From Salinivibrio sp. ES.052 (lineage in GTDB: Bacteria > Pseudomonadota > Gammaproteobacteria > Enterobacterales > Vibrionaceae), in NCBI RefSeq assembly GCF_900141775.1, contig NZ_FSRI01000001.1:496001-560000 (forward strand): 64,000 nucleotides of DNA, written 5' to 3'. Positions 1 through 64,000 of this stretch are shown here, piece after piece; position 1 is the first letter of the stretch; the number at the start of each line of letters is the position of its first letter. The notes beneath the pieces were generated by a model. That model saw nothing but the letters and a program-made list of their open reading frames with translations, ran no database searches and had not been told where the DNA came from. A program made the position numbers and the translations under genes.

Positions 1-1
1 T

Positions 2-151
2 GTGACCTACTTTGATGAGACCACCAAGCTTGGACAACTAAATGCCAGTGGACAAGCCGATATCGTGACGATATTGGAAGAAATTAAATCAAAACCGGCG
101 GTGAAGTCAGCGAGAATTGATATTCTTGAAGAGAAAAATCAGCCGCAATAA
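2..151 (+). CDS. C-terminal end of an unrecognised protein (partial)
   Basis: An open frame enters from the left edge and stops at TAA 149-151, giving about 49 residues that end in ILEEKNQPQ. The tail is charged and shows no membrane segment or motif that I recognise. It is followed after 14 bases by a strong terminator, which supports its being the true end of a gene. Because it lies next to wecA and ugd it may belong to surface polysaccharide production, but that is context only. No function is assigned. Confidence 0.6.
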   Translation: MTYFDETTKLGQLNASGQADIVTILEEIKSKPAVKSARIDILEEKNQPQ

Positions 152-165
152 TGAGTGCGCATGAA

Positions 166-199
166 TAAAAAGACAGGATTTTAAGAGCCTGTCTTTTTA
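166..199. terminator. Bidirectional rho-independent terminator
   Basis: A perfect 12-base-pair stem (arms 166-177 and 188-199) encloses a 10-base loop. The arms carry A5 and T5 runs on the outer sides, so the hairpin can work for the + strand gene ending at 151 and for wecA, which ends at 248 on the minus strand. Confidence 0.9.
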
Positions 200-247
200 G
201 TGTTAATAATTTGGCTATTAAATTAGTCTATTGAATCTATACTGGGA

Positions 248-1288
248 TTATCGCGGTATCGTCTTTTTATTGATTAAACAAACCAATAAGTAATAAGCAA
301 TAAAGAGTACAATGTAAACATAAAGCATCAGATAATCTGGAACACCTTTTAGTTCCGCATAAATCCCTACTCCAGCAAAGCATACAGCGATTGCGATTAT
401 AGCAATTAGTGTTTGTCTCGGAGATAACCCTAGATTTTGAAATAAATGATGTAGGTGCTCTCTATCTGGTTTGAATGGCGAGTCACCACGTTGAATACGT
501 CTAATGGTCAATGTGACCATATCCATTAGGGGGATAGCAATAAGCCATAGTGCTGTGACTGGCTGTAAGGGAGGTGTTTTACCGTTCTGACTAGAGAGTA
601 ATAGTACCCAAACAACGGTAAACCCCACTAGCATACTGCCTGCATCCCCCATAAACACCTTTCTCTTTCGCCCTAAAACGCCTAAATTAAGCAAAATGTA
701 AGGAAGAATTGCGACAACTAAGGCTAAACAGAAATAAGCCAGTGTTTGTTGCCCATCACTATTCAAAATCCAGGCCAAACTACCGAATGTTACAATAGAC
801 AAGCAACCCAGTAACCCATCAATACCGTCCACCATATTAAAAGCATTTATAGCAGCTATAACCGCAATAGTGGTAATGACGTATCCCCAGCCCCCAAGGT
901 GAATATCACCCCACCCAAAAATATTGCCGAGGTTACTAAGCTCAATGTTCCCCAGTGTCATCATGGCGATAGATAAAATTGCTTGTATCGCGAAACGAAC
1001 ACTGTAGTGAACATCGTACTTATCATCAATTGCGCCAACGGTTGTTAAGAGAACAATACATATGGCATACAAAGAGCTGTTGTCGAGAAGGTTTGGGTTG
1101 TGAAAAAGCAAGTAGAGTAGAGTGATGCATAAGGCTATACCTCCTGCTAACGGAGTAACATCTTGATGCTGCTTTCGCCCTAAGGGATGATCGACAAGTC
1201 CCACTAGTTTTGCTCCTTTCCGAACAATGAAAAGTGAGCAAAAAGCAAAGAAGAAAAGAAAAAGCAAATCTACGATAGGAAGAAGCAC
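248..1288 (-). CDS. wecA: Undecaprenyl-phosphate GlcNAc-1-phosphate transferase (WecA type)
   Basis: Integral inner-membrane enzyme that moves GlcNAc-1-phosphate from UDP-GlcNAc to undecaprenyl phosphate and so starts O-antigen or related glycan chains. The 346-residue product has about ten hydrophobic segments. It shows the family signatures DDK (88-90), NMVDGIDGL (151-159), MGDAGS (213-218) and the cytoplasmic DREHLHH loop (275-281), which bind the metal and nucleotide. Length is close to the usual 350-370. The start is GTG at 1288; no good Shine-Dalgarno site is visible, so the exact start is less sure than the family. It is divergent from ugd and ends at the terminator at 166-199. As the only initiating transferase seen, it probably primes the glycan encoded further right. 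Confidence 0.93.
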   Translation of the reverse strand: MLLPIVDLLFLFFFAFCSLFIVRKGAKLVGLVDHPLGRKQHQDVTPLAGGIALCITLLYLLFHNPNLLDNSSLYAICIVLLTTVGAIDDKYDVHYSVRFAIQAILSIAMMTLGNIELSNLGNIFGWGDIHLGGWGYVITTIAVIAAINAFNMVDGIDGLLGCLSIVTFGSLAWILNSDGQQTLAYFCLALVVAILPYILLNLGVLGRKRKVFMGDAGSMLVGFTVVWVLLLSSQNGKTPPLQPVTALWLIAIPLMDMVTLTIRRIQRGDSPFKPDREHLHHLFQNLGLSPRQTLIAIIAIAVCFAGVGIYAELKGVPDYLMLYVYIVLFIAYYLLVCLINKKTIPR

Positions 1289-1331
1289 GTTTATTCACAC
1301 TCGCTGTCTGTATTTAGTGAGTACAGAGGTC

Positions 1332-1388
1332 ATCCAAAACTGGCCTAATGTTTTCAGAGGCAGGTACCTGTCAGTACTGGTTTTGGAT
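1332..1388. promoter_or_regulatory. Inverted repeats in the wecA-ugd divergent region
   Basis: The 158-base space between the divergent genes contains the 9-base arms ATCCAAAAC (1332-1340) and GTTTTGGAT (1380-1388), with a 10-base perfect palindrome CAGGTACCTG at 1361-1370 between them. The two symmetries are not exactly concentric. This could be an operator for one or both genes; no convincing sigma-70 pair was found. Confidence 0.35.
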
Positions 1389-1446
1389 ATACACGCGTAC
1401 ACATGTTCTGTAGTATCTTACCAGCATTATCAACAAGGGAAAAACG

Positions 1447-2613
1447 ATGAAAATCGCAGTTGTCGGTACAGGTTACGTTGGCCTGTCAAACGCCATGTTA
1501 CTGGCGCAACATAACGAAGTGGTCGCACTCGACATCGTGGAAGAAAAGATCAACCTACTTAACAATCAACAATCCCCGATTGTTGATGCCGAAATCGAGC
1601 AATTTCTCGCCGAAAAACCACTCAACTTTACCGCGACGCTCGACAAAGTGCAGGCCTACCAAGGCGCGGACTTTGTGATCATTGCCACCCCCACCGATTA
1701 CGATCCCGAAACCAACTACTTTAATACCAGTTCAGTCGAATCAGTGATTAAAGATGTGATGGCGATTAACCCAGCGGCGGTGATGGTGATCAAATCGACC
1801 GTGCCAGTCGGTTATACCGAGCATATCAAGCAGAAAACGAACTGCGAAAACATCCTCTTCTCCCCTGAGTTTTTGCGTGAAGGCAAGGCGCTTTACGATA
1901 ACTTGTATCCTTCACGGATCATTGTCGGCGAGCAATCCGAGCGCGCCCGTCAATTTGCCACCTTGTTGCAACAAGGCGCAGTCAAATCGGGTATTTCCGT
2001 CTTGTTTACTCACTCTACCGAAGCTGAAGCGGTGAAACTTTTCTCCAACACCTACTTGGCGATGCGGGTGGCGTATTTTAACGAGCTGGACAGCTACGCC
2101 GAATCTCACGGTTTGGACGCGCGTCAGATTATTGAGGGAGTAGGGTTAGACCCACGCATTGGTGATCACTACAACAACCCTTCGTTTGGCTACGGCGGCT
2201 ATTGCTTACCGAAAGACACCCGTCAACTATTGGCCAATTATCAAGATGTGCCCAACAACATTATTCAAGCCATTGTTGATGCGAACACCACCCGCAAAGA
2301 CTTTATTGCTAATGCGATCATCAAACGCAAACCAAAAGTGGTGGGCGTCTACCGCTTGGTGATGAAAGCCGGATCCGATAACTTCCGCGCCTCAGCCATC
2401 CAAGGGATCATGAAGCGGATTAAAGCCAAAGGCATTGAAGTGGTAGTGTACGAGCCCGTGCTTGAAGAAGACACCTTCTTTAACTCAGACGTGATCAAAG
2501 ATTTGGATACCTTTAAACAGCGCGCCGACGTGATTGTCGCCAACCGTATGGTTGACGAGATCCGCGATGTAGAAAGCAAAGTCTACACCCGCGACTTGTT
2601 TGGCGCGGATTGA
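1447..2613 (+). CDS. ugd: UDP-glucose 6-dehydrogenase
   Basis: Oxidises UDP-glucose twice with NAD+ to UDP-glucuronate, a precursor for capsule, LPS and uronic-acid sugars. The 388-residue protein has an N-terminal Rossmann motif (G7-x-G9-x-x-G12), the STVPVGYT element near 117-124 and the catalytic cysteine in GGYCLPKDT (Cys253), then the C-terminal UDP-binding domain. Length matches the short enterobacterial type. The ATG at 1447 is preceded by AAGGGA at good spacing. It stands alone, bounded by wecA divergently and by a large hairpin after its stop. Confidence 0.96.
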
Positions 2614-2678
2614 GAGAAGAGCGAGGGCCTAGGATTCTAGGCCCTAGGAACTCTCTTGCTTTTCGTCTTCTCCCTCGC
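2613..2678. repeat. Branched inverted-repeat element after ugd
   Basis: Directly after the ugd stop there is an 8-base stem GGGCCTAG/CTAGGCCC (2625-2632 and 2637-2644). It lies inside outer complementary arms: GAGAAGA (2613-2619) with TCTTCTC (2666-2672), and GCGAGGG (2621-2627) with CCCTCGC (2672-2678). No T run follows, so it is not a classic terminator. Its nested form suggests a dispersed intergenic repeat or a transcript-end structure. Confidence 0.55.
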
Positions 2679-2758
2679 AAAATCCTCTTAACACCATACA
2701 ACGCAACTATCTACCTCGCTTATCCTCACCCGCACATTCATAACTGCTGGATGATGCC

Positions 2759-3690
2759 ATGTTATTTATTACTAGTCGTATACCCGAACAAGGCTCGCAC
2801 AGTGAGGCTGGCCGCTGGCTCAGCTTTGATAACCAAAACACCGATATCTCAAAGTGGGTGTATTTTTGCCAACGCGCCGGGCAGGGTGAATACCAAGAGA
2901 TCACCGCTGCGCCGTTTATGAGCCAACTGAAAGCCTACCCACGCATACCCAAATACTCTTTTTGCTCCATGGTTATAACAACCAAATGGAACGTCATATC
3001 TTTCCGATGGCACAGACCTTACAACACCAATTTGATCGCCTGTCACCTAACGCCATACTGGTGGTGCCGGTTATCTGGCCGTGTGATGAAGATGGCCAGC
3101 TCGGTGTTATTGATGATTACTTGGATGATCAACTTGCTGCCACCGCTTCCGGCTTGGCGTTTAGTCGTTTACTGGCGATGTTTGATGACTGGCGTCGCGC
3201 CCCTGAGCAACAAACTGAACCGTGCAAAAGGCGCATGAACCTACTCGCGCACTCCATGGGGAATCGCACGCTCATCAGCACCTTTCACCATTGGCATCAA
3301 CATGCTGGACTCGATACCATGCCACAATGGTTTCGGCATATTTTTATGATGGCCGCCGATGTTGATAACCAAGCGCTAGAGCCGCACCAGCCAGGGAGAG
3401 CCGTCCTCGATGCCGCCAAACAAGTGCATATTTACTATGCCGCCGATGATATTGCCATGGCCGCCTCAAAAGTGGTGAACGTACGTCACCGCACCGTCAC
3501 CCGCCGCCTGGGCATGACCGGCCCCGAAAACCTTGACGCGCTTCCCGCCAACAAAGTGACGGTAACCGACTGCGACGCCTTTAACGACCACTTCGATCCC
3601 CACTGGCGTCATACCTATTTTCTCATCGACGACAACGGCCACCCAAGCCCGTTGATAGAACAGATGATGAGTAAGATGATAGGTACATAG
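2759..3690 (+). pseudogene. DUF900-like alpha/beta hydrolase, interrupted by a frameshift
   Basis: Two overlapping frames together encode one protein. The first starts at ATG 2759 (LFITSRIPEQG, then an aromatic/charged segment ending at LKAYP). The second continues from about 2940 with THTQILFLLHGYNNQME and runs to 3690. It contains the nucleophile elbow AHSMGNR and a late acid/His region typical of DUF900 esterase/lipase-like proteins. The second frame has no plausible start of its own before the conserved LFLLHGYN strand (only TTG 2962, inside that strand). A one-base deletion near 2935-2950 explains the break. Either the gene is inactivated or the sequence has an indel error. Total length if repaired is about 310 residues. 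Confidence 0.7.
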
Positions 3691-3740
3691 ATAACATGGG
3701 CGACGATAACAACATTTGAACCAACAACCTGGATGTGGCC

Positions 3741-5087
3741 ATGCCTAACACCTCAATAGACAATAAAACCCTCACCGTCACTCACCATGGTGGCTATCAA
3801 ACCGTGACTGGTTCGTGTCACCAAGTGAATATAAAACCAAGCGGCTTACGCTTGCTGATTGACTGCGGGCAATACCAAGGAGATGAAATGCGAGAGGCGA
3901 GGGTAAACCTTAATGGCAAACGCATTGATGCGTTGATCCTTACCCACGCTCATATCGACCACTGTGGCTTACTGCCATGGCTATTGGCGGCTGGCTTTAA
4001 CGGCCCCATTTATTGCACTGAGGCTACCGCCGCTTTGGTGCCGCTATTGATTGATGACACCTTAAAACTGCAACTCAATATGAACTATGGCCACCGTCAG
4101 CGGGTGCTCGAACGCATCCACCAGTTGATGGTGACACTGCCTTACAACAGCTGGCACCGGCTAAAGCCCAAGCAAAAAGGGCAGCCAGCGACCTACTTGC
4201 GCTTGCAACCCGCCGGGCATATTTTGGGCTCGGCTTATGTTGAATTAATACTGCCCGACCAGCAGCGCGTAGTGTTCTCGGGTGATTTAGGGCCCTGCAA
4301 CACGCCACTGCTGCCGGACCCAACCCCGCCAACCCGTGCCGATATTTTGTTTTTAGAATCCACCTATGGCGATAAAACCCATGAGTCCGTCGCCACCCGC
4401 GCCCAGCGGCTCGAGGCGATCATTCAACGCTCACTAGAAGACGGCGGCGTGATTTTGATCCCCGCGTTTAGTGTCGGCCGCACCCAAGAGCTGTTATTTG
4501 ATATTGAGCAGCTTATTCACCAAAAGCAGCTTGATGATGCGCTCCCTATCATTCTTGACTCGCCGATGGCGCAAAAGGTGACGCGTCACTATCGCCAGTT
4601 TAAAAAGCTGTGGAGCAAAGAGGCCAAAACCAAACTGAACCAACACCGCCATCCGTTGGCTTTTGAGCAATGCATCACCATTGATGAACATAGCCAGCAC
4701 ATGGCATTGGTGAATCGCCTAAAACAAATCGGCGAGCCGGCCATTGTGGTCGCCGCCTCCGGCATGTGCCAGGGTGGGCGAATCATGAACTACCTTGCCG
4801 CGTTACTTGAAGACAAACGCACCGATGTGATTTTTGCCGGCTACCAAGCCCAACACACCCTCGGCCGTGATATTCAGCAAGGCAACCAACAGGTGTGGAT
4901 AGACAACACCCCAGTCAACGTTAACGCGCAAATCCACACAATTTCCGGTTACTCCGCCCATGCCGATCAAAACGATTTAGTGAGATTTGTGCAAGGCATC
5001 CAACCACCGCCAAATCAGATCCAGTTAGTTCACGGGGAGCCGGAAACACAACAGGCACTAGGTGCTAAGCTCAAGGAATTAAATTAA
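3741..5087 (+). CDS. Beta-CASP family metallo-beta-lactamase fold hydrolase (putative RNA-processing exonuclease)
   Basis: Cytoplasmic zinc hydrolase of the CPSF73/Ysh1-like group (MBL fold with RNA specificity domain), predicted to cut RNA. The signature HAHIDHC lies near residues 69-75. A second metal motif follows in SGDLGP (near 175), the beta-CASP insert covers roughly 200-340, and the C-terminal RNA-specificity motif ISGYSAHADQ lies near 405-414. About 448 residues, as usual. I choose ATG 3741, with CTGGA about 8 bases upstream; GTG 3735 is possible. It lies 50 bases after the interrupted hydrolase in the same direction. Not obviously part of surface biogenesis. Confidence 0.85.
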   Translation: MPNTSIDNKTLTVTHHGGYQTVTGSCHQVNIKPSGLRLLIDCGQYQGDEMREARVNLNGKRIDALILTHAHIDHCGLLPWLLAAGFNGPIYCTEATAALVPLLIDDTLKLQLNMNYGHRQRVLERIHQLMVTLPYNSWHRLKPKQKGQPATYLRLQPAGHILGSAYVELILPDQQRVVFSGDLGPCNTPLLPDPTPPTRADILFLESTYGDKTHESVATRAQRLEAIIQRSLEDGGVILIPAFSVGRTQELLFDIEQLIHQKQLDDALPIILDSPMAQKVTRHYRQFKKLWSKEAKTKLNQHRHPLAFEQCITIDEHSQHMALVNRLKQIGEPAIVVAASGMCQGGRIMNYLAALLEDKRTDVIFAGYQAQHTLGRDIQQGNQQVWIDNTPVNVNAQIHTISGYSAHADQNDLVRFVQGIQPPPNQIQLVHGEPETQQALGAKLKELN

Positions 5088-5247
5088 TGTCTAAAAACCG
5101 ACCATACCGCTTGTGCGACGTCGACTTTTAGTGACTAACCCTTTTGCAGAATTGCGTAAGCAAGTAAACTCAATCGCGAAGTATTGACTTATCACGCAAC
5201 GCGTAGTGAGTTTTAAAGGTTAGCTATGCGCACAGGGGGAGCGACAC

Positions 5248-5297
5248 CTCATGGCGGTAGCGTGGGTAAATGCGGTATAAAAAGTGTTCGCCATGAG
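5248..5297. repeat. 9-base inverted repeat around the ops element
   Basis: CTCATGGCG (5248-5256) is an exact inverted copy of CGCCATGAG (5289-5297). The left arm runs into the ops sequence. In the untranslated leader of the cysD operon this could form an alternative RNA structure affecting the ops region. Confidence 0.45.
5253..5264 (+). promoter_or_regulatory. ops element (RfaH recruitment site)
   Basis: The 12 bases GGCGGTAGCGTG match the known operon polarity suppressor sequence exactly. This element, in the leaders of O-antigen, capsule, LPS-core and similar operons, pauses RNA polymerase and loads RfaH, which then prevents premature termination over long operons. It lies 65 bases before the cysD start, in a 241-base gene-free leader. 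No clear promoter was found upstream; TTGACT at 5184-5189 is a possible -35 without a good -10. Confidence 0.88.
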
Positions 5298-5328
5298 CAG
5301 CTGTATTATATAGGGTTAAGGAAACACC

Positions 5329-6243
5329 ATGCCTGTATCACCAGAAAAAATGACGCATCTTAAACAACTTGAAGCCGAAGCCATTCATATTATGCGCGAA
5401 GTAGCGGCGGAGTTTGATAACCCAGTGATGCTGTATTCCGTGGGCAAAGATTCTTCTGTAATGTTGCACTTGGCGAAAAAAGCCTTTGCGCCAGGGGTAC
5501 CCCCGTTTCCTTTAATGCATGTAGATACCACTTGGAAATTCCAAGAGATGTATCAGTTTCGCGATAAAATGGCTGAGCAAGCGGGCATGAAGTTGATTGT
5601 GCACCAAAATCCAGAAGGACTGGCGATGAACATCAGCCCGTTCACGCATGGCAGCTCAGTGCACACCGATATTATGAAAACCCAGGGGTTAAAGCAGGCA
5701 CTTGATCAACATGGCTTTGATGCGGCGTTTGGTGGCGCTCGCCGCGATGAAGAAAAGTCACGAGCCAAAGAGCGTGCTTATTCTTTCCGTGATGAGCATC
5801 ACCGCTGGGACCCAAAAAATCAGCGCCCCGAGCTTTGGAATATTTATAACGGCAAAGTGAAAAAGGGCGAGAGCATTCGAGTCTTCCCGTTATCAAATTG
5901 GACGGAGCTTGATATCTGGCAATATATCTACCTGGAAAACATCGAGATCCCAGGTTTGTATTTGTCCAAGCCGCGCCCTGTCGTAGAACGAGACGGCACG
6001 TTGATTATGGTCGATGATGAGCGGATGCCACTTGAAGAGGGGGAAGTGCCTGAGCACAAAATGGTACGATTTAGAACGCTAGGTTGTTATCCATTGACTG
6101 GTGCTGTGGAGTCAGAAGCAACCACCTTGACCGAAGTGATCCAAGAAATGCTGCTTACTACCACGTCTGAGCGCCAAGGGCGGACTATTGACCATGACAG
6201 CGCCGGCTCGATGGAGAAAAAGAAGCGCGAAGGCTACTTCTAA
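5329..6243 (+). CDS. cysD: Sulfate adenylyltransferase subunit 2
   Basis: Catalytic subunit of ATP sulfurylase, which with the GTPase CysN makes adenosine 5'-phosphosulfate (APS) from sulfate and ATP. The 304-residue protein has the PP-loop SVGKDSS (37-43) and the conserved [15 protein letters not shown] segment (near 138-152). Length is normal. ATG 5329 has AAGGA seven bases upstream. It is the first gene after the ops element, so its transcription is probably RfaH-dependent. Oddly, its partner cysN is not next to it but three genes downstream. No cysH, cysI or cysJ is nearby, which points to sulfation rather than cysteine synthesis as the use of the product. Confidence 0.96.
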
Positions 6244-6255
6244 AAGGCCCAGCTG

Positions 6256-7977
6256 ATGTTATTAACAGCCACCGTATTGGTGGGGCTGATTACGGCGCTG
6301 GTGACCACCAAGCAACGAGTAAGCCATATTTTTGTCGCCGCGACTGCTGTCTTGTTAGTCGGCGGCGAGATCGATACCCAAACGGTACTGAGCCATGTCA
6401 CTAACTCGGGTATCGTTACTCTGATTTTATTATTGCTCGCCGCAATTGTATTAGAGCGCACTGTGTTGCTGAGTTTTTTGGCAAAACATATTGCTCATAG
6501 CAAGTATCTGCCGAGCTTAATAAAAATGGGTGCCTTAAGTGCTATTGCCTCGTCTATCCTTAATAACACGGCGGTAGTCGCGACCATGATGCGGGCGGTG
6601 ATGAAGTCACAACTGCATGCTCCGCAGCGATTACTCATCCCGCTGTCATATTTTTCGGTGTTAGGTGGAACCTTAACCTTAGTCGGTACCAGTACTAACT
6701 TGGTGGTCAGTGGCTTAGTCGCCGCCCAAGATGGCCCGAACATCGCGGTGTTTGATTTTCTGCCGATTGGTGCTGCACTCGTTGTGGGCTGTGGTGCTGT
6801 CGTGGTCTTAGTAAGCCGCTGGTTGCCACAACACACCACCGACGAGTCACTTGAGAGTCAGTATTTTATCGAGGCGGCTGTGGCGCCCAGCAGCCCGTTG
6901 ATTGGGAAAACGGTCATCAAAAACGGGTTGCGCGCACTCGACGGTTTATTTCTCGCCGAAATCGTGCGGGGGGATACCCTCATATCACCGGTCAAACCAA
7001 ATGATGTTATCCAAGCTGATGACAAATTACTTTTTTGTGGTGATGTACGCCGTGTGCATCAAATTACCGCGGTATCAGGGCTAAACACTTTTAACAAGGG
7101 CGACTTGCCCGCTACGAATTTGCGTGAAGTCTTAGTCAGTCCTGAATCAATATTAGTCGGCAAAACACTCAAACAAGTTGGCTTTCGTGCCCGGTTTGAT
7201 GCGGCAGTGATTGGCTTATCGCGGGAAGGCAAAACCGTCAGTGGTAAATTGGGTAATAATCCGATTCAAAGTGGCGACAAGCTGATGCTGGCGGTCGGGC
7301 CCGACTTTGAGCGGCGACAGAACATCAGCCGCAACTTCTTTTTGTTATCAGACTACAAAACCTTTCAGCCTCTCTCTATGGTGCAAAACACAGCCGCCAT
7401 CGCTGGCTTTCTTGCGGCGATTGCGGCAGGTGCGTTGGGCTTCATGAGCCTGATAGAAGGCCTAACGCTATACTTGGTACTGATGGTAGGGAGCAATGTT
7501 GTCGATAGCAGCCAATTACGTCGACGCTTTCCGTTTGAGCTATTAACGATTTTAGTCTGTGCATTATCACTGGCCTCAGCGGTGCAAGTTAGTGGTTTAG
7601 CCACGTCGGTCACCCAGGTGTTTTTAGCTCAGATAAATGGGTTACCCACAGTGGCAGTGCTGTTTGGATTAATACTGCTGACGGTACTGCTCACTGAGAC
7701 CATGACCAACACCGCCGCGGCCGCTTTAATGGTGCCTATTGCGCTCAGTATTGCCGATGGGTTGCAACTGAATGCCATGCCTTGGGTGATGGCAGTTGCG
7801 TATGGCGCGAGTGCGTGTTTTATCAGCCCCTTTGGCTATCAAACCAACTTAATGGTAATGAGCGCGGGAGAGTATCGACCCGCCGACTTTATCCGTGTGG
7901 GTTGGCCAGTTACGCTTGTGTATATCGCAATCGTGACCGTATTAATTCCGATTGTATTTCCTTTTGATTCTGTGTGA
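6256..7977 (+). CDS. SLC13-family permease with two RCK-C domains (putative sulfate transporter)
   Basis: Inner-membrane anion permease of the CitM/ArsB-like superfamily, 573 residues. It has N-terminal membrane helices (residues 1-190), then two cytoplasmic RCK-C (TrkA-C) regulatory domains (about 200-370), then a second block of helices. Such proteins accompany cysDNC genes in other gammaproteobacteria and are thought to bring in sulfate. It begins 12 bases after cysD, and its stop overlaps the cysC start, so translation is coupled. The substrate is inferred from context only; no residue seen fixes it. Confidence 0.8.
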
Positions 7978-8615
7978 GTGCTATGACAACAATCTCGACG
8001 CCAGCTACCAATATAACCTGGCATAACAGCAGTGTGTCCGCACAAGCGCGGGCGAAACAAAAACAACAAACCCCTGTGGTGCTTTGGTTTACTGGGCTCA
8101 GTGGCTCGGGGAAATCCACTATCGCCAATGCCGTTGAGCATCAATTATTGACCGCAGGTGCGCACAGCTATCTGCTGGATGGCGACAACATGCGCCATGG
8201 CCTTAACCAGGACTTAGGTTTTAGCGCTGCAGACCGAGAAGAAAACATCCGTCGTATTGGCGAAGTCGCTAACTTATTTGTTGATGCTGGGGTAATTGTG
8301 CTCACTGCCTTTATCTCGCCATTTCGGGCCGATAGGGAAAAAGTGCGCGCTCTTATTGGGGAGGCCGCTTTTATTGAAGTGTTTGTTGACACGCCGCTTG
8401 CCGTGTGTGAAGCCCGCGATCCGAAAGGCTTGTATAAAAAAGCACGTGCAGGAGACATTCCTGATTTTACCGGTATTGATTCGGCCTATGAGCCGCCCAA
8501 TGCGCCTGAGATACATTTGCACACCGACCAAGCCGATATTGAAACCTGTGCCCAGCAGGTGGTGAGCTATCTCGACACTCACGGGTTTATTCGGGCACCA
8601 CAGGGAGCCAACTAA
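7974..8615 (+). CDS. cysC: Adenylylsulfate kinase
   Basis: Phosphorylates APS at the 3' position to give PAPS, the universal sulfate donor. The 213-residue protein has the P-loop GLSGSGKST (41-49), the DGDN APS-binding motif (near 69-72), and the IRRIGEVA and [10 protein letters not shown] segments of the family. GTG 7974 overlaps the stop of the permease; ATG 7983 is an alternative start. It lies in the middle of the cysD-to-cysN run. PAPS is the co-substrate of the sulfotransferases at 40691 and 41456. Confidence 0.95.
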
Positions 8616-8618
8616 GCC

Positions 8619-9605
8619 ATGCATTACGATGTGTTTAATGGTGATGCCGACGGCATTCTAGCGTTGTTGCAGTTGCGAAAGGCGTCGCAATTACAAAAAA
8701 ACACACCGCAGGCAAGTACGCTCGTCACGGGTGTTAAACGTGATATTCAATTGCTTGATCAGGTCGCGCAACAAGCTGATGTCTCGAGCGTCACTGTGCT
8801 TGATATTTCGATGGATAAGAACAAAAACGCCCTTGAAGCTTTAATTAAGCGTGATATCCCCGTTTTCTATTGCGATCACCATCGTACCGGAGAAGTGCCC
8901 GTCGCCGATAACTTCACCGCGTTAATCAATACCGATGCCAACACCTGCACCAGTTTGCTAATTAACCAGCACCTTGGCGAGCGCTATGTGGCTTGGGCAA
9001 TAGCAGCGGCCTATGGCGATAATATGGTTGCTGCAGCCGATGCCTTATGTGAGAAGCACGGTATCGCGGCCGACCAACAAGCGTTTTTAAGTGAGTTGGG
9101 AGTATTGATTAATTACAATGGGTATGGCGCCAGCGTCGATGATTTACACTTTGCGCCCGCGGATTTATATCACGCGTTAATGGCTTATGACTCACCGTCT
9201 GCGTTACAAACCGATCGCACGTCGCCGTATTATCAACTACAAGGCGGGTATGCCGATGATATGGCCAAGGCGCAGGCATTGGTACCCAAGCATACATCCA
9301 CGGAATGCACCATTTACTGTTTACCGAATGCGGCGTGGGCGAGACGCATCAGTGGCGTGTTTAGCAATCAATTGGCCAATCAAGCGCCCGATAAAGCGCA
9401 CGCGGTATTAACACTTAACCCGAACGAGCAAGATTACACCGTCAGCGTGCGCGCCCCGCTCAATCAGCGCCATGGTGCCGATGAGGTTTGTGGGCAATTC
9501 CCCACCGGCGGTGGCCGCAAAGCCGCGGCCGGGATTAATCAGTTACCCAAATCAGAGTTAACCCTTTTCATCGACACGCTGAATCAGTATTACAGGAAGC
9601 AATAA
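8619..9605 (+). CDS. DHH/DHHA1 phosphoesterase (candidate PAP phosphatase)
   Basis: A 328-residue protein of the DHH superfamily. It has an N-terminal NGDADGI metal motif (7-13), an aspartate near 62 (LDIS), CDHH (85-88), and a C-terminal DHHA1 domain with the GGGRKAAAG substrate loop (about 297-305). NrnA-type members of this superfamily degrade short RNA and also dephosphorylate 3'-phosphoadenosine 5'-phosphate (PAP). It is sandwiched with 3-base gaps between cysC and cysN, so action on PAP, the by-product of every sulfotransferase turnover, is the natural reading. That is inference. A nanoRNase or another phosphodiesterase role cannot be excluded. Confidence 0.8.
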   Translation: MHYDVFNGDADGILALLQLRKASQLQKNTPQASTLVTGVKRDIQLLDQVAQQADVSSVTVLDISMDKNKNALEALIKRDIPVFYCDHHRTGEVPVADNFTALINTDANTCTSLLINQHLGERYVAWAIAAAYGDNMVAAADALCEKHGIAADQQAFLSELGVLINYNGYGASVDDLHFAPADLYHALMAYDSPSALQTDRTSPYYQLQGGYADDMAKAQALVPKHTSTECTIYCLPNAAWARRISGVFSNQLANQAPDKAHAVLTLNPNEQDYTVSVRAPLNQRHGADEVCGQFPTGGGRKAAAGINQLPKSELTLFIDTLNQYYRKQ

Positions 9606-9608
9606 CCC

Positions 9609-11018
9609 ATGTCACACTCTTCAGATTTAATCGGCAAAGATATTGAAGCCTATTTGCAGGTGCATGAAAACAAGGATTTACTGCGCTTTTTAACCTGCGG
9701 CAGCGTCGATGATGGTAAATCTACGCTGATTGGCCGGTTGCTGTATGACAGCAAGCTGATTTATGAAGATCAGATGGCGGCGATTGAAAAAGACTCGCAG
9801 AAGTTCAACACCACCGATGAAGCGTTTGACTTGGCCTTGCTGGTTGATGGCTTGCAATCAGAGCGAGAGCAGGGCATTACCATTGATGTTGCCTACCGCT
9901 ACTTTTCAACGGACAAACGCAAGTTCATCATTGCTGATACTCCAGGGCACGAACAATATACCCGCAACATGGTCACTGGCGCGTCGACGTGTGAACTAGC
10001 GATTGTCATGGTCGATGCCCGCCATGGCATTCAAACCCAGACCCGACGGCACAGTTATATCTGTAGCTTGCTGGGTATCAAGCACATCATTGTCGCGGTA
10101 AATAAGATGGATTTGGTGAGTTATGACCGAGACATCTATCAGCAAATCAAAGCCGATTACCGTGACATGGCGAAGCACTTTGCGATTGATGACATTCGTT
10201 TTGTGCCTATTTCCGCGCTGAAAGGCGACAACGTGGTGACCCCCAGTGAGCAAATGGACTGGTACCCCGGCGCCACCTTGATGAAGCTGCTTGAGACGGT
10301 TAAAGTCGCGCAAGACAAAGATACCGAGCACATGCGCTTTCCGGTGCAATACGTTAACCGGCCTAACCTTAACTTCCGTGGCTACTGTGGCACGTTAACC
10401 TCGGGTACCGTGCGCGTTGGCGACAATGTCACCGTGTTGCCATCTGGCAAACAATCGGTGGTTGCCTCGATCTATACCTACGACGGTGAGTTAGACTGCG
10501 CTTACCCCGACAACGCTATTACCTTAACGCTTGAAGATGAGATTGATATCTCACGCGGCGATATGTTGGTACATACGGGGCACGAGCCAAGTATCACCAA
10601 TCAATTTAGTGCTCATGTAGTGTGGATGGGTGAAGCGCCTCTGCGTACCCATAAAGATCTATGGGTGAAATTTGCTACTCACATGGCCACAGGCAAGATC
10701 ACCGACATTCAGCACAAGATTGATGTGAATACGCTCGAAACCCAAGCGCCAAATAGCGAAAGCCTCGCGTTAAACGAAATCTGCGTTGCGGACTTTACAC
10801 TCACTGAGAGCACGCCGCTAGACAGCTATCAGTTCTTACCCAAAACCGGTGCCTTTGTATTAATTGATCGCCACAGCAATCTTACCGTCGGCGCCGGCAT
10901 GGTCAAAAGCGTCAATCAAAACGACGAGCAGACCATACGCACATACACCGAAGCAGAAAAAGCCTTGAATGCGTATATCCGCCAGCACTATCCGGAGTGG
11001 GGGTGTGAAAAAGTATGA
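9609..11018 (+). CDS. cysN: Sulfate adenylyltransferase subunit 1 (GTPase)
   Basis: EF-Tu-like GTPase that drives APS formation by CysD. The 469-residue protein has G1 GSVDDGKST (31-39), the DTPGHEQY motif (G3), NKMD (G4), then beta-barrel domains 2 and 3. It is the plain CysN, not a CysNC fusion, in agreement with the separate cysC. AGGAAG precedes the ATG at good spacing. It is the last of the PAPS genes; 120 bases with no visible terminator separate it from the polysaccharide genes. Confidence 0.96.
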   Translation: MSHSSDLIGKDIEAYLQVHENKDLLRFLTCGSVDDGKSTLIGRLLYDSKLIYEDQMAAIEKDSQKFNTTDEAFDLALLVDGLQSEREQGITIDVAYRYFSTDKRKFIIADTPGHEQYTRNMVTGASTCELAIVMVDARHGIQTQTRRHSYICSLLGIKHIIVAVNKMDLVSYDRDIYQQIKADYRDMAKHFAIDDIRFVPISALKGDNVVTPSEQMDWYPGATLMKLLETVKVAQDKDTEHMRFPVQYVNRPNLNFRGYCGTLTSGTVRVGDNVTVLPSGKQSVVASIYTYDGELDCAYPDNAITLTLEDEIDISRGDMLVHTGHEPSITNQFSAHVVWMGEAPLRTHKDLWVKFATHMATGKITDIQHKIDVNTLETQAPNSESLALNEICVADFTLTESTPLDSYQFLPKTGAFVLIDRHSNLTVGAGMVKSVNQNDEQTIRTYTEAEKALNAYIRQHYPEWGCEKV

Positions 11019-11138
11019 AGTATCAGTCATCATCGATGCGGACTTTATTGGGATTTGATTATTCTTGATAGTACTTTTCTTGCTTCCCGTAGGTATGATG
11101 ATCCTGCAATACGTATTTAGTTAAATTTAGGACACAAA

Positions 11139-12455
11139 TTGAAGATCATTAGTGTATATGAGAAATACAAAAAATATTTAAATAATACTTTTTGGATTAT
11201 TGGAGATAAGCTGACCAACCTAGTGGTTGGATTTCTTGTCACTGTAGTTGTTGCTCGTTATCTAGGCCCTGAAGATTTTGGTCTATTTTCTTATGCGATC
11301 TCAGTTTCGACTCTATTCTCAGTTATTGGACATATGGGTATTAGCGGACTCGTTGTTAGGGAAATTGTAAAAAAACCGAGCGAGCGAGGAGTAACGCTAG
11401 GAACGACTTTTGGCCTTAAACTTTTGGGCATGTCAACTGGATACTTTTTTCTTCTTCTTTATGCATTTATTTATGAAGGAGTATCTAGCATGGAATTCCA
11501 AGCACTTGCCATTGCGGGTGCTATATTGCTTGTAAAGCCTTTTGATATTATTGATTTCTGGTTTCAAGCATTTGTCCAAGCAATCTATGTAGCCTACGCG
11601 CGCCTTCTAGCGCTGGTAGTTTCTGCAGTTATAAAGTTGGTTTTTGTGTCACTTGGGCTCAGTGTCGTTTACTTTGTAACCGCCAACCTTATACAGGCTA
11701 TTGCTATTGCTATTTTATTTATTCTTGTATACAAATTTAAATCAGAGCTTAAGCTTAATGAGTGGCATTTTAGTTGGGAGAAAGCCAAAGAGTTATTGAG
11801 CCAGGGATGGATTGTATATTTAGGATCTTTCTTTGCAGTTATTTATCTTAAAGTCGACCAGATTATGTTACGTTGGTTTGAAGGGTCGGAATCAGTAGGG
11901 ATTTATTCTGTCGCAGCACAGCTCTCCGAGGCTTGGTACTTTATTCCTGTTGCAATCGTATCCTCCCTCTTTCCTAAATTGATCAAACTAAAAGAAAAGG
12001 ATCCAGAGCAGTTTAACAAGAGGTTACAGCAGTTGTTTGATCTTTTGTTTATAGTAGCGGTTGGTGTTGCTGTAATAATGTCATTACTTTCAGAGTGGAT
12101 TGTTTTGCTATTCTTTGGTGATTATTATATTGATAGTGCGAACGTCTTAGTTATCCATATATGGGCTGCCATATTTATTTTTATGAGAGCGGCGTTCTCT
12201 AAGTGGATATTAATTGAAAATGTGCTGTTTTTTTCACTAATAACTCAAGGAACCGGAGCTCTTGTTAATGTGGTGATTAATTACTTCCTTATTCCCAAGT
12301 TTGGTGTTCAGGGTGCTGCCTATGCAACTCTTATATCCTATGCTTTCGCATCATTTTTCTCACTCGCACTTTATTCTAAAACAAGGCCGATATTTGTTAT
12401 GATGGCTAAATCAGTAATTAGTCCTATTAGATATTATAAATTTAAGGGTTGTTAG
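11139..12455 (+). CDS. Wzx-type polysaccharide flippase
   Basis: A 438-residue integral membrane protein of the MATE/PST family with about 12 hydrophobic segments. It carries the N-terminal pattern of repeat-unit flippases (VVVARYLGPEDFGLFSYA near residues 37-54). It would move undecaprenyl-pyrophosphate-linked oligosaccharide across the inner membrane. Start TTG 11139 has AGGA eight bases upstream, and no better start exists. Base composition drops sharply here compared with cysN, which marks a transferred block. No Wzy polymerase is recognised in the window, although polysaccharide export here also uses an ABC transporter. Confidence 0.85.
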   Translation: MKIISVYEKYKKYLNNTFWIIGDKLTNLVVGFLVTVVVARYLGPEDFGLFSYAISVSTLFSVIGHMGISGLVVREIVKKPSERGVTLGTTFGLKLLGMSTGYFFLLLYAFIYEGVSSMEFQALAIAGAILLVKPFDIIDFWFQAFVQAIYVAYARLLALVVSAVIKLVFVSLGLSVVYFVTANLIQAIAIAILFILVYKFKSELKLNEWHFSWEKAKELLSQGWIVYLGSFFAVIYLKVDQIMLRWFEGSESVGIYSVAAQLSEAWYFIPVAIVSSLFPKLIKLKEKDPEQFNKRLQQLFDLLFIVAVGVAVIMSLLSEWIVLLFFGDYYIDSANVLVIHIWAAIFIFMRAAFSKWILIENVLFFSLITQGTGALVNVVINYFLIPKFGVQGAAYATLISYAFASFFSLALYSKTRPIFVMMAKSVISPIRYYKFKGC

Positions 12456-12457
12456 AG

Positions 12458-13555
12458 ATGAGGAAGTTTATAAAAAAAATACTGCCTAAACCAATAGTTA
12501 GTGTCGCGAAAGTTTTGGTCACTCGAACGAAGCTAGCTTTTTTAACATTAACTCAAAAAAGTCGCTTTCTTTCCAGTTTTTATTATCTGGTTAGCAATGG
12601 TTTCTCTAGTGAACACCAAGCAGTTATTAAGGGACGTAAAGCCTATTATGACTCATTAAAAGACATAGGTGAAACCTGCGCGTTGTTACGCAGAAATACA
12701 CATCGCCTTGAGAAAGGGTTGATCATGCGGCCTAGACGACGTGTTTTTGCTGAGGGGTTTATTCAGGAAACAGTAGATTGTTATAAGGATGCTATTAAAG
12801 CTAGCGAGTTGGCACAAACTGAAAAAAAATGGGCAACTGATGTTCTTGATGAATATTTTAAGATAATTGGGTCTACTACTCTTATAGAGTACGCGAGAAA
12901 AGTTTATTTGGAGGCACGACAGCAGCATCCAGAAAGTTTTGAAACTGCGGCTGAATTTCCCAGTGAAGGCGCTGCTTATAAGCCTTATCTTTATGAAAAG
13001 TTACCAAGTGTAGATATAAGTTTTGACGAGTTAAAGCAGTTATTTATTCGAAGACGTTCTGTGCGTTGGTATCAAGATAAACAGGTGCCTTTAAATCTAG
13101 TTCAGCAAGCTGCCAACATAGCTAGTTTTGCTCCTTCAGCTTGTAATCGTCAACCTTACCGTTTCTTATTTTGTAATGAAAAAGAAAAGGCAATCACTAT
13201 TGCTAAGTGTGCAGGCGGTACTAAGGGATTTGCAGATAACTTACCGGCAATGATTGTTATAGTGGGCGATTTATCAGCTTATCCTTACGAAAAGGATCGT
13301 CATTTGATCTACATTGATGGCTCTTTGGCAGCGATGCAGTTGATGCTTGCTCTTGAAACTCTAGGTCTTTCCACTTGCTCGATCAACTGGCCTGAAGTTG
13401 ATGCCAATGAACGTAAAATTAGAAAAGTGATCAATCTCAAAGATTATGAAAGAGTCATTATGCTACTTGCAGTCGGGTATGCAGATCCTAGCGGTGGCAT
13501 ACCTTACTCACAGAAAAAACTAAACCAACTTATTTTGGAAGATATTAGTCAATGA
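12458..13555 (+). CDS. Nitroreductase-family protein of a polysaccharide cluster
   Basis: 365 residues. The N-terminal 150 are helical and basic with no recognised domain. The C-terminal half (about 185-365) resembles the FMN-dependent nitroreductase fold: RRRSVRWYQDKQVP, then SFAPSACNRQPYRF, then a conserved late segment LLAVGYADP. Such proteins often lie beside pyruvyl-transferase-like genes in exopolysaccharide loci, where their reaction is not settled. I choose ATG 12458 with AAGGG nine bases upstream, slightly overlapping by position the flippase stop region (12453-12455). Its end overlaps the next gene by ATGA. Confidence 0.75.
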   Translation: MRKFIKKILPKPIVSVAKVLVTRTKLAFLTLTQKSRFLSSFYYLVSNGFSSEHQAVIKGRKAYYDSLKDIGETCALLRRNTHRLEKGLIMRPRRRVFAEGFIQETVDCYKDAIKASELAQTEKKWATDVLDEYFKIIGSTTLIEYARKVYLEARQQHPESFETAAEFPSEGAAYKPYLYEKLPSVDISFDELKQLFIRRRSVRWYQDKQVPLNLVQQAANIASFAPSACNRQPYRFLFCNEKEKAITIAKCAGGTKGFADNLPAMIVIVGDLSAYPYEKDRHLIYIDGSLAAMQLMLALETLGLSTCSINWPEVDANERKIRKVINLKDYERVIMLLAVGYADPSGGIPYSQKKLNQLILEDISQ

Positions 13556-14703
13556 TAATAGAAATTAGAAAAGCAGGCTTCGTCAACAAGGGAGCGGAAT
13601 TGATGCTTCACTCCGTGATGCAAAAAGTCCAAGAACGTTACCCTAATGCAGTACTGGTAATGTCACCAACTCATAACAAAGCTAGTCAGCCTTTCCATAA
13701 ATTAACTAAATTAGGTTTTTACCCAAAAGTTTGGTTGTGGCGCTATGGTATCCAGTGGGGCGATTTTGCTCGCTATTTCCCCAAAAAATTGCGTGAAATG
13801 TATGGTTTAGTATTAGATGTAGATGTAGATGTTGTTTTGGATGCTGCTGGCTTTTCCTATAGTGATCAGTGGGGGAGTCATAATAGTAAAGAATTAGCTC
13901 GTTCCAGTAAGCGTTGGAGAAAACGTGGGACAAAAGTTATTTTATTACCGCAAGCGTTAGGACCTTATCAAAAAAAAGAAATTCAGCCCTGGGTGAAGCA
14001 ATGGGCTGAAAACGCAGACCTAATTTTTGCTCGTGAACGGGATTCTTATAAGCACTTAATTGATCTAGTTGGGGAGCAAGAAAAGGTTAAACTCTATCCG
14101 GATTTCACTAATTTGGTTGAAGGAACTCTTCCTGCTAACTATAACTCTCGTAATAAGCGAATTGCTTTGGTACCTAACTATCGTATGGTTGATAAAACTA
14201 GCAAAAAAGAAAGCGAAGCTTATTTACCCTTTATGATTCTTTGTGCGAGATATCTATTGGATAAAGGGGCTCAGCCGTTTGTACTGGTTCATGAAGGTGA
14301 AAAGGACCAAATGTTGGCTGATAAAATTTCAGAAGCAGTTGGTGGTGTGCCTATCGTTAAAGAGACAGATCCCCTACATATTAAAGGTATTTTGGGTAGT
14401 TGTGATGCCATGATCGGCAGTCGATTTCATGGTTTAGTTAGCGCTTTATCGCAAGGTGTTCCTTCATTAGCAACGGGCTGGAGCCACAAATACATTCGAC
14501 TTCTTGAAGATTATAACTTCAAAGAAGGAGTTGTCTCGGTGTTAGATAGAGACGAAAAACTTTACTCAAAAATAGATTTGCTACTTCAACCTGAAATATG
14601 TGACCCATTGAAACAACAGCTTATGGAAAAATCAGAACAGCTTAAGCAGCAATCAGAAGAAATGTGGGATTTGGTCTTCGCAGAAATAGATAAAGTGGAA
14701 TAA
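13552..14703 (+). CDS. Polysaccharide pyruvyl transferase family protein
   Basis: 383 residues. The family (CsaB/WcaK-like) transfers pyruvate from phosphoenolpyruvate to sugars as a ketal, though some members act otherwise. Visible are the N-terminal NKGAELM segment (residues 11-18), LLPQALGPYQ and IFARERDSY in the middle, and the C-terminal SRFHGLVSALSQGVPSLATGWSHKY signature. The ATGA overlap with the nitroreductase-like gene suggests joint translation and perhaps a joint task. A negatively charged ketal on the glycan would complement sulfation, but the activity is inferred from family only. Confidence 0.82.
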   Translation: MIIEIRKAGFVNKGAELMLHSVMQKVQERYPNAVLVMSPTHNKASQPFHKLTKLGFYPKVWLWRYGIQWGDFARYFPKKLREMYGLVLDVDVDVVLDAAGFSYSDQWGSHNSKELARSSKRWRKRGTKVILLPQALGPYQKKEIQPWVKQWAENADLIFARERDSYKHLIDLVGEQEKVKLYPDFTNLVEGTLPANYNSRNKRIALVPNYRMVDKTSKKESEAYLPFMILCARYLLDKGAQPFVLVHEGEKDQMLADKISEAVGGVPIVKETDPLHIKGILGSCDAMIGSRFHGLVSALSQGVPSLATGWSHKYIRLLEDYNFKEGVVSVLDRDEKLYSKIDLLLQPEICDPLKQQLMEKSEQLKQQSEEMWDLVFAEIDKVE

Positions 14704-14968
14704 GTTTAGCATGATGAATTCTCAATACACTAATTTCACGCTCCCCAAAGACCGATGATGGTATAGAAAGTATAAAAATTAGTCTTCTAGACCTTTAACT
14801 GATTGGGTTTTATCAATTTTATATTGGTTTCAAACGTATAAAACCAAAAAGGATGGACTATATTTTTCATGCCGTTTCTGTGATGCTATCATCTAGTAAC
14901 TGTTATGAAAGAATCTTTGACTACGCGACTCTTATACGTTTCCCGTAGCTTTAGAGTGATGAAAAGTA
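14704..14968. other. Gene-free AT-rich spacer
   Basis: 265 bases between the pyruvyl-transferase-like gene and the next glycosyltransferase. I see no open frame with a ribosome site, no terminator and no repeat. It is markedly AT-rich and may hold a secondary promoter or be the remains of a lost gene. Confidence 0.4.
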
Positions 14969-15970
14969 ATGATTGATAATAGAAAAAATAACGCGCCCTT
15001 TTTCTCGGTTATTATGCCTATTTATAATAAAGAGCCGCACATTGCTAGAGCGATTAACTCTGTATTGCGTCAAACGTATACGAACTTGGAGTTAATTGTC
15101 GTATGTGATCCGTCAACAGATAACAGTAATAATGAGGTTACTAAGTTTAATGACGATCGAATTCGAGTTTTTCATCGAAACGAAGCAGGGCCGGGTGGAT
15201 ATGCAGCTAGGAACCTAGGAATTCAACAAGCTCTCGGCCCATGGATTGCATTTTTAGATGCCGATGATGAATGGCTAGACTATCATTTGAATTTATTTTT
15301 CACCCATATAGAGAACAGCAAAAATGTCGGGTTTATTGCGTCTAGGTTTATCGAGGCTTACGATAGTAACATTAACAAAAACATCGATACCTCAGAGACA
15401 ACGCAATTTATTTCATTTAAGGAATACTTAAGAAAATCACCTTTTTATACATCGAGCGTGGCCGTTAAGAAAGAAATAATTATTCAGTCCGGAATGTTTC
15501 CAGAAGGAAAGATGAAAAGAGGCGGTGATGTTGACACATGGCTTAGGTGCATTGAAAATATCAATGGTTATTTATTGGTGAATAATCATAGTGTTATTTA
15601 TTATAAAGACGCTGAGAATATGGTAACTCGCCAAAATTTTTATACTCAAGAAGAGATTTATAATGAAGATATTGTAAAGCTAATTAGTAAATACCAAGGG
15701 ACGGATGTAGAGGAGCCACTAAAGTTAAAATATAACAATAAACTAATATATGCATGGAATCAAAACTTGCATTTGGATATAGATAAAAATTTCAAGATTA
15801 TTAGTCGTTGTTATTTTTGGTCTCAGCCCTTTAAAATTTCCTTTTTTTATGGCTTGTCATTATTGCCAATGTTTTTATTAAAGCCTACGCATCAGCTGTT
15901 ATTCAAAGTAGTGAGCTTTAAAAGAAAGGTCTTTTCAGCGACGGTTAACAGGGTTAACTCAAACCACTAG
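14969..15970 (+). CDS. Glycosyltransferase family 2
   Basis: Cytoplasmic GT-A fold enzyme, 333 residues. It has the N-terminal SVIMPIYNKEPHI (about 12-24), LELIVVCDPSTD, and the metal-binding acidic motif FLDADDEW (about 93-100). A hydrophobic stretch near 290-310 may contact the membrane. The donor and acceptor cannot be read from the sequence. ATG 14969 follows a weak GAAAAG. It stands in the AT-rich glycan block, 9 bases before a GT4 gene. Confidence 0.85.
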   Translation: MIDNRKNNAPFFSVIMPIYNKEPHIARAINSVLRQTYTNLELIVVCDPSTDNSNNEVTKFNDDRIRVFHRNEAGPGGYAARNLGIQQALGPWIAFLDADDEWLDYHLNLFFTHIENSKNVGFIASRFIEAYDSNINKNIDTSETTQFISFKEYLRKSPFYTSSVAVKKEIIIQSGMFPEGKMKRGGDVDTWLRCIENINGYLLVNNHSVIYYKDAENMVTRQNFYTQEEIYNEDIVKLISKYQGTDVEEPLKLKYNNKLIYAWNQNLHLDIDKNFKIISRCYFWSQPFKISFFYGLSLLPMFLLKPTHQLLFKVVSFKRKVFSATVNRVNSNH

Positions 15971-15978
15971 GGTGAACT

Positions 15979-17106
15979 GTGACAAGTAGAAAGTTTAAAT
16001 TGGTATTGCTAGCAGGTGCTTCATCTGTCCACACTGTTCGCTGGGCGAACGGGTTGAGTAATGCTGGCCATGAAGTGCATGTTATTTCTCAGCATGCCCC
16101 TTGTGATCCCCTAGACGACGGAATTATTTTACATAAATTACCGTTTCGTGGGACATTAGGCTACTTCACCATGGTGCCTGCTGTAAAAAGGCTGCTAAAA
16201 CACATTCAACCCGATATTGTTAACGCCCACTACGCGAGTGGTTATGCAACCACAGCAGCGATGGTTGGATTCAGGCCTTGGTTATTATCAGTTTGGGGTA
16301 GTGATATATATGACTTTCCAACAAAATCTATACTACATAAATGGCTTGTCCAGGCTAATCTTCATAACGCAGACAAAATCGCATCGACCAGTTACGCCAT
16401 GGCCACTGAAACATATAAATATGTAAAAAAAAATAAATGTAATAGTGATTCTGTTGCAATTACACCTTTTGGTGTTGATATCGAAGATTATGAAAGCATA
16501 CCTGAACTTAAAGATGAATATGCGGACGAAATAACAATTGGTACAATAAAAGGGCTAGACTCCAAATATGGAATAGATATTTTATTAAGGGCATTTTCTG
16601 GTTTAGTAAAACGATTAAAGATAGTTAATGATTGCTTTGTTCCCACAGTAAAACTGCGAATAGTCGGTGATGGCCCTCAATCTTCCGAATTGAAACAGAT
16701 GGCGAATAAACTTGGTATCGGTCAAAGTGTAGAATTTGTGGGAAGAGTTTCCCACAGTGAGGTTCCGTCACAGCTTGCTCTGATTGATATTTTTATTGCA
16801 CTCTCACGTAGAGAAAGCTTTGGTGTCTCGGTTTTAGAAGCGGGAGCCGCGGGACGACCTGTGATAGTGTCCGATTCAGGCGGGTTGCCAGAGGTGGTAG
16901 AGAATGACCACACGGGTATCATTGTTGGAACTGAAGATACAGAAGCTGCAACAAACGCGATGGAAAGACTGGTACTAAATCCAAGTCTGAGAAAGAAAAT
17001 GGGAGTGCAAGGAAGAGCCCATGTACACAAACACTACGCTTGGCTGCAATCCATCAAAGATATGGAAGAGGTGTACCAAAACACCATTGACAGCGCAAAA
17101 GCGTAG
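15979..17106 (+). CDS. Glycosyltransferase family 4
   Basis: GT-B fold retaining glycosyltransferase, 375 residues. The N-terminal acceptor domain includes SSVHTVRWANGLSNAGHEVHV. The C-terminal nucleotide-sugar domain shows VGDGPQSSELK, GRVSHSEVP and the EX7E-like SRRESFGVSVLEAGAAGRPVI segment (about 275-295). GTG 15979 has AGGGTGA upstream. It adds one sugar of the glycan repeat; which sugar is unknown. Confidence 0.87.
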   Translation: MTSRKFKLVLLAGASSVHTVRWANGLSNAGHEVHVISQHAPCDPLDDGIILHKLPFRGTLGYFTMVPAVKRLLKHIQPDIVNAHYASGYATTAAMVGFRPWLLSVWGSDIYDFPTKSILHKWLVQANLHNADKIASTSYAMATETYKYVKKNKCNSDSVAITPFGVDIEDYESIPELKDEYADEITIGTIKGLDSKYGIDILLRAFSGLVKRLKIVNDCFVPTVKLRIVGDGPQSSELKQMANKLGIGQSVEFVGRVSHSEVPSQLALIDIFIALSRRESFGVSVLEAGAAGRPVIVSDSGGLPEVVENDHTGIIVGTEDTEAATNAMERLVLNPSLRKKMGVQGRAHVHKHYAWLQSIKDMEEVYQNTIDSAKA

Positions 17107-17188
17107 TTCAGAGAATGGAGGCTCTGATGGATGTAGAAACTTTCATGATTATATATACTAGACACCTAGCAAAAAACTGCGACGAACT

Positions 17189-17974
17189 ATGACTTATCCT
17201 TTGGTATCTATCATTACGCCACTCTATAACTGTGAGTCGCACATCCATGACACCGTGCTATCTGTCATCAAACAAACCTACCCACACTGGGAACTGTTAC
17301 TCGTTGATGATTGCTCAACGGATAGCTCGTTAACGATCGCCCTGCAGTATGCGAACGATGATCCGCGAATACGAGTGATTAGAATGACCACGAACAGTGG
17401 TGCGGCGGTGGCGCGTAACGCTGCCATAAAAGAAGCGGAAGGGCAGTTTATCGCGTTTTTAGACAGCGATGATCTATGGCTCCCCCATAAACTTGAGAAG
17501 CAGCTCGACTTTATGCACCAAAAAAACTGTGCACTCAGCTTCTCTGCGTATCAAAAAATTGATGAACGCGGGAAAGACTTGGGTGTAGTGGGGGTCCCCG
17601 AGACAGTCTCACATCAGGAGTTACTCAAAACCTGTGTTATTGGCTGTTTAACGGCCATGTACGATAGCCAAAAAATCGGCAAAGTGTATATGCCTCTGAT
17701 CAGAAAACGCCAAGATTTCGGCTTATGGTTAAGCATTCTCAAAAAAATTGATATAGCATACGGCATCTCAGAGCCACTGGCCCAATACCGGGTAAGACGA
17801 GATTCTATCTCCGCCAACAAGCTAAAAGCGGCGCAGTACACCTGGCATCTTTTTCGTCACGTCGAACAGCTCAGTCTGATAAAAAGTGTGTACTATTTTA
17901 TACACTACGCATGCAGAGGCGTATTGCGAACAAAGTTTCCGCGGCTCGCACGATCATTAAATGTTTTGCATTAA
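17189..17974 (+). CDS. Glycosyltransferase family 2
   Basis: 261 residues, a compact GT-A enzyme with VSIITPLYNCESHI (6-19), ELLLVDDCSTDSS and the FLDSDDLW metal motif (about 91-98). It is shorter than the other GT2 enzymes here and similar to WcaA/WbdN-like transferases. It is separated by 82 bases from the GT4 gene, and from here GC rises again. Donor unknown. Confidence 0.86.
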   Translation: MTYPLVSIITPLYNCESHIHDTVLSVIKQTYPHWELLLVDDCSTDSSLTIALQYANDDPRIRVIRMTTNSGAAVARNAAIKEAEGQFIAFLDSDDLWLPHKLEKQLDFMHQKNCALSFSAYQKIDERGKDLGVVGVPETVSHQELLKTCVIGCLTAMYDSQKIGKVYMPLIRKRQDFGLWLSILKKIDIAYGISEPLAQYRVRRDSISANKLKAAQYTWHLFRHVEQLSLIKSVYYFIHYACRGVLRTKFPRLARSLNVLH

Positions 17975-18017
17975 CAGTGTTGCATCCACAAGCCTAACTA
18001 CCACAACAAGGTTAACA

Positions 18018-18824
18018 ATGAGACTCATTATCTCGACAGTATCCCACAATCACAGTGATATGATTATCGCGATAGATTCATTACGCCAAGCAAGCCAGAT
18101 GGACAATGTTCTTGTTATCTGTCGGGATAATGTCGGTCAGAAAATGCTTAACCAATACTGTCAACAAAGCGGCATCACCTACATTGTCAATAGCGACAAA
18201 AAAGGCTTTGCAGCCAACAATAACTTAAATTATCTCCATTATATGAGTACGTTAGAGCCACAACCGGATGACTACTTTTTATTGCTCAACCCTGATGTAC
18301 AAATCACCACAGAAGCGTTAGAAAACTTGCGTCAGTTTATTATTGCCAGTGGTAACGAGATGGTCGCGGGTAACCTATACCTTGATGCAGAAGAACATGT
18401 AGAAGATGACAACATCCGTCGCTTCCCCAAACTATGGTCTTTCATCTCTGCGTATGCGTTGAATGATAGGTCCACCGTTATCCGTAAAGCAGATATTCCC
18501 AACGTTCAATCGCCATTGTGGGCAAGCGGAGCCTTGATTGCTGTTAAAGCCGCGGTGTACCAGCAACTCGGAGGGTTAGATGAAAAATATTACATGTATT
18601 GTGAAGATATCGACTTCTGCTATCGCGCTTACCAGGCGGGCTATAAAATTGCATTTTCCGAACAGACCAAAGCCATTCACTGGCGTCAGCGTGCCAGTAG
18701 AAAACTACTCAGTCGCTACTTTTTTTGGCATGCATTCAGTGCGCTGCGTTTTTGCCTAGCACGCAAAAAAATACGCTCCAAGCAATCGCAATTGTACCAA
18801 GCGAATAGCCTAAACCTGACTTAA
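18018..18824 (+). CDS. Glycosyltransferase family 2, WbbL-like (candidate rhamnosyltransferase)
   Basis: 268 residues. It has the features of WbbL/RfbF-type transferases: a short N-terminal strand, VLVICRDN, FLLLNPDVQIT (metal motif about 91-101) and the C-terminal GLDEKYYMYCEDIDFCYRAYQAGYKI block with an acidic catalytic pair. ATG 18018 has AAGG seven bases upstream; the frame is open 57 bases further, but without a ribosome site. Since rfbBDAC for dTDP-L-rhamnose is close by, rhamnose transfer is likely. This is a family and context inference. Confidence 0.85.
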   Translation: MRLIISTVSHNHSDMIIAIDSLRQASQMDNVLVICRDNVGQKMLNQYCQQSGITYIVNSDKKGFAANNNLNYLHYMSTLEPQPDDYFLLLNPDVQITTEALENLRQFIIASGNEMVAGNLYLDAEEHVEDDNIRRFPKLWSFISAYALNDRSTVIRKADIPNVQSPLWASGALIAVKAAVYQQLGGLDEKYYMYCEDIDFCYRAYQAGYKIAFSEQTKAIHWRQRASRKLLSRYFFWHAFSALRFCLARKKIRSKQSQLYQANSLNLT

Positions 18825-18900
18825 TGTGACGATAGCGATCGCCTAAAACGACGATATTCCAAATGATTTTCCGCCCCTCAGCCAACGTGTAGTAAAGAAC

Positions 18901-19875
18901 GTGAACAACACTAACGATAAAAAACCCGCTTTAAACGTTCCCGATAAACCGATTGATATTGTCTTAGCCGCCTATAACGGACAAGACTACATTCAGGCGC
19001 AAATTCAATCCATTCAGCGTAATCATGGCTACAGTCACCTCGTTCGGAAGTTGATCGTTGTGGATGATGGCTCAACCGATCACACGCTCGCAATCATTCA
19101 AACCTTAGCCGCCAATGATAATAAAATTGAGCTTCATCAACCGGCCCAGGAAAAGGTCGGGCCCAGCCAAAATTTTGCCCGAGGGTTAGCACTGACTTCG
19201 GCACCTTATGTGATGTTGAGCGATCAAGATGATGTCTGGTTACCGGATAAAATTGTAACTAGTTATCAATACATCAAGGCGTTAAATCCAGCGCAGCCAC
19301 TCCTTGTATACTCTGACCTCTCGATCGTGGACTCACAGCTCAACGTAATCAACGACTCCTACTTTGCCTACAAGAAAATCCCTTTAAACTGGGGGAATAC
19401 ATTTAGTCAGTTATTGCAGCAAAATACCGTATCGGGATGTACCGCGATCGTTAACCGTCTTTTAATTGATAAAGCGTTACCCATTCCGGAAGCGGCTTAT
19501 ATGCATGATTGGTGGTTAGCGCTGGTTGCCAAACAATTCGGCACCCTCAAGTTAATTGAACGCCCCTTGATGCAATATCGTCAACACACCAATAATAGCA
19601 TTGGGGCCAAACCTCATCGCTTAGTAAAAATTCGCCAACATTATCAAGACTTTTGTCTCAGCATGGACAAGATGGTGGCGCAAGCCAATGCATTTAAAGC
19701 CTACTTTAGTCATCAGGTCGACCCCAATGCCCTCAACCGGTTGACTCTGATCAGCGACCTCAAACATCTATCCCGAAAGCAACGATTGAAAGCATGGATC
19801 AGTAAAAAATTGAACCGCAGTCACGTTAAAGCTCGCATTGTGTTACTTGCCTACTTGCTATTCACTTGTAAGTAA
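18901..19875 (+). CDS. Glycosyltransferase family 2 (RfbG-like)
   Basis: 324 residues with IDIVLAAYNGQDYIQAQIQSI near 18-38, VVDDGSTD and VMLSDQDDVW (about 101-110), the pattern of RfbG/WbbB-like rhamnosyltransferases. GTG 18901 is preceded by AAAG at a suitable distance. It is the last glycosyltransferase before the lipoprotein gene and may be the second rhamnosyltransferase. Donor not proven. Confidence 0.84.
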   Translation: MNNTNDKKPALNVPDKPIDIVLAAYNGQDYIQAQIQSIQRNHGYSHLVRKLIVVDDGSTDHTLAIIQTLAANDNKIELHQPAQEKVGPSQNFARGLALTSAPYVMLSDQDDVWLPDKIVTSYQYIKALNPAQPLLVYSDLSIVDSQLNVINDSYFAYKKIPLNWGNTFSQLLQQNTVSGCTAIVNRLLIDKALPIPEAAYMHDWWLALVAKQFGTLKLIERPLMQYRQHTNNSIGAKPHRLVKIRQHYQDFCLSMDKMVAQANAFKAYFSHQVDPNALNRLTLISDLKHLSRKQRLKAWISKKLNRSHVKARIVLLAYLLFTCK

Positions 19876-19923
19876 GTCACATTTTGCGCTAAGCGATCAA
19901 GAAACCAAGTAATTGAGATCATC

Positions 19924-21498
19924 ATGGATAAACGACTATACCTTTCTTTACTCTTACCATTAGCCTTCACAGGATGTGGAGGCGGCAGCGATAGTGGTGG
20001 TGGCTCTAAGCCCACCCCAAAATACAATATCGACTTTGCTAGCTTTTACATAACAAAAGCTGACCAATCATGTTCAATCTATGATGAAAAGATTTACTAT
20101 GAAGAGGTTGACCCTTCCGATCCTAACTACGACCCGGATGCTGAGCCTGAAGTTGATTATCGTGAGCGAGTGCACGCCAGAAAAATTAGGTATCCTCGCT
20201 TTCGTGTAACAATTCATGGGGCCGATGGCACAGCGATCAAAACTTACACACTTGATGACGACGAGTGGTCAAGCAAAGGAACCCTTAAAATTAAAAAGAG
20301 TAAAGTGCCAAGCGACGGATATTTAACGATATATGAGTTTGATAACCAGGGCGGGTATGTCAACAGTATTTCCTATCAAAAACCACTGCTTTCGACTAAC
20401 ATGCGCTTTAGTGACTTTAAGCCTAATAACGGCGTTGGAAGCTGCATCACATCTGGCTCTAATGGCCCGACGTTGAAAGATAGAGATCAAACACTTGAAG
20501 ACGGTGGTGACTCGAGTGGACAGGTGTTCGGTATCAACACCCGCGACCAGAATTTTTGGGCGACGTCACCTATCAATGTTGAAGCGGAGCTTGACAGCGA
20601 ACAGATTATGGCAGCGCGTTATGAGCGCTTAGCCTCGGATACCAAAGAAAACGTCAATGAGACTATCCAGCAAGACAAGTATCGCCAAATCAATGCCTTC
20701 AAACTGTTTAAGCGTGGCAGTATTAGCAATAAGCCGCTTGAAATGAATGAAATTGGTGATGATTCCCGCGATGACTATAACTTTTGGTATCCACCATTAG
20801 CGGGAGCGGGTTCACTAGAAAATACTAAACTATACGTTAAGAAGGGTGGAGAGCCACTCTTTTGGCAGGTGCTACCTAACAATAGCGATGGCGTTTATGG
20901 GTATGCACACGACATTGGCAACCGTAACTACTATCTAAATGGACAAGGCACTCTCAATAATTGGGGATTGACCTTTACCGAGCAGCCGGAAGATGTAGAC
21001 ACGGGCATTGACTATGCTAATGCGTTATTGAATATTGACACGCCTAACCGCTTGGCTGCCACACAGGTGATAAGCTGCGGCACCAGTGAGACAGGCGCAT
21101 GCTTGCAAGGATACATCAGTGGTGGTGAGCAAAGTTGGGACACGCAACGTAGCTTTATACGACTTGAAGACGGGTCGGGTCGGGAAATTCGCCAAGTCAT
21201 TTATTCCAAACCTCAAGCCATGTTACCGCTATTGTCCTTTACCGGCTTTAATGATCTCTACATGAATAGCAACTTGAGTAAAGCCAAGCTCTCGTTACTA
21301 TCAGCCGATAAAGAGGACGCGTTAGAGGCGATCATTAACAACAACATTGATGTAAGAGGTGTGGCGAGAGAAACGTCGGAGGCGCTCAACAACCCCGACA
21401 ACGACGGTATGGCATTGCTTAACACCGAATACGAGCGCAAACAAGCGCAGACACAGCTAAGAGTACAGTCACACAAAGTGATTAGCGCCACCAACTAA
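19924..21498 (+). CDS. Large unrecognised lipoprotein within the glycan operon
   Basis: 524 residues. A short signal peptide ends in AFTGC, so Cys18 is probably lipidated. A glycine/serine-rich linker follows, then an acidic, largely soluble domain with several motifs rich in Asp, Tyr and Trp. Residue +2 is Gly, compatible with outer-membrane sorting. No known domain is recognised. It is the last gene of the ops-controlled run, and a strong terminator follows, so it is probably co-expressed with the glycan genes. Roles such as glycan anchoring, S-layer anchoring or a periplasmic assembly factor are possible but unsupported. Confidence 0.75.
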   Translation: MDKRLYLSLLLPLAFTGCGGGSDSGGGSKPTPKYNIDFASFYITKADQSCSIYDEKIYYEEVDPSDPNYDPDAEPEVDYRERVHARKIRYPRFRVTIHGADGTAIKTYTLDDDEWSSKGTLKIKKSKVPSDGYLTIYEFDNQGGYVNSISYQKPLLSTNMRFSDFKPNNGVGSCITSGSNGPTLKDRDQTLEDGGDSSGQVFGINTRDQNFWATSPINVEAELDSEQIMAARYERLASDTKENVNETIQQDKYRQINAFKLFKRGSISNKPLEMNEIGDDSRDDYNFWYPPLAGAGSLENTKLYVKKGGEPLFWQVLPNNSDGVYGYAHDIGNRNYYLNGQGTLNNWGLTFTEQPEDVDTGIDYANALLNIDTPNRLAATQVISCGTSETGACLQGYISGGEQSWDTQRSFIRLEDGSGREIRQVIYSKPQAMLPLLSFTGFNDLYMNSNLSKAKLSLLSADKEDALEAIINNNIDVRGVARETSEALNNPDNDGMALLNTEYERKQAQTQLRVQSHKVISATN

Positions 21499-21521
21499 TC
21501 CCCTCTCTGCGTTGCTAAGCT

Positions 21522-21558
21522 GCCCCTCCCCGTAAACGACGCGGGGAGGGGCGCTTTT
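21522..21558 (+). terminator. Rho-independent terminator ending the ops-controlled run
   Basis: A perfect 11-base GC-rich stem (GCCCCTCCCCG 21522-21532 with 21542-21552) has a 9-base loop and ends in GCTTTT. It lies 24 bases after the lipoprotein stop. It is the first clear terminator after the ops site at 5253, giving a possible transcript of about 16 kb. Confidence 0.92.
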
Positions 21559-21581
21559 ATGATAAGGTGATGGTCTTAGTG

Positions 21582-21641
21582 AATACAGTTAACGATCGCG
21601 TTGATACCAGTAATGATCGCCTTAATACCGTTAATCCGCGG
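21582..21641 (+). repeat. 21-base tandem repeat, about 2.8 copies
   Basis: Units at 21582-21602, 21603-21623 and 21624-21641 share the pattern AATAC..GTTAA.GATCGC.TT with several substitutions. They lie in the 344-base space before rfbB. The period of 21 matches seven codons (a possible NTVNDRV-like heptad), but the surrounding short frame has no homology I recognise, so I do not call a gene. Confidence 0.5.
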
Positions 21642-21842
21642 GCAAAGTCAGGCAATTTAACGCGCATTGCTCGATTTCATCACCATGACTCGGTATTATC
21701 GTCGCCATCAAAACACAGCGATCGCCCTAGGGCGACCACACAGCAAAAAACGCAGTCTCGTCAACCAACGTTGTGTTAAACACTCGGCGCCTGATGACAT
21801 CGACAGCCAGACTGCGAACGTGAAAATAAGCAAGGAAACACT

Positions 21843-22928
21843 GTGAAAATATTGATTACCGGTGGGGCGGGCTTTATCGGCTCAGCACTGATCCGCCACA
21901 TTATTGCTGAAACCAACTATGAAGTGGTTAACCTCGATAAGCTTACTTACGCAGGCAATCTGGCCTCAGTTGAAGAGGTTGCCTCCTCATCACGTTACTG
22001 CTTTGAAAAAGTCGACATTTGCGATCGTGCTGAGCTAAAGCGCGTATTCGAAACGCATCAACCGGACGCGGTGATGCATTTAGCGGCCGAAAGCCATGTT
22101 GATCGTTCAATCGATGGCCCTTCCGCCTTTATTGAAACCAATATTATAGGCACTTACACACTGGTTGATGTAGTAAAAGACTATTGGCAAGGTCTGCCGA
22201 CAGAGCGTCAACGGGGATTTAGGTTTCACCATATTTCTACTGATGAAGTATATGGCGATTTGCCGCACCCGAGTGAGCATCGTCAAGGTAAGCTGCCCAT
22301 GTTCACCGAAACAACGGCCTACAAGCCCAGCAGCCCTTATTCTGCATCCAAGGCGTCCAGTGACCACCTTGTCACCGCGTGGTCGAGAACTTATGGTTTA
22401 CCCACTCTGATTACCAACTGCTCGAACAACTACGGCCCGTATCACTTTCCAGAAAAGCTAATCCCGCTGGTGATACTTAACGCTATTAACGGCAAGCCGA
22501 TCCCCGTTTACGGCTTGGGGGATCAAATTCGCGACTGGCTCTATGTCACAGACCATGCGAGAGCACTGCTCAATGTTGTAGAAAGCGGTGAGCCTGGTGA
22601 GACTTATAATATTGGTGGGCACAATGAAAAAACCAATCTTGAAGTCGTTGAAACCATTTGCGATCTGCTTGATACCTTGCGCCCCCAAAACACGCCATAC
22701 CGCGAGCAAATTACCTTTGTTAACGATCGGCCAGGCCATGATCGCCGCTATGCGATTGATGCCAGCAAGATCGAAAGAGAGCTGGGTTGGCGTCCCCAAG
22801 AGACCTTCCAATCCGGTATTGAAAAAACGGTGCGCTGGTATCTTAACAACCAAGCGTGGGTCGAAGCGATTCAATCGGGCGAGTATCGCCAGTGGGTCGA
22901 AAAGCAATATGGGAACCAAGCGTCGTGA
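21843..22928 (+). CDS. rfbB: dTDP-glucose 4,6-dehydratase
   Basis: Second step of dTDP-L-rhamnose synthesis, NAD-dependent. The 361-residue SDR protein has the [10 protein letters not shown] Rossmann motif (7-16), STDEVYGDL (catalytic Thr-Asp-Glu) and the YSASKAS active-site Tyr/Lys (about 166-172). GTG 21843 has AAGGA upstream. First gene of a tight rfbB-D-A-C operon; its stop overlaps rfbD by GTGA. A promoter must lie in the 344-base upstream space. Confidence 0.97.
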
Positions 22929-23830
22929 GAATATTACTGTTTGGTGTCGATGGACAAGTAGGATGGGAACTACAACGATCTCTTAGCTACTTAGGTGAGC
23001 TTTTTTGCGTGGGGCGCAATCACCCTGAATATGAAGGAGATTTTCTTGATCCTAACGGCCTCGTGCGCACTGTTGAAGCGGTTAAACCCGATGTGATCGT
23101 CAATGCGGCGGCTTATACGGCAGTAGATAAAGCGGAAACCGATCAAGATACCGCATTTCAAATCAACACCCACAGCGTGCTGGCATTAGCAAAAGCAGCC
23201 GAGCGACACCGGGCGTGGCTTATTCACTACTCGACCGATTACGTCTATGACGGCGCCGGCGACACGGCGCGTGACGAAGCCACCCCGACATCACCCATTA
23301 ACGTATACGGTGAAAGCAAGCAACTGTCAGAGCAGATGATCCAACGTCACTGCTCGCGGTATCTCATCTTCCGTACCAGCTGGGTATATGCCAGCCGGGG
23401 CAATAACTTTGCCAATACCATGCTAACGTTAGCCAAATCGCGCCGAGAACTGAGTGTGGTCGACGACCAAATAGGGGCGCCAACCAGCGCCGAGTTGCTT
23501 GCCGACTGCACCGCCCACGCGATCAAAAAAGCGTACAGCTTATCGCATTCGGGCAGTGAAGAATGGGTCGTTGGGGTTTATCACCTGGTGGCTAAATCGT
23601 TCACCAGCTGGTACCACTACGCCAACTTCGTCTTTGACGTTGCGCGCAAACAAGGTATGGAACTGATGGTTGAAACCGTCGAACCCGTACCGAGCTCTCA
23701 CTACCCGACACCCGCTGCGCGCCCCCATAATTCTCGACTGGATGTGTCGAAATTTGAACAAAGTTTTGGTTTAACCTTGCCCACATGGCAGTGCGGGGTT
23801 GAGCGAATGATAAAAGAAATGATTGAATAA
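22925..23830 (+). CDS. rfbD: dTDP-4-dehydrorhamnose reductase
   Basis: Last step of dTDP-L-rhamnose synthesis, using NADPH. The 301-residue protein has an N-terminal [13 protein letters not shown] dinucleotide motif, the [12 protein letters not shown] segment, STDYVYDG and the YGESK active site. I choose GTG 22925, which overlaps the rfbB stop. The frame is open further upstream inside rfbB, but the Rossmann strand begins here. Confidence 0.96.
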
Positions 23831-23834
23831 CTGT

Positions 23835-24722
23835 ATGAATACACCAAAAAAACGTCGAGGAATCATCCTCGCGGGCGGGTCAGGCACCCGCCTTTATCCA
23901 GTGACGCTTGCTGTGAGCAAGCAACTGCTGCCGATTTACGACAAGCCGATGATTTATTATCCGCTAAGCACCTTAATGCTGGCGGGGATTGATGAAATCT
24001 TAGTGATCAGCACCCCACAAGATACGCCCAGGTTCGAGCAATTGCTCGGCGACGGCAGCCAGTGGGGCATTAAGCTTGAATACGCGGTACAAGCATCGCC
24101 CGACGGCTTAGCGCAAGCGCTGATTATTGCCGAAGACTTTCTCGATGGCGCGCCCAGTGCACTGATCTTAGGCGATAACATCTTCTACGGACACTCACTA
24201 CAAACACTGTTAGACTCCGCCAATCACAAAACCGACGGTGCGACAGTTTTTGCTTACCACGTGCACGATCCAGAGCGCTATGGTGTGGTTGCGTTTGATC
24301 AAGCCGGTACCGCCCGTTCACTGGAAGAAAAGCCAGCAACACCACAAAGTAATTATGCCGTGACTGGCTTGTACTTCTATGATGAGCAAGCGGTAGCGCG
24401 CGCCAAACAGCTGACACCGTCACACCGCGGCGAACTCGAAATCACCGACTTAAATCGCGTCTATCTTGACAATGATGAACTCTCCGTTGCACGTATGGGG
24501 CGCGGTTACGCCTGGCTAGACACCGGTACCCACGAAAGCTTGATTGAAGCGTCAAACTTTATTCAAACCATCGAGCATCGCCAAGGGTTAAAAGTTGCCT
24601 GTCCAGAAGAAATTGCCTATCGCAAAGGCTTTATCAATGCCGAGCAGCTTAAACGTTGTGCAACACCATTAGCCAAAAACGGCTACGGTCAATACTTGCT
24701 TAAACTATTAGAAGGCGAATAG
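23835..24722 (+). CDS. rfbA: Glucose-1-phosphate thymidylyltransferase
   Basis: First step of the dTDP-rhamnose pathway: glucose-1-phosphate plus dTTP gives dTDP-glucose. 295 residues with the nucleotidyltransferase signature [16 protein letters not shown] (about 9-24) and [21 protein letters not shown] near the middle, and [13 protein letters not shown] 23835 lies 4 bases after rfbD; an upstream TTG inside rfbD is unlikely. Confidence 0.97.
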
Positions 24723-24749
24723 CGTCGCGTTGACAAATTTGGAGCCATC

Positions 24750-25304
24750 ATGAACGTTCTACCCACCAACATTGCTGATGTCTATATTATTGAACCAAAG
24801 GTATTTGGCGATGAGCGAGGCTTTTTCTTCGAAAGCTTCAACCAGCAACAATTCGAGCAAGCGATTGGTCAGTCGGTCAACTTTGTGCAAGACAACCACT
24901 CGCGCTCGACCCAAAATGTCGTGCGTGGGCTGCATTTTCAAACGCAACAAGCCCAAGGCAAGTTAGTCCGTTGTGCGCTCGGCACAGTGTTAGATGTCGC
25001 CGTAGACATACGTCCTGACTCGCCCACGTTTGGTGAAGTGGTCACTGTTGAACTCAGTGCCGACAACAAACGCCAGTTATGGGTCGCTGCTGGCCTCGCG
25101 CACGGGTTCAGTGTGCTTTCCGATGTGGCAGAGTTTCTATACAAAACCACCGACTACTACGCACCGCAATATGAAGCGGCCATTCGCTGGGACGATCCTG
25201 AACTTGGGATTGACTGGCGCCTGCCAGGCGAGGCAAAGCTGTCCGCCAAAGACCAACAAGCCATCAGCTTTGCTGAGTTTAAAGCGCAGATCGCCCGTGG
25301 CTAA
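24750..25304 (+). CDS. rfbC: dTDP-4-dehydrorhamnose 3,5-epimerase
   Basis: Cupin-fold epimerase that makes dTDP-4-dehydro-L-rhamnose. 184 residues with RGFFFESFN, QDNHSRS, VRGLHFQ (catalytic His) and GLAHGFSVLSD. Normal length. It completes the rhamnose pathway, so all four enzymes are present and intact. After it comes a 180-base space with no gene or clear terminator. Confidence 0.96.
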   Translation: MNVLPTNIADVYIIEPKVFGDERGFFFESFNQQQFEQAIGQSVNFVQDNHSRSTQNVVRGLHFQTQQAQGKLVRCALGTVLDVAVDIRPDSPTFGEVVTVELSADNKRQLWVAAGLAHGFSVLSDVAEFLYKTTDYYAPQYEAAIRWDDPELGIDWRLPGEAKLSAKDQQAISFAEFKAQIARG

Positions 25305-25484
25305 CCGCGCACTCGCCGCGTGAAACACACCCATCGTTGCCATCATTCCCCTCGGCGCGGTGGGTGCCGCGCGCAAAAAAGCACCAACAGACGCGTGGCC
25401 GTGCGCGATCTGGTTGCCAGCTGCGCAACAATAGGGTAAAAACAGCCCATTGTTTAATCCCATCATCGACGCCCGCTGGGCATC

Positions 25485-26285
25485 ATGGCAGTTATTATCA
25501 TGCTACCGTCAAAAGACAACATACAGCTATTTAAAACCATGGTAAGGCGCGAAGTGAAATCGCGTTATCAAGGCACCCTGCTTGGTTTTTTTTGGAACCT
25601 TGTCACCCCACTGCTCATGTTAGCGATTTATTCAACCGTCTTTTTAGTGGTTTTTGAAGCGAAATGGCACCTTGAGGGCGCCCAAACCGCTGATTACGGC
25701 CTCATGCTCTTTATTGGCATTTTAACCCACGGCTTTATGGCCGAAGTCCTGACCGCATCCAGTGGCATTATTCGTAACAACAGCAACCTAGTAAAAAAAG
25801 TGCGTTTCCCAGTTGCTATGTTACCGATGATCTCCGTGTGTAGTGCCGGGGTCAATTACCTCTTTGGCCTATTACTCGCCTTTGCCTATGCTGGGGTCAA
25901 CCACTACCTGCAAAACCCTTTGATGATTCTCTACTTGCCGTTAGTGCTCGTGGTGTATTTAACCACCCTGACCGCGATAGCCTACTTAGTGGCCTCGCTG
26001 GGATTATACATTCGCGATATCGTCCAAATGATGCCGGTATTGATCACCGCGTTACTGTTTACCAGCACCGTTTTCTTCTCGGCACAGTCGGCCCCCGATA
26101 TGCTCGCCAAAATACTGTATTTTAACCCGATTAGCCCCGTCGCCGATGCCATCCGCGATATTGTTTATGGCAAGCCGCCACAACTGGGGCAACTCGCGGT
26201 TTTGTTTATTGTCAGCTGTCTCGCATTTGTCGCCAGTTACAGCTTATTTCGCCGTTTACGGCCAAACTTTGCCGATGTGCTATGA
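25485..26285 (+). CDS. wzm: ABC-2 type O-polysaccharide exporter, permease subunit
   Basis: Inner-membrane half of the Wzm/Wzt exporter. 266 residues with six hydrophobic segments and the family opening MVRREVKSRYQGTLLGFFWNLVTPLLM near residues 15-40. Start ATG 25485, or ATG 25500 as an alternative. Its ATPase partner wzt is not adjacent as usual but begins 13 kb downstream, with a whole type II secretion operon and an S-layer-like gene in between. In this pathway the glycan is polymerised in the cytoplasm and exported complete. Confidence 0.93.
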   Translation: MAVIIMLPSKDNIQLFKTMVRREVKSRYQGTLLGFFWNLVTPLLMLAIYSTVFLVVFEAKWHLEGAQTADYGLMLFIGILTHGFMAEVLTASSGIIRNNSNLVKKVRFPVAMLPMISVCSAGVNYLFGLLLAFAYAGVNHYLQNPLMILYLPLVLVVYLTTLTAIAYLVASLGLYIRDIVQMMPVLITALLFTSTVFFSAQSAPDMLAKILYFNPISPVADAIRDIVYGKPPQLGQLAVLFIVSCLAFVASYSLFRRLRPNFADVL

Positions 26286-26402
26286 GTATTCAGGAGCGTG
26301 CGTAATCGCCCATGCATTCTATCCATTAAAGCAGTACAGAAACGCTGCCACATAGTGTAAGCTGCCACGTTGCACCAAGACCAATACCAATACGGGGACA
26401 CC

Positions 26403-28073
26403 ATGTTTTTAGGTGAGCGATTAAAACAAAAACAACTCATCACGGATGACGACATAGAGCAAATCCTCGCTATTCAACAGCAGTCATCCATGGGTCAGCG
26501 TCAACGGTTTGGCGAATTATGCATTTCCCACGGCCTGTGTTCAGAGCAAGATGTATTAATTGCCCTGCATGAACAACTTGAATTACCGATGATGGCCGAC
26601 GTGCTCAGCCAATATTTTGGTGATGATTTACCCGGCAACGAACTGGCACTGTCACTGTTCCAGGCCCAATGGTGGCAACAGCGCCAAGCGTTTCCTCTTC
26701 ATCGTGACGGTGACCAAATTTTAGTAGCCCAAGCCGATATTTGGGACGACTTTGTCTTTGAAGCATTGCTGCACCAACACCAGCTCCAAGCCACGCCAGT
26801 GCTGTGTTCTAACTACGAATTGCGGCAGCTTATTTCCGGATTTGATGCTGAACGTCAAGCCGGCAATGCCCTGATTGAACAAGAAAGTAGCGCCGCGCCC
26901 GTGGTTAAATTTGTTAACGAATGTATCCAGCGTGCGATCAAAGAGAACGCCTCAGACATTCACTTTGAAGTGAACAAACAGCAGTTTTTTGTGCGCTACC
27001 GCGTCGATGGCGTACTGCGCACCGTTGACCAACCCGGCATGGCCCAACATGCCGCGATTCTCTCGCGTATTAAGCTAATGGCCGGGCTCGATATTTCAGA
27101 AAAGCGCCTCCCGCAGGATGGCCGCATTCGCGTCAGGTTATCAGGCCAGCAAGTGGACATTCGTGTCGCCACAACACCCACGGTTTATGGTGAAAATGCT
27201 GTATTGCGTTTGCTCGCCAACGAGAACACCCACAAACCCGAGGAGAAACAAAAAACCCTCGACATGTTGCCGGATCAAAAAGCCATTATTGAGGAAATCT
27301 TGCACAAAAAAACCGGGATATTCTTAGTCACCGGCCCAACGGGTAGTGGTAAAACTACCTCGCTATACACCTTGTTAGGGCGCGTGAATGATGATCAAAC
27401 CAAAATCATCACCGTTGAAGACCCCGTCGAATACCAAATGAAAGGCTTGACCCAAATTCAAGTTAATGCTGATATTGGCTTAACCTTTGCCAGCGTATTG
27501 CGCTCGGCACTGCGCCAAGACCCCGACATCATGCTGATTGGTGAAATGCGTGATAAAGAAACCGCACAAATCGCAGTACAATCGGCATTAACCGGCCACT
27601 TTGTACTGTCTACCTTGCACACCAATGATGCACCCAGCAGCTTTATTCGTCTAAAAGACATCGGCATTCCTGACTATTTGATCAAATCCACCATCGTGGG
27701 GGTCATGGCACAACGCCTCGTCCGTAAACTTTGTCCCCATTGCAAACGGCCGGATCCTAACGGCGACCAGGCTGCGCACCAAGTCGGCTTTGCCGACGTG
27801 CAGCAAAACTGGGGTGCCTTACTCCCCGCCGATATTCAGTGGTACAAAGCGAGCCCAGAGGGCTGTGAGCACTGCAACAGCACCGGCTATCATGGCCGCT
27901 TAGCCATTTTTGAACTCTTAGGCTGGTCAGATGCCGAAACCGCAGAGCTCGACATGCGCCAGCTGCAAGCGGTGGCACGAGAACAAAATATGCGCTCGCT
28001 GCGTCAAGATGCTCTAATGCGCGCGGCACGTGGCGAAACCACCCTTGAAGAAGTACTACGCGTGGTGGGCTAA
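26403..28073 (+). CDS. gspE: Type II secretion ATPase GspE
   Basis: Cytoplasmic hexameric ATPase that powers pseudopilus assembly. 556 residues: an N-terminal GspE-N/MshEN-like domain (1-150), a middle domain, then Walker A GPTGSGKTT (about 310-318), Asp box and Walker B with the LIGEMRD segment. A zinc region has CPHC (about 443) and CEHC (about 487). ATG 26403 has GGGGA upstream; the frame is open 33 bases more without a ribosome site. First gene of an eleven-gene gsp operon in the order E F G H I J K L M (C-like) D. Confidence 0.95.
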   Translation: MFLGERLKQKQLITDDDIEQILAIQQQSSMGQRQRFGELCISHGLCSEQDVLIALHEQLELPMMADVLSQYFGDDLPGNELALSLFQAQWWQQRQAFPLHRDGDQILVAQADIWDDFVFEALLHQHQLQATPVLCSNYELRQLISGFDAERQAGNALIEQESSAAPVVKFVNECIQRAIKENASDIHFEVNKQQFFVRYRVDGVLRTVDQPGMAQHAAILSRIKLMAGLDISEKRLPQDGRIRVRLSGQQVDIRVATTPTVYGENAVLRLLANENTHKPEEKQKTLDMLPDQKAIIEEILHKKTGIFLVTGPTGSGKTTSLYTLLGRVNDDQTKIITVEDPVEYQMKGLTQIQVNADIGLTFASVLRSALRQDPDIMLIGEMRDKETAQIAVQSALTGHFVLSTLHTNDAPSSFIRLKDIGIPDYLIKSTIVGVMAQRLVRKLCPHCKRPDPNGDQAAHQVGFADVQQNWGALLPADIQWYKASPEGCEHCNSTGYHGRLAIFELLGWSDAETAELDMRQLQAVAREQNMRSLRQDALMRAARGETTLEEVLRVVG

Positions 28074-28138
28074 TCGGCGACCTTGCAACGTAACCATGGA
28101 CACGATCATCAACGCGAAACGAAAACGCGAGAACCAGA

Positions 28139-29320
28139 ATGAAGCAGTTTAAATACGTGGCACGGCGTAAAGATGGCACCCTGATAGACGGATGGATCCG
28201 CGCTGAAAACGATCTCCAGGCCAAGCGCCAGCTGCAACAACAGCAACGCCAAGTGGTGATGCTGAACGAACAGCGTGATGTGAAAAGCAAGCGGATAAGT
28301 AGGGAAACGCTTATTACGACGCTGCGCGAACTGGCGACGTTACGCCAAAGTGGCATGCCGCTTGACCAATGTATGCAATCACTACAAGAAAACGTCGGCG
28401 ACAAACACATGGGCGCGGCGCTAAAACGCCTGTATTACGACATTGAATCGGGTGCCAGCTTGTCAGAGGCGATTGCGGCCCAGCCTGATGTCTTCCCTTT
28501 TTATGTCGCCTCCATGTTGCGGTTGGGCGAGGCTAGTGGCCAACTGGGTGAAGCGCTATTCAGTGTCTCAGAGCGTATTGAGCGTGAAGAACAATTGGTC
28601 AGTGAAATAAAATCGGCGCTCACCTATCCCGCGTTTTTGTTAGTGGTGTGCGTGGTAGTGATTTTCTTTATGTTTCTTTATGTGATCCCCAACTTTGAGA
28701 CCATGGTACAAGGCAATGGTGACGCCGGCGCGCTTGGCACCTTGCTTAATATCTCGGCCTTTTTTAATGATAACCTCATGCTCATTAGTGCGGCGGTCGC
28801 GGCAGCCGTGGGGGGGCTCTATTACGGTGCTGTGTATGGACACTTAAAAGACACCGTATTGCAAGGACTCTCTACCATTCCTTTGTTCGGTAACCTCATT
28901 GATGCATGGAACATCGTACAGTTTTCCAGTAGCATGCAAAAGCTTTTGCAGGCGGGCGTTGAGTTGGTGGAGTCGGTAGAGATCACCTTAAACAGCCTAT
29001 CTGATGCACGTCTTCGCAAGCGGCTACAGCACGTGGTTTTACGGGTGCGAGAAGGCCGTGGTCTCGCTGAATCCTTAGCCGAATACGGGCTATTTTCTCC
29101 GATGGTGATTCGGTTGATCCAAACCGGTGAGGCTGGTGCATCATTAGTGCCTTGCTTTAAAGAGATCAACGCCCTTTACGAGCGTCGTCTCTCAAAGGGT
29201 TTAAAACAAATTTTAACCATTCTTGAGCCCTTGGTGATTGTGATCATGGGTGGCATTGTCGGCAGCATCATGATTGTATTGATTTCCGGCATTATTTCAG
29301 TCAATAACATTAGTTTATAA
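28139..29320 (+). CDS. gspF: Type II secretion inner-membrane platform protein GspF
   Basis: Polytopic platform protein that links the ATPase to the pseudopilus. 393 residues with two T2SSF domains (about 60-180 and 260-385) and three hydrophobic segments (about 163-186, 213-233, 357-385). LATLRQSGMPLDQ and LLQAGVELVESV are the repeated hallmarks. Lies 65 bases after gspE. Confidence 0.95.
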   Translation: MKQFKYVARRKDGTLIDGWIRAENDLQAKRQLQQQQRQVVMLNEQRDVKSKRISRETLITTLRELATLRQSGMPLDQCMQSLQENVGDKHMGAALKRLYYDIESGASLSEAIAAQPDVFPFYVASMLRLGEASGQLGEALFSVSERIEREEQLVSEIKSALTYPAFLLVVCVVVIFFMFLYVIPNFETMVQGNGDAGALGTLLNISAFFNDNLMLISAAVAAAVGGLYYGAVYGHLKDTVLQGLSTIPLFGNLIDAWNIVQFSSSMQKLLQAGVELVESVEITLNSLSDARLRKRLQHVVLRVREGRGLAESLAEYGLFSPMVIRLIQTGEAGASLVPCFKEINALYERRLSKGLKQILTILEPLVIVIMGGIVGSIMIVLISGIISVNNISL

Positions 29321-29404
29321 TCGCGGTGCGCGCTGTCAAACGCACGAAACAGCCCAAGCGGTGATAACAAGGCTAAGCGGTTACAACAAGAGTAAGAGGA
29401 CAAA

Positions 29405-29815
29405 ATGAACAAACGTAAACAACAGGGTTTTACCCTCATCGAGCTACTTGTGGTACTCGTGTTGATTTCATTACTGGCCGGCCTCGTTGGCCCCAAACTG
29501 TTTAACCAAGTGGGCTCATCCAAAACCAAAGTGGCGGGCGCGCAAATTGAGCTACTATCATCGGCACTGAAAACCTATCGTCTCGACATGGGCCAATACC
29601 CGTCTACTGAGCAAGGCCTAAACGCGTTAATGGACAACCCCGGCGACAGCGCCATGTGGAACGGCCCCTACTTAGCCAAAGACTTACCGCTTGACCCGTG
29701 GAACCAGCCTTATCATTACAAACTCAAGCCCAACTATGAGTTTGCGCTGTACACCCTAGGCCGTGATAACCAAGAAGGCGGTGAGGGCGAAGATCAAGAC
29801 GTAGGCGTGAAGTAA
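29405..29815 (+). CDS. gspG: Major pseudopilin GspG
   Basis: Main subunit of the T2SS pseudopilus. 136 residues. A short basic leader ends in QQG, cut before FTLIELLVVL with Glu5 present. The C-terminal part has the calcium-binding loop around LGRDNQEGGEGEDQD, typical of GspG. AGAGGA precedes the ATG. The prepilin peptidase that must process it is not in the window. Confidence 0.96.
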   Translation: MNKRKQQGFTLIELLVVLVLISLLAGLVGPKLFNQVGSSKTKVAGAQIELLSSALKTYRLDMGQYPSTEQGLNALMDNPGDSAMWNGPYLAKDLPLDPWNQPYHYKLKPNYEFALYTLGRDNQEGGEGEDQDVGVK

Positions 29816-30246
29816 TGCGCGCACGCGAGTGCCACCCCCCACACACCGCGCGGCTATCGCGCGGTTTTACCATGGTAGAGATGTTAGTCGTGATTGCCCT
29901 GATGGCGGCGGTATCGACCATGGTGGTGCCGAACATGTGGGGGCAATATCAGCGCTTTCAGCAAACCGAGCAAATCGAGCGCTTTTGGCAAGCCATTAAC
30001 CAGCGCACCAGCGAAGTCCGCAACCAAGGAACCACGTTAATTGTTGATGCGGAGCAACCTGAATGGCAAGCTTTAGCCGCCAAACATCAACTGACACTAG
30101 TCGCCAGTGATCGGATCATTATTCGCAGTGATGGTTTTATCAAAGGTGGCGCGTTAAACCTGGCCATTAAAAATGACCAAAAAGATAAATGGACGCTACG
30201 TGTCAGCACCCCCGATGGAGACGTTAACATTGTACCTCGCCGCTAA
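29815..30246 (+). CDS. gspH: Minor pseudopilin GspH
   Basis: 143 residues with a 16-17 residue leader ending SRG before FTMVEMLVVIALM, so Glu5 is kept. The remainder is a small soluble domain. The start ATG overlaps the gspG stop by one base. Assignment as GspH rests on position between G and I and on size. Confidence 0.85.
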   Translation: MRARECHPPHTARLSRGFTMVEMLVVIALMAAVSTMVVPNMWGQYQRFQQTEQIERFWQAINQRTSEVRNQGTTLIVDAEQPEWQALAAKHQLTLVASDRIIIRSDGFIKGGALNLAIKNDQKDKWTLRVSTPDGDVNIVPRR

Positions 30247-30637
30247 CAAAACGCGTCAATCCCGCGGCTTTACCCTGATTGAAGTGGTGGTTGCTCTCGC
30301 TATTCTTACCGCTGGCTTCAGTGTGATCTTTAAGCTGTTTCAGCAATCGGGGATCACCGCCACCCGTGTGGTCGCGACCCAACAGCAAGTCAATGCAGAG
30401 CAATCAGTATTCAGTGCGCTTAAAGCCATCAACCCGGCTGAAACCAGTAGCGGACGAGATCAAGCGGGCGATGTCAGCTATCAATGGCAATCAAACCCCA
30501 TATCACCATTACTACAAACAAGAAGCAGTGATGGTACAAGCCCTTATTATGTGCAGCTCTATAAGGTCACGGTAGAGTATCAGCTCAATAACCAAACGAA
30601 TGCGTTTTCTTTTGAGCAACTTGGCTGGAGTGAATAA
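30215..30637 (+). CDS. gspI: Minor pseudopilin GspI
   Basis: Prepilin-like protein with SRG followed by FTLIEVVVALAILTAGF, the typical GspI opening. About 140 residues. Start is uncertain: ATG 30215 inside gspH gives an 18-residue leader, while TTG 30230 has GGAG nine bases upstream and gives a 13-residue leader. Overlaps the end of gspH, so translation is coupled. Confidence 0.85.
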   Translation: METLTLYLAANKTRQSRGFTLIEVVVALAILTAGFSVIFKLFQQSGITATRVVATQQQVNAEQSVFSALKAINPAETSSGRDQAGDVSYQWQSNPISPLLQTRSSDGTSPYYVQLYKVTVEYQLNNQTNAFSFEQLGWSE

Positions 30638-30653
30638 TGAGGGGAGCAGTAAG

Positions 30654-31361
30654 ATGAAAAAAAATAACAACGCGGCGCTTGGATTCACCCTAATTGAAGT
30701 ACTTATCGCGCTTGCTGTTTTTTCATCAGTGATTTCCCTCGTGATGTTTGGGCTGGATCAAGGTCGGTTACAATGGTCCAAATCGACGGAGAGGGCAAAT
30801 ACCTACCAAGAGTTGCAATTGAGAAAGCAATGGCTTAGCCAGCTTTTTAATCAAGCAAATGCAAGTATGTTCAAGCAAGGTTACGGGAGTGAAACAGCAT
30901 TCTTTTATGGCGATCAAAAAAGAGTCAAGTTTCTAAGCAACGCCCCCATCATAGATGGCCCAGGATCCTATGCGACTGTTGAACTCACAGTTGAAGAGAA
31001 AGATAACCAAAAGGCATTATTATTTCAGCAGTGGGCTTACACAGACCCGTATCTCACGCAAACAGCGGAGGCGCAATCATCACAAAGCTTGGTATTGTTA
31101 GATAATATCAGCGATGTTCAGTGGCAGTATTACCTTTCAGCACGCACTGAGCCAACATCGATGGAAATTCGATTTGGTGGCTTTAGGTCACGCCCTGAAG
31201 GGTTTTGGAGTGATCAGCCATATGACGCTGATTATGAACAAGTTATTCCCCCTATGGTTCGTTTGAGTTTTCGCTGGCAGGGGAGCGCCTATCAATGGCA
31301 GTTTTATTTGCCAATGAAATCAGAAGCATACAACCAGGGTGATAGTCTAGAGGTAAAATGA
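30654..31361 (+). CDS. gspJ: Minor pseudopilin GspJ
   Basis: 235 residues with a leader ending ALG before FTLIEVLIALAVFSSV and a C-terminal soluble domain with the LSFRWQG-like final strand. ATG 30654 has AGGGGAG upstream; the open frame extends back into gspI but without a site. Ends in ATGA overlap with gspK. Part of the pseudopilus tip complex I-J-K. Confidence 0.88.
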   Translation: MKKNNNAALGFTLIEVLIALAVFSSVISLVMFGLDQGRLQWSKSTERANTYQELQLRKQWLSQLFNQANASMFKQGYGSETAFFYGDQKRVKFLSNAPIIDGPGSYATVELTVEEKDNQKALLFQQWAYTDPYLTQTAEAQSSQSLVLLDNISDVQWQYYLSARTEPTSMEIRFGGFRSRPEGFWSDQPYDADYEQVIPPMVRLSFRWQGSAYQWQFYLPMKSEAYNQGDSLEVK

Positions 31362-32287
31362 GTATTACGTTCAAGAAACAGAGAGGCGTAGTGTTACCCC
31401 TGACATTGATTATTCTTGCTGTCCTTACTGCGATGGCGAGTATTGTTATCCTGCGCAGTGATCGGAGTATCGAGCAAGCAACATATGTCCGAGACAAGTG
31501 GCATGCTCGCCTAGATATTCATAATGCGGAACAGCGTCTTTTCTTTGCTATGTATGGTGGCGAAAGCCAATCTGGCGGTTTCCAATTGGGCGAGACACTG
31601 TTACGCACTGATAGCGCACCAACAAGATTGTCAAATAACGTTTGGGTCTCATTGCAAGATGCAGACGGATTGGTCGGCCTAACTTTTGTAGATAAAGATC
31701 GGCTCTCAAAAGTTATGAGGCATTTTTATCCTGAGCCCCAGGCGAGCAACATTGTTAGCCGCATCATCGCTTGGCAGAGTACAACAGGGACGACGCTAAC
31801 AGCAACTGAGGGGCCAGAGCCACGCTATGATCTGTTTCGTAGTCTTGACGAGCTGATGCTTATACCCGGTATTAGCGCAGAGGACTTTAATGGATCCTGG
31901 ACGATGAAAGGCGAGAACCGACTCACTAACTGCTGCCAATTTGGCCTGAGAGATCTCGTGTCCATTCGCGCCCGAACCAGCCCGAATTTAATCGCGATGC
32001 CGCATGTGTTACTAAAGATTTTATATGGACTCAATGATGCAACGCTCGCGCGATTATCGCGCCTAAAGCGTGATGCAAACTGGCGAGGGGTGGCTTCATC
32101 ATTGCGAAATATGGGAGTCCCGTTTACGTCCGACAGCCAGTTCCCAGGTAAAGAATACATTGTTAGATATCAGTCTGGCGATATTCGGGCGAGAGGTCGT
32201 TATGAAATTCTGCCTTATCAGTTTCCGCCCAAGCGCATGACGTGGTACTTTCCCGATCAGTATCGCTATTTTGACTCTCGAGATTAA
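31358..32287 (+). CDS. gspK: Minor pseudopilin GspK
   Basis: 309 residues. The leader ends QRG before VVLPLTLIILAVLTAM. As expected for GspK, Glu5 is missing, which suits a tip position. The T2SSK helical region (about 95-250) follows, containing SLDELMLIPGISAEDF (helix-hairpin-helix-like). It caps the pseudopilus with GspI and GspJ and may help choose substrate. Confidence 0.92.
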   Translation: MSITFKKQRGVVLPLTLIILAVLTAMASIVILRSDRSIEQATYVRDKWHARLDIHNAEQRLFFAMYGGESQSGGFQLGETLLRTDSAPTRLSNNVWVSLQDADGLVGLTFVDKDRLSKVMRHFYPEPQASNIVSRIIAWQSTTGTTLTATEGPEPRYDLFRSLDELMLIPGISAEDFNGSWTMKGENRLTNCCQFGLRDLVSIRARTSPNLIAMPHVLLKILYGLNDATLARLSRLKRDANWRGVASSLRNMGVPFTSDSQFPGKEYIVRYQSGDIRARGRYEILPYQFPPKRMTWYFPDQYRYFDSRD

Positions 32288-32300
32288 TAGGCAGTAACAG

Positions 32301-33431
32301 GTGATTAAGCAACTACAAAAACAGTGGCTAGTATGGCCAGCGTGTTATCGTGAAGACAATCCAAGTTTAAAAAAGGCTGGGCGCTTCGACAAAGTGATTG
32401 GGCTCGTTCCCCAGCAACTTTGTCTCTTCAAAACATTCTACTATCAATGCGATCTTGTTGCTCACAACGAGTTAAAAGATTGTGTGAAAAATGAAATAGA
32501 GCAACTCGTTGACTGGAAACAGGTCGCTTTACACTTTTGGACAACCAAGCGTGATGAGCAATGGCTGGTATCCGTATGGTTTTGGGATGCCGATAGCATC
32601 ACTTTCACTGATAGCGTGACTCACATTGTGCCTGCGCTAGCTTACTACTTGGCATGTACCTCAGCAGACAGAGGAACGCTGATATACCAAGAACGTGCGA
32701 TCGACAATACGGGTAAAAGCGACCAGGTGTCTTGGGGAGTTGTATGGCAATCGCCGCAGTGTCTTGAACAGCTTTATCCGCTTAGTTCCCCGCTTCATTA
32801 TAGAAGAATAGAGACGCAACTGGCAGCGCAGGACGAACGAGTGTTTAGTAACGCAGATCCGGATAGCTGCGTCGTTATCAAAAACAAACCGTTAGTGCCG
32901 TTTAATCAAACACCGCGCGCCGCTGTGTTGGCACAAGGTAAGTGCGGCAACCAGTTCGACATCGATAACCCATGGCGTTACTGGAAAACAATAGTTATGT
33001 TCTGCGTCTTGCTAGCGGCATATTTGAGCGCCGATGGGGCACTGATCAATTACCAGCTAAACCAAGCTGACCAACGAGTGAGTCAATTGGCACGTGACAC
33101 TACGCAGCTTCAAACCCATCGCGCTAAAGCGCTAGAGCAACAAAAACTTCTGAAAGAGTACAACCAAGCACGAGAGAGGCAGCAACTCGTGGCACGTATT
33201 ATGAACAAACTCGCGAACAATCTAAGTAAAGACGTGATTATCGAACGTTTTACATACCAAAATAAAAAAATTGTTTTGAAAGGCTCGATTGAGGACACGC
33301 TTGGCTTATTAGAGTCTATTTCAAATATTGATGAGGTAACAAGTGCGCGTTTATTGGGTGAGGTAACGCAAACTGAAGCCGGTCGTCAGGAGTTTCAGGC
33401 GGAACTGCAAGTGAAGGAGGCTGGTTCATGA
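32301..33431 (+). CDS. gspL: GspL-like assembly protein
   Basis: 376 residues: a cytoplasmic N-terminal domain (1-230) of weak similarity to the actin-like GspL/PilM fold, one membrane helix (about 230-250), a coiled coil (about 255-305) and a small periplasmic ferredoxin-like domain, as in GspL/PilN. Recognised mainly by architecture and by place after gspK. GTG 32301 is preceded by CAGGT-like bases only. ATGA overlap with the next gene. Confidence 0.78.
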   Translation: MIKQLQKQWLVWPACYREDNPSLKKAGRFDKVIGLVPQQLCLFKTFYYQCDLVAHNELKDCVKNEIEQLVDWKQVALHFWTTKRDEQWLVSVWFWDADSITFTDSVTHIVPALAYYLACTSADRGTLIYQERAIDNTGKSDQVSWGVVWQSPQCLEQLYPLSSPLHYRRIETQLAAQDERVFSNADPDSCVVIKNKPLVPFNQTPRAAVLAQGKCGNQFDIDNPWRYWKTIVMFCVLLAAYLSADGALINYQLNQADQRVSQLARDTTQLQTHRAKALEQQKLLKEYNQARERQQLVARIMNKLANNLSKDVIIERFTYQNKKIVLKGSIEDTLGLLESISNIDEVTSARLLGEVTQTEAGRQEFQAELQVKEAGS

Positions 33432-34054
33432 TTGATGTTATTCAACAAAAATGGCAAGGATCCTCGTTGAAAGAGGAGCTTTCAAGTCCACTTGTACAAT
33501 GGGTGAGCTTGCTTTGTGTGCTTGTTATTATAGGTCTTGCTATCATAGACCCTTATTTGCAATGGCGTGCGGGCGTTGATCAACGCCTCGATCAAAAGCA
33601 GCTTCAACTCGGCAAGTTGCAAACGCTCAAAGCCAACGAGAGTGCCATTCAACAATGGATTCAAAAAATGGATGCAGCGTTTGCCCAGGCACAGCAAGGG
33701 CTGATTGATGAACGCACCAATGGGCGTGCGATATCTAATCAAGTAAACGCATTCGAGGACGTATATCGTCCTTTGGGCCTAAAATTCACAGGGCGACGTT
33801 TTGCTGAACCCGTAATGACTCCTTGGTTAGGAGAGAATGTGCAGTCAAACTGGCGGCTTCAAGGAAGCAGTGACGACATCCTCTATCTGCTAACACGATT
33901 GGCCAACCAACCAAAAATCATGGAACCAGTTTTTGTGGAAATCAAACAAGTTAATGCCTCTAGACGTAGTAAAGAGAAAACGTACGAGATAGCGATTAAT
34001 TTGCGAGGGTATAGAAAAATGGTGCTGTCCCAGCTAAAAGCGAGGTCGCAATGA
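33428..34054 (+). CDS. gspM: GspM-like assembly protein
   Basis: 208 residues with one membrane helix (about 26-45), a coiled coil (50-95) and a periplasmic ferredoxin-like domain, the PilO/GspM layout. It partners GspL in the inner-membrane platform. ATGA overlaps at both ends show tight translational coupling. Named by architecture and position. Confidence 0.78.
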   Translation: MIDVIQQKWQGSSLKEELSSPLVQWVSLLCVLVIIGLAIIDPYLQWRAGVDQRLDQKQLQLGKLQTLKANESAIQQWIQKMDAAFAQAQQGLIDERTNGRAISNQVNAFEDVYRPLGLKFTGRRFAEPVMTPWLGENVQSNWRLQGSSDDILYLLTRLANQPKIMEPVFVEIKQVNASRRSKEKTYEIAINLRGYRKMVLSQLKARSQ

Positions 34055-34557
34055 AACTGGGTAAGGCATGGAGCAGCGAACACAAGCTTCTAGCAATGGC
34101 ATGTGGCTTAGCAATGGTGGGGCTAGTGCTTACATATTGGCAGATACATTCTTTGTCTATAGCTGATACAAGCAAGACTGCTTTTAACTCACCGAAAGGG
34201 TATGAATTTATTGAGGTCGCTCCCCCTCCGGGAAACATCTTCATTGAAGGGCGAAGGATTGCGTCGCGTGATAAAAACAAAGACGAAGAAGCACGCCCGC
34301 CTAAAGAAGCGACTACCAGTGACTTCGTGCTAGCCAGTATTATTGAGCGAGGTCACAAGAGCATCGCTATATTCATTGCAGACAACAAACGCATCAGCTT
34401 ATCTCCAGGACAGCAAGATCCCTTGATCGGTAAATTAATCCTATTGAGAGGAAACCAAGCGACAACAAGTTTGGCTGATGGCACTGAAAAACAGTGGAAA
34501 CTGTTTCCTATTTCCAACCCAGGCAAACCAAATAAAGAGGAAACCCCATCATCATGA
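34051..34557 (+). CDS. Small GspC/PilP-like inner-membrane protein
   Basis: 168 residues with one N-terminal membrane helix (about 13-31), a charged linker with proline, and a short C-terminal beta-domain (about 95-160: FVLASIIERGHKSIAIFI, ISLSPGQQ, LLRGNQATTSL). That domain has the look of the homology region of GspC or of PilP, which contacts the secretin. It is much shorter than ordinary GspC and has no PDZ domain. It sits immediately before the secretin with an ATGA overlap, the PilP position. Function as the platform-to-secretin connector is inference. Confidence 0.68.
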   Translation: MKLGKAWSSEHKLLAMACGLAMVGLVLTYWQIHSLSIADTSKTAFNSPKGYEFIEVAPPPGNIFIEGRRIASRDKNKDEEARPPKEATTSDFVLASIIERGHKSIAIFIADNKRISLSPGQQDPLIGKLILLRGNQATTSLADGTEKQWKLFPISNPGKPNKEETPSS

Positions 34558-36677
34558 GTGGTGTAAAACGTAAAATAATCAGGTGTCGTTCGTTAGCCAC
34601 AGCATTGGTCCTTGCATCGATGCTGGTGGGGTGTGCGAACTTCAAACCCCTACCACCCAACACATACGCAACGCCGCCTAATGGCAGTCAAACCAACGAA
34701 ACCACCATTGTAGGAAAAAACAATGAGGCAGCAGAGGGACAACCGTTAAAGCCTGGGCAGTATGTACGGTTTGACGAAAGCATTCGTAGTGCGCCTTTAC
34801 TACATGCAGCAAAAACAAACACAGCCGTTGATAAAGCGCTAGGGTTGCCCAATGAGCCAGTAAAGCTAAACGCGGATGAACTTCCTGTTAACCACTTTAT
34901 TAACTTAGCGCTCGGTGACGTACTGGGTGTGAATTATATCGTCGATAATGATCTTTCGGAAAATACTTCGCCAATCACATTACGAGTGAACAAGTCCGTC
35001 ACGCCCGTAAGAATGCTTGGGCTAGTAGAAGAAGTGCTTCAAGTGAATGGCATTGCGTTGGTGCGTGAAGATGATCTTATAAAGGTCATTCCTGCCGCTA
35101 AAACGGATAACCAAACCCCTGAACTGTTGAATCAGTCAGTCGAACCAATGCTGCGATACGGCAAAGTCGCGCAAATTATGCCAATTTACTATTTGTCAAT
35201 TAATCAAGCCTCATCAATGGTCTCCAAACTGCTGCGAGAAGGCAGTGGTGGTACTGTATTAGTACAAACCCACCTCAACTCGTTGATGGTGGTAGCACAA
35301 CAAAAAGAGATCAAGCGCGTAGAAAACTTATTAGCTAAACTAGACGTGCCGAGCAAGTCAGCCAGTCATATGGCATTAGCAACGCCCCGATACAAAACCG
35401 CCTCGGAGCTCTCGAAATCTCTGAAAGCGGCCTTAGACGCAGCCTCGATTCCAACCTCGATAGGACGAGGCACTCACGGCGTGATTTTGACGCCAGTAAA
35501 CAGTGAACAGCTACTCATCTCGTCAAGTACAAAAGCGTGGTTGCGAGTTGCTCAGGAATGGCTGAAGCGGCTTGATATCCCAGAAAAAATAGAGGGTAAA
35601 AACGGTGTCTATGCCTATTACATGAAAAATACCAAAGCGTCAGATGCGTGGAATGTCGTCTCGACGATATTCGGCGGGAAAGAGGCGAAAAACGGCAATA
35701 CCCAAAAAGCGGCACAACAAAATATAGTGGAGTCGGCCAGCGGCAATGGGGTGACACCAGGCAATGTCGGTTTTCAGCGTTTAGGAAGCAATACCGCGGG
35801 TGCCATGAGTGTGGTAGACAAAAACTTTCGGGTTGTTATTGATAATAAGCGGAATGCGATTATTTTCCAAGGTCAATATACGGACTATCAGCGCCTCATT
35901 GAACTACTTAAATTTGTTGATCAGCGCCCGCGCCAGGTACTACTCCAAGCGACGGTTGCCGAGGTAAAAGTAGAGGATGGCTACTCATTTGGCACCGAGT
36001 TTAACACCGATCAAGGTGATGTCACCGGCGGGACCAATGGCCTAATCCAAACCGCGGGCAATCTTACCTTAAACGGCGTGTTTGGTGACTTTACGGCGAA
36101 GTTCTCCGCGGCATTAGACTCCGGTAAGGCACAAGTGCTATCAAGCCCGCGCATTATTGCCATGGACCAACAGCCCGCGCGTATCAATATAGGCGAACAA
36201 ATTCAGGTAAAAACGGGTGAGGTGTCAGGGGGAGGAGATGACTCCACCGCCACCATTACCTACCAATATGTTGATGTTGGGATCACATTAGACATTACGC
36301 CAACGATCAACCAGAACGGCCTCGTAGAGCTCATTCTAAGCCAAGAAGTGAGTTCCCAAGGTGTAAAATCAGGGGATAGCATTCCGATTAACCGTCGCTC
36401 GCTGCAAACCCAGCTACTGGCTGACAGTGGTGACACGGTTTACATGGGGGGGCTTATTTCTAAAGACAATAATAGCTCCAAGAAAAAAGTGCCCTTACTA
36501 GGAGACATTCCCCTTCTAGGTGGTCTATTTAGCTACACTGAGGAATCACAAAACTCCACTGAGCTAGTATTATTGATCACACCTTATGTGATCAGTAGCC
36601 GAGATGAAGCGCAATTTTATACCAAAGAATTTAAATCACTCACGGGGTGGGAATTAGCACAAAGCCTACCGCAATAA
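34554..36677 (+). CDS. gspD: Type II secretion secretin GspD, lipoprotein type
   Basis: Outer-membrane gate of the T2SS. 707 residues: signal peptide with lipobox LVGC (Cys27), N0 domain (about 100-170), several N1-N3 repeats (170-460), then the secretin core (about 465-690) with VLSSPRIIAMDQQPARINIGEQI and the final VPLLGDIPLLGGLFSYTEE motif. A lipidated secretin, as in HxcQ, can reach the outer membrane without a separate pilotin, and none is seen. Ends 19 bases before a terminator. Confidence 0.95.
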   Translation: MSGVKRKIIRCRSLATALVLASMLVGCANFKPLPPNTYATPPNGSQTNETTIVGKNNEAAEGQPLKPGQYVRFDESIRSAPLLHAAKTNTAVDKALGLPNEPVKLNADELPVNHFINLALGDVLGVNYIVDNDLSENTSPITLRVNKSVTPVRMLGLVEEVLQVNGIALVREDDLIKVIPAAKTDNQTPELLNQSVEPMLRYGKVAQIMPIYYLSINQASSMVSKLLREGSGGTVLVQTHLNSLMVVAQQKEIKRVENLLAKLDVPSKSASHMALATPRYKTASELSKSLKAALDAASIPTSIGRGTHGVILTPVNSEQLLISSSTKAWLRVAQEWLKRLDIPEKIEGKNGVYAYYMKNTKASDAWNVVSTIFGGKEAKNGNTQKAAQQNIVESASGNGVTPGNVGFQRLGSNTAGAMSVVDKNFRVVIDNKRNAIIFQGQYTDYQRLIELLKFVDQRPRQVLLQATVAEVKVEDGYSFGTEFNTDQGDVTGGTNGLIQTAGNLTLNGVFGDFTAKFSAALDSGKAQVLSSPRIIAMDQQPARINIGEQIQVKTGEVSGGGDDSTATITYQYVDVGITLDITPTINQNGLVELILSQEVSSQGVKSGDSIPINRRSLQTQLLADSGDTVYMGGLISKDNNSSKKKVPLLGDIPLLGGLFSYTEESQNSTELVLLITPYVISSRDEAQFYTKEFKSLTGWELAQSLPQ

Positions 36678-36695
36678 GCACCCCTCTGCATATCT

Positions 36696-36728
36696 CGCCA
36701 CCTAGCATCCTATAGGTGGCGTTTTTTT
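36696..36728 (+). terminator. Rho-independent terminator after gspD
   Basis: A 9-base stem CGCCACCTA/TAGGTGGCG (36696-36704 and 36713-36721) is followed by seven T. It ends the gsp operon and separates it from the S-layer-like gene. Confidence 0.93.
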
Positions 36729-37051
36729 ATCCAATTTAAGCTGACAATTGTGTGACACTTATAGTATTTTGATGACACTCAACTGATGATTGATGAGTAA
36801 AAGTGTACAAAATCACGTCACTTAAACCTTTAGACTTAATTTCGTTTGAAAACGGGATGTTTATCACGAGGGAATACCTTTAAAATATTAAAAAAATAAA
36901 GAAAAACACTTTAAAAACAGATGCTTGTATTGTTTCTGTCTGAGCGTTATTTGTGGTAAATAATCCAGTTTTTACTCTTTAAGTGTGAGCGATGTCTCAT
37001 TTATGCTGTGACAGATGTCTAACCTTTCGTTTTACGTATGGCTATTTCTCA
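36729..37051. other. AT-rich gene-free upstream region of the S-layer-like gene
   Basis: About 320 bases with no credible coding frame, rich in A and T runs (for example near 36875-36915). It may carry regulator sites or upstream promoter elements for the strongly expressed gene that follows. No specific site could be named. Confidence 0.45.
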
Positions 37052-37079
37052 TTGACTTAACAGCGATTATTAATAAGAA
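37052..37079 (+). promoter_or_regulatory. Probable strong sigma-70 promoter for the S-layer-like gene
   Basis: TTGACT (37052-37057) lies 16 bases before TAAGAA (37074-37079) in AT-rich DNA. It would start the transcript near 37086, giving a leader of nearly 200 bases. Confidence 0.5.
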
Positions 37080-37082
37080 TTG

Positions 37083-37107
37083 AGTCGCGCACTTCGGAGC
37101 GCGGACT
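37083..37107 (+). promoter_or_regulatory. 5'-end hairpin of the leader RNA
   Basis: AGTCGCGC and GCGCGGACT pair with one bulge around an inner C(TTCG)G tetraloop. If the promoter at 37052 is right, this stable hairpin stands at or next to the 5' end, a position known to protect long-lived messages such as ompA. Two more small hairpins follow: GGTGC/GCACC, about 37192-37213, and CTCTC/GAGAG, about 37229-37242. Confidence 0.5.
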
Positions 37108-37282
37108 AAAACGTAACGCAACGCTAACCAAGGCTTGAAAAAGTGGCGCAGTGTGCTTAACTGTGTGCAAGGCTTGAAATAGCAAGCGGTAGGTGCGACG
37201 GAAAGTGCACCGGAGTTGATCAAATGGCTCTCTGTCGAGAGTCAGATTTATAAAATGGATCCAACTAAAGGATATAACTAAC

Positions 37283-39190
37283 ATGTTAAAGAAAACCTTT
37301 CTAGCTGCAGCAGTGGCTTCAGTGGTAGCAGCACCAGCGATGGCAGACGTAGAGCTGACATACGGTGGCTTTGGTGCGCCAAGCAACACTATCACGACAA
37401 CTACTTTGGCAGCTGTTACTAAACAACCAGTACTGAGCTTCTCAACCGCGGAAGACCAAGTAGCCGCTGAGTTCGGTGTAAACGGTGACCTGAAACAAAA
37501 CGGTTTCATCACTATCGAGCTAACCGGTAACGCAACTTTCAACGAAAATGAAGTACGTCAGTGGTTGACAGGTAGTGCAGCAGATTTAAGCGATCTTGAA
37601 ATCGATCTACAGCTTGCAACCATCCAAGCGATTGGCGGTACGCTTCAAGGTTCAGCGACTGTACCTGCGACAGAAACTGATTTGTCTAAAGTGTTGAAAG
37701 TGATCCCAACCGGTGCTGGTGAGCACCAAGCGGACTACGCGATCGATTTGGACGGTAAGCGTCTGCGCATCGCACTCAAGCAAACCACCGGCTCTACTGA
37801 CGACATGATTCAAGAGTCTGCTGGTGTTGCTGTTGATGGAGACGTAAACACAGCAGCAATCGCAGCTGGCCTTGCCGCGGATTCAGCAGCACTGACTGCT
37901 GCGGGTGTTGTCGGTGCTTCTGACGGCGCAGACGAATCAGCTCCAGGTAATGCCGACGGTACTGCAGGTTACTTGTTCTCTGATGTGAATGGTACAGCGA
38001 CTACTGACACAGAAAAAGCTGCATACATTCGTGGCTTAGGCCCGACTGGTGTTTCTTATCTTGAAGATCTTGCTGGCTTCGCTACTGGCGATACCACTGA
38101 GACATTGGTTGCTGGCGGTACGGAACTGAACTTTGACTTTGCCAACGCAAACCAAATCTTCAACCTGCAGTCTGGCCAAAACAACGATGTAGCTGTGAAG
38201 ATTGGTGCACTGAAAAACGCCTCTTACTCTGCAGACCCAGTACAATCTGGCAAGCTGTTCCAGCTTGGCGATCTGTTTGAGCTAGAAGCCACTGACTCTG
38301 GTAAGGCAACCGCGCTGGTTTCAACTGGCTTCTTGTCTGTTGACACTAACGATGACACTGTTGCTGACGACAACGACATCGCGGCAAATGGTTTTGAGCT
38401 GTACAACCGTACGTCTAACCAAAACATCCAGTTGAACAAAGTTAACCTAAGCCTACACGGTGACCTGAACGCGTTCCGTGCAGACAATGCGGGTAACTTG
38501 TTGCTGAAAGACGGCACTGCATCAGGTTGGACCCTAGCATCTGACGGTATGTCTGCCACGGCACCTGCCGGTAACGCAGTCCTTCAAGGTGTTAACACTC
38601 TGGACGCAGCCGCTTCTTCAGTAGCAGCAAGCGCGTGGGATGACCTGAACAAGCTGTATGTTGCAACTGATAACGCAACTCCAGTGGAAGCACAGAGCAT
38701 CTCTGTTAAAGCGTCAATCCTTGGTGTTGACCAAGACACCTTCAACGACTTTGACGATACACTGTCTGAGCTGTTCCTAATCACGCGTGACGGTCTGAAG
38801 TTCGATACTATCCTAACGGGTACAACGTCTTCTAACTCTGTTCACATCCGTGACGTATCTGGCATCCTTCCTGAAGAAGGCGGTAAGATTTACGTGACTG
38901 TTTGGGAATATGACGCACACGCACGTGGCGAATCTGGCGAGCGTAACGTACTGGCTGACCGCGAAGAGCTGACTGTACGTCTACCATCTAACGGTGCAGT
39001 AACCGTTGACCCTGCAACCATCGCAGATCAACTAGGCATCGAAGTGGCGCAAAACCGTCAAGCACGTATGCTGTTCGAAGTTGAAACCAATGTAGGTGAA
39101 GTAGCTGTTAAGAAGAAAGACGCTAGCGGCACTGACATCCAAACTGGTTCACAAGCTGAAGAGCGTGACATCGTAGATTTCACTCTGTAA
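37283..39190 (+). CDS. Candidate S-layer protein (exported, acidic, cysteine-free)
   Basis: 635 residues with a clear Sec signal peptide (MLKKTF, hydrophobic core, cut after AMA at 21). The mature part has no cysteine, is acidic and rich in Ala, Gly, Thr, Asn and Asp, and has alternating beta-type segments. Codon use is strongly biased to the forms of highly expressed genes (GGT, CGT, AAC, GAC), unlike the neighbours. AAAGGA precedes the ATG, and the gene has its own promoter, structured leader and strong terminator. It lies between a complete T2SS operon and wzt, as vapA lies next to abcA in Aeromonas salmonicida. Slr4-type S-layer proteins of marine gammaproteobacteria are another possible relative. 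S-layer identity is inference; an abundant T2SS-exported matrix protein is the alternative. Confidence 0.7.
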   Translation: MLKKTFLAAAVASVVAAPAMADVELTYGGFGAPSNTITTTTLAAVTKQPVLSFSTAEDQVAAEFGVNGDLKQNGFITIELTGNATFNENEVRQWLTGSAADLSDLEIDLQLATIQAIGGTLQGSATVPATETDLSKVLKVIPTGAGEHQADYAIDLDGKRLRIALKQTTGSTDDMIQESAGVAVDGDVNTAAIAAGLAADSAALTAAGVVGASDGADESAPGNADGTAGYLFSDVNGTATTDTEKAAYIRGLGPTGVSYLEDLAGFATGDTTETLVAGGTELNFDFANANQIFNLQSGQNNDVAVKIGALKNASYSADPVQSGKLFQLGDLFELEATDSGKATALVSTGFLSVDTNDDTVADDNDIAANGFELYNRTSNQNIQLNKVNLSLHGDLNAFRADNAGNLLLKDGTASGWTLASDGMSATAPAGNAVLQGVNTLDAAASSVAASAWDDLNKLYVATDNATPVEAQSISVKASILGVDQDTFNDFDDTLSELFLITRDGLKFDTILTGTTSSNSVHIRDVSGILPEEGGKIYVTVWEYDAHARGESGERNVLADREELTVRLPSNGAVTVDPATIADQLGIEVAQNRQARMLFEVETNVGEVAVKKKDASGTDIQTGSQAEERDIVDFTL

Positions 39191-39230
39191 GTAATTACCT
39201 ACTAGGTAATAAAGAGACTGAAAATCAAAC

Positions 39231-39257
39231 AAAGCGCCCCCTACGGGGCGCTTTTTT
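39231..39257 (+). terminator. Rho-independent terminator of the S-layer-like gene
   Basis: Stem AAAGCGCCCC with GGGGCGCTTT (39231-39240 and 39245-39254), loop CTAC, then T to 39257. A weaker hairpin ATTACC/GGTAAT (39194-39210) lies just after the stop codon. Together they isolate the gene as one transcription unit. Confidence 0.95.
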
Positions 39258-39357
39258 ATTTGCGCCTATACGTGGGCTGTTACCCGTCAATACGACTTTG
39301 CAAACCGCCTCGCTTTTCCCCATAATAACCGCCCTTAGCCGCTAACTTATAAGCATC

Positions 39358-40701
39358 ATGGTTGTTTCTGTTTTAAAGGTTACCAAAAGTTTTGCCTTAG
39401 CCCGTGGCCCCTGGCAACGTCTACGCCAAGCATTGTGGCCGCGCCCAAACGATGAGCGCTTTTATGCCCTGCGTAACATTGACTTTCACGCCCACAAGGG
39501 CGAAACCGTCGGCATTGTGGGCCATAACGGCAGTGGTAAATCCACCTTACTGCAGCTGATTTGTGGTGTAATGCAACCCGACCAAGGCCGCATTCATCTG
39601 CAAGGCCGCGTCGCCGCCTTGTTAGAGCTAGGCTCTGGCTTTAACCCTGAATTTACCGGGCGCCAAAATGTCTATTTCAATGCCCAGTTATTAGGCCTGA
39701 CTCGCCAAGAGGTAGAAGCGCGATTCGAGGCCATCACCGAGTTTGCCAATATCGGCCGTTTTATCGATCAACCGGTCAAAAACTATTCCAGCGGTATGAT
39801 GCTGCGTTTGGTGTTTGCGGTGGTCATGCATATTGACCCGGATGTCCTCATCATTGATGAGGCGCTTGCGGTAGGCGATGATGCCTTTCGCCGCAAGTGC
39901 CATGCCAAACTAAAACAGCTGCAAGCGAAGGGCGTGACCTTGTTGTTTGTGTCTCATTCTGCGGGGCAAGTGATCGAGCTGTGCGACCGCGCCGTGTTGC
40001 TCGATCAAGGTGAGCTGTTAATGGAAGGCAAACCCAAGCAAGTGGTACAGCAATACCACAAACTGCTGCACATGGAAGGTGAGGAGCGACAAACTTACCG
40101 TCAAGCCATTATCGACGGCCTGCGCGAGACGGATACCAAACCGTCAAAGGCCAAAACAGAGGCCCCGAGTACGGGCGATTATGATCCCGGTGTGAAGCCG
40201 GCCTCCACCATGTGGTACGCCAGCGACGGTGCCCATATTCATCATCCGCACATTGAGAATCAACACGGTGAGACCGTGAATATGCTCAATGGTAGTGAGA
40301 CCTATGATTATGTCTATCAGGTGGCCTTTGACCGCGAAGCCTTTGAGGTGGGCGGTGGCATGATGATTAAAACCGTGTCGGGCTTTGAGCTGGCAGGGGC
40401 GACCTCGACCCGTGATCACACCTTGCGTATTCCTTATGTGGCCGCCGGACAAACGTTAGAAATGCGTTTTCGATTTCAGTGCAACCTACCTAATGGCAGC
40501 TACTTTCTTAACTGTGGCTGTTCGGCGCTGGTTGACGGAGAGCGCCGCTTTTTACACCGAGGCGTCGATGCGGCCATGTTTACTGTGGTAGAACAAAGCC
40601 AGCACGTCACCGGCGCGGTGGATTTGGTATCGCGTATTGTGCCGAGATTGTTGGATGATGAGGTAACGGCGTCATCGGAGGCTGAACCGAGTGCGTCCTA
40701 A
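39358..40701 (+). CDS. wzt: O-polysaccharide ABC exporter ATPase with C-terminal glycan-binding domain
   Basis: 447 residues. The nucleotide-binding domain has Walker A GHNGSGKST (55-63), the signature YSSGM (near 143-147), Walker B VLIIDEALAVGD and the H-loop SHS. A linker (250-285) leads to a beta-sandwich domain (about 285-425) as in Wzt proteins that recognise the capped end of the finished glycan. Partner of wzm at 25485. The separation of the two exporter genes by the gsp and S-layer genes is unusual. The ATG 39358 has only a weak ribosome site. Confidence 0.93.
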   Translation: MVVSVLKVTKSFALARGPWQRLRQALWPRPNDERFYALRNIDFHAHKGETVGIVGHNGSGKSTLLQLICGVMQPDQGRIHLQGRVAALLELGSGFNPEFTGRQNVYFNAQLLGLTRQEVEARFEAITEFANIGRFIDQPVKNYSSGMMLRLVFAVVMHIDPDVLIIDEALAVGDDAFRRKCHAKLKQLQAKGVTLLFVSHSAGQVIELCDRAVLLDQGELLMEGKPKQVVQQYHKLLHMEGEERQTYRQAIIDGLRETDTKPSKAKTEAPSTGDYDPGVKPASTMWYASDGAHIHHPHIENQHGETVNMLNGSETYDYVYQVAFDREAFEVGGGMMIKTVSGFELAGATSTRDHTLRIPYVAAGQTLEMRFRFQCNLPNGSYFLNCGCSALVDGERRFLHRGVDAAMFTVVEQSQHVTGAVDLVSRIVPRLLDDEVTASSEAEPSAS

Positions 40702-41437
40702 TTTATATATTGTCGGGGGACAAAAGTGTGGCACCTCGGCGTTGGCGCACTTTCTCGCCCAACACCCAGATATTGCTCTGGCTCATAATAAAGAAGCCCA
40801 TGTGTTTGATGATCCTGATATGTATTATCAAGGCCCACCACAATGGGATAAGGCCTATCAAAAAGCGTTTGCCCATGTCACTGCCCCGACGCGGTATTAC
40901 TGTGATGCGACGCCGATTTATAGTTATTTGACTGAGTTGCTGCCTCGCATTGCTCATTATTCACCGGGCGCACGGGTGATCATGATGGTACGTGACCCAG
41001 TCGAGCGGGCGATCTCGCAATACCATATGGAAAAGGGCCGCGGCAACGAGCACCGCAGTATGTTAGGCGCGTTTTTAGCTGAGCCTTTCCGGCTGTGGCG
41101 CGATAACCACAATCTGGCATTAGACGCTGCTCGTCGCTGCCATTCATACCTCGATCGCGGGCGTTTTTTAACCCAATTCCAAGCGATTGACCAAGCATTC
41201 GGGCCATACGAGTACATTGTGGTACACAACGATGATTTGCGTTATCACCATCATGAGACCTTGGCGCGCATCTTCGGCTTTTTAGATTTACCTAACCATT
41301 CCATTGTGGCTGAGCCTGTCTTCACTGGCAATTATAGCCAGCCATCGCTAGGGCAAAAAGTCGCCCGCTATTATGCCAAGGCACGCTTAAGCTTAGAATC
41401 CGATTTAATTGCGCAGTTTAAACACCGCGAACAATAA
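40691..41437 (+). CDS. PAPS-dependent sulfotransferase
   Basis: 248 residues with the two cofactor motifs of the family: a 5'-phosphosulfate loop GGQKCGTSA (9-17) and the 3'-phosphate motif VRDPVERAISQYH (100-112). It moves sulfate from PAPS to a hydroxyl group, here probably on the glycan exported by Wzm/Wzt. GTG 40691 lies inside the end of wzt (11-base overlap), so the two are translated together. Together with cysD, cysC and cysN this supports a sulfated surface polysaccharide. Confidence 0.88.
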   Translation: MRPNLYIVGGQKCGTSALAHFLAQHPDIALAHNKEAHVFDDPDMYYQGPPQWDKAYQKAFAHVTAPTRYYCDATPIYSYLTELLPRIAHYSPGARVIMMVRDPVERAISQYHMEKGRGNEHRSMLGAFLAEPFRLWRDNHNLALDAARRCHSYLDRGRFLTQFQAIDQAFGPYEYIVVHNDDLRYHHHETLARIFGFLDLPNHSIVAEPVFTGNYSQPSLGQKVARYYAKARLSLESDLIAQFKHREQ

Positions 41438-41455
41438 CACTCACGAGCATTTATC

Positions 41456-44400
41456 ATGACCAGTACAGCAGCGGCTCAATCTTCACAAACGAACACCACT
41501 CCCTCCTCAAGTCACACTGGCACCCAAGTTGTTGTGGTGCTGGGCATGCATCGTAGCGGTACCAGTGCCTTAACCAAAGCGTTAGAGGTTTTGGGTGTGT
41601 CGCTCAGTGAAAACTTGATGCCAGAAGGGGAGTTTAATCCCAAAGGCCACTGGGAAGACCTAGACATTGTTGCTATTAACGATAAATTACTCGCCCATTA
41701 TGGTTGTGTGTGGTTTAGCCCTTATCAGCCTGAACTGGACTTAGATGATCCTTTTGTTGATGCATTGATCGATGAAGCGGTAGCGTTATTGCGAGGCCGT
41801 ATTAGCGCGTTGGGCTGTTATGGCTTTAAAGATCCGCGTACTTCACGCTTACTGGCGTTTTGGCAAGCTGTGTTCGCCCGCGCTAACGTTACCCCCAAGT
41901 ATGTTTACGCCGTGCGCAACCCACTTGACATTGTTAAATCCTTGCAAAAACGCGACCAGCTGACCGAGCAGCATGGCTATCTGCTTTGGGGGCACCATAC
42001 CTTTGATAACCTAACGCTGTTAGCCGACAAGCCTGTTTATTGGGTGCCGTTTGATGCCTTGTTACAGTCGCCAAGTAAGGTGATGGCTGAGTTGGCCCAA
42101 TTTATCGCCTTAACGCCGGCACCAGAGAGCGAATGTGAGGCCTTTTGCCGAGACTATATCGACCCAACGCTTTGCCATAGCGCTTCAACCTTGACTGATC
42201 TTTATCAGTCAGACCATGCTTGGCCCTGGGTGATTGTGTTGTATAAGTGTGTGCAGCAGCTCAGCCAAACGCAAGCGAACCCCAATACACTCGCCCAGGA
42301 TTCAGAGTTTCAAACCTTGGCATCCCGCTATCCCGCGACGTGCCAGCATAGCCAAAACCAGTTATTTGAAACCGTGAGTCGCGCTTATTATGAGCAGCTA
42401 GCACAGATTTATCATTTAAAACTGAGTGTCACTCAGCATCAAGACGATGCCCGTAACCGCCAAGCAGAGCTGCAAAATGGTATTCAAGAGCTGCGTGCGG
42501 CACTTGACGAGCAAACGATGGTTGTGGCTGAGCGTGATGCCGATTTAAAGGACATACAGCAACAGCTCACGCAGGCACAGCGTACGCAAAAGGACGCCGA
42601 ACAAATCGCCCAATCTGCGCAGGCAGAGCTTGCTCTGGCTCAACAGCATGGCCAGGCGTTAGAGCAAGCGATAGGTGAGATCCGCCGTTCAACGTCATGG
42701 CGTATCAGCGCGCCGATACGTGGGTTGGGGCGTGCCGCACGTCAACCTCAGCAAGTGTTTACCTGGCTGACCGCCAAAGCCCGTTTGGTCAACCAATTAC
42801 GTCGACAACATGGCGGCATGATCAATCTATTTAAACGGGCCTGGACCTTGTATCGTACTCAGGGCATTGATCAATTAATTGCTGGCACAAAATACCAATT
42901 AGCCACCCACGAATATGGTCACTGGTTAGCCCATTATGGCACCCCGAGCACCGAGGCCCAGCAAGCGATTACGGCACGGGTGGACAGTTTTGAATACCGA
43001 CCACACGTTTCTGTGTTAATGCCGGTGTATAACCCAGATGTGAGCCATTTAGAGCAAGCCATTGCCTCGGTACAAGCGCAACTGTATCCGCATTGGGAGC
43101 TTTGCATCGCCGATGACTGCTCGACCAATCCAGAGGTAAGCGAGGTGCTGCAAGCCTATGCGCAACAAGATGCGCGTATCAAGGTGGTGCATCGCCAGCA
43201 AAATGGCCATATTTCGGCGGCGAGCAACAGTGCACTGGCTATCGCAAGTGGGGACTTTGTTGCGCTGATGGATCAAGACGATACACTCGCGATTGATGCG
43301 TTGTACTGGGTCGCTGAAACGATTCTTGCTCATCCAGATGCCGCATTAATCTATAGCGATGAAGACAAGTTAACCGCTGATGGAAATACGCGCTATGACC
43401 CTAACTTTAAGCCGCAATGGAATCCTGAGCTTATTCGTTCCATGAATTGTGTGTCGCACTTGGGCGTTTATCGTAAAGCGATCGCAGACGAGATCGGCGG
43501 CTTTCGTGAGGGCTTTGAAGGCGCACAGGATTGGGACTTTGTCTTGCGATTTTCAGAGCAGATAAGTCGCGATCAAATTATTCATATTCCACGGATTCTC
43601 TATCACTGGCGCGCCATAGAGGGCAGTACGGCGACAGGTGGTGATGAAAAACCTTATGCCTTGCTAGCGGGCATCAAAGCGGTAGAGGAGCACCTTGCGC
43701 GCCAAAACATCGACGCGACGGTTGAACAACATCCAGATCGACACTATGCCCGTGTACGTTACACCTTGCCTGAGCCGTGCCCCTTGGTCAGCCTAGTGAT
43801 CCCAACCCGGAATGGGTTAGAGGTACTGAAGGTGTGTATTGACTCTATTTTAGAAAAAAACACCTACCCGAACTACGAAATTATTATTGTTGATAACGGA
43901 TCGGATTGTCAGCACACGTTAACCTATCTCGCAGACTTACAAGCCCAGCACAGCAATGTACGCGTGTTGCGTGACGACAGCCCGTTTAACTACTCGGCGC
44001 TCAATAATAAAGCGGTGGCCGAGGCCAAGGGCGAGCTGGTTGCCCTAGTGAATAACGATGTTGAGGTGATCACGCCAGAGTGGCTCACCGAGCTGGTGAG
44101 CCATGCGATTCAGCCTAATGTGGGTGCCGTCGGCGCGCGTTTATGGTATCCCGATAACACTTTGCAACATGGCGGTGTGATCATGGTGGGCGGCGTGGCA
44201 GGCCATGCCCACAAGCACTTGCCGAAAGGTCAGCCAGGCTATGCCTGCCGTGCTATTGTGGCACAAAACTATTCGGCGGTGACCGCGGCATGCCTTGTGG
44301 TACGTAAATCCCTATTTGAGCAAGTAGGGGGCTTGAACGAGGGCGATTTAACCGTCGCGTTTAACGACATCGACTTTTGCCTAAAGCTAAAGCATGCTGG

Positions 44401-44617
44401 CTATGACAATGTCTGGACGCCCTTTGCCGAGCTCTATCACTATGAGTCAAAAACCCGTGGCTTTGAAGACACCCCGGAAAAACAAGCGCGTTTCAATAAA
44501 GAAGTGACGTATATGCAGGCCAAATGGCAAGATATTTTGCTCAATGATCCTTGTTATAACCCCAATTTAACCATGGCCCGAGAGGATTTTTCTCTCGCCG
44601 AAGAACCAAGGGTATAG
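41456..44617 (+). CDS. Fusion of sulfotransferase-like domain with two GT2 domains
   Basis: 1053 residues. Domain 1 (about 25-260) resembles sulfotransferases: GMHRSGTSA (30-38) and YAVRNPLDIVKSLQ (151-164). A coiled coil follows (about 325-415), then an RRSTSWRISAPIRG motif common before multi-GT proteins. GT2 domain A (about 513-740) has SVLMPVYN, ADDCST and MDQDDT. GT2 domain B (about 777-1010) has SLVIPTRNG, VDNGSD, VNNDVEV and a C-terminal DIDFCLKLKHAGYDN acidic block. It probably extends the glycan and sulfates it in one molecule, with the coiled coil as a spacer or chain-length element. Ends the wzt operon. Confidence 0.85.
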   Translation: MTSTAAAQSSQTNTTPSSSHTGTQVVVVLGMHRSGTSALTKALEVLGVSLSENLMPEGEFNPKGHWEDLDIVAINDKLLAHYGCVWFSPYQPELDLDDPFVDALIDEAVALLRGRISALGCYGFKDPRTSRLLAFWQAVFARANVTPKYVYAVRNPLDIVKSLQKRDQLTEQHGYLLWGHHTFDNLTLLADKPVYWVPFDALLQSPSKVMAELAQFIALTPAPESECEAFCRDYIDPTLCHSASTLTDLYQSDHAWPWVIVLYKCVQQLSQTQANPNTLAQDSEFQTLASRYPATCQHSQNQLFETVSRAYYEQLAQIYHLKLSVTQHQDDARNRQAELQNGIQELRAALDEQTMVVAERDADLKDIQQQLTQAQRTQKDAEQIAQSAQAELALAQQHGQALEQAIGEIRRSTSWRISAPIRGLGRAARQPQQVFTWLTAKARLVNQLRRQHGGMINLFKRAWTLYRTQGIDQLIAGTKYQLATHEYGHWLAHYGTPSTEAQQAITARVDSFEYRPHVSVLMPVYNPDVSHLEQAIASVQAQLYPHWELCIADDCSTNPEVSEVLQAYAQQDARIKVVHRQQNGHISAASNSALAIASGDFVALMDQDDTLAIDALYWVAETILAHPDAALIYSDEDKLTADGNTRYDPNFKPQWNPELIRSMNCVSHLGVYRKAIADEIGGFREGFEGAQDWDFVLRFSEQISRDQIIHIPRILYHWRAIEGSTATGGDEKPYALLAGIKAVEEHLARQNIDATVEQHPDRHYARVRYTLPEPCPLVSLVIPTRNGLEVLKVCIDSILEKNTYPNYEIIIVDNGSDCQHTLTYLADLQAQHSNVRVLRDDSPFNYSALNNKAVAEAKGELVALVNNDVEVITPEWLTELVSHAIQPNVGAVGARLWYPDNTLQHGGVIMVGGVAGHAHKHLPKGQPGYACRAIVAQNYSAVTAACLVVRKSLFEQVGGLNEGDLTVAFNDIDFCLKLKHAGYDNVWTPFAELYHYESKTRGFEDTPEKQARFNKEVTYMQAKWQDILLNDPCYNPNLTMAREDFSLAEEPRV

Positions 44618-44825
44618 CATATAGCACTGCATCGGCTGAGCGCCTGGCGACACACGTGCTCAGTCGATCGGCCTTAGGGGGGATATCCCCATGATACTAT
44701 GGGCGGCGATGACGCCAGCGCCTGCCTAATTTTGTTATATTACTCCCACTTATTCTGTGTATCAATAATAAGTCACTCAGCCTTATTATTGATACACTTC
44801 ATCCTTCAAACTTGGAGGGATGACA
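44618..44825. other. Gene-free junction with palindromes
   Basis: This spacer holds a 12-base perfect palindrome GGGGATATCCCC (44679-44690) and the long inverted repeat annotated at 44757-44797. No gene and no T-tailed terminator were found. Confidence 0.5.
44757..44797. repeat. Perfect 16-base inverted repeat
   Basis: GTGTATCAATAATAAG (44757-44772) pairs exactly with 44782-44797 around a 9-base loop. It is AT-rich and has no T run on either side, so it is not a standard terminator. It lies 13 bases before the GGAGG ribosome site of the small membrane protein at 44826. It could be an RNA control element, an operator, or the trace of a mobile element. Confidence 0.75.
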
Positions 44826-44915
44826 ATGGAAAAAATATTAAAACGTTACAGATTCGAGGCGACGCTTCTAACCGCGATGTTGATCGTCTCGTTGTGGTTG
44901 ATTTTTGGAGGGTAA
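44826..44915 (+). CDS. Small membrane protein of 29 residues, or N-terminal gene fragment
   Basis: An ATG with GGAGG eight bases upstream opens a 29-codon frame: a basic start (EKILKRYRFE) and one hydrophobic helix (TLLTAMLIVSLWLIF), ending in GG. The excellent ribosome site and the membrane helix make expression likely. It may be a genuine small membrane protein, or the surviving beginning of a larger membrane glycosyltransferase, since the next gene downstream is also a remnant. Confidence 0.45.
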   Translation: MEKILKRYRFEATLLTAMLIVSLWLIFGG

Positions 44916-45010
44916 CCCGCTTTCATCCACCTATGCCAGAATCCACTCGATTTTGCCGCCCTATATCGCGTACAATCACGATGTTTTCGGGGGATTATCA
45001 TTGAGTCACC

Positions 45011-45205
45011 ATGAGCTTTTCTAACGTCAGCATCATTTTTCTGTGTGTACTTGGCATTTATACTGGTCATATCTTATTCAAGCGGGCCTCGTCGTATTTT
45101 CCAACCGTTTTAAGCGGGTCTTCCATCCTTGACTTTGTCTTTAATAACGACTTGTGCTGCGCCTTGTTGACTGAGACCGTTCGACTTAACGCTGATTCCA
45201 TATAG
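45011..45205 (+). pseudogene. Truncated SMR/EamA-like flippase subunit
   Basis: 64 codons that begin like four-helix SMR-type transporters found in glycan clusters (SFSNVSIIFLCVLGIYTGHILFKRASSYF, then a LSGSSILDFVFNND-like loop). The similarity ends after LCCALL, and the rest of the expected helices 2-4 is absent. An intact protein of the same class is encoded at 46862. This looks like a deletion scar at the edge of the AT-rich block. Confidence 0.6.
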
Positions 45206-45260
45206 AACGTAGATTTGGCATGACGACATGACAATTTTATTTACGAGCAAAGGATTCATT

Positions 45261-46043
45261 ATGGCAAACGAAACGCGCGCTTTAATTGGCTACACAGGGT
45301 TTGTTGGACAGACACTCATCAAACAGACAGCATTCACAGACTTTTACCGTTCGACAAATATCAGTGACATCAAGGGTAGACGTTTTGATACTATCGTTTG
45401 CTCCGGCGCACCTGCAGTAAAATGGCTAGCAAATAAAGAACCAGAGAAAGACAGCCAATCCATTGATTTACTAATAGATTGTTTGAAGCAGGTTCGATGT
45501 AAGAAAATCATCCTGATCAGTACCGTAGATGTTTTTGGCGATGCGAATGGCGTCGATGAAAATACTCAGGTTGAAACCCAAGATCTACATCCGTATGGTT
45601 TCAATCGTTACAGACTAGAAAGCTTTGTGAGAGACAACTTTGATGATCACTTGATAATAAGATTACCAGGTTTAGTTGGTCCAAGGTTAAAAAAGAATGT
45701 CATTTATGATTTTTTAAATCAGAATAATCTAAATGCCATTGATAGTCGCGGCGTTTTCCAGTTTTATCCCATGGTTAATCTGTGGAGTGATATTGAAGTT
45801 GCCATCAATAATAACTTGGATCTTATTCACCTTACTTCTGAGCCGATCTCAGTCAAGGAAGTCGCCCAAGAAGCGTTTAATATGACATTTGATAATGAAG
45901 TATTATCACAACCCGCTAAATATGATTTTCAGACCCGTTATGGCGATATTTATCTATCGAAAGGGAATTATCAATACACTAAGAAAGAAGTGTTGCTGGC
46001 TATCCGAGCTTACGCGCAATCTGAGCAGGTAACTAAATCATGA
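45261..46043 (+). CDS. NAD(P)-dependent epimerase/reductase-like protein
   Basis: 260 residues of an extended SDR fold. It has an N-terminal ALIGYTGFVGQTL dinucleotide motif (about 7-19), IILISTVDVFGDA and YGFNRYRLE (in place of the YxxxK pair, Tyr/Arg here). Members of this group in O-antigen loci reduce or epimerise a nucleotide sugar. ATG 45261 has AAAGGA upstream. First gene of a long AT-rich operon with ATGA-type overlaps. Confidence 0.72.
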   Translation: MANETRALIGYTGFVGQTLIKQTAFTDFYRSTNISDIKGRRFDTIVCSGAPAVKWLANKEPEKDSQSIDLLIDCLKQVRCKKIILISTVDVFGDANGVDENTQVETQDLHPYGFNRYRLESFVRDNFDDHLIIRLPGLVGPRLKKNVIYDFLNQNNLNAIDSRGVFQFYPMVNLWSDIEVAINNNLDLIHLTSEPISVKEVAQEAFNMTFDNEVLSQPAKYDFQTRYGDIYLSKGNYQYTKKEVLLAIRAYAQSEQVTKS

Positions 46044-46858
46044 CCAAAATATCAATATCAAACATCGCGTGGCAAGTTCAGCATGATGCCCAAGTGAGAG
46101 ACTTGCTGTCCAAGTATGATGTGTCATATGTCGATCTTGCGCCCTCAAAATATGTTGATACTAAGCGTCCTCTCAATATGTCAGACGTACAGCGAGTAAA
46201 AGACTTTTGGTTATCGAGCGGTATATGTCCGCTAGGGATGCAGTCGCTATTGTTTGGAACCGAAGGCTTAAACGTGTTCGGTGATACCGCGACGCAAGAT
46301 CGGATGCTTTCACATTTGGATCGTATTTGTGCTATCGGCGATGCGCTAGGTGCTCGTTTACTCGTCTTTGGCTCTCCCAGAAACAGAGATTGCTCTGGTT
46401 TAGAGAAAAAAGACATTCACGACACTGCAGTCAGTTTCTTTAGACGGCTAGGAGATATAGCGAGAAAGCACGATGTGACTGTATGCTTAGAGCCTAATCC
46501 CACGCGTTACAATGCAAATTTTATGACAACGAGCACTGAAACCGCCAATGTTGTCCAGGCGGTCAATCACGAGAATATTAAGATGCAATTAGACACGGGT
46601 GCTATGTGTATCAACAGTGAAGATCAGGCGTCAACGTTAGAAAGAGTAAAGGATTATATCGGCCATATACACATAAGCGAACCTGACTTAGTCCCGGTTT
46701 GTCAAAATAATGACTATCAAGAGCGCCTTGCCCCCTTGATTAAAAAGCATTTTCCCAATATGCCTATCACGATTGAAATGTTAACCAAAAAGAGCGATTT
46801 GGTGCTAGATGATATAGAGGAAAGCATCCGTTACGTTACCGAACTCTATCAAGGTTAA
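46040..46858 (+). CDS. Sugar phosphate isomerase/epimerase (TIM barrel, AP-endonuclease-2 fold)
   Basis: 272 residues with features of the xylose-isomerase-like TIM barrel: LLVFGSPRNRD, VCLEPNPTRYN (metal Glu), IKMQLDTGAMC, IGHIHISEPDL (metal His) and a final ITIEML. The ATGA overlap with the upstream reductase suggests both act on one sugar. Substrate unknown. Confidence 0.78.
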   Translation: MTKISISNIAWQVQHDAQVRDLLSKYDVSYVDLAPSKYVDTKRPLNMSDVQRVKDFWLSSGICPLGMQSLLFGTEGLNVFGDTATQDRMLSHLDRICAIGDALGARLLVFGSPRNRDCSGLEKKDIHDTAVSFFRRLGDIARKHDVTVCLEPNPTRYNANFMTTSTETANVVQAVNHENIKMQLDTGAMCINSEDQASTLERVKDYIGHIHISEPDLVPVCQNNDYQERLAPLIKKHFPNMPITIEMLTKKSDLVLDDIEESIRYVTELYQG

Positions 46859-46861
46859 ACT

Positions 46862-47212
46862 ATGAAATGGTTGATTTTAATTCTGGGGGTCACTTCAAAT
46901 GCCTCGGCGAGTGCGTTGATTAAACTAGCCGTATCACCCCCGTTGCGCAAGTTAAGTCTCAATGATCCTTTGTCGATACTGACTAATTTACCTTTACTCG
47001 CCGGGGTTGCTTTATATGGCTTAGCGTTTGTTTTATACGCAGTGGCCCTACATTATCTTCCTTTAAATATTGCACATCCAATATTAACGAGTGGGTCCAT
47101 TGCTTTAGTTTCATTGATATCTGTAGTGGCATTCGGAGAAAAACTAGCTTTATCCAGTATGCTGGGGATCGGACTTATACTAATAGGCGTTGTCGTTCTG
47201 ACAATGAAGTAA
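46862..47212 (+). CDS. SMR-type small membrane transporter (ArnE/EamA-like)
   Basis: 116 residues with four hydrophobic helices (about 1-22, 40-62, 68-90, 95-116) and ALHYLPLNIAHPILTSGSIALV in helix 3, typical of undecaprenyl-phosphate-sugar flippase subunits. Probably flips a lipid-linked monosaccharide made by the neighbouring GT2. It stands 3 bases after the epimerase and 1 base before the oxidoreductase. Confidence 0.8.
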   Translation: MKWLILILGVTSNASASALIKLAVSPPLRKLSLNDPLSILTNLPLLAGVALYGLAFVLYAVALHYLPLNIAHPILTSGSIALVSLISVVAFGEKLALSSMLGIGLILIGVVVLTMK

Positions 47213-47213
47213 G

Positions 47214-48335
47214 ATGGAAAGAAACGTAGATATTGCAATCATTGGCGGAGGCTTCTTCGGTTTATACATCTCAGAGTTTTTTGCCAAGTTAGGGAAGTCA
47301 GTGGCTGTTATTGAAAAAGACAGTGACTTGATGCAAAGAGCGTCTTACGTGAACCAAGCGCGTGTTCATAATGGTTACCACTATCCTAGGAGTATTCTAA
47401 CGGCACTGAGATCACGTATATCTTTCCCCCGGTTTGTAGACGAATTTGAAGATTGTATAGATAGTGACTTTGATAAGTACTATATGATTTCTAATCAACT
47501 AGGAAAAGTAACGCCACATCAGTTCCAAAAATTTTGTGAAAGAATTGGCGCACCTTGTGATCCCGCCCCAAATCATATTAGAGCGTTAACTAACCCAAAC
47601 CTTATTCAAGGCGTCTTTAAAACGAAAGAGTTTGTATTTAACTCGCAAACACTAAAAGAGAAAATGCAATATAGGTTAAAAGATAAAAGTGTTGATATAT
47701 TATTAAATCATGAAGCTAAGTCTATTAAATATTGCAACGATGAATCTAGAATTAATCTCACATTAGAGAGCGATGGCGAACAATCTCACTTGTCAGCAAA
47801 GCAAGTGTTCAACTGCACATACGCGATGTTAAATTCTGTGCTGCTCAACTCTGAGCTTTCCGTTATCCCACTTCGACACGAAATGACGGAAATGTGTATT
47901 GTTGATGTGCCCGATGAAATTAAAGATATTGCTATTACGGTAATGTGTGGCCCTTTCTTTTCTACTATGCCGTTCCCCTCTAAAAACGCCTATTCCTTTA
48001 GTCATGTCCGTTATACGCCTCATTATGAATGGAATGATAAAGACGATTCGTACATTAATGCTTATGATCATTTTGCTAGAGTGAAAAAAGAAACGGCTTG
48101 GCGTAAAATGCAGTTAGATGCACAAAGATACATCCCGATACTCAGCGAGCTAAAATACAAAGAATCTCTTTGGGAGGTAAAAACCATTCTTCCAAGGAGC
48201 GATACTGATGATTCTAGGCCGATTTTATTTAAAGAAAATTACTTGATGCCCGGCTTACATTGTGTTCTGGGCGGAAAAATAGACAATGTATATGATGCGA
48301 TTCAAAAAATAATAGAACTTGGATTAGACAAATGA
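47214..48335 (+). CDS. FAD-dependent oxidoreductase (DAO-like)
   Basis: 373 residues. The N-terminal FAD motif IAIIGGGFFGLYISEFFAKLGKSVAVIEKD (about 7-36) is followed by NQARVHNGYHYPRS, which recalls amino-acid-oxidase-like enzymes of glycan loci. Overlaps the next gene by ATGA. Likely oxidises a sugar or a nucleotide sugar intermediate; the substrate is not known. Confidence 0.8.
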   Translation: MERNVDIAIIGGGFFGLYISEFFAKLGKSVAVIEKDSDLMQRASYVNQARVHNGYHYPRSILTALRSRISFPRFVDEFEDCIDSDFDKYYMISNQLGKVTPHQFQKFCERIGAPCDPAPNHIRALTNPNLIQGVFKTKEFVFNSQTLKEKMQYRLKDKSVDILLNHEAKSIKYCNDESRINLTLESDGEQSHLSAKQVFNCTYAMLNSVLLNSELSVIPLRHEMTEMCIVDVPDEIKDIAITVMCGPFFSTMPFPSKNAYSFSHVRYTPHYEWNDKDDSYINAYDHFARVKKETAWRKMQLDAQRYIPILSELKYKESLWEVKTILPRSDTDDSRPILFKENYLMPGLHCVLGGKIDNVYDAIQKIIELGLDK

Positions 48336-49339
48336 CCAAAAGTGAATTATTTGTATCTGTTGTTCTTGTAGCAGATAACTGCGTAGAAAAATTAAGAAAA
48401 TTGGTAGAAGACGTTTCTCCATATTTGGATAAAAGCTATTCGGACTATGAAATTGTAGTAATAGACCAAAAGTCTAGCGATACGACGGAACAGGAAATGG
48501 AAAGACTCCTGTCTGTCTATCAATCTATTCGATACATAAGACTTGCTCAAAAAGTTGCAAGTGACGTAGCCTTGGCCGCTGGCATCGAGAACGCGATTGG
48601 TGATTTTGTCGTCGTGCTCAATGTCGATACGGACAGCAAAGAGATAATTACTGAATTTGTAGAAAGAGGAAGGATGGGGACCGATATCGTAATCGGCACT
48701 TCAAAAAAAATAACATCTGCATCTTACCGTTATCTTAGGTTTTTAAGTAACCGTCTGATTAAATCTATCGGTTATACATTGCCAAGTAATTCGACGGGTT
48801 CTTTTTGTTTAAGTCGCCGCGCAGTAAATGCCATTACTGAATCAGGGCGATTTTATTGCAAGCTCCATATGAGAATGGCGAATACCGGGTACTCTATTGG
48901 TGCACTAAATTACGATATTCCTAAAGAGAAAGTAACAAAAAGAACGGTGACACAAGGTATCGCTGAGACATTCCATCATATGGTTTTTAACTCGACGAAA
49001 CCTCTTAGATGGATGAGCTCATTAGGTATTATGGGAAGTGCATTAGCATTAGTGTTCTCACTCTATTCATTACTTGTGAATTTGTTTAATGACCAAGTGG
49101 CTGAAGGTTGGACGACAATTGTTGTATTTATGTCGCTTTTATTTATGCTTTTATTTACCATGTTATCTTTCTTTGGTGAATACTTGGCTCGTTTGCTAGA
49201 CGATAGAAGTGATCACAAGGAATACAACATCGTATTTGAGAAGAATAGCTCAGTGATGATTAATGAAAACAGACAGAATGTCATTGATGACTCTATTCAA
49301 ACAAACACTAACTTATCTCAAACGGGAAGAGATAAATAA
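48332..49339 (+). CDS. Membrane-anchored GT2 (GtrB/ArnC-like polyprenyl-phosphate glycosyltransferase)
   Basis: 335 residues: a GT-A domain (about 5-220) with VSVVLVADN, VVIDQKSSD and VVLNVDTDSKE, then two membrane helices (about 228-250 and 262-290), as in GtrB or ArnC. Such enzymes load one sugar from a nucleotide donor onto undecaprenyl phosphate. Suits the neighbouring SMR flippase and the GT-C transferase. Confidence 0.82.
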   Translation: MTKSELFVSVVLVADNCVEKLRKLVEDVSPYLDKSYSDYEIVVIDQKSSDTTEQEMERLLSVYQSIRYIRLAQKVASDVALAAGIENAIGDFVVVLNVDTDSKEIITEFVERGRMGTDIVIGTSKKITSASYRYLRFLSNRLIKSIGYTLPSNSTGSFCLSRRAVNAITESGRFYCKLHMRMANTGYSIGALNYDIPKEKVTKRTVTQGIAETFHHMVFNSTKPLRWMSSLGIMGSALALVFSLYSLLVNLFNDQVAEGWTTIVVFMSLLFMLLFTMLSFFGEYLARLLDDRSDHKEYNIVFEKNSSVMINENRQNVIDDSIQTNTNLSQTGRDK

Positions 49340-50121
49340 TGATTGAGCCTAAGTATTATGAAGTGCCAAATTATGAAGTTCTATTTAGTACAGAGAAACT
49401 TCACGATTACTGTGTTGCAGTGTTTGTTATTAATGAAGGTGAGAAGCTTCATAAACAACTTGATAGAATGAGTAAACTGAGTCTTAATGCGGACATTGTT
49501 ATATCTGATGGTGGTAGTACAGACGGTTCTACTGCAGAGCAAGCTTTGAAAGCAAAAGGTGTCAATACGTTACTCGTTAAACAAGAAACAGGTAAACTCG
49601 GCACACAGATGCGAATTGCATTCTCTTGGGCGATGGAGCGTGGTTATAAAGGGGTTGTTGTTATTGATGGTAACAATAAAGACAGTGTTGAGAATATTGA
49701 CGACTTTATCGATTGTTTGGAAAAAGGATATGATCATGTTCAAGGATCGAGATTTATCCCGGGTGGAAAGGCAATCAATACGCCAATATCTAGGCTCGCC
49801 GGGTTAAAGCTCTTGCATGCACCTTTGATAAGGTGGACGTCTGGCTTTAACTATACAGATACGACGAATGGATTTAGAGCGTATAGTCGAAAATTACTTC
49901 TTGCAGACAATATGGCTGTGTTTAGAGATGTTTTTAAGAGCTATGAGTATCATTATTATTTAGCAATTAACGCGGCTAAAAATGGGTATAAATGCGTTGA
50001 AATCCCGGTTTCGAGAGCTTATCCGAAAGGAAAAGTGCCCACTAAAATATCTCCCTTGAAAGGGAATTTATCGGTGATTAAAACGCTTGTTAATACGTGC
50101 AGGGGAAAGTTCGATGTATAA
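49339..50121 (+). CDS. GT2 of the dolichol-phosphate-mannose-synthase type
   Basis: 260 residues without membrane helices. CVAVFVINEGEKL, VISDGGSTDGS, GVVVIDGNNKDS and VQGSRFIPGGKA are the signs of DPM-like transferases. TNGFRAYSRKLL is the conserved TNGFR motif. Probably a second polyprenyl-phosphate sugar synthase. Starts at the stop of the gene before it (TAATG). Confidence 0.83.
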   Translation: MIEPKYYEVPNYEVLFSTEKLHDYCVAVFVINEGEKLHKQLDRMSKLSLNADIVISDGGSTDGSTAEQALKAKGVNTLLVKQETGKLGTQMRIAFSWAMERGYKGVVVIDGNNKDSVENIDDFIDCLEKGYDHVQGSRFIPGGKAINTPISRLAGLKLLHAPLIRWTSGFNYTDTTNGFRAYSRKLLLADNMAVFRDVFKSYEYHYYLAINAAKNGYKCVEIPVSRAYPKGKVPTKISPLKGNLSVIKTLVNTCRGKFDV

Positions 50122-51961
50122 ACAATTAAAAGAAATTGAGAGTTCGAAATTTCTTTATTGGTTGACTATCCTATTTGTAATGTCATTTTCTTTGTGGGCT
50201 TGTAGTAATATTATTGACTATAGACTTTGGGGGGATGAAGCGGAGACGATTGTCACTGCAAAAATGATGGTAAATGGTAAGAGTTTATACTCTGAAATAT
50301 TCAACCATCACGGTCCTATGACATTCTTTTTGGGATATGTTATTGAGCACTTTGGTAATGCTAGCATTGAAGTTTACCGCTCAGTTATATATAGTCTCCA
50401 GTTTCTCATTCTAGCTTTTATCTTCCTAGATTCTAATAAAGGGTATAATGAAAAGCTAATAACAATGCTTGGGTTTTCTGCCATTATTTGGGGATGGGGG
50501 GCAGAAATATTAGCCAGCGTATATCAATATCAAACCCTGTGTGGTCTTATTCTTTTTGGCGTATTCTATTTTTCTTTGTTACCTAGCCTGAATGGAAGGG
50601 AAATATCGAATGTTAACTTGATTATTAGTTGCTTTTTCCTTGCATTATTACCTTTTCTTGCTGTGACTTACGTTCCTATATCAATCCTGACAGTATTAGC
50701 TATCAGTAAAATTAATAAAATACGCTATGCCATAATAGGATTTACTCTTGGAATAATAGTTTCGATTGTTTTTGTTTTTTTGACTGCCTCATTTAAAGGC
50801 TATATTGCCTATCATTTTTATTTAAATGCAAAGGTACTGCCTTTATATAATGGAGGACAGTCATTTTTACAGCTCATGGGAAATGCATTGCGTTATAGCG
50901 TAGGGTCAGTTGAGGGTGCTTTTATATTTATCCCTTGCCTTCTATTTTTATTGAAAATTAATAAATCAAGTGTACTCAGAGTCCTATTTGTTTTAGCGGG
51001 GTTGTGTAGTTTACTAATAAGAGCTCATCCTATTAGCTTTCATGGAGTCCCCTATATCTATGCGACGTTGGCTGTCTTTCTTACTGTAGGCGCACACTAC
51101 CTTTCTATTTTTTTAAATAAACGAAGAAGGCTAATTCCTGTCGCTGTGCTCTTTTTTGTTTTATTTCATGTTCATATGTTATATCAAAGGCCAAATAACC
51201 CGATTCCTCATTACAATCAATATGCTGAATTCGTCAGAAAAATCACAAATCCAGAGGATACGGTTCTTTTTCACTCTTTTACTAACCACCTTTACATAAT
51301 GGCTGATAGATTACCAGCGTCAGCACATTTTTTCTATTTGCCTTGGCAACAAAAGTATGAAGAAAATCCGGTTTTAGGTGTAAGTAACGATATTTGTAAA
51401 GATATTGTAGAAAATCGGCCTAAGGCGATTGTTCTTGATAAATGGAAAGTATGGGGCATGTATGATTGGGAAGGTTATGCGCCAGATTGCTTTAAAAATA
51501 TTCTCGGTGAGAAATATAAAAATATAATAGGCGACTTATATCTAAGAAATGATATATCTGATTTGGTAATTAGACCGCTGAAACATCCACTAAAGATAGA
51601 CAGTAACTTAAATCTAATTGGTGTTAATAACATAAGCTATTCTGGGAAATCTTATAAAGTTGTCGACGATGCTGACCCAAATATATCCTTAGTTTTGGAT
51701 GATAGTTCATCTGTAAAAGAGAACCGTATTGCTCTTGATATTATGTTTCCCAATGATCGGAAGAATAAAGTTAAGATTTATTTCAAAAACGGTCGAGAGC
51801 CTTATACTGAGGAACATAGTGTTGAGATAAATATTTCGTCTGGCGTTTATATAATAGACCTAAATTTCTTTATGGATATAAAAGAAGATATTAGTGCTAT
51901 TAGGTTGGATGTTGAGTCTGGCTACGACTCTTTTGTACTCAATAAGGTAGTACTACTCTAG
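50114..51961 (+). CDS. GT-C membrane glycosyltransferase (GT39/ArnT-like)
   Basis: 615 residues. About ten to twelve hydrophobic segments occupy residues 10-370, and a soluble domain follows (about 375-615). The first periplasmic loop holds DYRLWGDEAE, the metal/acid motif of ArnT/PMT-type enzymes. It would transfer a lipid-linked sugar to a glycan in the periplasm. ATG 50114 has AGGGGA upstream and overlaps the preceding gene by 8 bases. AT-rich. Confidence 0.8.
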   Translation: MYKQLKEIESSKFLYWLTILFVMSFSLWACSNIIDYRLWGDEAETIVTAKMMVNGKSLYSEIFNHHGPMTFFLGYVIEHFGNASIEVYRSVIYSLQFLILAFIFLDSNKGYNEKLITMLGFSAIIWGWGAEILASVYQYQTLCGLILFGVFYFSLLPSLNGREISNVNLIISCFFLALLPFLAVTYVPISILTVLAISKINKIRYAIIGFTLGIIVSIVFVFLTASFKGYIAYHFYLNAKVLPLYNGGQSFLQLMGNALRYSVGSVEGAFIFIPCLLFLLKINKSSVLRVLFVLAGLCSLLIRAHPISFHGVPYIYATLAVFLTVGAHYLSIFLNKRRRLIPVAVLFFVLFHVHMLYQRPNNPIPHYNQYAEFVRKITNPEDTVLFHSFTNHLYIMADRLPASAHFFYLPWQQKYEENPVLGVSNDICKDIVENRPKAIVLDKWKVWGMYDWEGYAPDCFKNILGEKYKNIIGDLYLRNDISDLVIRPLKHPLKIDSNLNLIGVNNISYSGKSYKVVDDADPNISLVLDDSSSVKENRIALDIMFPNDRKNKVKIYFKNGREPYTEEHSVEINISSGVYIIDLNFFMDIKEDISAIRLDVESGYDSFVLNKVVLL

Positions 51962-51989
51962 CGATTGAATATATTTTCAGGATAAATAA

Positions 51990-52652
51990 ATGAAGATTAA
52001 TAAAGAAAACATTTTTTTTAGCATCATATCATTTGTCCTAGCGCTTGGTCTCGCTACTATTTACCATTCTTGGGCATTCAATAATACATCATTTGATTAT
52101 GATCACTTCGTCTATGGTGATCTTATTGTCTCTAATTTCAACAAAAAGGCAGATATTAATTTTATCTATTTTTTTGTTTTTTCTTTTATTTTTTTACAGC
52201 TGGCTTTTTATCGATTTAAAATAAATCTATCAAGTATACGAGAAGTTTTTTCATCACTCTACATGACTTGGTTTGCTGGAAATGACAAGTTTTTTATACG
52301 GGCAGTTAGTCTTCTTTTAGTCATTTTTGGTGTCTATTTTTCGGTCGACTTAGTATTCAAACTAATACCAAGTTTGGAGCCATATAGTTATCATAAAAAA
52401 ATATCTTATATAGCTTTCCTAGTGGTTCTTATTTTTGTTGGTAACAGTCGAGTACTAATCTCACAAATTTTACTTGGTCTTGCACCGTTACTTTACATTA
52501 ATACGGAATATGAATATAACTCTGAACTGGTTTCCTTTGTGTTACCGTCTTTTTTTCAAGCTATATTGTATTTCATCGCTGCGCTTTCAATTGTTTTTTC
52601 AGTGATTGAGTATAGGAAAAAAAGTCAACATATGTTTATTTATCTTCTTTGA
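51990..52652 (+). CDS. Membrane protein, first part of a probable split GT-C-like gene
   Basis: 220 residues, about six hydrophobic segments, no recognised motif. AGGA precedes ATG 51990. The frame stops in the middle of what would be a membrane helix (HMFIYLL), and the next frame continues with LIFVSVLLAGPLNYIYL. A missing T in the run before TGA (52647-52650) explains this, so it is probably the N-terminal part of one 865-residue protein with the next entry. Confidence 0.6.
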   Translation: MKINKENIFFSIISFVLALGLATIYHSWAFNNTSFDYDHFVYGDLIVSNFNKKADINFIYFFVFSFIFLQLAFYRFKINLSSIREVFSSLYMTWFAGNDKFFIRAVSLLLVIFGVYFSVDLVFKLIPSLEPYSYHKKISYIAFLVVLIFVGNSRVLISQILLGLAPLLYINTEYEYNSELVSFVLPSFFQAILYFIAALSIVFSVIEYRKKSQHMFIYLL

Positions 52653-54586
52653 TTTTTGTTTCGGTTTTGTTGGCAGGGCCTCTAAACTATATATATTTAA
52701 ATGATGAATATCATAATGGAGAGTTGTTTACTTCTTTTCATCAATTATATGATATAGGGTCAAAATCTTATTCTGAGTATATACCTACTAAGGGGTTTAT
52801 GCATATAATGATAGGGTACATTAACCAGATTATTTTTAATGGGTCCTATATAACCTTATATCCCTCTATTTTTATATCTACTTTCTTGTTAGCAGTGTTA
52901 ATTGTCTCTTTACTAAAAGCGTTTTATAGTAATGTTAGTGTATTAATTATCTTGTTGGCTGGTCTGCCGCTTATTGGTTATAATGCCCTTATTATTCCGT
53001 CTTTACTAATTGTTTCGAGAGTTATTAAAAGTGGCTATTTAATTCCTGCAATATTGGCGTGCAGTTGGATTTTTTTTCTCTATTTCCTTTATTATAATGC
53101 ATTTGCTGTTGTCTTCGCGGTATCTGTGCTTCCCGCTTTGATTTATTCACTTAAATACCTTGAAATAGGGAGTGTTCGAGATAGAACCAATCTTTTATGT
53201 TTGCTTTCTATATTACTGTTAGTGATTGTTTGTATCGCAAATTACTCATACATATATGAGTCAATTAAATATATATTGACCAATGCGTCGACTAATATGC
53301 TTTACTGGGGGAACTTTGGTTCACTTTCTAATCTAGTTAAGGCTAACTTCTGGATTATTGCATTTTCCGTTATATTCTCAATATTTTTATTTAACAGAAA
53401 AGCTTTTACTAAAGAGAAGCTACTATGGCTATCCTACTTGTTAATCTCTCCAGTGTTAATGGTGAGCTATCTTGTTGCAAGAGCTGACGGGAACTTCCCC
53501 CGTGCGTATAAATTCAGTGTTTTTTATTTGATAGTTGTACTTGCCTTTGTGCTTCTCTATCTAAAAGGAAAGAAACGATTTTTTGTAGCAACGGTGCTAT
53601 TCCTTAGCATATGTATGCTAGACCGTCACAACACGTATAATATTCACAATGATCTCCGAGGCTTTGCAACTAAGGTAATTCCATCCAGCATGACCTTGTC
53701 TGATGATAACCTAATCCCAAAACTTGGTAAGGGCTTTATAGGGAAAGAGCGTCTGGATGACTTAACGTCAGAATTCGAGTTGGTCAAATACCTACATGAA
53801 GATGAAAGTTTTCTGATTGTAGATTCTTATACGGTGCAAAGCGCTCGCTATTCATTGTATGATCTTCGTATACCTACAAAATCACATTCGATATTAAATA
53901 TACCCAGTGTTCGAGCCCAAAAGATAGAACTAGAGCAAGTGTCTTCTCGAAATCTTAAACTAGTGAGATTGAGTGATGGTCTGTTACGCTATCATTTATT
54001 CCATAAATATCTATTGTCATTAGAAGGGTTTTCTGCGTTTACATATAATGAGAGAGTATACTTAATCAGCGAAGACTATGCTGAACGCTTACCGAGCTCA
54101 TTGAATTTGAAGCCAGTGGTTGATTTACGTGAAACCTTGTCTGTTAGCGAGTTTTCTTCGCTACCATACAAATGGGGCAGAGCCCTTTCAAATGACAAAG
54201 ATCTACTAGACGCACTTAAGGTTTCCTATGGTTTGTATAGTGTTAATAACTACTCTATCCAATCAGGTAAAAGGTTAGGCAACGACCCTTATGCCATCTT
54301 TAAGCTAAATGAGTTGATTTCTGGACAAGAAGTTGATCTGTTAAATGTAAATCTATCTGGCAAGTTTGACAATTTATGCAGAGCACAGATTTTTTGGTCC
54401 AACGATAAAGACTTTTCTGAAGCCAGAAGTGTTAGATTTACTTTTTCTAATGGGAAAAACCTTATCCCTATCCACATGAATAGCGCATGGACGTCGAGTA
54501 AAACAAGATTTTTGAGATTGGATTTTGATTCGTGTGCTAATAAATCGATTGTTGTTGACAGTTTTGATTTTTATAAATATCGCTAA
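52649..54586 (+). CDS. Large membrane protein, second part of a probable split GT-C-like gene
   Basis: 645 residues with about nine hydrophobic segments (1-320) and a C-terminal soluble region (340-645) similar in layout to the gene at 50114. YLNDEYHNGE in the first loop looks like a GT-C acidic motif. The only start is TTG 52649, overlapping the previous stop (TTGA) and without a ribosome site, so it may be expressed by coupling, by frameshifting, or be dead. Otherwise unrecognised. Confidence 0.6.
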   Translation: MIFVSVLLAGPLNYIYLNDEYHNGELFTSFHQLYDIGSKSYSEYIPTKGFMHIMIGYINQIIFNGSYITLYPSIFISTFLLAVLIVSLLKAFYSNVSVLIILLAGLPLIGYNALIIPSLLIVSRVIKSGYLIPAILACSWIFFLYFLYYNAFAVVFAVSVLPALIYSLKYLEIGSVRDRTNLLCLLSILLLVIVCIANYSYIYESIKYILTNASTNMLYWGNFGSLSNLVKANFWIIAFSVIFSIFLFNRKAFTKEKLLWLSYLLISPVLMVSYLVARADGNFPRAYKFSVFYLIVVLAFVLLYLKGKKRFFVATVLFLSICMLDRHNTYNIHNDLRGFATKVIPSSMTLSDDNLIPKLGKGFIGKERLDDLTSEFELVKYLHEDESFLIVDSYTVQSARYSLYDLRIPTKSHSILNIPSVRAQKIELEQVSSRNLKLVRLSDGLLRYHLFHKYLLSLEGFSAFTYNERVYLISEDYAERLPSSLNLKPVVDLRETLSVSEFSSLPYKWGRALSNDKDLLDALKVSYGLYSVNNYSIQSGKRLGNDPYAIFKLNELISGQEVDLLNVNLSGKFDNLCRAQIFWSNDKDFSEARSVRFTFSNGKNLIPIHMNSAWTSSKTRFLRLDFDSCANKSIVVDSFDFYKYR

Positions 54587-54988
54587 ATGGCATTCTCAGG
54601 TGCCTGCACACGAGTGATTATGACAATGAATGTTTAGCATTGGGTTGTATCAATGCTAGACGTTCATGAGCCCAGTTTCGATTTAAGTGGTAAATAGATT
54701 CCTTACTGTCTACTCTACATCACTAAGATAGATATTATAGGCAGTTAGCTCTGATACGTATAAAAGCACCAGAACAAGACACACGACACCATGGTTAAGC
54801 AAAGCCGAACGATCTGACTGTTAGAAACAGCAGATATCGCATTGCCAATAAATATACGATTTCTACCTTGGTCACATCTTCCAACATTACTCTTACTTTT
54901 TCTATGTTCAAATCTTCCAATCGCATTCTTTCATGCCTGAAAAAGTAGTAACCTTTGCTTACAAGTATAAATGATAAGGCTGTACACA
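54587..54988. other. Gene-free region at the right edge of the glycan island
   Basis: About 400 bases without a gene. A 15-pair stem with two G-T pairs occurs at 54628-54642 and 54651-54665 (8-base loop), soon after the last glycan gene. It lacks a T run and may be a weak terminator. The promoter of the chemoreceptor must lie in the remaining part, but none is clear. Confidence 0.5.
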
Positions 54989-56659
54989 ATGAAGCTAATG
55001 TTTAAAACAAAGTTGTTGCTGCTCGCTATTGTGCCACTGGTGGTATCGATTTTGGTGACGAGTATTGTCACTGCATATAACGAGCAAGCACTTATTGAGA
55101 AAAACATCGCCACATTTCGGGGTAAACTAGTCAGTGAGCGTAAAAATCAACTGAAAGAAGTAACGCAAGTCGCGGAAAATATGGTTGAGCGTATTAATCC
55201 TGGTAACAGTCAGGCACGTTTAGCGGAGGTGAAAACCGCACTCCGAGATGTGCAGTTTGGCGATTCCGGTTACTTTTTTATGTACGATAAAAAAGGGGTA
55301 AACGTTTTTCACCCGATGAAGCCGAGCTTAGAGGGTAAAAATCTGATTGACCTGACCGATCCTAAAGGGAACAAGGTGATTAAAGGGCTATTAGAAACGG
55401 CGCAGCGTGGCGATGGCTATTTTAACTTTATGTTTGAAAAGCCTGGCACCAATGAACTCATTGATAAAATTGGCTACGCCGTCATGGTGAATAACAATCA
55501 GTGGATGCTAGGGACGGGCGCTTATATTGATGATATTGAGCGCGAAGTCGCTACCTATCGCTTGGAAGCGGAAACAGCGCTTGAGGCGCAAGTTTGGCGC
55601 TTGACGCTGCTCGGATTAGGGACGGTAATCGTCACAGGGTTGATCGTGGGCTGGTTTGCGCAGCGCATGGGGCAGCCGGTGAATAATATGCTGGAAAAAC
55701 TTAATGATATTGCCAGTGGTGAGGGCGATCTGACTCAGCGTTTGAGCATTCACGGGCATGATGAAATAGCTCAACTTGGTCATGCTTTTAATCGGTTTGT
55801 TGAAAAACTCCAGCACACGATTCAGCGGGTCGCGCAAGTTACCACGCAAGTAACGAGCACGGCCAGTGATATGGCACAACAAACTTCTGAAGTGGCGGAA
55901 AAGTTACAAATCCATGATAACGAGACCGCGCAAGTGGTGACAGCGGTGACCGAAATGAGCTCCGCCGCCCAGGAAGTCGCACAAAATACCACCCAGGTCG
56001 CGGATGCGTCCACTTCGGCCACACAAGATGCCAAAGATGCTCAAGCACAAGTGCATGACTCTATCACCTCGGTTGAGCGTCTTGTTGAACGAATGGGTCA
56101 GTCGAGTAAAGAAGTTGACCAACTCAAGGAGCAGTCGGACAAAATCACATCGGTGTTGTCGGTGATTGGTGGCATCGCGGAGCAAACCAATTTGCTGGCA
56201 TTAAATGCGGCCATTGAGGCGGCGCGCGCGGGTGAGCAGGGCAGAGGCTTTGCGGTGGTGGCCGATGAGGTACGAACGCTTGCCAGCCGCACCCAAACCA
56301 GTACGCATGAGATCCGCGAGATGCTAGATGGCCTGCATGTGCATGTCGATAGTGCGGTGGAAACCATTGCTGCAAGTGATCAAGAATGCCAAACCATGGC
56401 AAAAACCTCGGCAGATATCGGCGAGCGTATTACCTCCGTAAGTGCGGCATTTTCGCAAGTGAACGATATGACATCGCAAATCGCTAGTGCTGCATCGGAG
56501 CAGACAACAGTGACGGAAGACATTCATCGTAATTTGATTTCGATACGCGATATTGTGGCTAGCCTGTTAAGCTCGAGTGAGGCTTCATCACAGGTGGCTG
56601 CAGAACTCAGTACTCTGGGACGAGATCTTGATGATTTGGTCGGACAGTTCAAGGTCTAG
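54989..56659 (+). CDS. Methyl-accepting chemotaxis protein with Cache domain
   Basis: 556 residues: membrane helix 1 (about 5-27), a periplasmic single-Cache domain (about 35-185, with FMYDKKGVNVFHP), membrane helix 2 (about 196-216), HAMP (217-270) and the cytoplasmic signalling domain. That domain has the invariant tip TNLLALNAAIEAARAGEQGRGFAVVADEVR. It senses a small ligand and controls the flagellar motor through CheA. I choose ATG 54989 with AAGG nine bases upstream; ATG 54971 has no site. Not linked in function to the glycan genes as far as can be seen. Confidence 0.93.
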   Translation: MKLMFKTKLLLLAIVPLVVSILVTSIVTAYNEQALIEKNIATFRGKLVSERKNQLKEVTQVAENMVERINPGNSQARLAEVKTALRDVQFGDSGYFFMYDKKGVNVFHPMKPSLEGKNLIDLTDPKGNKVIKGLLETAQRGDGYFNFMFEKPGTNELIDKIGYAVMVNNNQWMLGTGAYIDDIEREVATYRLEAETALEAQVWRLTLLGLGTVIVTGLIVGWFAQRMGQPVNNMLEKLNDIASGEGDLTQRLSIHGHDEIAQLGHAFNRFVEKLQHTIQRVAQVTTQVTSTASDMAQQTSEVAEKLQIHDNETAQVVTAVTEMSSAAQEVAQNTTQVADASTSATQDAKDAQAQVHDSITSVERLVERMGQSSKEVDQLKEQSDKITSVLSVIGGIAEQTNLLALNAAIEAARAGEQGRGFAVVADEVRTLASRTQTSTHEIREMLDGLHVHVDSAVETIAASDQECQTMAKTSADIGERITSVSAAFSQVNDMTSQIASAASEQTTVTEDIHRNLISIRDIVASLLSSSEASSQVAAELSTLGRDLDDLVGQFKV

Positions 56660-56675
56660 TGGCTCCTGACTAGTC

Positions 56676-56704
56676 AATAGGGCGCTATTTGTATGCGCCC
56701 TATT
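56676..56704. terminator. Bidirectional terminator between convergent genes
   Basis: A perfect 10-base stem AATAGGGCGC/GCGCCCTATT (56676-56685 and 56695-56704) lies between the chemoreceptor stop at 56659 and the minus-strand gene ending at 56739. Confidence 0.85.
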
Positions 56705-56738
56705 TGGTGTGTCTATGTTTTCGCAAAGAACTGACGAC

Positions 56739-57335
56739 TTAGAATTTGTAAGCAAAACCTGCGGAGATAAAGTCGATGTCCGCTTTATCGATGTCATAGC
56801 GCTCGGCCTCTAAACGAAACCGGTACTTCCCAAGCTCATACATGGCACCGATACCATAGACAGGATCTTTGCCACTGTCAGAATAGCGGGCACTTCCTTC
56901 AGCAAAAGTATTAGACCAATGCGCACGTTCTGTATAGTCCCAGGCATGAAAGCCGAACTTTGCATGAAAAGACAGCTCGTTATTGATGGGCATAAAGCCA
57001 ATGGCGGATAAGCTATAGGTATCGGCTTCCGCTTCGGCGTTAATGCCTGGTACCTTGCCATCAATTGTGCCAAGGTCCGAATAACCAAACTCAATCGCTG
57101 CATTCTTGTAACGATAGCCCGTATAAAGTTTGTAGGCAAAGGCGGTCTCATCAATATTGGCGCCTTGTGATTGGTATTGATTAAGGACATCCCAATCGAC
57201 TGACGATTGCCCGGCTTGAATGCCAATATAAACATCTTCTACTGGCTTCGGTCTGGGATGGTCTTCTGTATTAGCTAAAGCGTAGGGGGTCATTACGCAA
57301 TATGCTACAAAAGATAATGTGAAAAATGAACGCAT
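56739..57335 (-). CDS. Small outer-membrane beta-barrel protein
   Basis: 198 residues: a signal peptide ending near ALA (about 21), then an eight-strand barrel pattern with alternating hydrophobic residues (VYIGIQAGQSSVDWD, KLYTGYRYKNAAIEFGYSDLG, and a closing ISAGFAYKF with terminal Phe). That last strand is the usual BAM recognition end. Similar in size to OmpA-barrel/AcfA-like proteins. AAGGAG precedes the ATG. Role unknown. Confidence 0.8.
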   Translation of the reverse strand: MRSFFTLSFVAYCVMTPYALANTEDHPRPKPVEDVYIGIQAGQSSVDWDVLNQYQSQGANIDETAFAYKLYTGYRYKNAAIEFGYSDLGTIDGKVPGINAEAEADTYSLSAIGFMPINNELSFHAKFGFHAWDYTERAHWSNTFAEGSARYSDSGKDPVYGIGAMYELGKYRFRLEAERYDIDKADIDFISAGFAYKF

Positions 57336-57530
57336 ATCAACTTCTCCTTCGATTATCAGGAAATGCTATATGGCTGAGAGAAAAAATCAATAATAGTTTT
57401 AAGCATCTGTGAGTTTGAATGGTGACGAACAATAGTTGATAAAATTAACTGTAAATGAAATTATTCATTGAGATAATCTGGGCACTGTACAGTGATTTCA
57501 TCTTTTAATTTTGGACTTGGAAAGGGTAGT

Positions 57531-57569
57531 ATGTCGATATCTATCATTTCAATGAAAAAGCTTAAATGA
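57531..57569 (+). CDS. Possible 12-residue leader peptide before hscC
   Basis: ATG 57531 with GGAAAGGG four to five bases upstream opens a frame MSISIISMKKLK. Its TGA overlaps the hscC start as ATGA. hscC itself has no good ribosome site, so its translation may depend on this short frame. Confidence 0.4.
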   Translation: MSISIISMKKLK

Positions 57570-59242
57570 AGACGTATGCAATTGGTATCGATTTAGGAAC
57601 GACGCATAGTAGTATTGCGGTGTGGCAAGGCGATAGACCTACGCTAATTCCTAATGCTTTAGGTGAGTATTTAACGCCTTCCGTTGTCAGCTATGATGAT
57701 GGGCATATCTTAGTGGGTAAAGCGGCTTACTACCGAAAATACACTCACCCTAGAAACACAGTAAGTGTATTCAAAAGAGCGATTGGCAGTGGCAAAGAGT
57801 ACAGACTAGCGGATAAGAATTTTAACGCGAGAGAGTTGTGTTCTATCGTTTTATCTTCGCTAAAAAAAGATGCAGAGAACTATTTAGACGAAGAAATAAC
57901 AGAAGTGGTCGTGTCAGTACCTGCGTACTTTAATGATCAGCAGAGGAAAGAAGTCGGCTTGGCAGCAACCATGGTAGGGTTGAACGCTGTGCGTTTAATA
58001 AATGAGCCTACGGCTGCTGCGTTGGCGTATAATGTTGAGCAAAAAAAAGATGGCCAGTACCTTGTTTTTGATCTGGGAGGCGGCACTTTTGATGTCAGTA
58101 TCGTAGAGTATACGGCTGGTATTATTGAAGTTCATGCCTCTTCTGGCAACAATCGCCTGGGGGGAGAAGACTTTACTGAGGATTTGGTTGACATTGTTTT
58201 AGAGCGGACAGGAGGTGAGCGGGAAACAACAACACTCAGAGAGATGCAAGCAATTTACAGCGCTTGTGAAGAAGCAAAAAAAAATTATCGTAAATCGATG
58301 TTTATTGAATATGGCTTTACGAATCAGCATGGGCAATATGAAGAGGGAATATTCTTCTCTGAAGTAGAGCTAGATACTATCTGGCGCAATACTCTGAAAA
58401 AGCTAAAACAGCCACTCGAACAATCTCTCAGCGATGCTAATGTGAATGTGAGAGATATTGATGATGTAATTTTTGTTGGCGGTGCTAGTCGGCTTCCACA
58501 TGTGCAAAAAATGGCAACACGCTTGTTAAGTAGATTTGGCCGTCATGATTTAGATCCCGAGACGGTGGTATGTATAGGCGCAACAATACAAGCAGCTTAT
58601 CGACTTCGGCACAAAGCGATTGAAGATCTTGTTATCACTGATGTTTGTCCATACAGCTTAGGTGTTGCGGCTGAAGTGAATGGGCAGTCGGGAGTTTTTA
58701 GTCCCGTTTTAGAGCGGAATACTATAGTTCCCACCTCCCGTGTTCAGCGATATTGCACAAAATACGACACTGATAGCGAAATCGTAATCTCTATTTTTCA
58801 GGGGGAATCTTTCTGGGCTAAAGATAATATTCACATCGAAGATATTTCAATTGATGTCTCCACCTGTGCCGCCAATCATCCGATTGATGTACGCTTTAGT
58901 TATGATGTTAATGGTTTACTTGATGTTAATATAGATGTTGTAGACAAACCTCAACAAGTGGAGAAAACAATAGATACGAGTCCCACAGGGATCGGTGAAG
59001 GAGAAATCAAAGAAAGTCGAGAAAAGTTAAAAGCACTTAAAATTCACCCGAGAGAAAAAATACCCAATATTGTTTTATTAAATAGGTTACATAAACTTTA
59101 TGAAGAAACGCTTGGTCAAGCAAGAAAGTCTATTGAGATGTTGATTATCTCCTTTGAAGAGGCATTGAGTACACAAGATTCTAGACATATCGATAAAGCT
59201 CGCCAACATATTAGTGAAATGTTGGCGGAGCAATATGAATAG
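57566..59242 (+). CDS. hscC: Hsp70-family chaperone HscC
   Basis: 558 residues, the length of HscC rather than DnaK (about 640). Phosphate loop GIDLGTTHSSIAVW (7-20), VVVSVPAYFNDQQR, NEPTAAALAYN, DLGGGTFDVS and FVGGASRLP are all present. Then comes a short substrate domain and an abbreviated C-terminal lid. HscC is a specialised Hsp70 that works with J-proteins of the DjlB/DjlC kind. Here a J-protein gene lies convergently downstream with only one base between the stops. Confidence 0.93.
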   Translation: MKTYAIGIDLGTTHSSIAVWQGDRPTLIPNALGEYLTPSVVSYDDGHILVGKAAYYRKYTHPRNTVSVFKRAIGSGKEYRLADKNFNARELCSIVLSSLKKDAENYLDEEITEVVVSVPAYFNDQQRKEVGLAATMVGLNAVRLINEPTAAALAYNVEQKKDGQYLVFDLGGGTFDVSIVEYTAGIIEVHASSGNNRLGGEDFTEDLVDIVLERTGGERETTTLREMQAIYSACEEAKKNYRKSMFIEYGFTNQHGQYEEGIFFSEVELDTIWRNTLKKLKQPLEQSLSDANVNVRDIDDVIFVGGASRLPHVQKMATRLLSRFGRHDLDPETVVCIGATIQAAYRLRHKAIEDLVITDVCPYSLGVAAEVNGQSGVFSPVLERNTIVPTSRVQRYCTKYDTDSEIVISIFQGESFWAKDNIHIEDISIDVSTCAANHPIDVRFSYDVNGLLDVNIDVVDKPQQVEKTIDTSPTGIGEGEIKESREKLKALKIHPREKIPNIVLLNRLHKLYEETLGQARKSIEMLIISFEEALSTQDSRHIDKARQHISEMLAEQYE

Positions 59243-59243
59243 A

Positions 59244-62009
59244 TTATATATAGTCTGAAAAGCTTATTGAACCACTCTTTTTAAGTGAATAGGGCCAGCC
59301 CTTAGCTGTTATGGATGGTCCTTCTTTGACTGAAGCTAGTAGGTAAGTTAACCAAAGCGGAGTACATACCCAGTAGGCGCCTGTTGCGATGAAAACGATA
59401 AACCAAAAAGCGATCCATTTACCAAGCATCTTTCTGTTTTTATTGACAACACTCGTACCAACGATTAACCGAATAAGCAGCAAGTTTAGCAACATACAGA
59501 AGCCAAATATAGGACTTACCACAATAGTATTAGCACTCATGAATGGTTTAATTATACTATCATAAATTCCAACATCGCCTGATGATGCAAAGAAAGAAAA
59601 AACAATCACCATAAGGGCTTGTAACCGTAGTGTTTTGTTACCCGGCCATTTAAACTTTCGGGGCTTTACATCTCTATTTTTTTTTAACTCCTGATTTAGT
59701 TTTTTCTCTGCGTAGTGTGAAAAAAGTGAGAATGTAAACTTGTTATTTTTATGGGTGTTTTTGTTTATCTTTTCCAACTGTGTAGTATTAAACCCGATTT
59801 CATCAGCGCTTGTCTCCATAAAACAGAGTAGATAACTCATGCCATATGCATAGTCCAAGTATTGGTTGTCCTGTTCGACAGACTTTTTGGATGTTCTATG
59901 CAGTTGAATATCATCGCAAACTTGAATAATCTCTGGTTTGCTTCCGTAAATTAGAACATGTAAAACACCTAATAACGATGAGGCTTCATCGAACTTTGGC
60001 ATATTAGCCAATTCTTGTTTGAGAATACGATTAATCTCGATATAATTTTTATTATCTCTCGTTATGATATCAACCATCTTATATATGATGGCTGCTTCAA
60101 ATATATTTCGAGATGTGATACTGTGGTGACAAGCTTGAATTAGCTGCCTAGTCGATCTTTCGTCAGAGATGTATTTAAAGTCATTCTCAAGAAAGCTGGT
60201 ATTGTACGAGCGTGTATACTGGTGGTAAATTTCTCGTTGGCAAAGCACGTCCGCTGAAGAATCACGCAATACTCGTTCGACTAAATCCATATCGTTGCTG
60301 AACGCTATGTCATAAATCATACCTAGAGGTGACTGTCTTATCGGTGAGGCGAATTTAGACATGACCTCTCGAATGTTTTTAAAATAGCGCTTAGGGAATG
60401 ATTGATAAAAAAGATAAAATTCTGCCCACTTGGTTTTATCCTTATTATCTGTTGTCTGTATTTTCCCAGAAAGCTTTTCTTCAAAAATTTCTTGTTGAGC
60501 GATCGCGTCGAAATAGTCACTTTTATCTGAAAGAAAAAGCTTCGTATCTTCTCTATCTAATAACAAATCAAGCAACTTTTTAGGTAGAATAGGATGTCTA
60601 ATAAGTGCTCCTTCCCATTCACTGCTTGTGGGAGCTGATATATCCTCTTGACTTATTTCACTATAAGTGAACCACTCGGCTGAGTAGTAGTGGGTTCTTA
60701 GTAATGAGAAAATATTATGGGTGGGAATACATTCAAGCTCTTTTTCAGCTAGGTCTAAAAGAAGTGTTGAAAGAAAACTCCAACGATAGCTCTCTATTTC
60801 TCTAGAGCGCAAGCTATTGACAACCTTTTCAAGGCCGTGCCAAGCACCGTAGTTGATATGCCACCATAGAGAAGCTAGATGGTCCTGCTCCGTAACACGA
60901 TCAAATACAATATCGACCTTAGGCACAAACCCTTCATCTGCTATTTGGTCCCATAACATATCTATCGTAGGATTGGTCGGGATGAGATTATAAATTGGAT
61001 AGGCTAGAGATAGCGCGTATTGCTGATTAATCCAACCGTTTTTCCTTTGAATCGCTACAGCCCATAACGTAAAGGTAGGATCAGTGTTATGATAAAAGAG
61101 CTGTAAAAGGTTAATAACTAACTCTTTGTTGTCTTTTAATGAGGCCAGTTTTTCTATCGTGATTAAAAAGTATTTCTCATTTTTCAAATAAATACAATGC
61201 TCTGCAAGAAGCATAAGTCGATCAGTATTTAGTGAATTTTCTTGTAAGGCTTTAGAGATCAACCACACATGGGTATCAATAGAGAAGGCGACATGGTTAT
61301 AGTTTAATGCTTTGATACTTCTGAGTAGCCAGTAAACAATATTGAAATTATCAAATTGAGTAACTGTGTCTTTATGAATAATATAGTTGAGAGCGTTGAT
61401 GTCGGTGTTATGCAATGCAAGAGCTAATGACTGGTAGTAACTCAGCATGGCTTTTTGGGTAATACTTGGTAGGCTATAAATCGTACTAATGTCTAACAAG
61501 TGATCGATAGAGCGCCAGTTATCAAGAAGTGATGCAAGTTGGTAATCATGACGATCACCGTTATAAAGTGCACTCCAGTTCAATAGATCCCATAATTCAC
61601 TAATTACGAAAGAGGGGATCCATAATCTATCAGCGACAAACAAGCTCAGTTCCTTCGAGAGAGGAACAGATTGGTCGAGGGGTAATAATTCAATATGTGT
61701 AACCCACTTAGCCCATTCTCTTTCATAGTCTGACGAGAACCCTCTTTCGAGAAACAATTTTATATTATTAAGGGTCTCATTAAATTCGTCAATTGAATGG
61801 TTCTGTACGGTTGAAAAAATATCATCTGTATTGCAGAGAGTTTCTTCTTTTTCCAGGAAACTAAGAGCAGTTTCGTACTTTTCTCTAAGCTCTTTAAACC
61901 CCTCAGGATTATCTTCTGGGTGGTTATCTCTAAGCTTCAATTTGTACTTCGTCTTTAATTCTTCTGGGTTTGTACTTTCATCTAAGCCAAAAAACTCAAA
62001 CGGATTCAT
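59244..62009 (-). CDS. Membrane J-domain protein (DjlB/DjlC-like partner of HscC)
   Basis: 921 residues. The N-terminal J-domain (1-60: FEFFGLDESTNPEELKTKY) carries the loop as HPED (30-33) in place of the usual HPD. A very long central helical region (about 70-800) follows, perhaps of tetratricopeptide-like hairpins, and three membrane helices near the C-terminus (about 800-905). I choose ATG 62009 with AGGA five bases upstream; GTG 62021 is open but lacks a site. It overlaps the DUF1266 gene by 14 bases. It would recruit HscC to a membrane-bound client. Twice as long as the E. coli DjlB/DjlC proteins. Confidence 0.82.
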   Translation of the reverse strand: MNPFEFFGLDESTNPEELKTKYKLKLRDNHPEDNPEGFKELREKYETALSFLEKEETLCNTDDIFSTVQNHSIDEFNETLNNIKLFLERGFSSDYEREWAKWVTHIELLPLDQSVPLSKELSLFVADRLWIPSFVISELWDLLNWSALYNGDRHDYQLASLLDNWRSIDHLLDISTIYSLPSITQKAMLSYYQSLALALHNTDINALNYIIHKDTVTQFDNFNIVYWLLRSIKALNYNHVAFSIDTHVWLISKALQENSLNTDRLMLLAEHCIYLKNEKYFLITIEKLASLKDNKELVINLLQLFYHNTDPTFTLWAVAIQRKNGWINQQYALSLAYPIYNLIPTNPTIDMLWDQIADEGFVPKVDIVFDRVTEQDHLASLWWHINYGAWHGLEKVVNSLRSREIESYRWSFLSTLLLDLAEKELECIPTHNIFSLLRTHYYSAEWFTYSEISQEDISAPTSSEWEGALIRHPILPKKLLDLLLDREDTKLFLSDKSDYFDAIAQQEIFEEKLSGKIQTTDNKDKTKWAEFYLFYQSFPKRYFKNIREVMSKFASPIRQSPLGMIYDIAFSNDMDLVERVLRDSSADVLCQREIYHQYTRSYNTSFLENDFKYISDERSTRQLIQACHHSITSRNIFEAAIIYKMVDIITRDNKNYIEINRILKQELANMPKFDEASSLLGVLHVLIYGSKPEIIQVCDDIQLHRTSKKSVEQDNQYLDYAYGMSYLLCFMETSADEIGFNTTQLEKINKNTHKNNKFTFSLFSHYAEKKLNQELKKNRDVKPRKFKWPGNKTLRLQALMVIVFSFFASSGDVGIYDSIIKPFMSANTIVVSPIFGFCMLLNLLLIRLIVGTSVVNKNRKMLGKWIAFWFIVFIATGAYWVCTPLWLTYLLASVKEGPSITAKGWPYSLKKSGSISFSDYI

Positions 62010-62751
62010 TGTATTCCTCACTTTCTATCAATGGTTTAAGCGAGTCAGGGGTCTCCATTTCAGGAAGATAAACGCCATCCCAAGGCATCCAATGAATTGG
62101 ATTTTCGTTATCGTGGAAACTAAATTTTAACCGATTTTTTAGTCTATTACGTAGCCCTTGGTTTAGGAATATATCACAGGTTTCTTCCTCATTGAGGTCA
62201 TTTACTAGGTAGGCCCAATAGCAACTACCAAGAATCCATGAATGAGTATATTGTTGCCAAGATTTATAAAAAAACTTTGCTTTTCGAGCGATAATACTGT
62301 GGATGTAATAAAATTCGTCTTCAGATAGCCAATCTACTTTCAGTCCTTCTCTTGCGAGAAAGCATGCCCGTCCGTAATCGTAGCCACGTGTACCACCTAA
62401 ACCTAATATGTCGTAAGTTATTGAAACGAAATCTATCTCGGCTTTTTCGCGGCTAGGTGAAAAACCTAATGCGAAAATCGACCATTCATGAGCCGTGCTG
62501 CTTGCATATTTAGCATAGAGGTGAGATAGAAAGTGTCCGTGTGTTCCCTCATAAACAAGAGAGTGTATTTGATGATAAAGAGAGGCTCTTTCTTCAATTC
62601 CCCAATCTCTTTCTAATATCTGGTAACAACACTCTTTGCTGTTTACCCAGTAAGGATCTAAATACTTTCTTTCTCCTTCAAAAATACTCGTATGAGGTGC
62701 GCCGAGAGTTAAAAGCCAATCTTTATAACTGACGTTTTCGCTTGCTCGCAT
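61996..62751 (-). CDS. DUF1266 family protein (YbeU/YbeR-like)
   Basis: 251 residues. The second half shows the DUF1266 pattern: GGTRGYDYGRACFLAREG, EEFYYIHSII and ILGSCYWAYLVNDLNEEE. In E. coli, DUF1266 genes ybeR and ybeU stand beside hscC and the djlB/djlC J-protein genes, so the whole set is conserved in content. Function unknown, presumably the client or adaptor of the chaperone. Ends inside the J-protein start, so translation is coupled. Confidence 0.78.
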   Translation of the reverse strand: MRASENVSYKDWLLTLGAPHTSIFEGERKYLDPYWVNSKECCYQILERDWGIEERASLYHQIHSLVYEGTHGHFLSHLYAKYASSTAHEWSIFALGFSPSREKAEIDFVSITYDILGLGGTRGYDYGRACFLAREGLKVDWLSEDEFYYIHSIIARKAKFFYKSWQQYTHSWILGSCYWAYLVNDLNEEETCDIFLNQGLRNRLKNRLKFSFHDNENPIHWMPWDGVYLPEMETPDSLKPLIESEEYNESV

Positions 62752-62865
62752 TTTGCGTTACCGGTGAATGAAAACAAGACGGTAACATAGCTTTTTTTTC
62801 TACATTATTGCATAGATGACGCTACAAAAAACAAATTTTTTGGTGCGAGGTCACATTTTATGGGT

Positions 62866-63483
62866 TTACTCGTATTCAGCAATGACTTTATTCTTTCCTT
62901 CTTTTTTCGCTCGGTATAGTAGTATATCTGCTTGTTCCAGAGACAATGAGCGGGGTTTTTTTATATGGTACCTCAGGCCTGCGCTCACTGTTACACGCTC
63001 AGGAGCTGATAGAAAAAATGGCGTACTTTTCTCTATTAAAGTTACAACTTCATACGCATAACGCTCTGCACTCTCGAAGTTATCAAATCGGGTTATAACC
63101 GCAAACTCCTCGCCACCTATTCTTGCAACGACCTCACCATTGGTTGACACTCTTTTCAATATCTCAGCGACATACTGGATGACAGTGTCTCCAACGCCAT
63201 GCCCGTAGCTATCATTGATAGACTTAAAATTATCTATATCTAGAATGAGAAGCCCGACCTTATCAAGCCCATTGAATTCTTCCAGTAACTCTGAGAAAAA
63301 GCGCCTATTTTTCAGTCCTGTAAGGCTATCTGTAGTTGATAGCATTTGTAGTCTTTTGTTAGCTTCCTCTAAGTCTTTTGTCTTACGAGCTATCGCCACT
63401 CTTACACTTACCTTATGAACAAAGTAGGCAGCAATAATAACGAGTAGTATTAAGAGAATTAGATCTGCCGGAATGTTAGTCAT
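62866..63483 (-). CDS. Small membrane-anchored diguanylate cyclase
   Basis: 205 residues: one N-terminal membrane helix (about 7-27), a short coiled coil (30-48) and a complete GGDEF domain (about 48-203) with the active-site motif RIGGEEF (121-127) and LDIDNFKSINDSYGHGVGD. No RxxD inhibitory site is seen before the GG(D/E)EF motif. It should make cyclic di-GMP. An in-frame stop just upstream confirms that it begins here; it has no sensor domain and may be the tail of a once longer protein. Confidence 0.88.
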   Translation of the reverse strand: MTNIPADLILLILLVIIAAYFVHKVSVRVAIARKTKDLEEANKRLQMLSTTDSLTGLKNRRFFSELLEEFNGLDKVGLLILDIDNFKSINDSYGHGVGDTVIQYVAEILKRVSTNGEVVARIGGEEFAVITRFDNFESAERYAYEVVTLIEKSTPFFLSAPERVTVSAGLRYHIKKPRSLSLEQADILLYRAKKEGKNKVIAEYE

Positions 63484-64000
63484 AGTAGCAACTCATAGCA
63501 AGCGAATAATAGTAAGCAACGAGAAAAGAAAGTCCATTAATTTTTGTTAAAAAAATCAGGTGTCTATCATCTATGCAATAAAGACAGTGATCAAGAATGA
63601 GGAGCGTCTCTTTTTTGAGACATCTGTAGATATTGCTTGGCATGTTAACCGAATATGTTTACATAGGTGTTAATTAATTTGGTTCTATGTATATTAATTG
63701 TTTATTAGCACTTTAGCACTAGCATTATTGATAGTATTGTAATTTGGTTAGCGGTTGGATGTCTAGTTAAACAGCAGACACAGGGAGTATCAATTTCATT
63801 ATGTGATAATGACTGGATTATGGTTTGAGTATCGTGCCTGCTGAATAAACAAAATGCTTTTATGCCATTATCAAAAGTTATTGAAAATAGCCACTTATAG
63901 GTTCGGCTTTAGGTTTCATTACGGGTATGGCGATGACGTGGGGCAGTTTATTCAAGACTACCCAATCTTTGTTTCTCAGGTAGGGTGAGGAGCTGCCCAT
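63484..64000. other. AT-rich end of the window, no gene called
   Basis: 517 bases. A small hairpin GTCTC/GAGAC with six T in the loop lies near 63606-63621. Near the right end (about 63898-63984) a + frame reads IGSALGFITGMAMTWG and stops in TAG, which might be a gene remnant, but it has no start or family I recognise. Confidence 0.45.

Follow-up and report, generated by a model that had tools for sequence, protein, structure and literature searches.

A predicted VapA-type S-layer locus lies between wzm and wzt of an O-polysaccharide cluster in Salinivibrio

An ABC-exporter O-polysaccharide cluster of Salinivibrio sp. ES.052 very probably harbours a VapA-type S-layer locus, whose export and tethering functions we assign by homology. 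The window, the whole 64,000-nucleotide stretch of DNA that we analysed, carries on one strand wzm, an eleven-gene type II secretion system (T2SS) operon, a codon-biased exported protein of 635 residues (the S-layer protein, SLP) and wzt (Table 1). Open reading frames and Pfam matches (ABC2_membrane, T2SSE, T2SSF, Secretin, and ABC_tran with Wzt_C) agree with the initial annotation on this arrangement and its coordinates. By homology, a promoter of its own would drive very strong synthesis of the SLP, which would cross the inner membrane by Sec. The neighbouring T2SS, with a prepilin peptidase encoded elsewhere, would then export the protein, which would crystallise on the cell through binding to the O-polysaccharide exported by Wzm/Wzt.

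Table 1. Features of the S-layer locus and its surroundings, in window coordinates.
Feature	Position	Strand	Evidence or remark
rfbB, rfbD, rfbA (names presumed) and rfbC, dTDP-rhamnose genes	21843..25304	+	upstream of wzm; rfbC, PF00908
wzm, O-polysaccharide ABC exporter permease	25485..26285	+	ABC2_membrane, PF01061, 79.2 bits
gspE/spsE, secretion ATPase	26403..28073	+	T2SSE, PF00437, 434 bits; N-terminal MshEN-type domain
gspF	28139..29320	+	T2SSF, PF00482
gspG, major pseudopilin	29405..29815	+	TIGR01710, 149.4 bits (cut-off 88.85)
gspH-K, minor pseudopilins, whole block	29815..32287	+	order kept in related loci
gspH, minor pseudopilin	29815-30246	+	passes prepilin N-terminal domain model TIGR02532
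gspI, minor pseudopilin	30173-30637	+	passes TIGR02532; real start maybe later
gspJ, minor pseudopilin	30600-31361	+	passes TIGR02532
gspK, minor pseudopilin	31358-32287	+	Gsp equivalog match below cut-off
gspL	32301-33431	+	homologous and colinear in related loci; no useful family match
gspM	33428-34054	+	homologous and colinear in related loci; weak NF040576 match
short GspC-like protein (orf2), 168 aa	34051-34557	+	BLAST homologue at same place in L036-L038 and L040-L042
gspD/spsD, secretin	34554..36677	+	Secretin, PF00263, 157.4 bits; TIGR02517, 320.8 (cut-off 351.35, narrow miss)
intrinsic terminator after gspD	36696..36721	+	9-bp stem, T7
probable SLP promoter, TTGACT-N17-AAGAAT	37052..37080	+	9/12 match; TTGAC box kept in 4 aligned leaders
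hairpin at likely SLP mRNA 5' end	37086..37103	+	conserved 16-base core; fold
vapA-family S-layer protein gene, 635 aa	37283..39190	+	NF050048
intrinsic terminator, SLP gene-wzt gap	39231..39254	+	10-bp stem and T-run
wzt, exporter ATPase	39358..40701	+	PF00005 and PF14524; Wzt_C at residues 286-423
sulfotransferase	40691..41437	+	PF13469, 61.5 bits; homologue after wzt in 10/10 VapA loci
large GT2 glycosyltransferase	41456..44617	+	PF00535, two GT2 stretches; placed like WbbB of A. salmonicida

The exported protein matches the NCBIfam equivalog NF050048 (S_layer_VapA) over residues 1-635 with 758.3 bits against a cut-off of 200; all eight members of alignment A2 match this model. By this match it is a VapA-family S-layer protein; the HMM search that the initial annotation proposed thus gives its 'S-layer-like' label a family. 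The protein has no cysteine, a predicted pI of 4.08 and a signal peptide recognised by eye from the translation; it shows no Pfam domain and no related PDB chain at E<=1. Its codon adaptation index of 0.754 ranks first among 45 non-overlapping window ORFs of at least 200 aa (the next is 0.535) and falls within the range of the 25 ribosomal and elongation-factor genes used as reference (0.65-0.81), as the early remark on strong codon bias would lead one to expect. In each of ten VapA loci, ENC is likewise lowest for the SLP gene among those set side by side (in two loci the comparison is with wzt only). Read from codon bias only, expression would be very high. Lack of a Pfam domain would suit a porin or one of the usual enzymes secreted by a T2SS, but the whole-length VapA match, the acidic and cysteine-free composition and the ribosomal-level codon bias make such a product very improbable.

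Predicted transcription signals flank the SLP gene. A terminator is present in the gspD-SLP gap in five of the eight loci showing that gap, and in the SLP-wzt gap in all ten VapA loci. The 16-base core of the predicted leader hairpin occurs once each before the SLP gene in the window and in genomes G268, G173 and G199, and is absent from all others of 184 loci, copies of these four places aside. Between 36600 and 39450, four promoter-like and four terminator-like sites are not above shuffled sequence (means 3.1 and 3.0), and our calls are based on stem length and conserved position, not on site numbers. Rfam gave no match at the gathering threshold between 20000 and 46000. The ops/JUMPstart element GGCGGTAG occurs three times in the window, none near rfbB, with an equal or higher count in 10 of 100 shuffles.

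The T2SS operon reads E-F-G-H-I-J-K-L-M-orf2-D, directly upstream of the SLP gene, an order that agrees with the gene table of Aeromonas hydrophila AH-1 (PMC4413209). Among the ten operon proteins from E to C, GspG alone reaches its NCBIfam equivalog cut-off, and GspH, GspI, GspJ and GspK all match their Gsp equivalog models below cut-off. For the GspC-like protein, NCBIfam gave nothing at E<=0.01 and Pfam nothing at E<=1e-5. Each of the eleven ORFs corresponds to some other Gsp component, which leaves none for gspN. The system had been called complete, but its own prepilin peptidase GspO is missing. Because both prepilin peptidases of the genome are encoded outside the window, the window T2SS is not self-sufficient. 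Nor is it the only T2SS of the cell, an alternative that the initial annotation had raised against its own reading, since a second, housekeeping-type system lies on contig C4. There GspC, D, E, K and L pass NCBIfam cut-offs, and GspF and GspG were recognised by BLAST. The two systems differ in sequence (identity 24% for GspD, 26% for GspF and 48% for GspE) and in the length of GspC (319 aa on C4).

This locus is a relative of a known system, because the layout rmlBDAC-wzm-T2SS-vapA-wzt-sulfotransferase-large glycosyltransferase was published in 2015 for Aeromonas salmonicida, together with vapA and wzt deletions (PMC4483657). By its sequence the window thus holds a known kind of system in another family, in an arrangement already in print for Aeromonas. 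The VapA unit sits between wzm and wzt of an rml O-antigen cluster, as in the A. salmonicida form; the wbsalmo/A-layer locus of strain A450 shares the gene order, its sps T2SS genes being ORF6-16 (PMC4483657). The A-protein of A. salmonicida, at 49 kDa, differs from the longer SLP of the window, and its host belongs to a different family; WbbB is described with capsule and GT1 domains in addition to GT2 (PMC4483657). The O11 S-layer locus of A. hydrophila AH-1 likewise has rmlBDAC, sps T2SS genes and vapA within an O-antigen cluster, but there a truncated wzm precedes the sps genes and complete copies of wzm and wzt follow vapA (PMC4413209), whereas the window has an intact wzm before the T2SS and wzt directly after the SLP gene. 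Pseudoalteromonas tunicata Slr4 (PMC7821379) and Paracidovorax citrulli NpdA (PMC10765051) are also encoded beside T2SS operons; these are different proteins, and the portions of those papers at hand describe no wzm/wzt interposition. Slr4-like proteins, which we chose by position, have no significant match to the VapA profile (best E 0.024; the reverse profile reached a VapA protein at a best E of 0.46), and profile-profile comparison gave 82.6% probability for a match restricted to 74 N-terminal columns surrounding the signal peptide. Profiling of the outer-membrane proteins of Vibrio rotiferianus has also identified VapA (PMC3262767).

Our survey widens the range of the Aeromonas A-layer locus to include the Vibrionaceae and two further family groups within the order. 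In the family sample of 296 genomes, the five that encode the SLP are also the five with a close GspD; the order sample added five further genomes with a close GspD, all with VapA. None of the seven other sampled genomes of the same genus has the locus, and VapA exceeded the cut-off in 1 of 369 genomes sampled across the class, that of the window itself (G715 reached 19.7 bits, far below the cut-off). A contig scan with the GspD alignment gave at least 80 loci at 21-32% identity, with no close-type GspD among the matches listed, and 72,556 plasmid records held no match. The window SLP is 57-58% identical to those of L037 and L038 and 46% identical to that of L036. A swap of the SLP gene between cassettes is unsupported, the tree leaving that fork open.

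Gene order was surveyed as initially proposed: wzt follows the SLP gene in all ten VapA loci, and wzm precedes gspE in nine. The exception, G098, has wzm some 3 kb past wzt. The locus of G331 is split into two divergent parts: wzt and the sulfotransferase gene remain with the SLP gene, whereas wzm and the T2SS lie together on the opposite strand. Exact gene order is therefore not essential. As had been assumed, wzm and wzt normally adjoin; they are adjacent in all six related loci without VapA, so that their separation in the window is a true departure. In G509 the slot is filled by another T2SS, a distant relative, together with an exported protein that is not VapA.

The parallel with A. salmonicida, where the layer is tethered by LPS (PMC4483657) and the linked T2SS is described as essential for and dedicated to S-layer secretion (PMC10765051), joins VapA membership in favour of the dedicated surface-layer unit proposed initially, although as an arrangement it was already in print. 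The further proposal that the three systems are useful only together would hold in one direction only. The S-layer likely needs the glycan, but the glycan does without the S-layer, because deletion of vapA leaves the O-antigen of A. salmonicida normal (PMC4483657) and six relatives carry wzm-wzt without VapA.

New here is the co-inheritance of the SLP gene with wzt and the sulfotransferase gene, which are kept together in all ten VapA loci, across three families with the window included; the six related loci without VapA gave no BLAST hit to the window sulfotransferase. The ten cassette Wzt lie on one side of a branch (97/99) and eight others on the other, among them the second Wzt of G098. 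In a comparison with seven non-cassette Wzt, that of G509 left out, Wzt_C identities are 53-72% between cassette lineages and 26-51% between cassette and non-cassette proteins, without overlap, whereas those of the ATPase domain do overlap (66-75 versus 49-70). The three genes may travel together because a specific glycan end couples the SLP to the exporter: the sulfotransferase would modify the O-polysaccharide, perhaps capping it, Wzt_C would recognise that end for export and the lattice would dock on it. The grouping and divergence of these Wzt, and the G331 arrangement, favour such coupling. Wzt_C binds chain ends in other systems, and it is from those that the recognition step is borrowed. 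The sample is ten loci against six, G098 also keeps wzm nearby, G509 has a hexapeptide transferase and no sulfotransferase hit before wzt, and the enzyme may have another substrate. The A. salmonicida O-antigen structure, as given in PMC4483657, is without such a residue, and that source finds little to say on the sulfotransferase. We regard the coupling as possible but doubtful. It would turn the unexplained sulfotransferase of that cluster into a testable idea on how an S-layer protein selects the glycan that anchors it. Alternatively, the S-layer genes may have landed once between wzm and wzt, with no functional coupling to keep them there. An insertion point is described for the A. salmonicida cluster (PMC4483657) and wzm-wzt pairs exist without an insert, but retention across three families with a cassette-particular Wzt and Wzt_C domain, and the distant T2SS and non-VapA protein in the G509 slot, make a chance insertion unlikely.

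It is possible that c-di-GMP gates export through the MshEN-type domain of GspE, and the coat would therefore be put on once the cell turns sessile. The window domain passes PF05157 (35.3 against a cut-off of 23.1), with the motif match at residues 3-58. NF053729, a model of the MshE-type c-di-GMP motif, is matched by ten of the eleven GspE of alignment A3, the exception being the housekeeping GspE; all ten cassette GspE retain both motif glutamines, along with the glycines that correspond to G11 and G40 of MshE. We read these residues against the MshE motif (PMC5013675), in which Arg9 is required (PMC4624772). The window domain is, from its sequence, diverged: it scores 35.8 with NF053729, below the cut-off of 38, and the full double 24-residue motif is incomplete: Phe2 stands where MshE has Arg9, the second motif does contain Arg35, and the inter-motif spacer measures 9 residues versus 5. 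There is a precedent in XpsE, whose MshEN domain no longer binds c-di-GMP (PMC5013675). Nor is the domain particular to VapA units (the G509 GspE scores 63.6 bits); of two Slr4-like GspE scanned, one gave a sub-cut-off match and one none. Gating is thus a speculative and rather improbable reading. It is tempting to imagine the wzm-wzt gap as a recurring docking site for S-layer units, as G509 might illustrate, where a private Wzt_C and sulfotransferase define the sugar end of the lattice and the GspE domain may tie export to c-di-GMP; this joint reading is conjectural, and we would not expect it to hold as a whole.

Used as queries, rfbA, rfbB and rfbD recovered the same gene run in related loci. 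The window wzm shares 48-73% identity with its counterpart ahead of gspE in six other loci, and 38-40% in two more.

The window clearly carries a real, well-supported VapA-type S-layer locus. The initial annotation had placed wzm, a gsp operon, a codon-biased 635-residue exported protein (here SLP) and wzt in succession in this stretch (496001-560000 of contig C6 in a 3.57-Mb genome), and the gene positions hold (table). The bias is also evident, as the SLP gene has a CAI of 0.754 relative to a reference set of 25 ribosomal and elongation-factor genes from this genome, against 0.535 for the runner-up among the 45 window ORFs. The HMM search against S-layer families that had been proposed places the protein in the VapA family: it scores 758.3 with the NCBIfam model NF050048 (cut-off 200) over its whole length, and the model matches all eight SLPs of an alignment comprising the window protein and seven relatives. 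No Pfam model matched SLP, and a profile of that alignment found no PDB chain at E<=1. The mature protein, taken as cut after residue 21 (a site chosen by eye), has a predicted pI of 4.08 and contains no cysteine; cysteine is likewise absent after residue 22 in other VapA proteins (9/9).

Features of the VapA-type locus and their window coordinates
Feature	Coordinates	Position
wzm	25485-26285	before gsp operon
gspE-F-G-H-I-J-K-L-M-C-D	26403-36677	between wzm and SLP gene
terminator	36696-36721	after gspD
SLP, 635-aa exported protein	37283-39190	after gsp operon
terminator	39231-39254	after SLP gene
wzt with Wzt_C domain	39358-40701	after SLP gene
sulfotransferase	40691-41437	after wzt
1053-aa GT2 protein	41456-44617	after sulfotransferase

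The plan of this locus is already published for Aeromonas, which makes it ordinary in kind. As described in passages of PMC4483657, the A. salmonicida order is rmlBDAC, wzm, T2SS genes, vapA, wzt, a sulfotransferase-domain protein and WbbB, identical to that of the window from rml through the WbbB position. The same passages report that deletion of wzt abolishes O-antigen, and that deletion of vapA abolishes the A-layer and leaves O-antigen normal. PMC4413209 describes a near relative of this arrangement in A. hydrophila AH-1, and PMC3262767 identified VapA among the outer-membrane proteins profiled in Vibrio rotiferianus. Among the open-licence papers listed, judged by title, abstract opening or selected passages, we found no description of a wzm-T2SS-vapA-wzt locus outside Aeromonas.

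SLP is present in five of 296 genomes of the family sample (none of the seven others sampled from its own genus), and close GspD homologs (E<=1e-80) are confined to the same five. In the order sample, GspD was found at E<=1e-60 in 19 of 394 genomes, six of which (this one included) reach at least 41% identity, with the other 13 at 27-30%. A VapA search of seven genomes was positive in all five non-own genomes of the first group and negative in G431 and G509, both added for their Wzt. This gives ten VapA genomes from three family groups; these groups also emerge from the trees of GspD and of GspE, and the SLP tree is compatible with them, though partly unresolved. The synteny survey that had been called for showed wzt after SLP, and a sulfotransferase after wzt, in all ten loci, with wzm preceding gspE in nine. 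Seven of the ten are colinear within a single contig and G319 is divided between contigs; the other two are rearranged. The SLP-wzt-sulfotransferase part of G331 is oriented away from its rfb-wzm-T2SS part. In G098, gspE lacks an upstream wzm and is preceded by a second Wzt and an MlaA-like protein, and a 31%-identical wzm lies ~3 kb beyond wzt; a sulfatase-family protein (L146:8694-10301) adjoins its sulfotransferase. Three genomes of family group f25 (L040:14341-15024, L041, L042) encode a 226-227-aa protein after gspD, the L040 copy of which matched nothing in NCBIfam at E<=0.01 or Pfam at E<=1e-4.

A terminator occupies the SLP/wzt gap in 10/10 VapA loci and the gspD/SLP gap in five of the eight loci showing that gap. 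Four aligned SLP leaders from the family share a TTGAC box, followed immediately by an identical 16-base hairpin core; overall counts of promoter-like and terminator-like sites show no excess over shuffles. From these sequence features we infer that the SLP gene is probably transcribed as a separate unit, and that transcription of wzt would depend on readthrough or a promoter of its own.

Judged by model scores, the window T2SS is of a divergent type, because only GspG of the ten proteins from GspE to GspC reaches its NCBIfam equivalog cut-off, with GspD also falling short. A second T2SS is encoded on contig C4; its GspC, GspD, GspE, GspK and GspL score above their own cut-offs. Both prepilin peptidases found in the genome are encoded outside the window. 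The window GspE has an MshEN-type domain, and the NCBIfam model of that motif matches 10 of 11 aligned GspE, the exception being the housekeeping GspE. Such a domain could bind c-di-GMP, but binding by the window protein is rather unlikely: Phe stands in the place of Arg9, the spacer is longer and the motif-model score is slightly under the cut-off.

For comparison we took six Wzt loci without VapA, the best five of the family sample and G431 from the order sample. In all six, wzm adjoins wzt after rml genes, with no T2SS gene in between and no BLAST match to the window SLP or sulfotransferase; one (L140) has a GspD-like ORF (29%) ~6.6 kb upstream of wzm. When 18 Wzt are placed in a tree, the ten encoded at VapA loci (cassette Wzt) stand on one side of a branch (support 97/99), with the second Wzt of G098 on the other. 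Wzt_C identity is 53-72% between cassette lineages versus 26-51% from cassette to seven non-cassette Wzt (excluding G509); the ATPase domain shows no such separation, as its ranges overlap (66-75 versus 49-70). The linked Wzt_C domain and sulfotransferase suggest a testable way in which the protein coat could locate its glycan anchor: the sulfotransferase would modify the O-polysaccharide, possibly as a cap, Wzt_C would recognize that chain end for export, and the lattice would dock there. We regard this as a tentative possibility, less likely than not, and made slightly less probable by the wzm near wzt in G098.

The G509 unit (L184, L167), rml-wzm-T2SS-465-aa exported protein-hexapeptide transferase-wzt, is a separate lineage occupying the same wzm-wzt slot. 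Its exported protein does not match VapA; its GspD is 29% identical to that of the window and forms a long branch outside the VapA-type group, its GspE has no resolved placement, and the latter carries an MshEN motif at 63.6 bits. The 465-aa protein has an ENC of 30.1 and no cysteine. Nine other T2SS-linked exported proteins of the order, labeled Slr4-like by position only, cluster together apart from VapA, and the Slr4-like profile hits the G509 protein at 24 bits (E 1.7e-8), a weak match affected by strong composition bias. In G494, a short wzm-wzt-like pair (L177:18329-19812) lies ~3 kb beyond a T2SS-linked exported protein of the Slr4-like type.

Elsewhere in the window, three large low-GC3 ORFs (50087-51961, 52649-54586 and 59244-62021; 624, 645 and 925 aa) have no Pfam match at E<=1e-5. 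Upstream, the partly lower-GC block 11139-19875 may specify a second polysaccharide system, of Wzx type, in addition to that of the ABC exporter: among its products are a flippase-type Polysacc_synt protein, several glycosyltransferases and a polysaccharide pyruvyl transferase.
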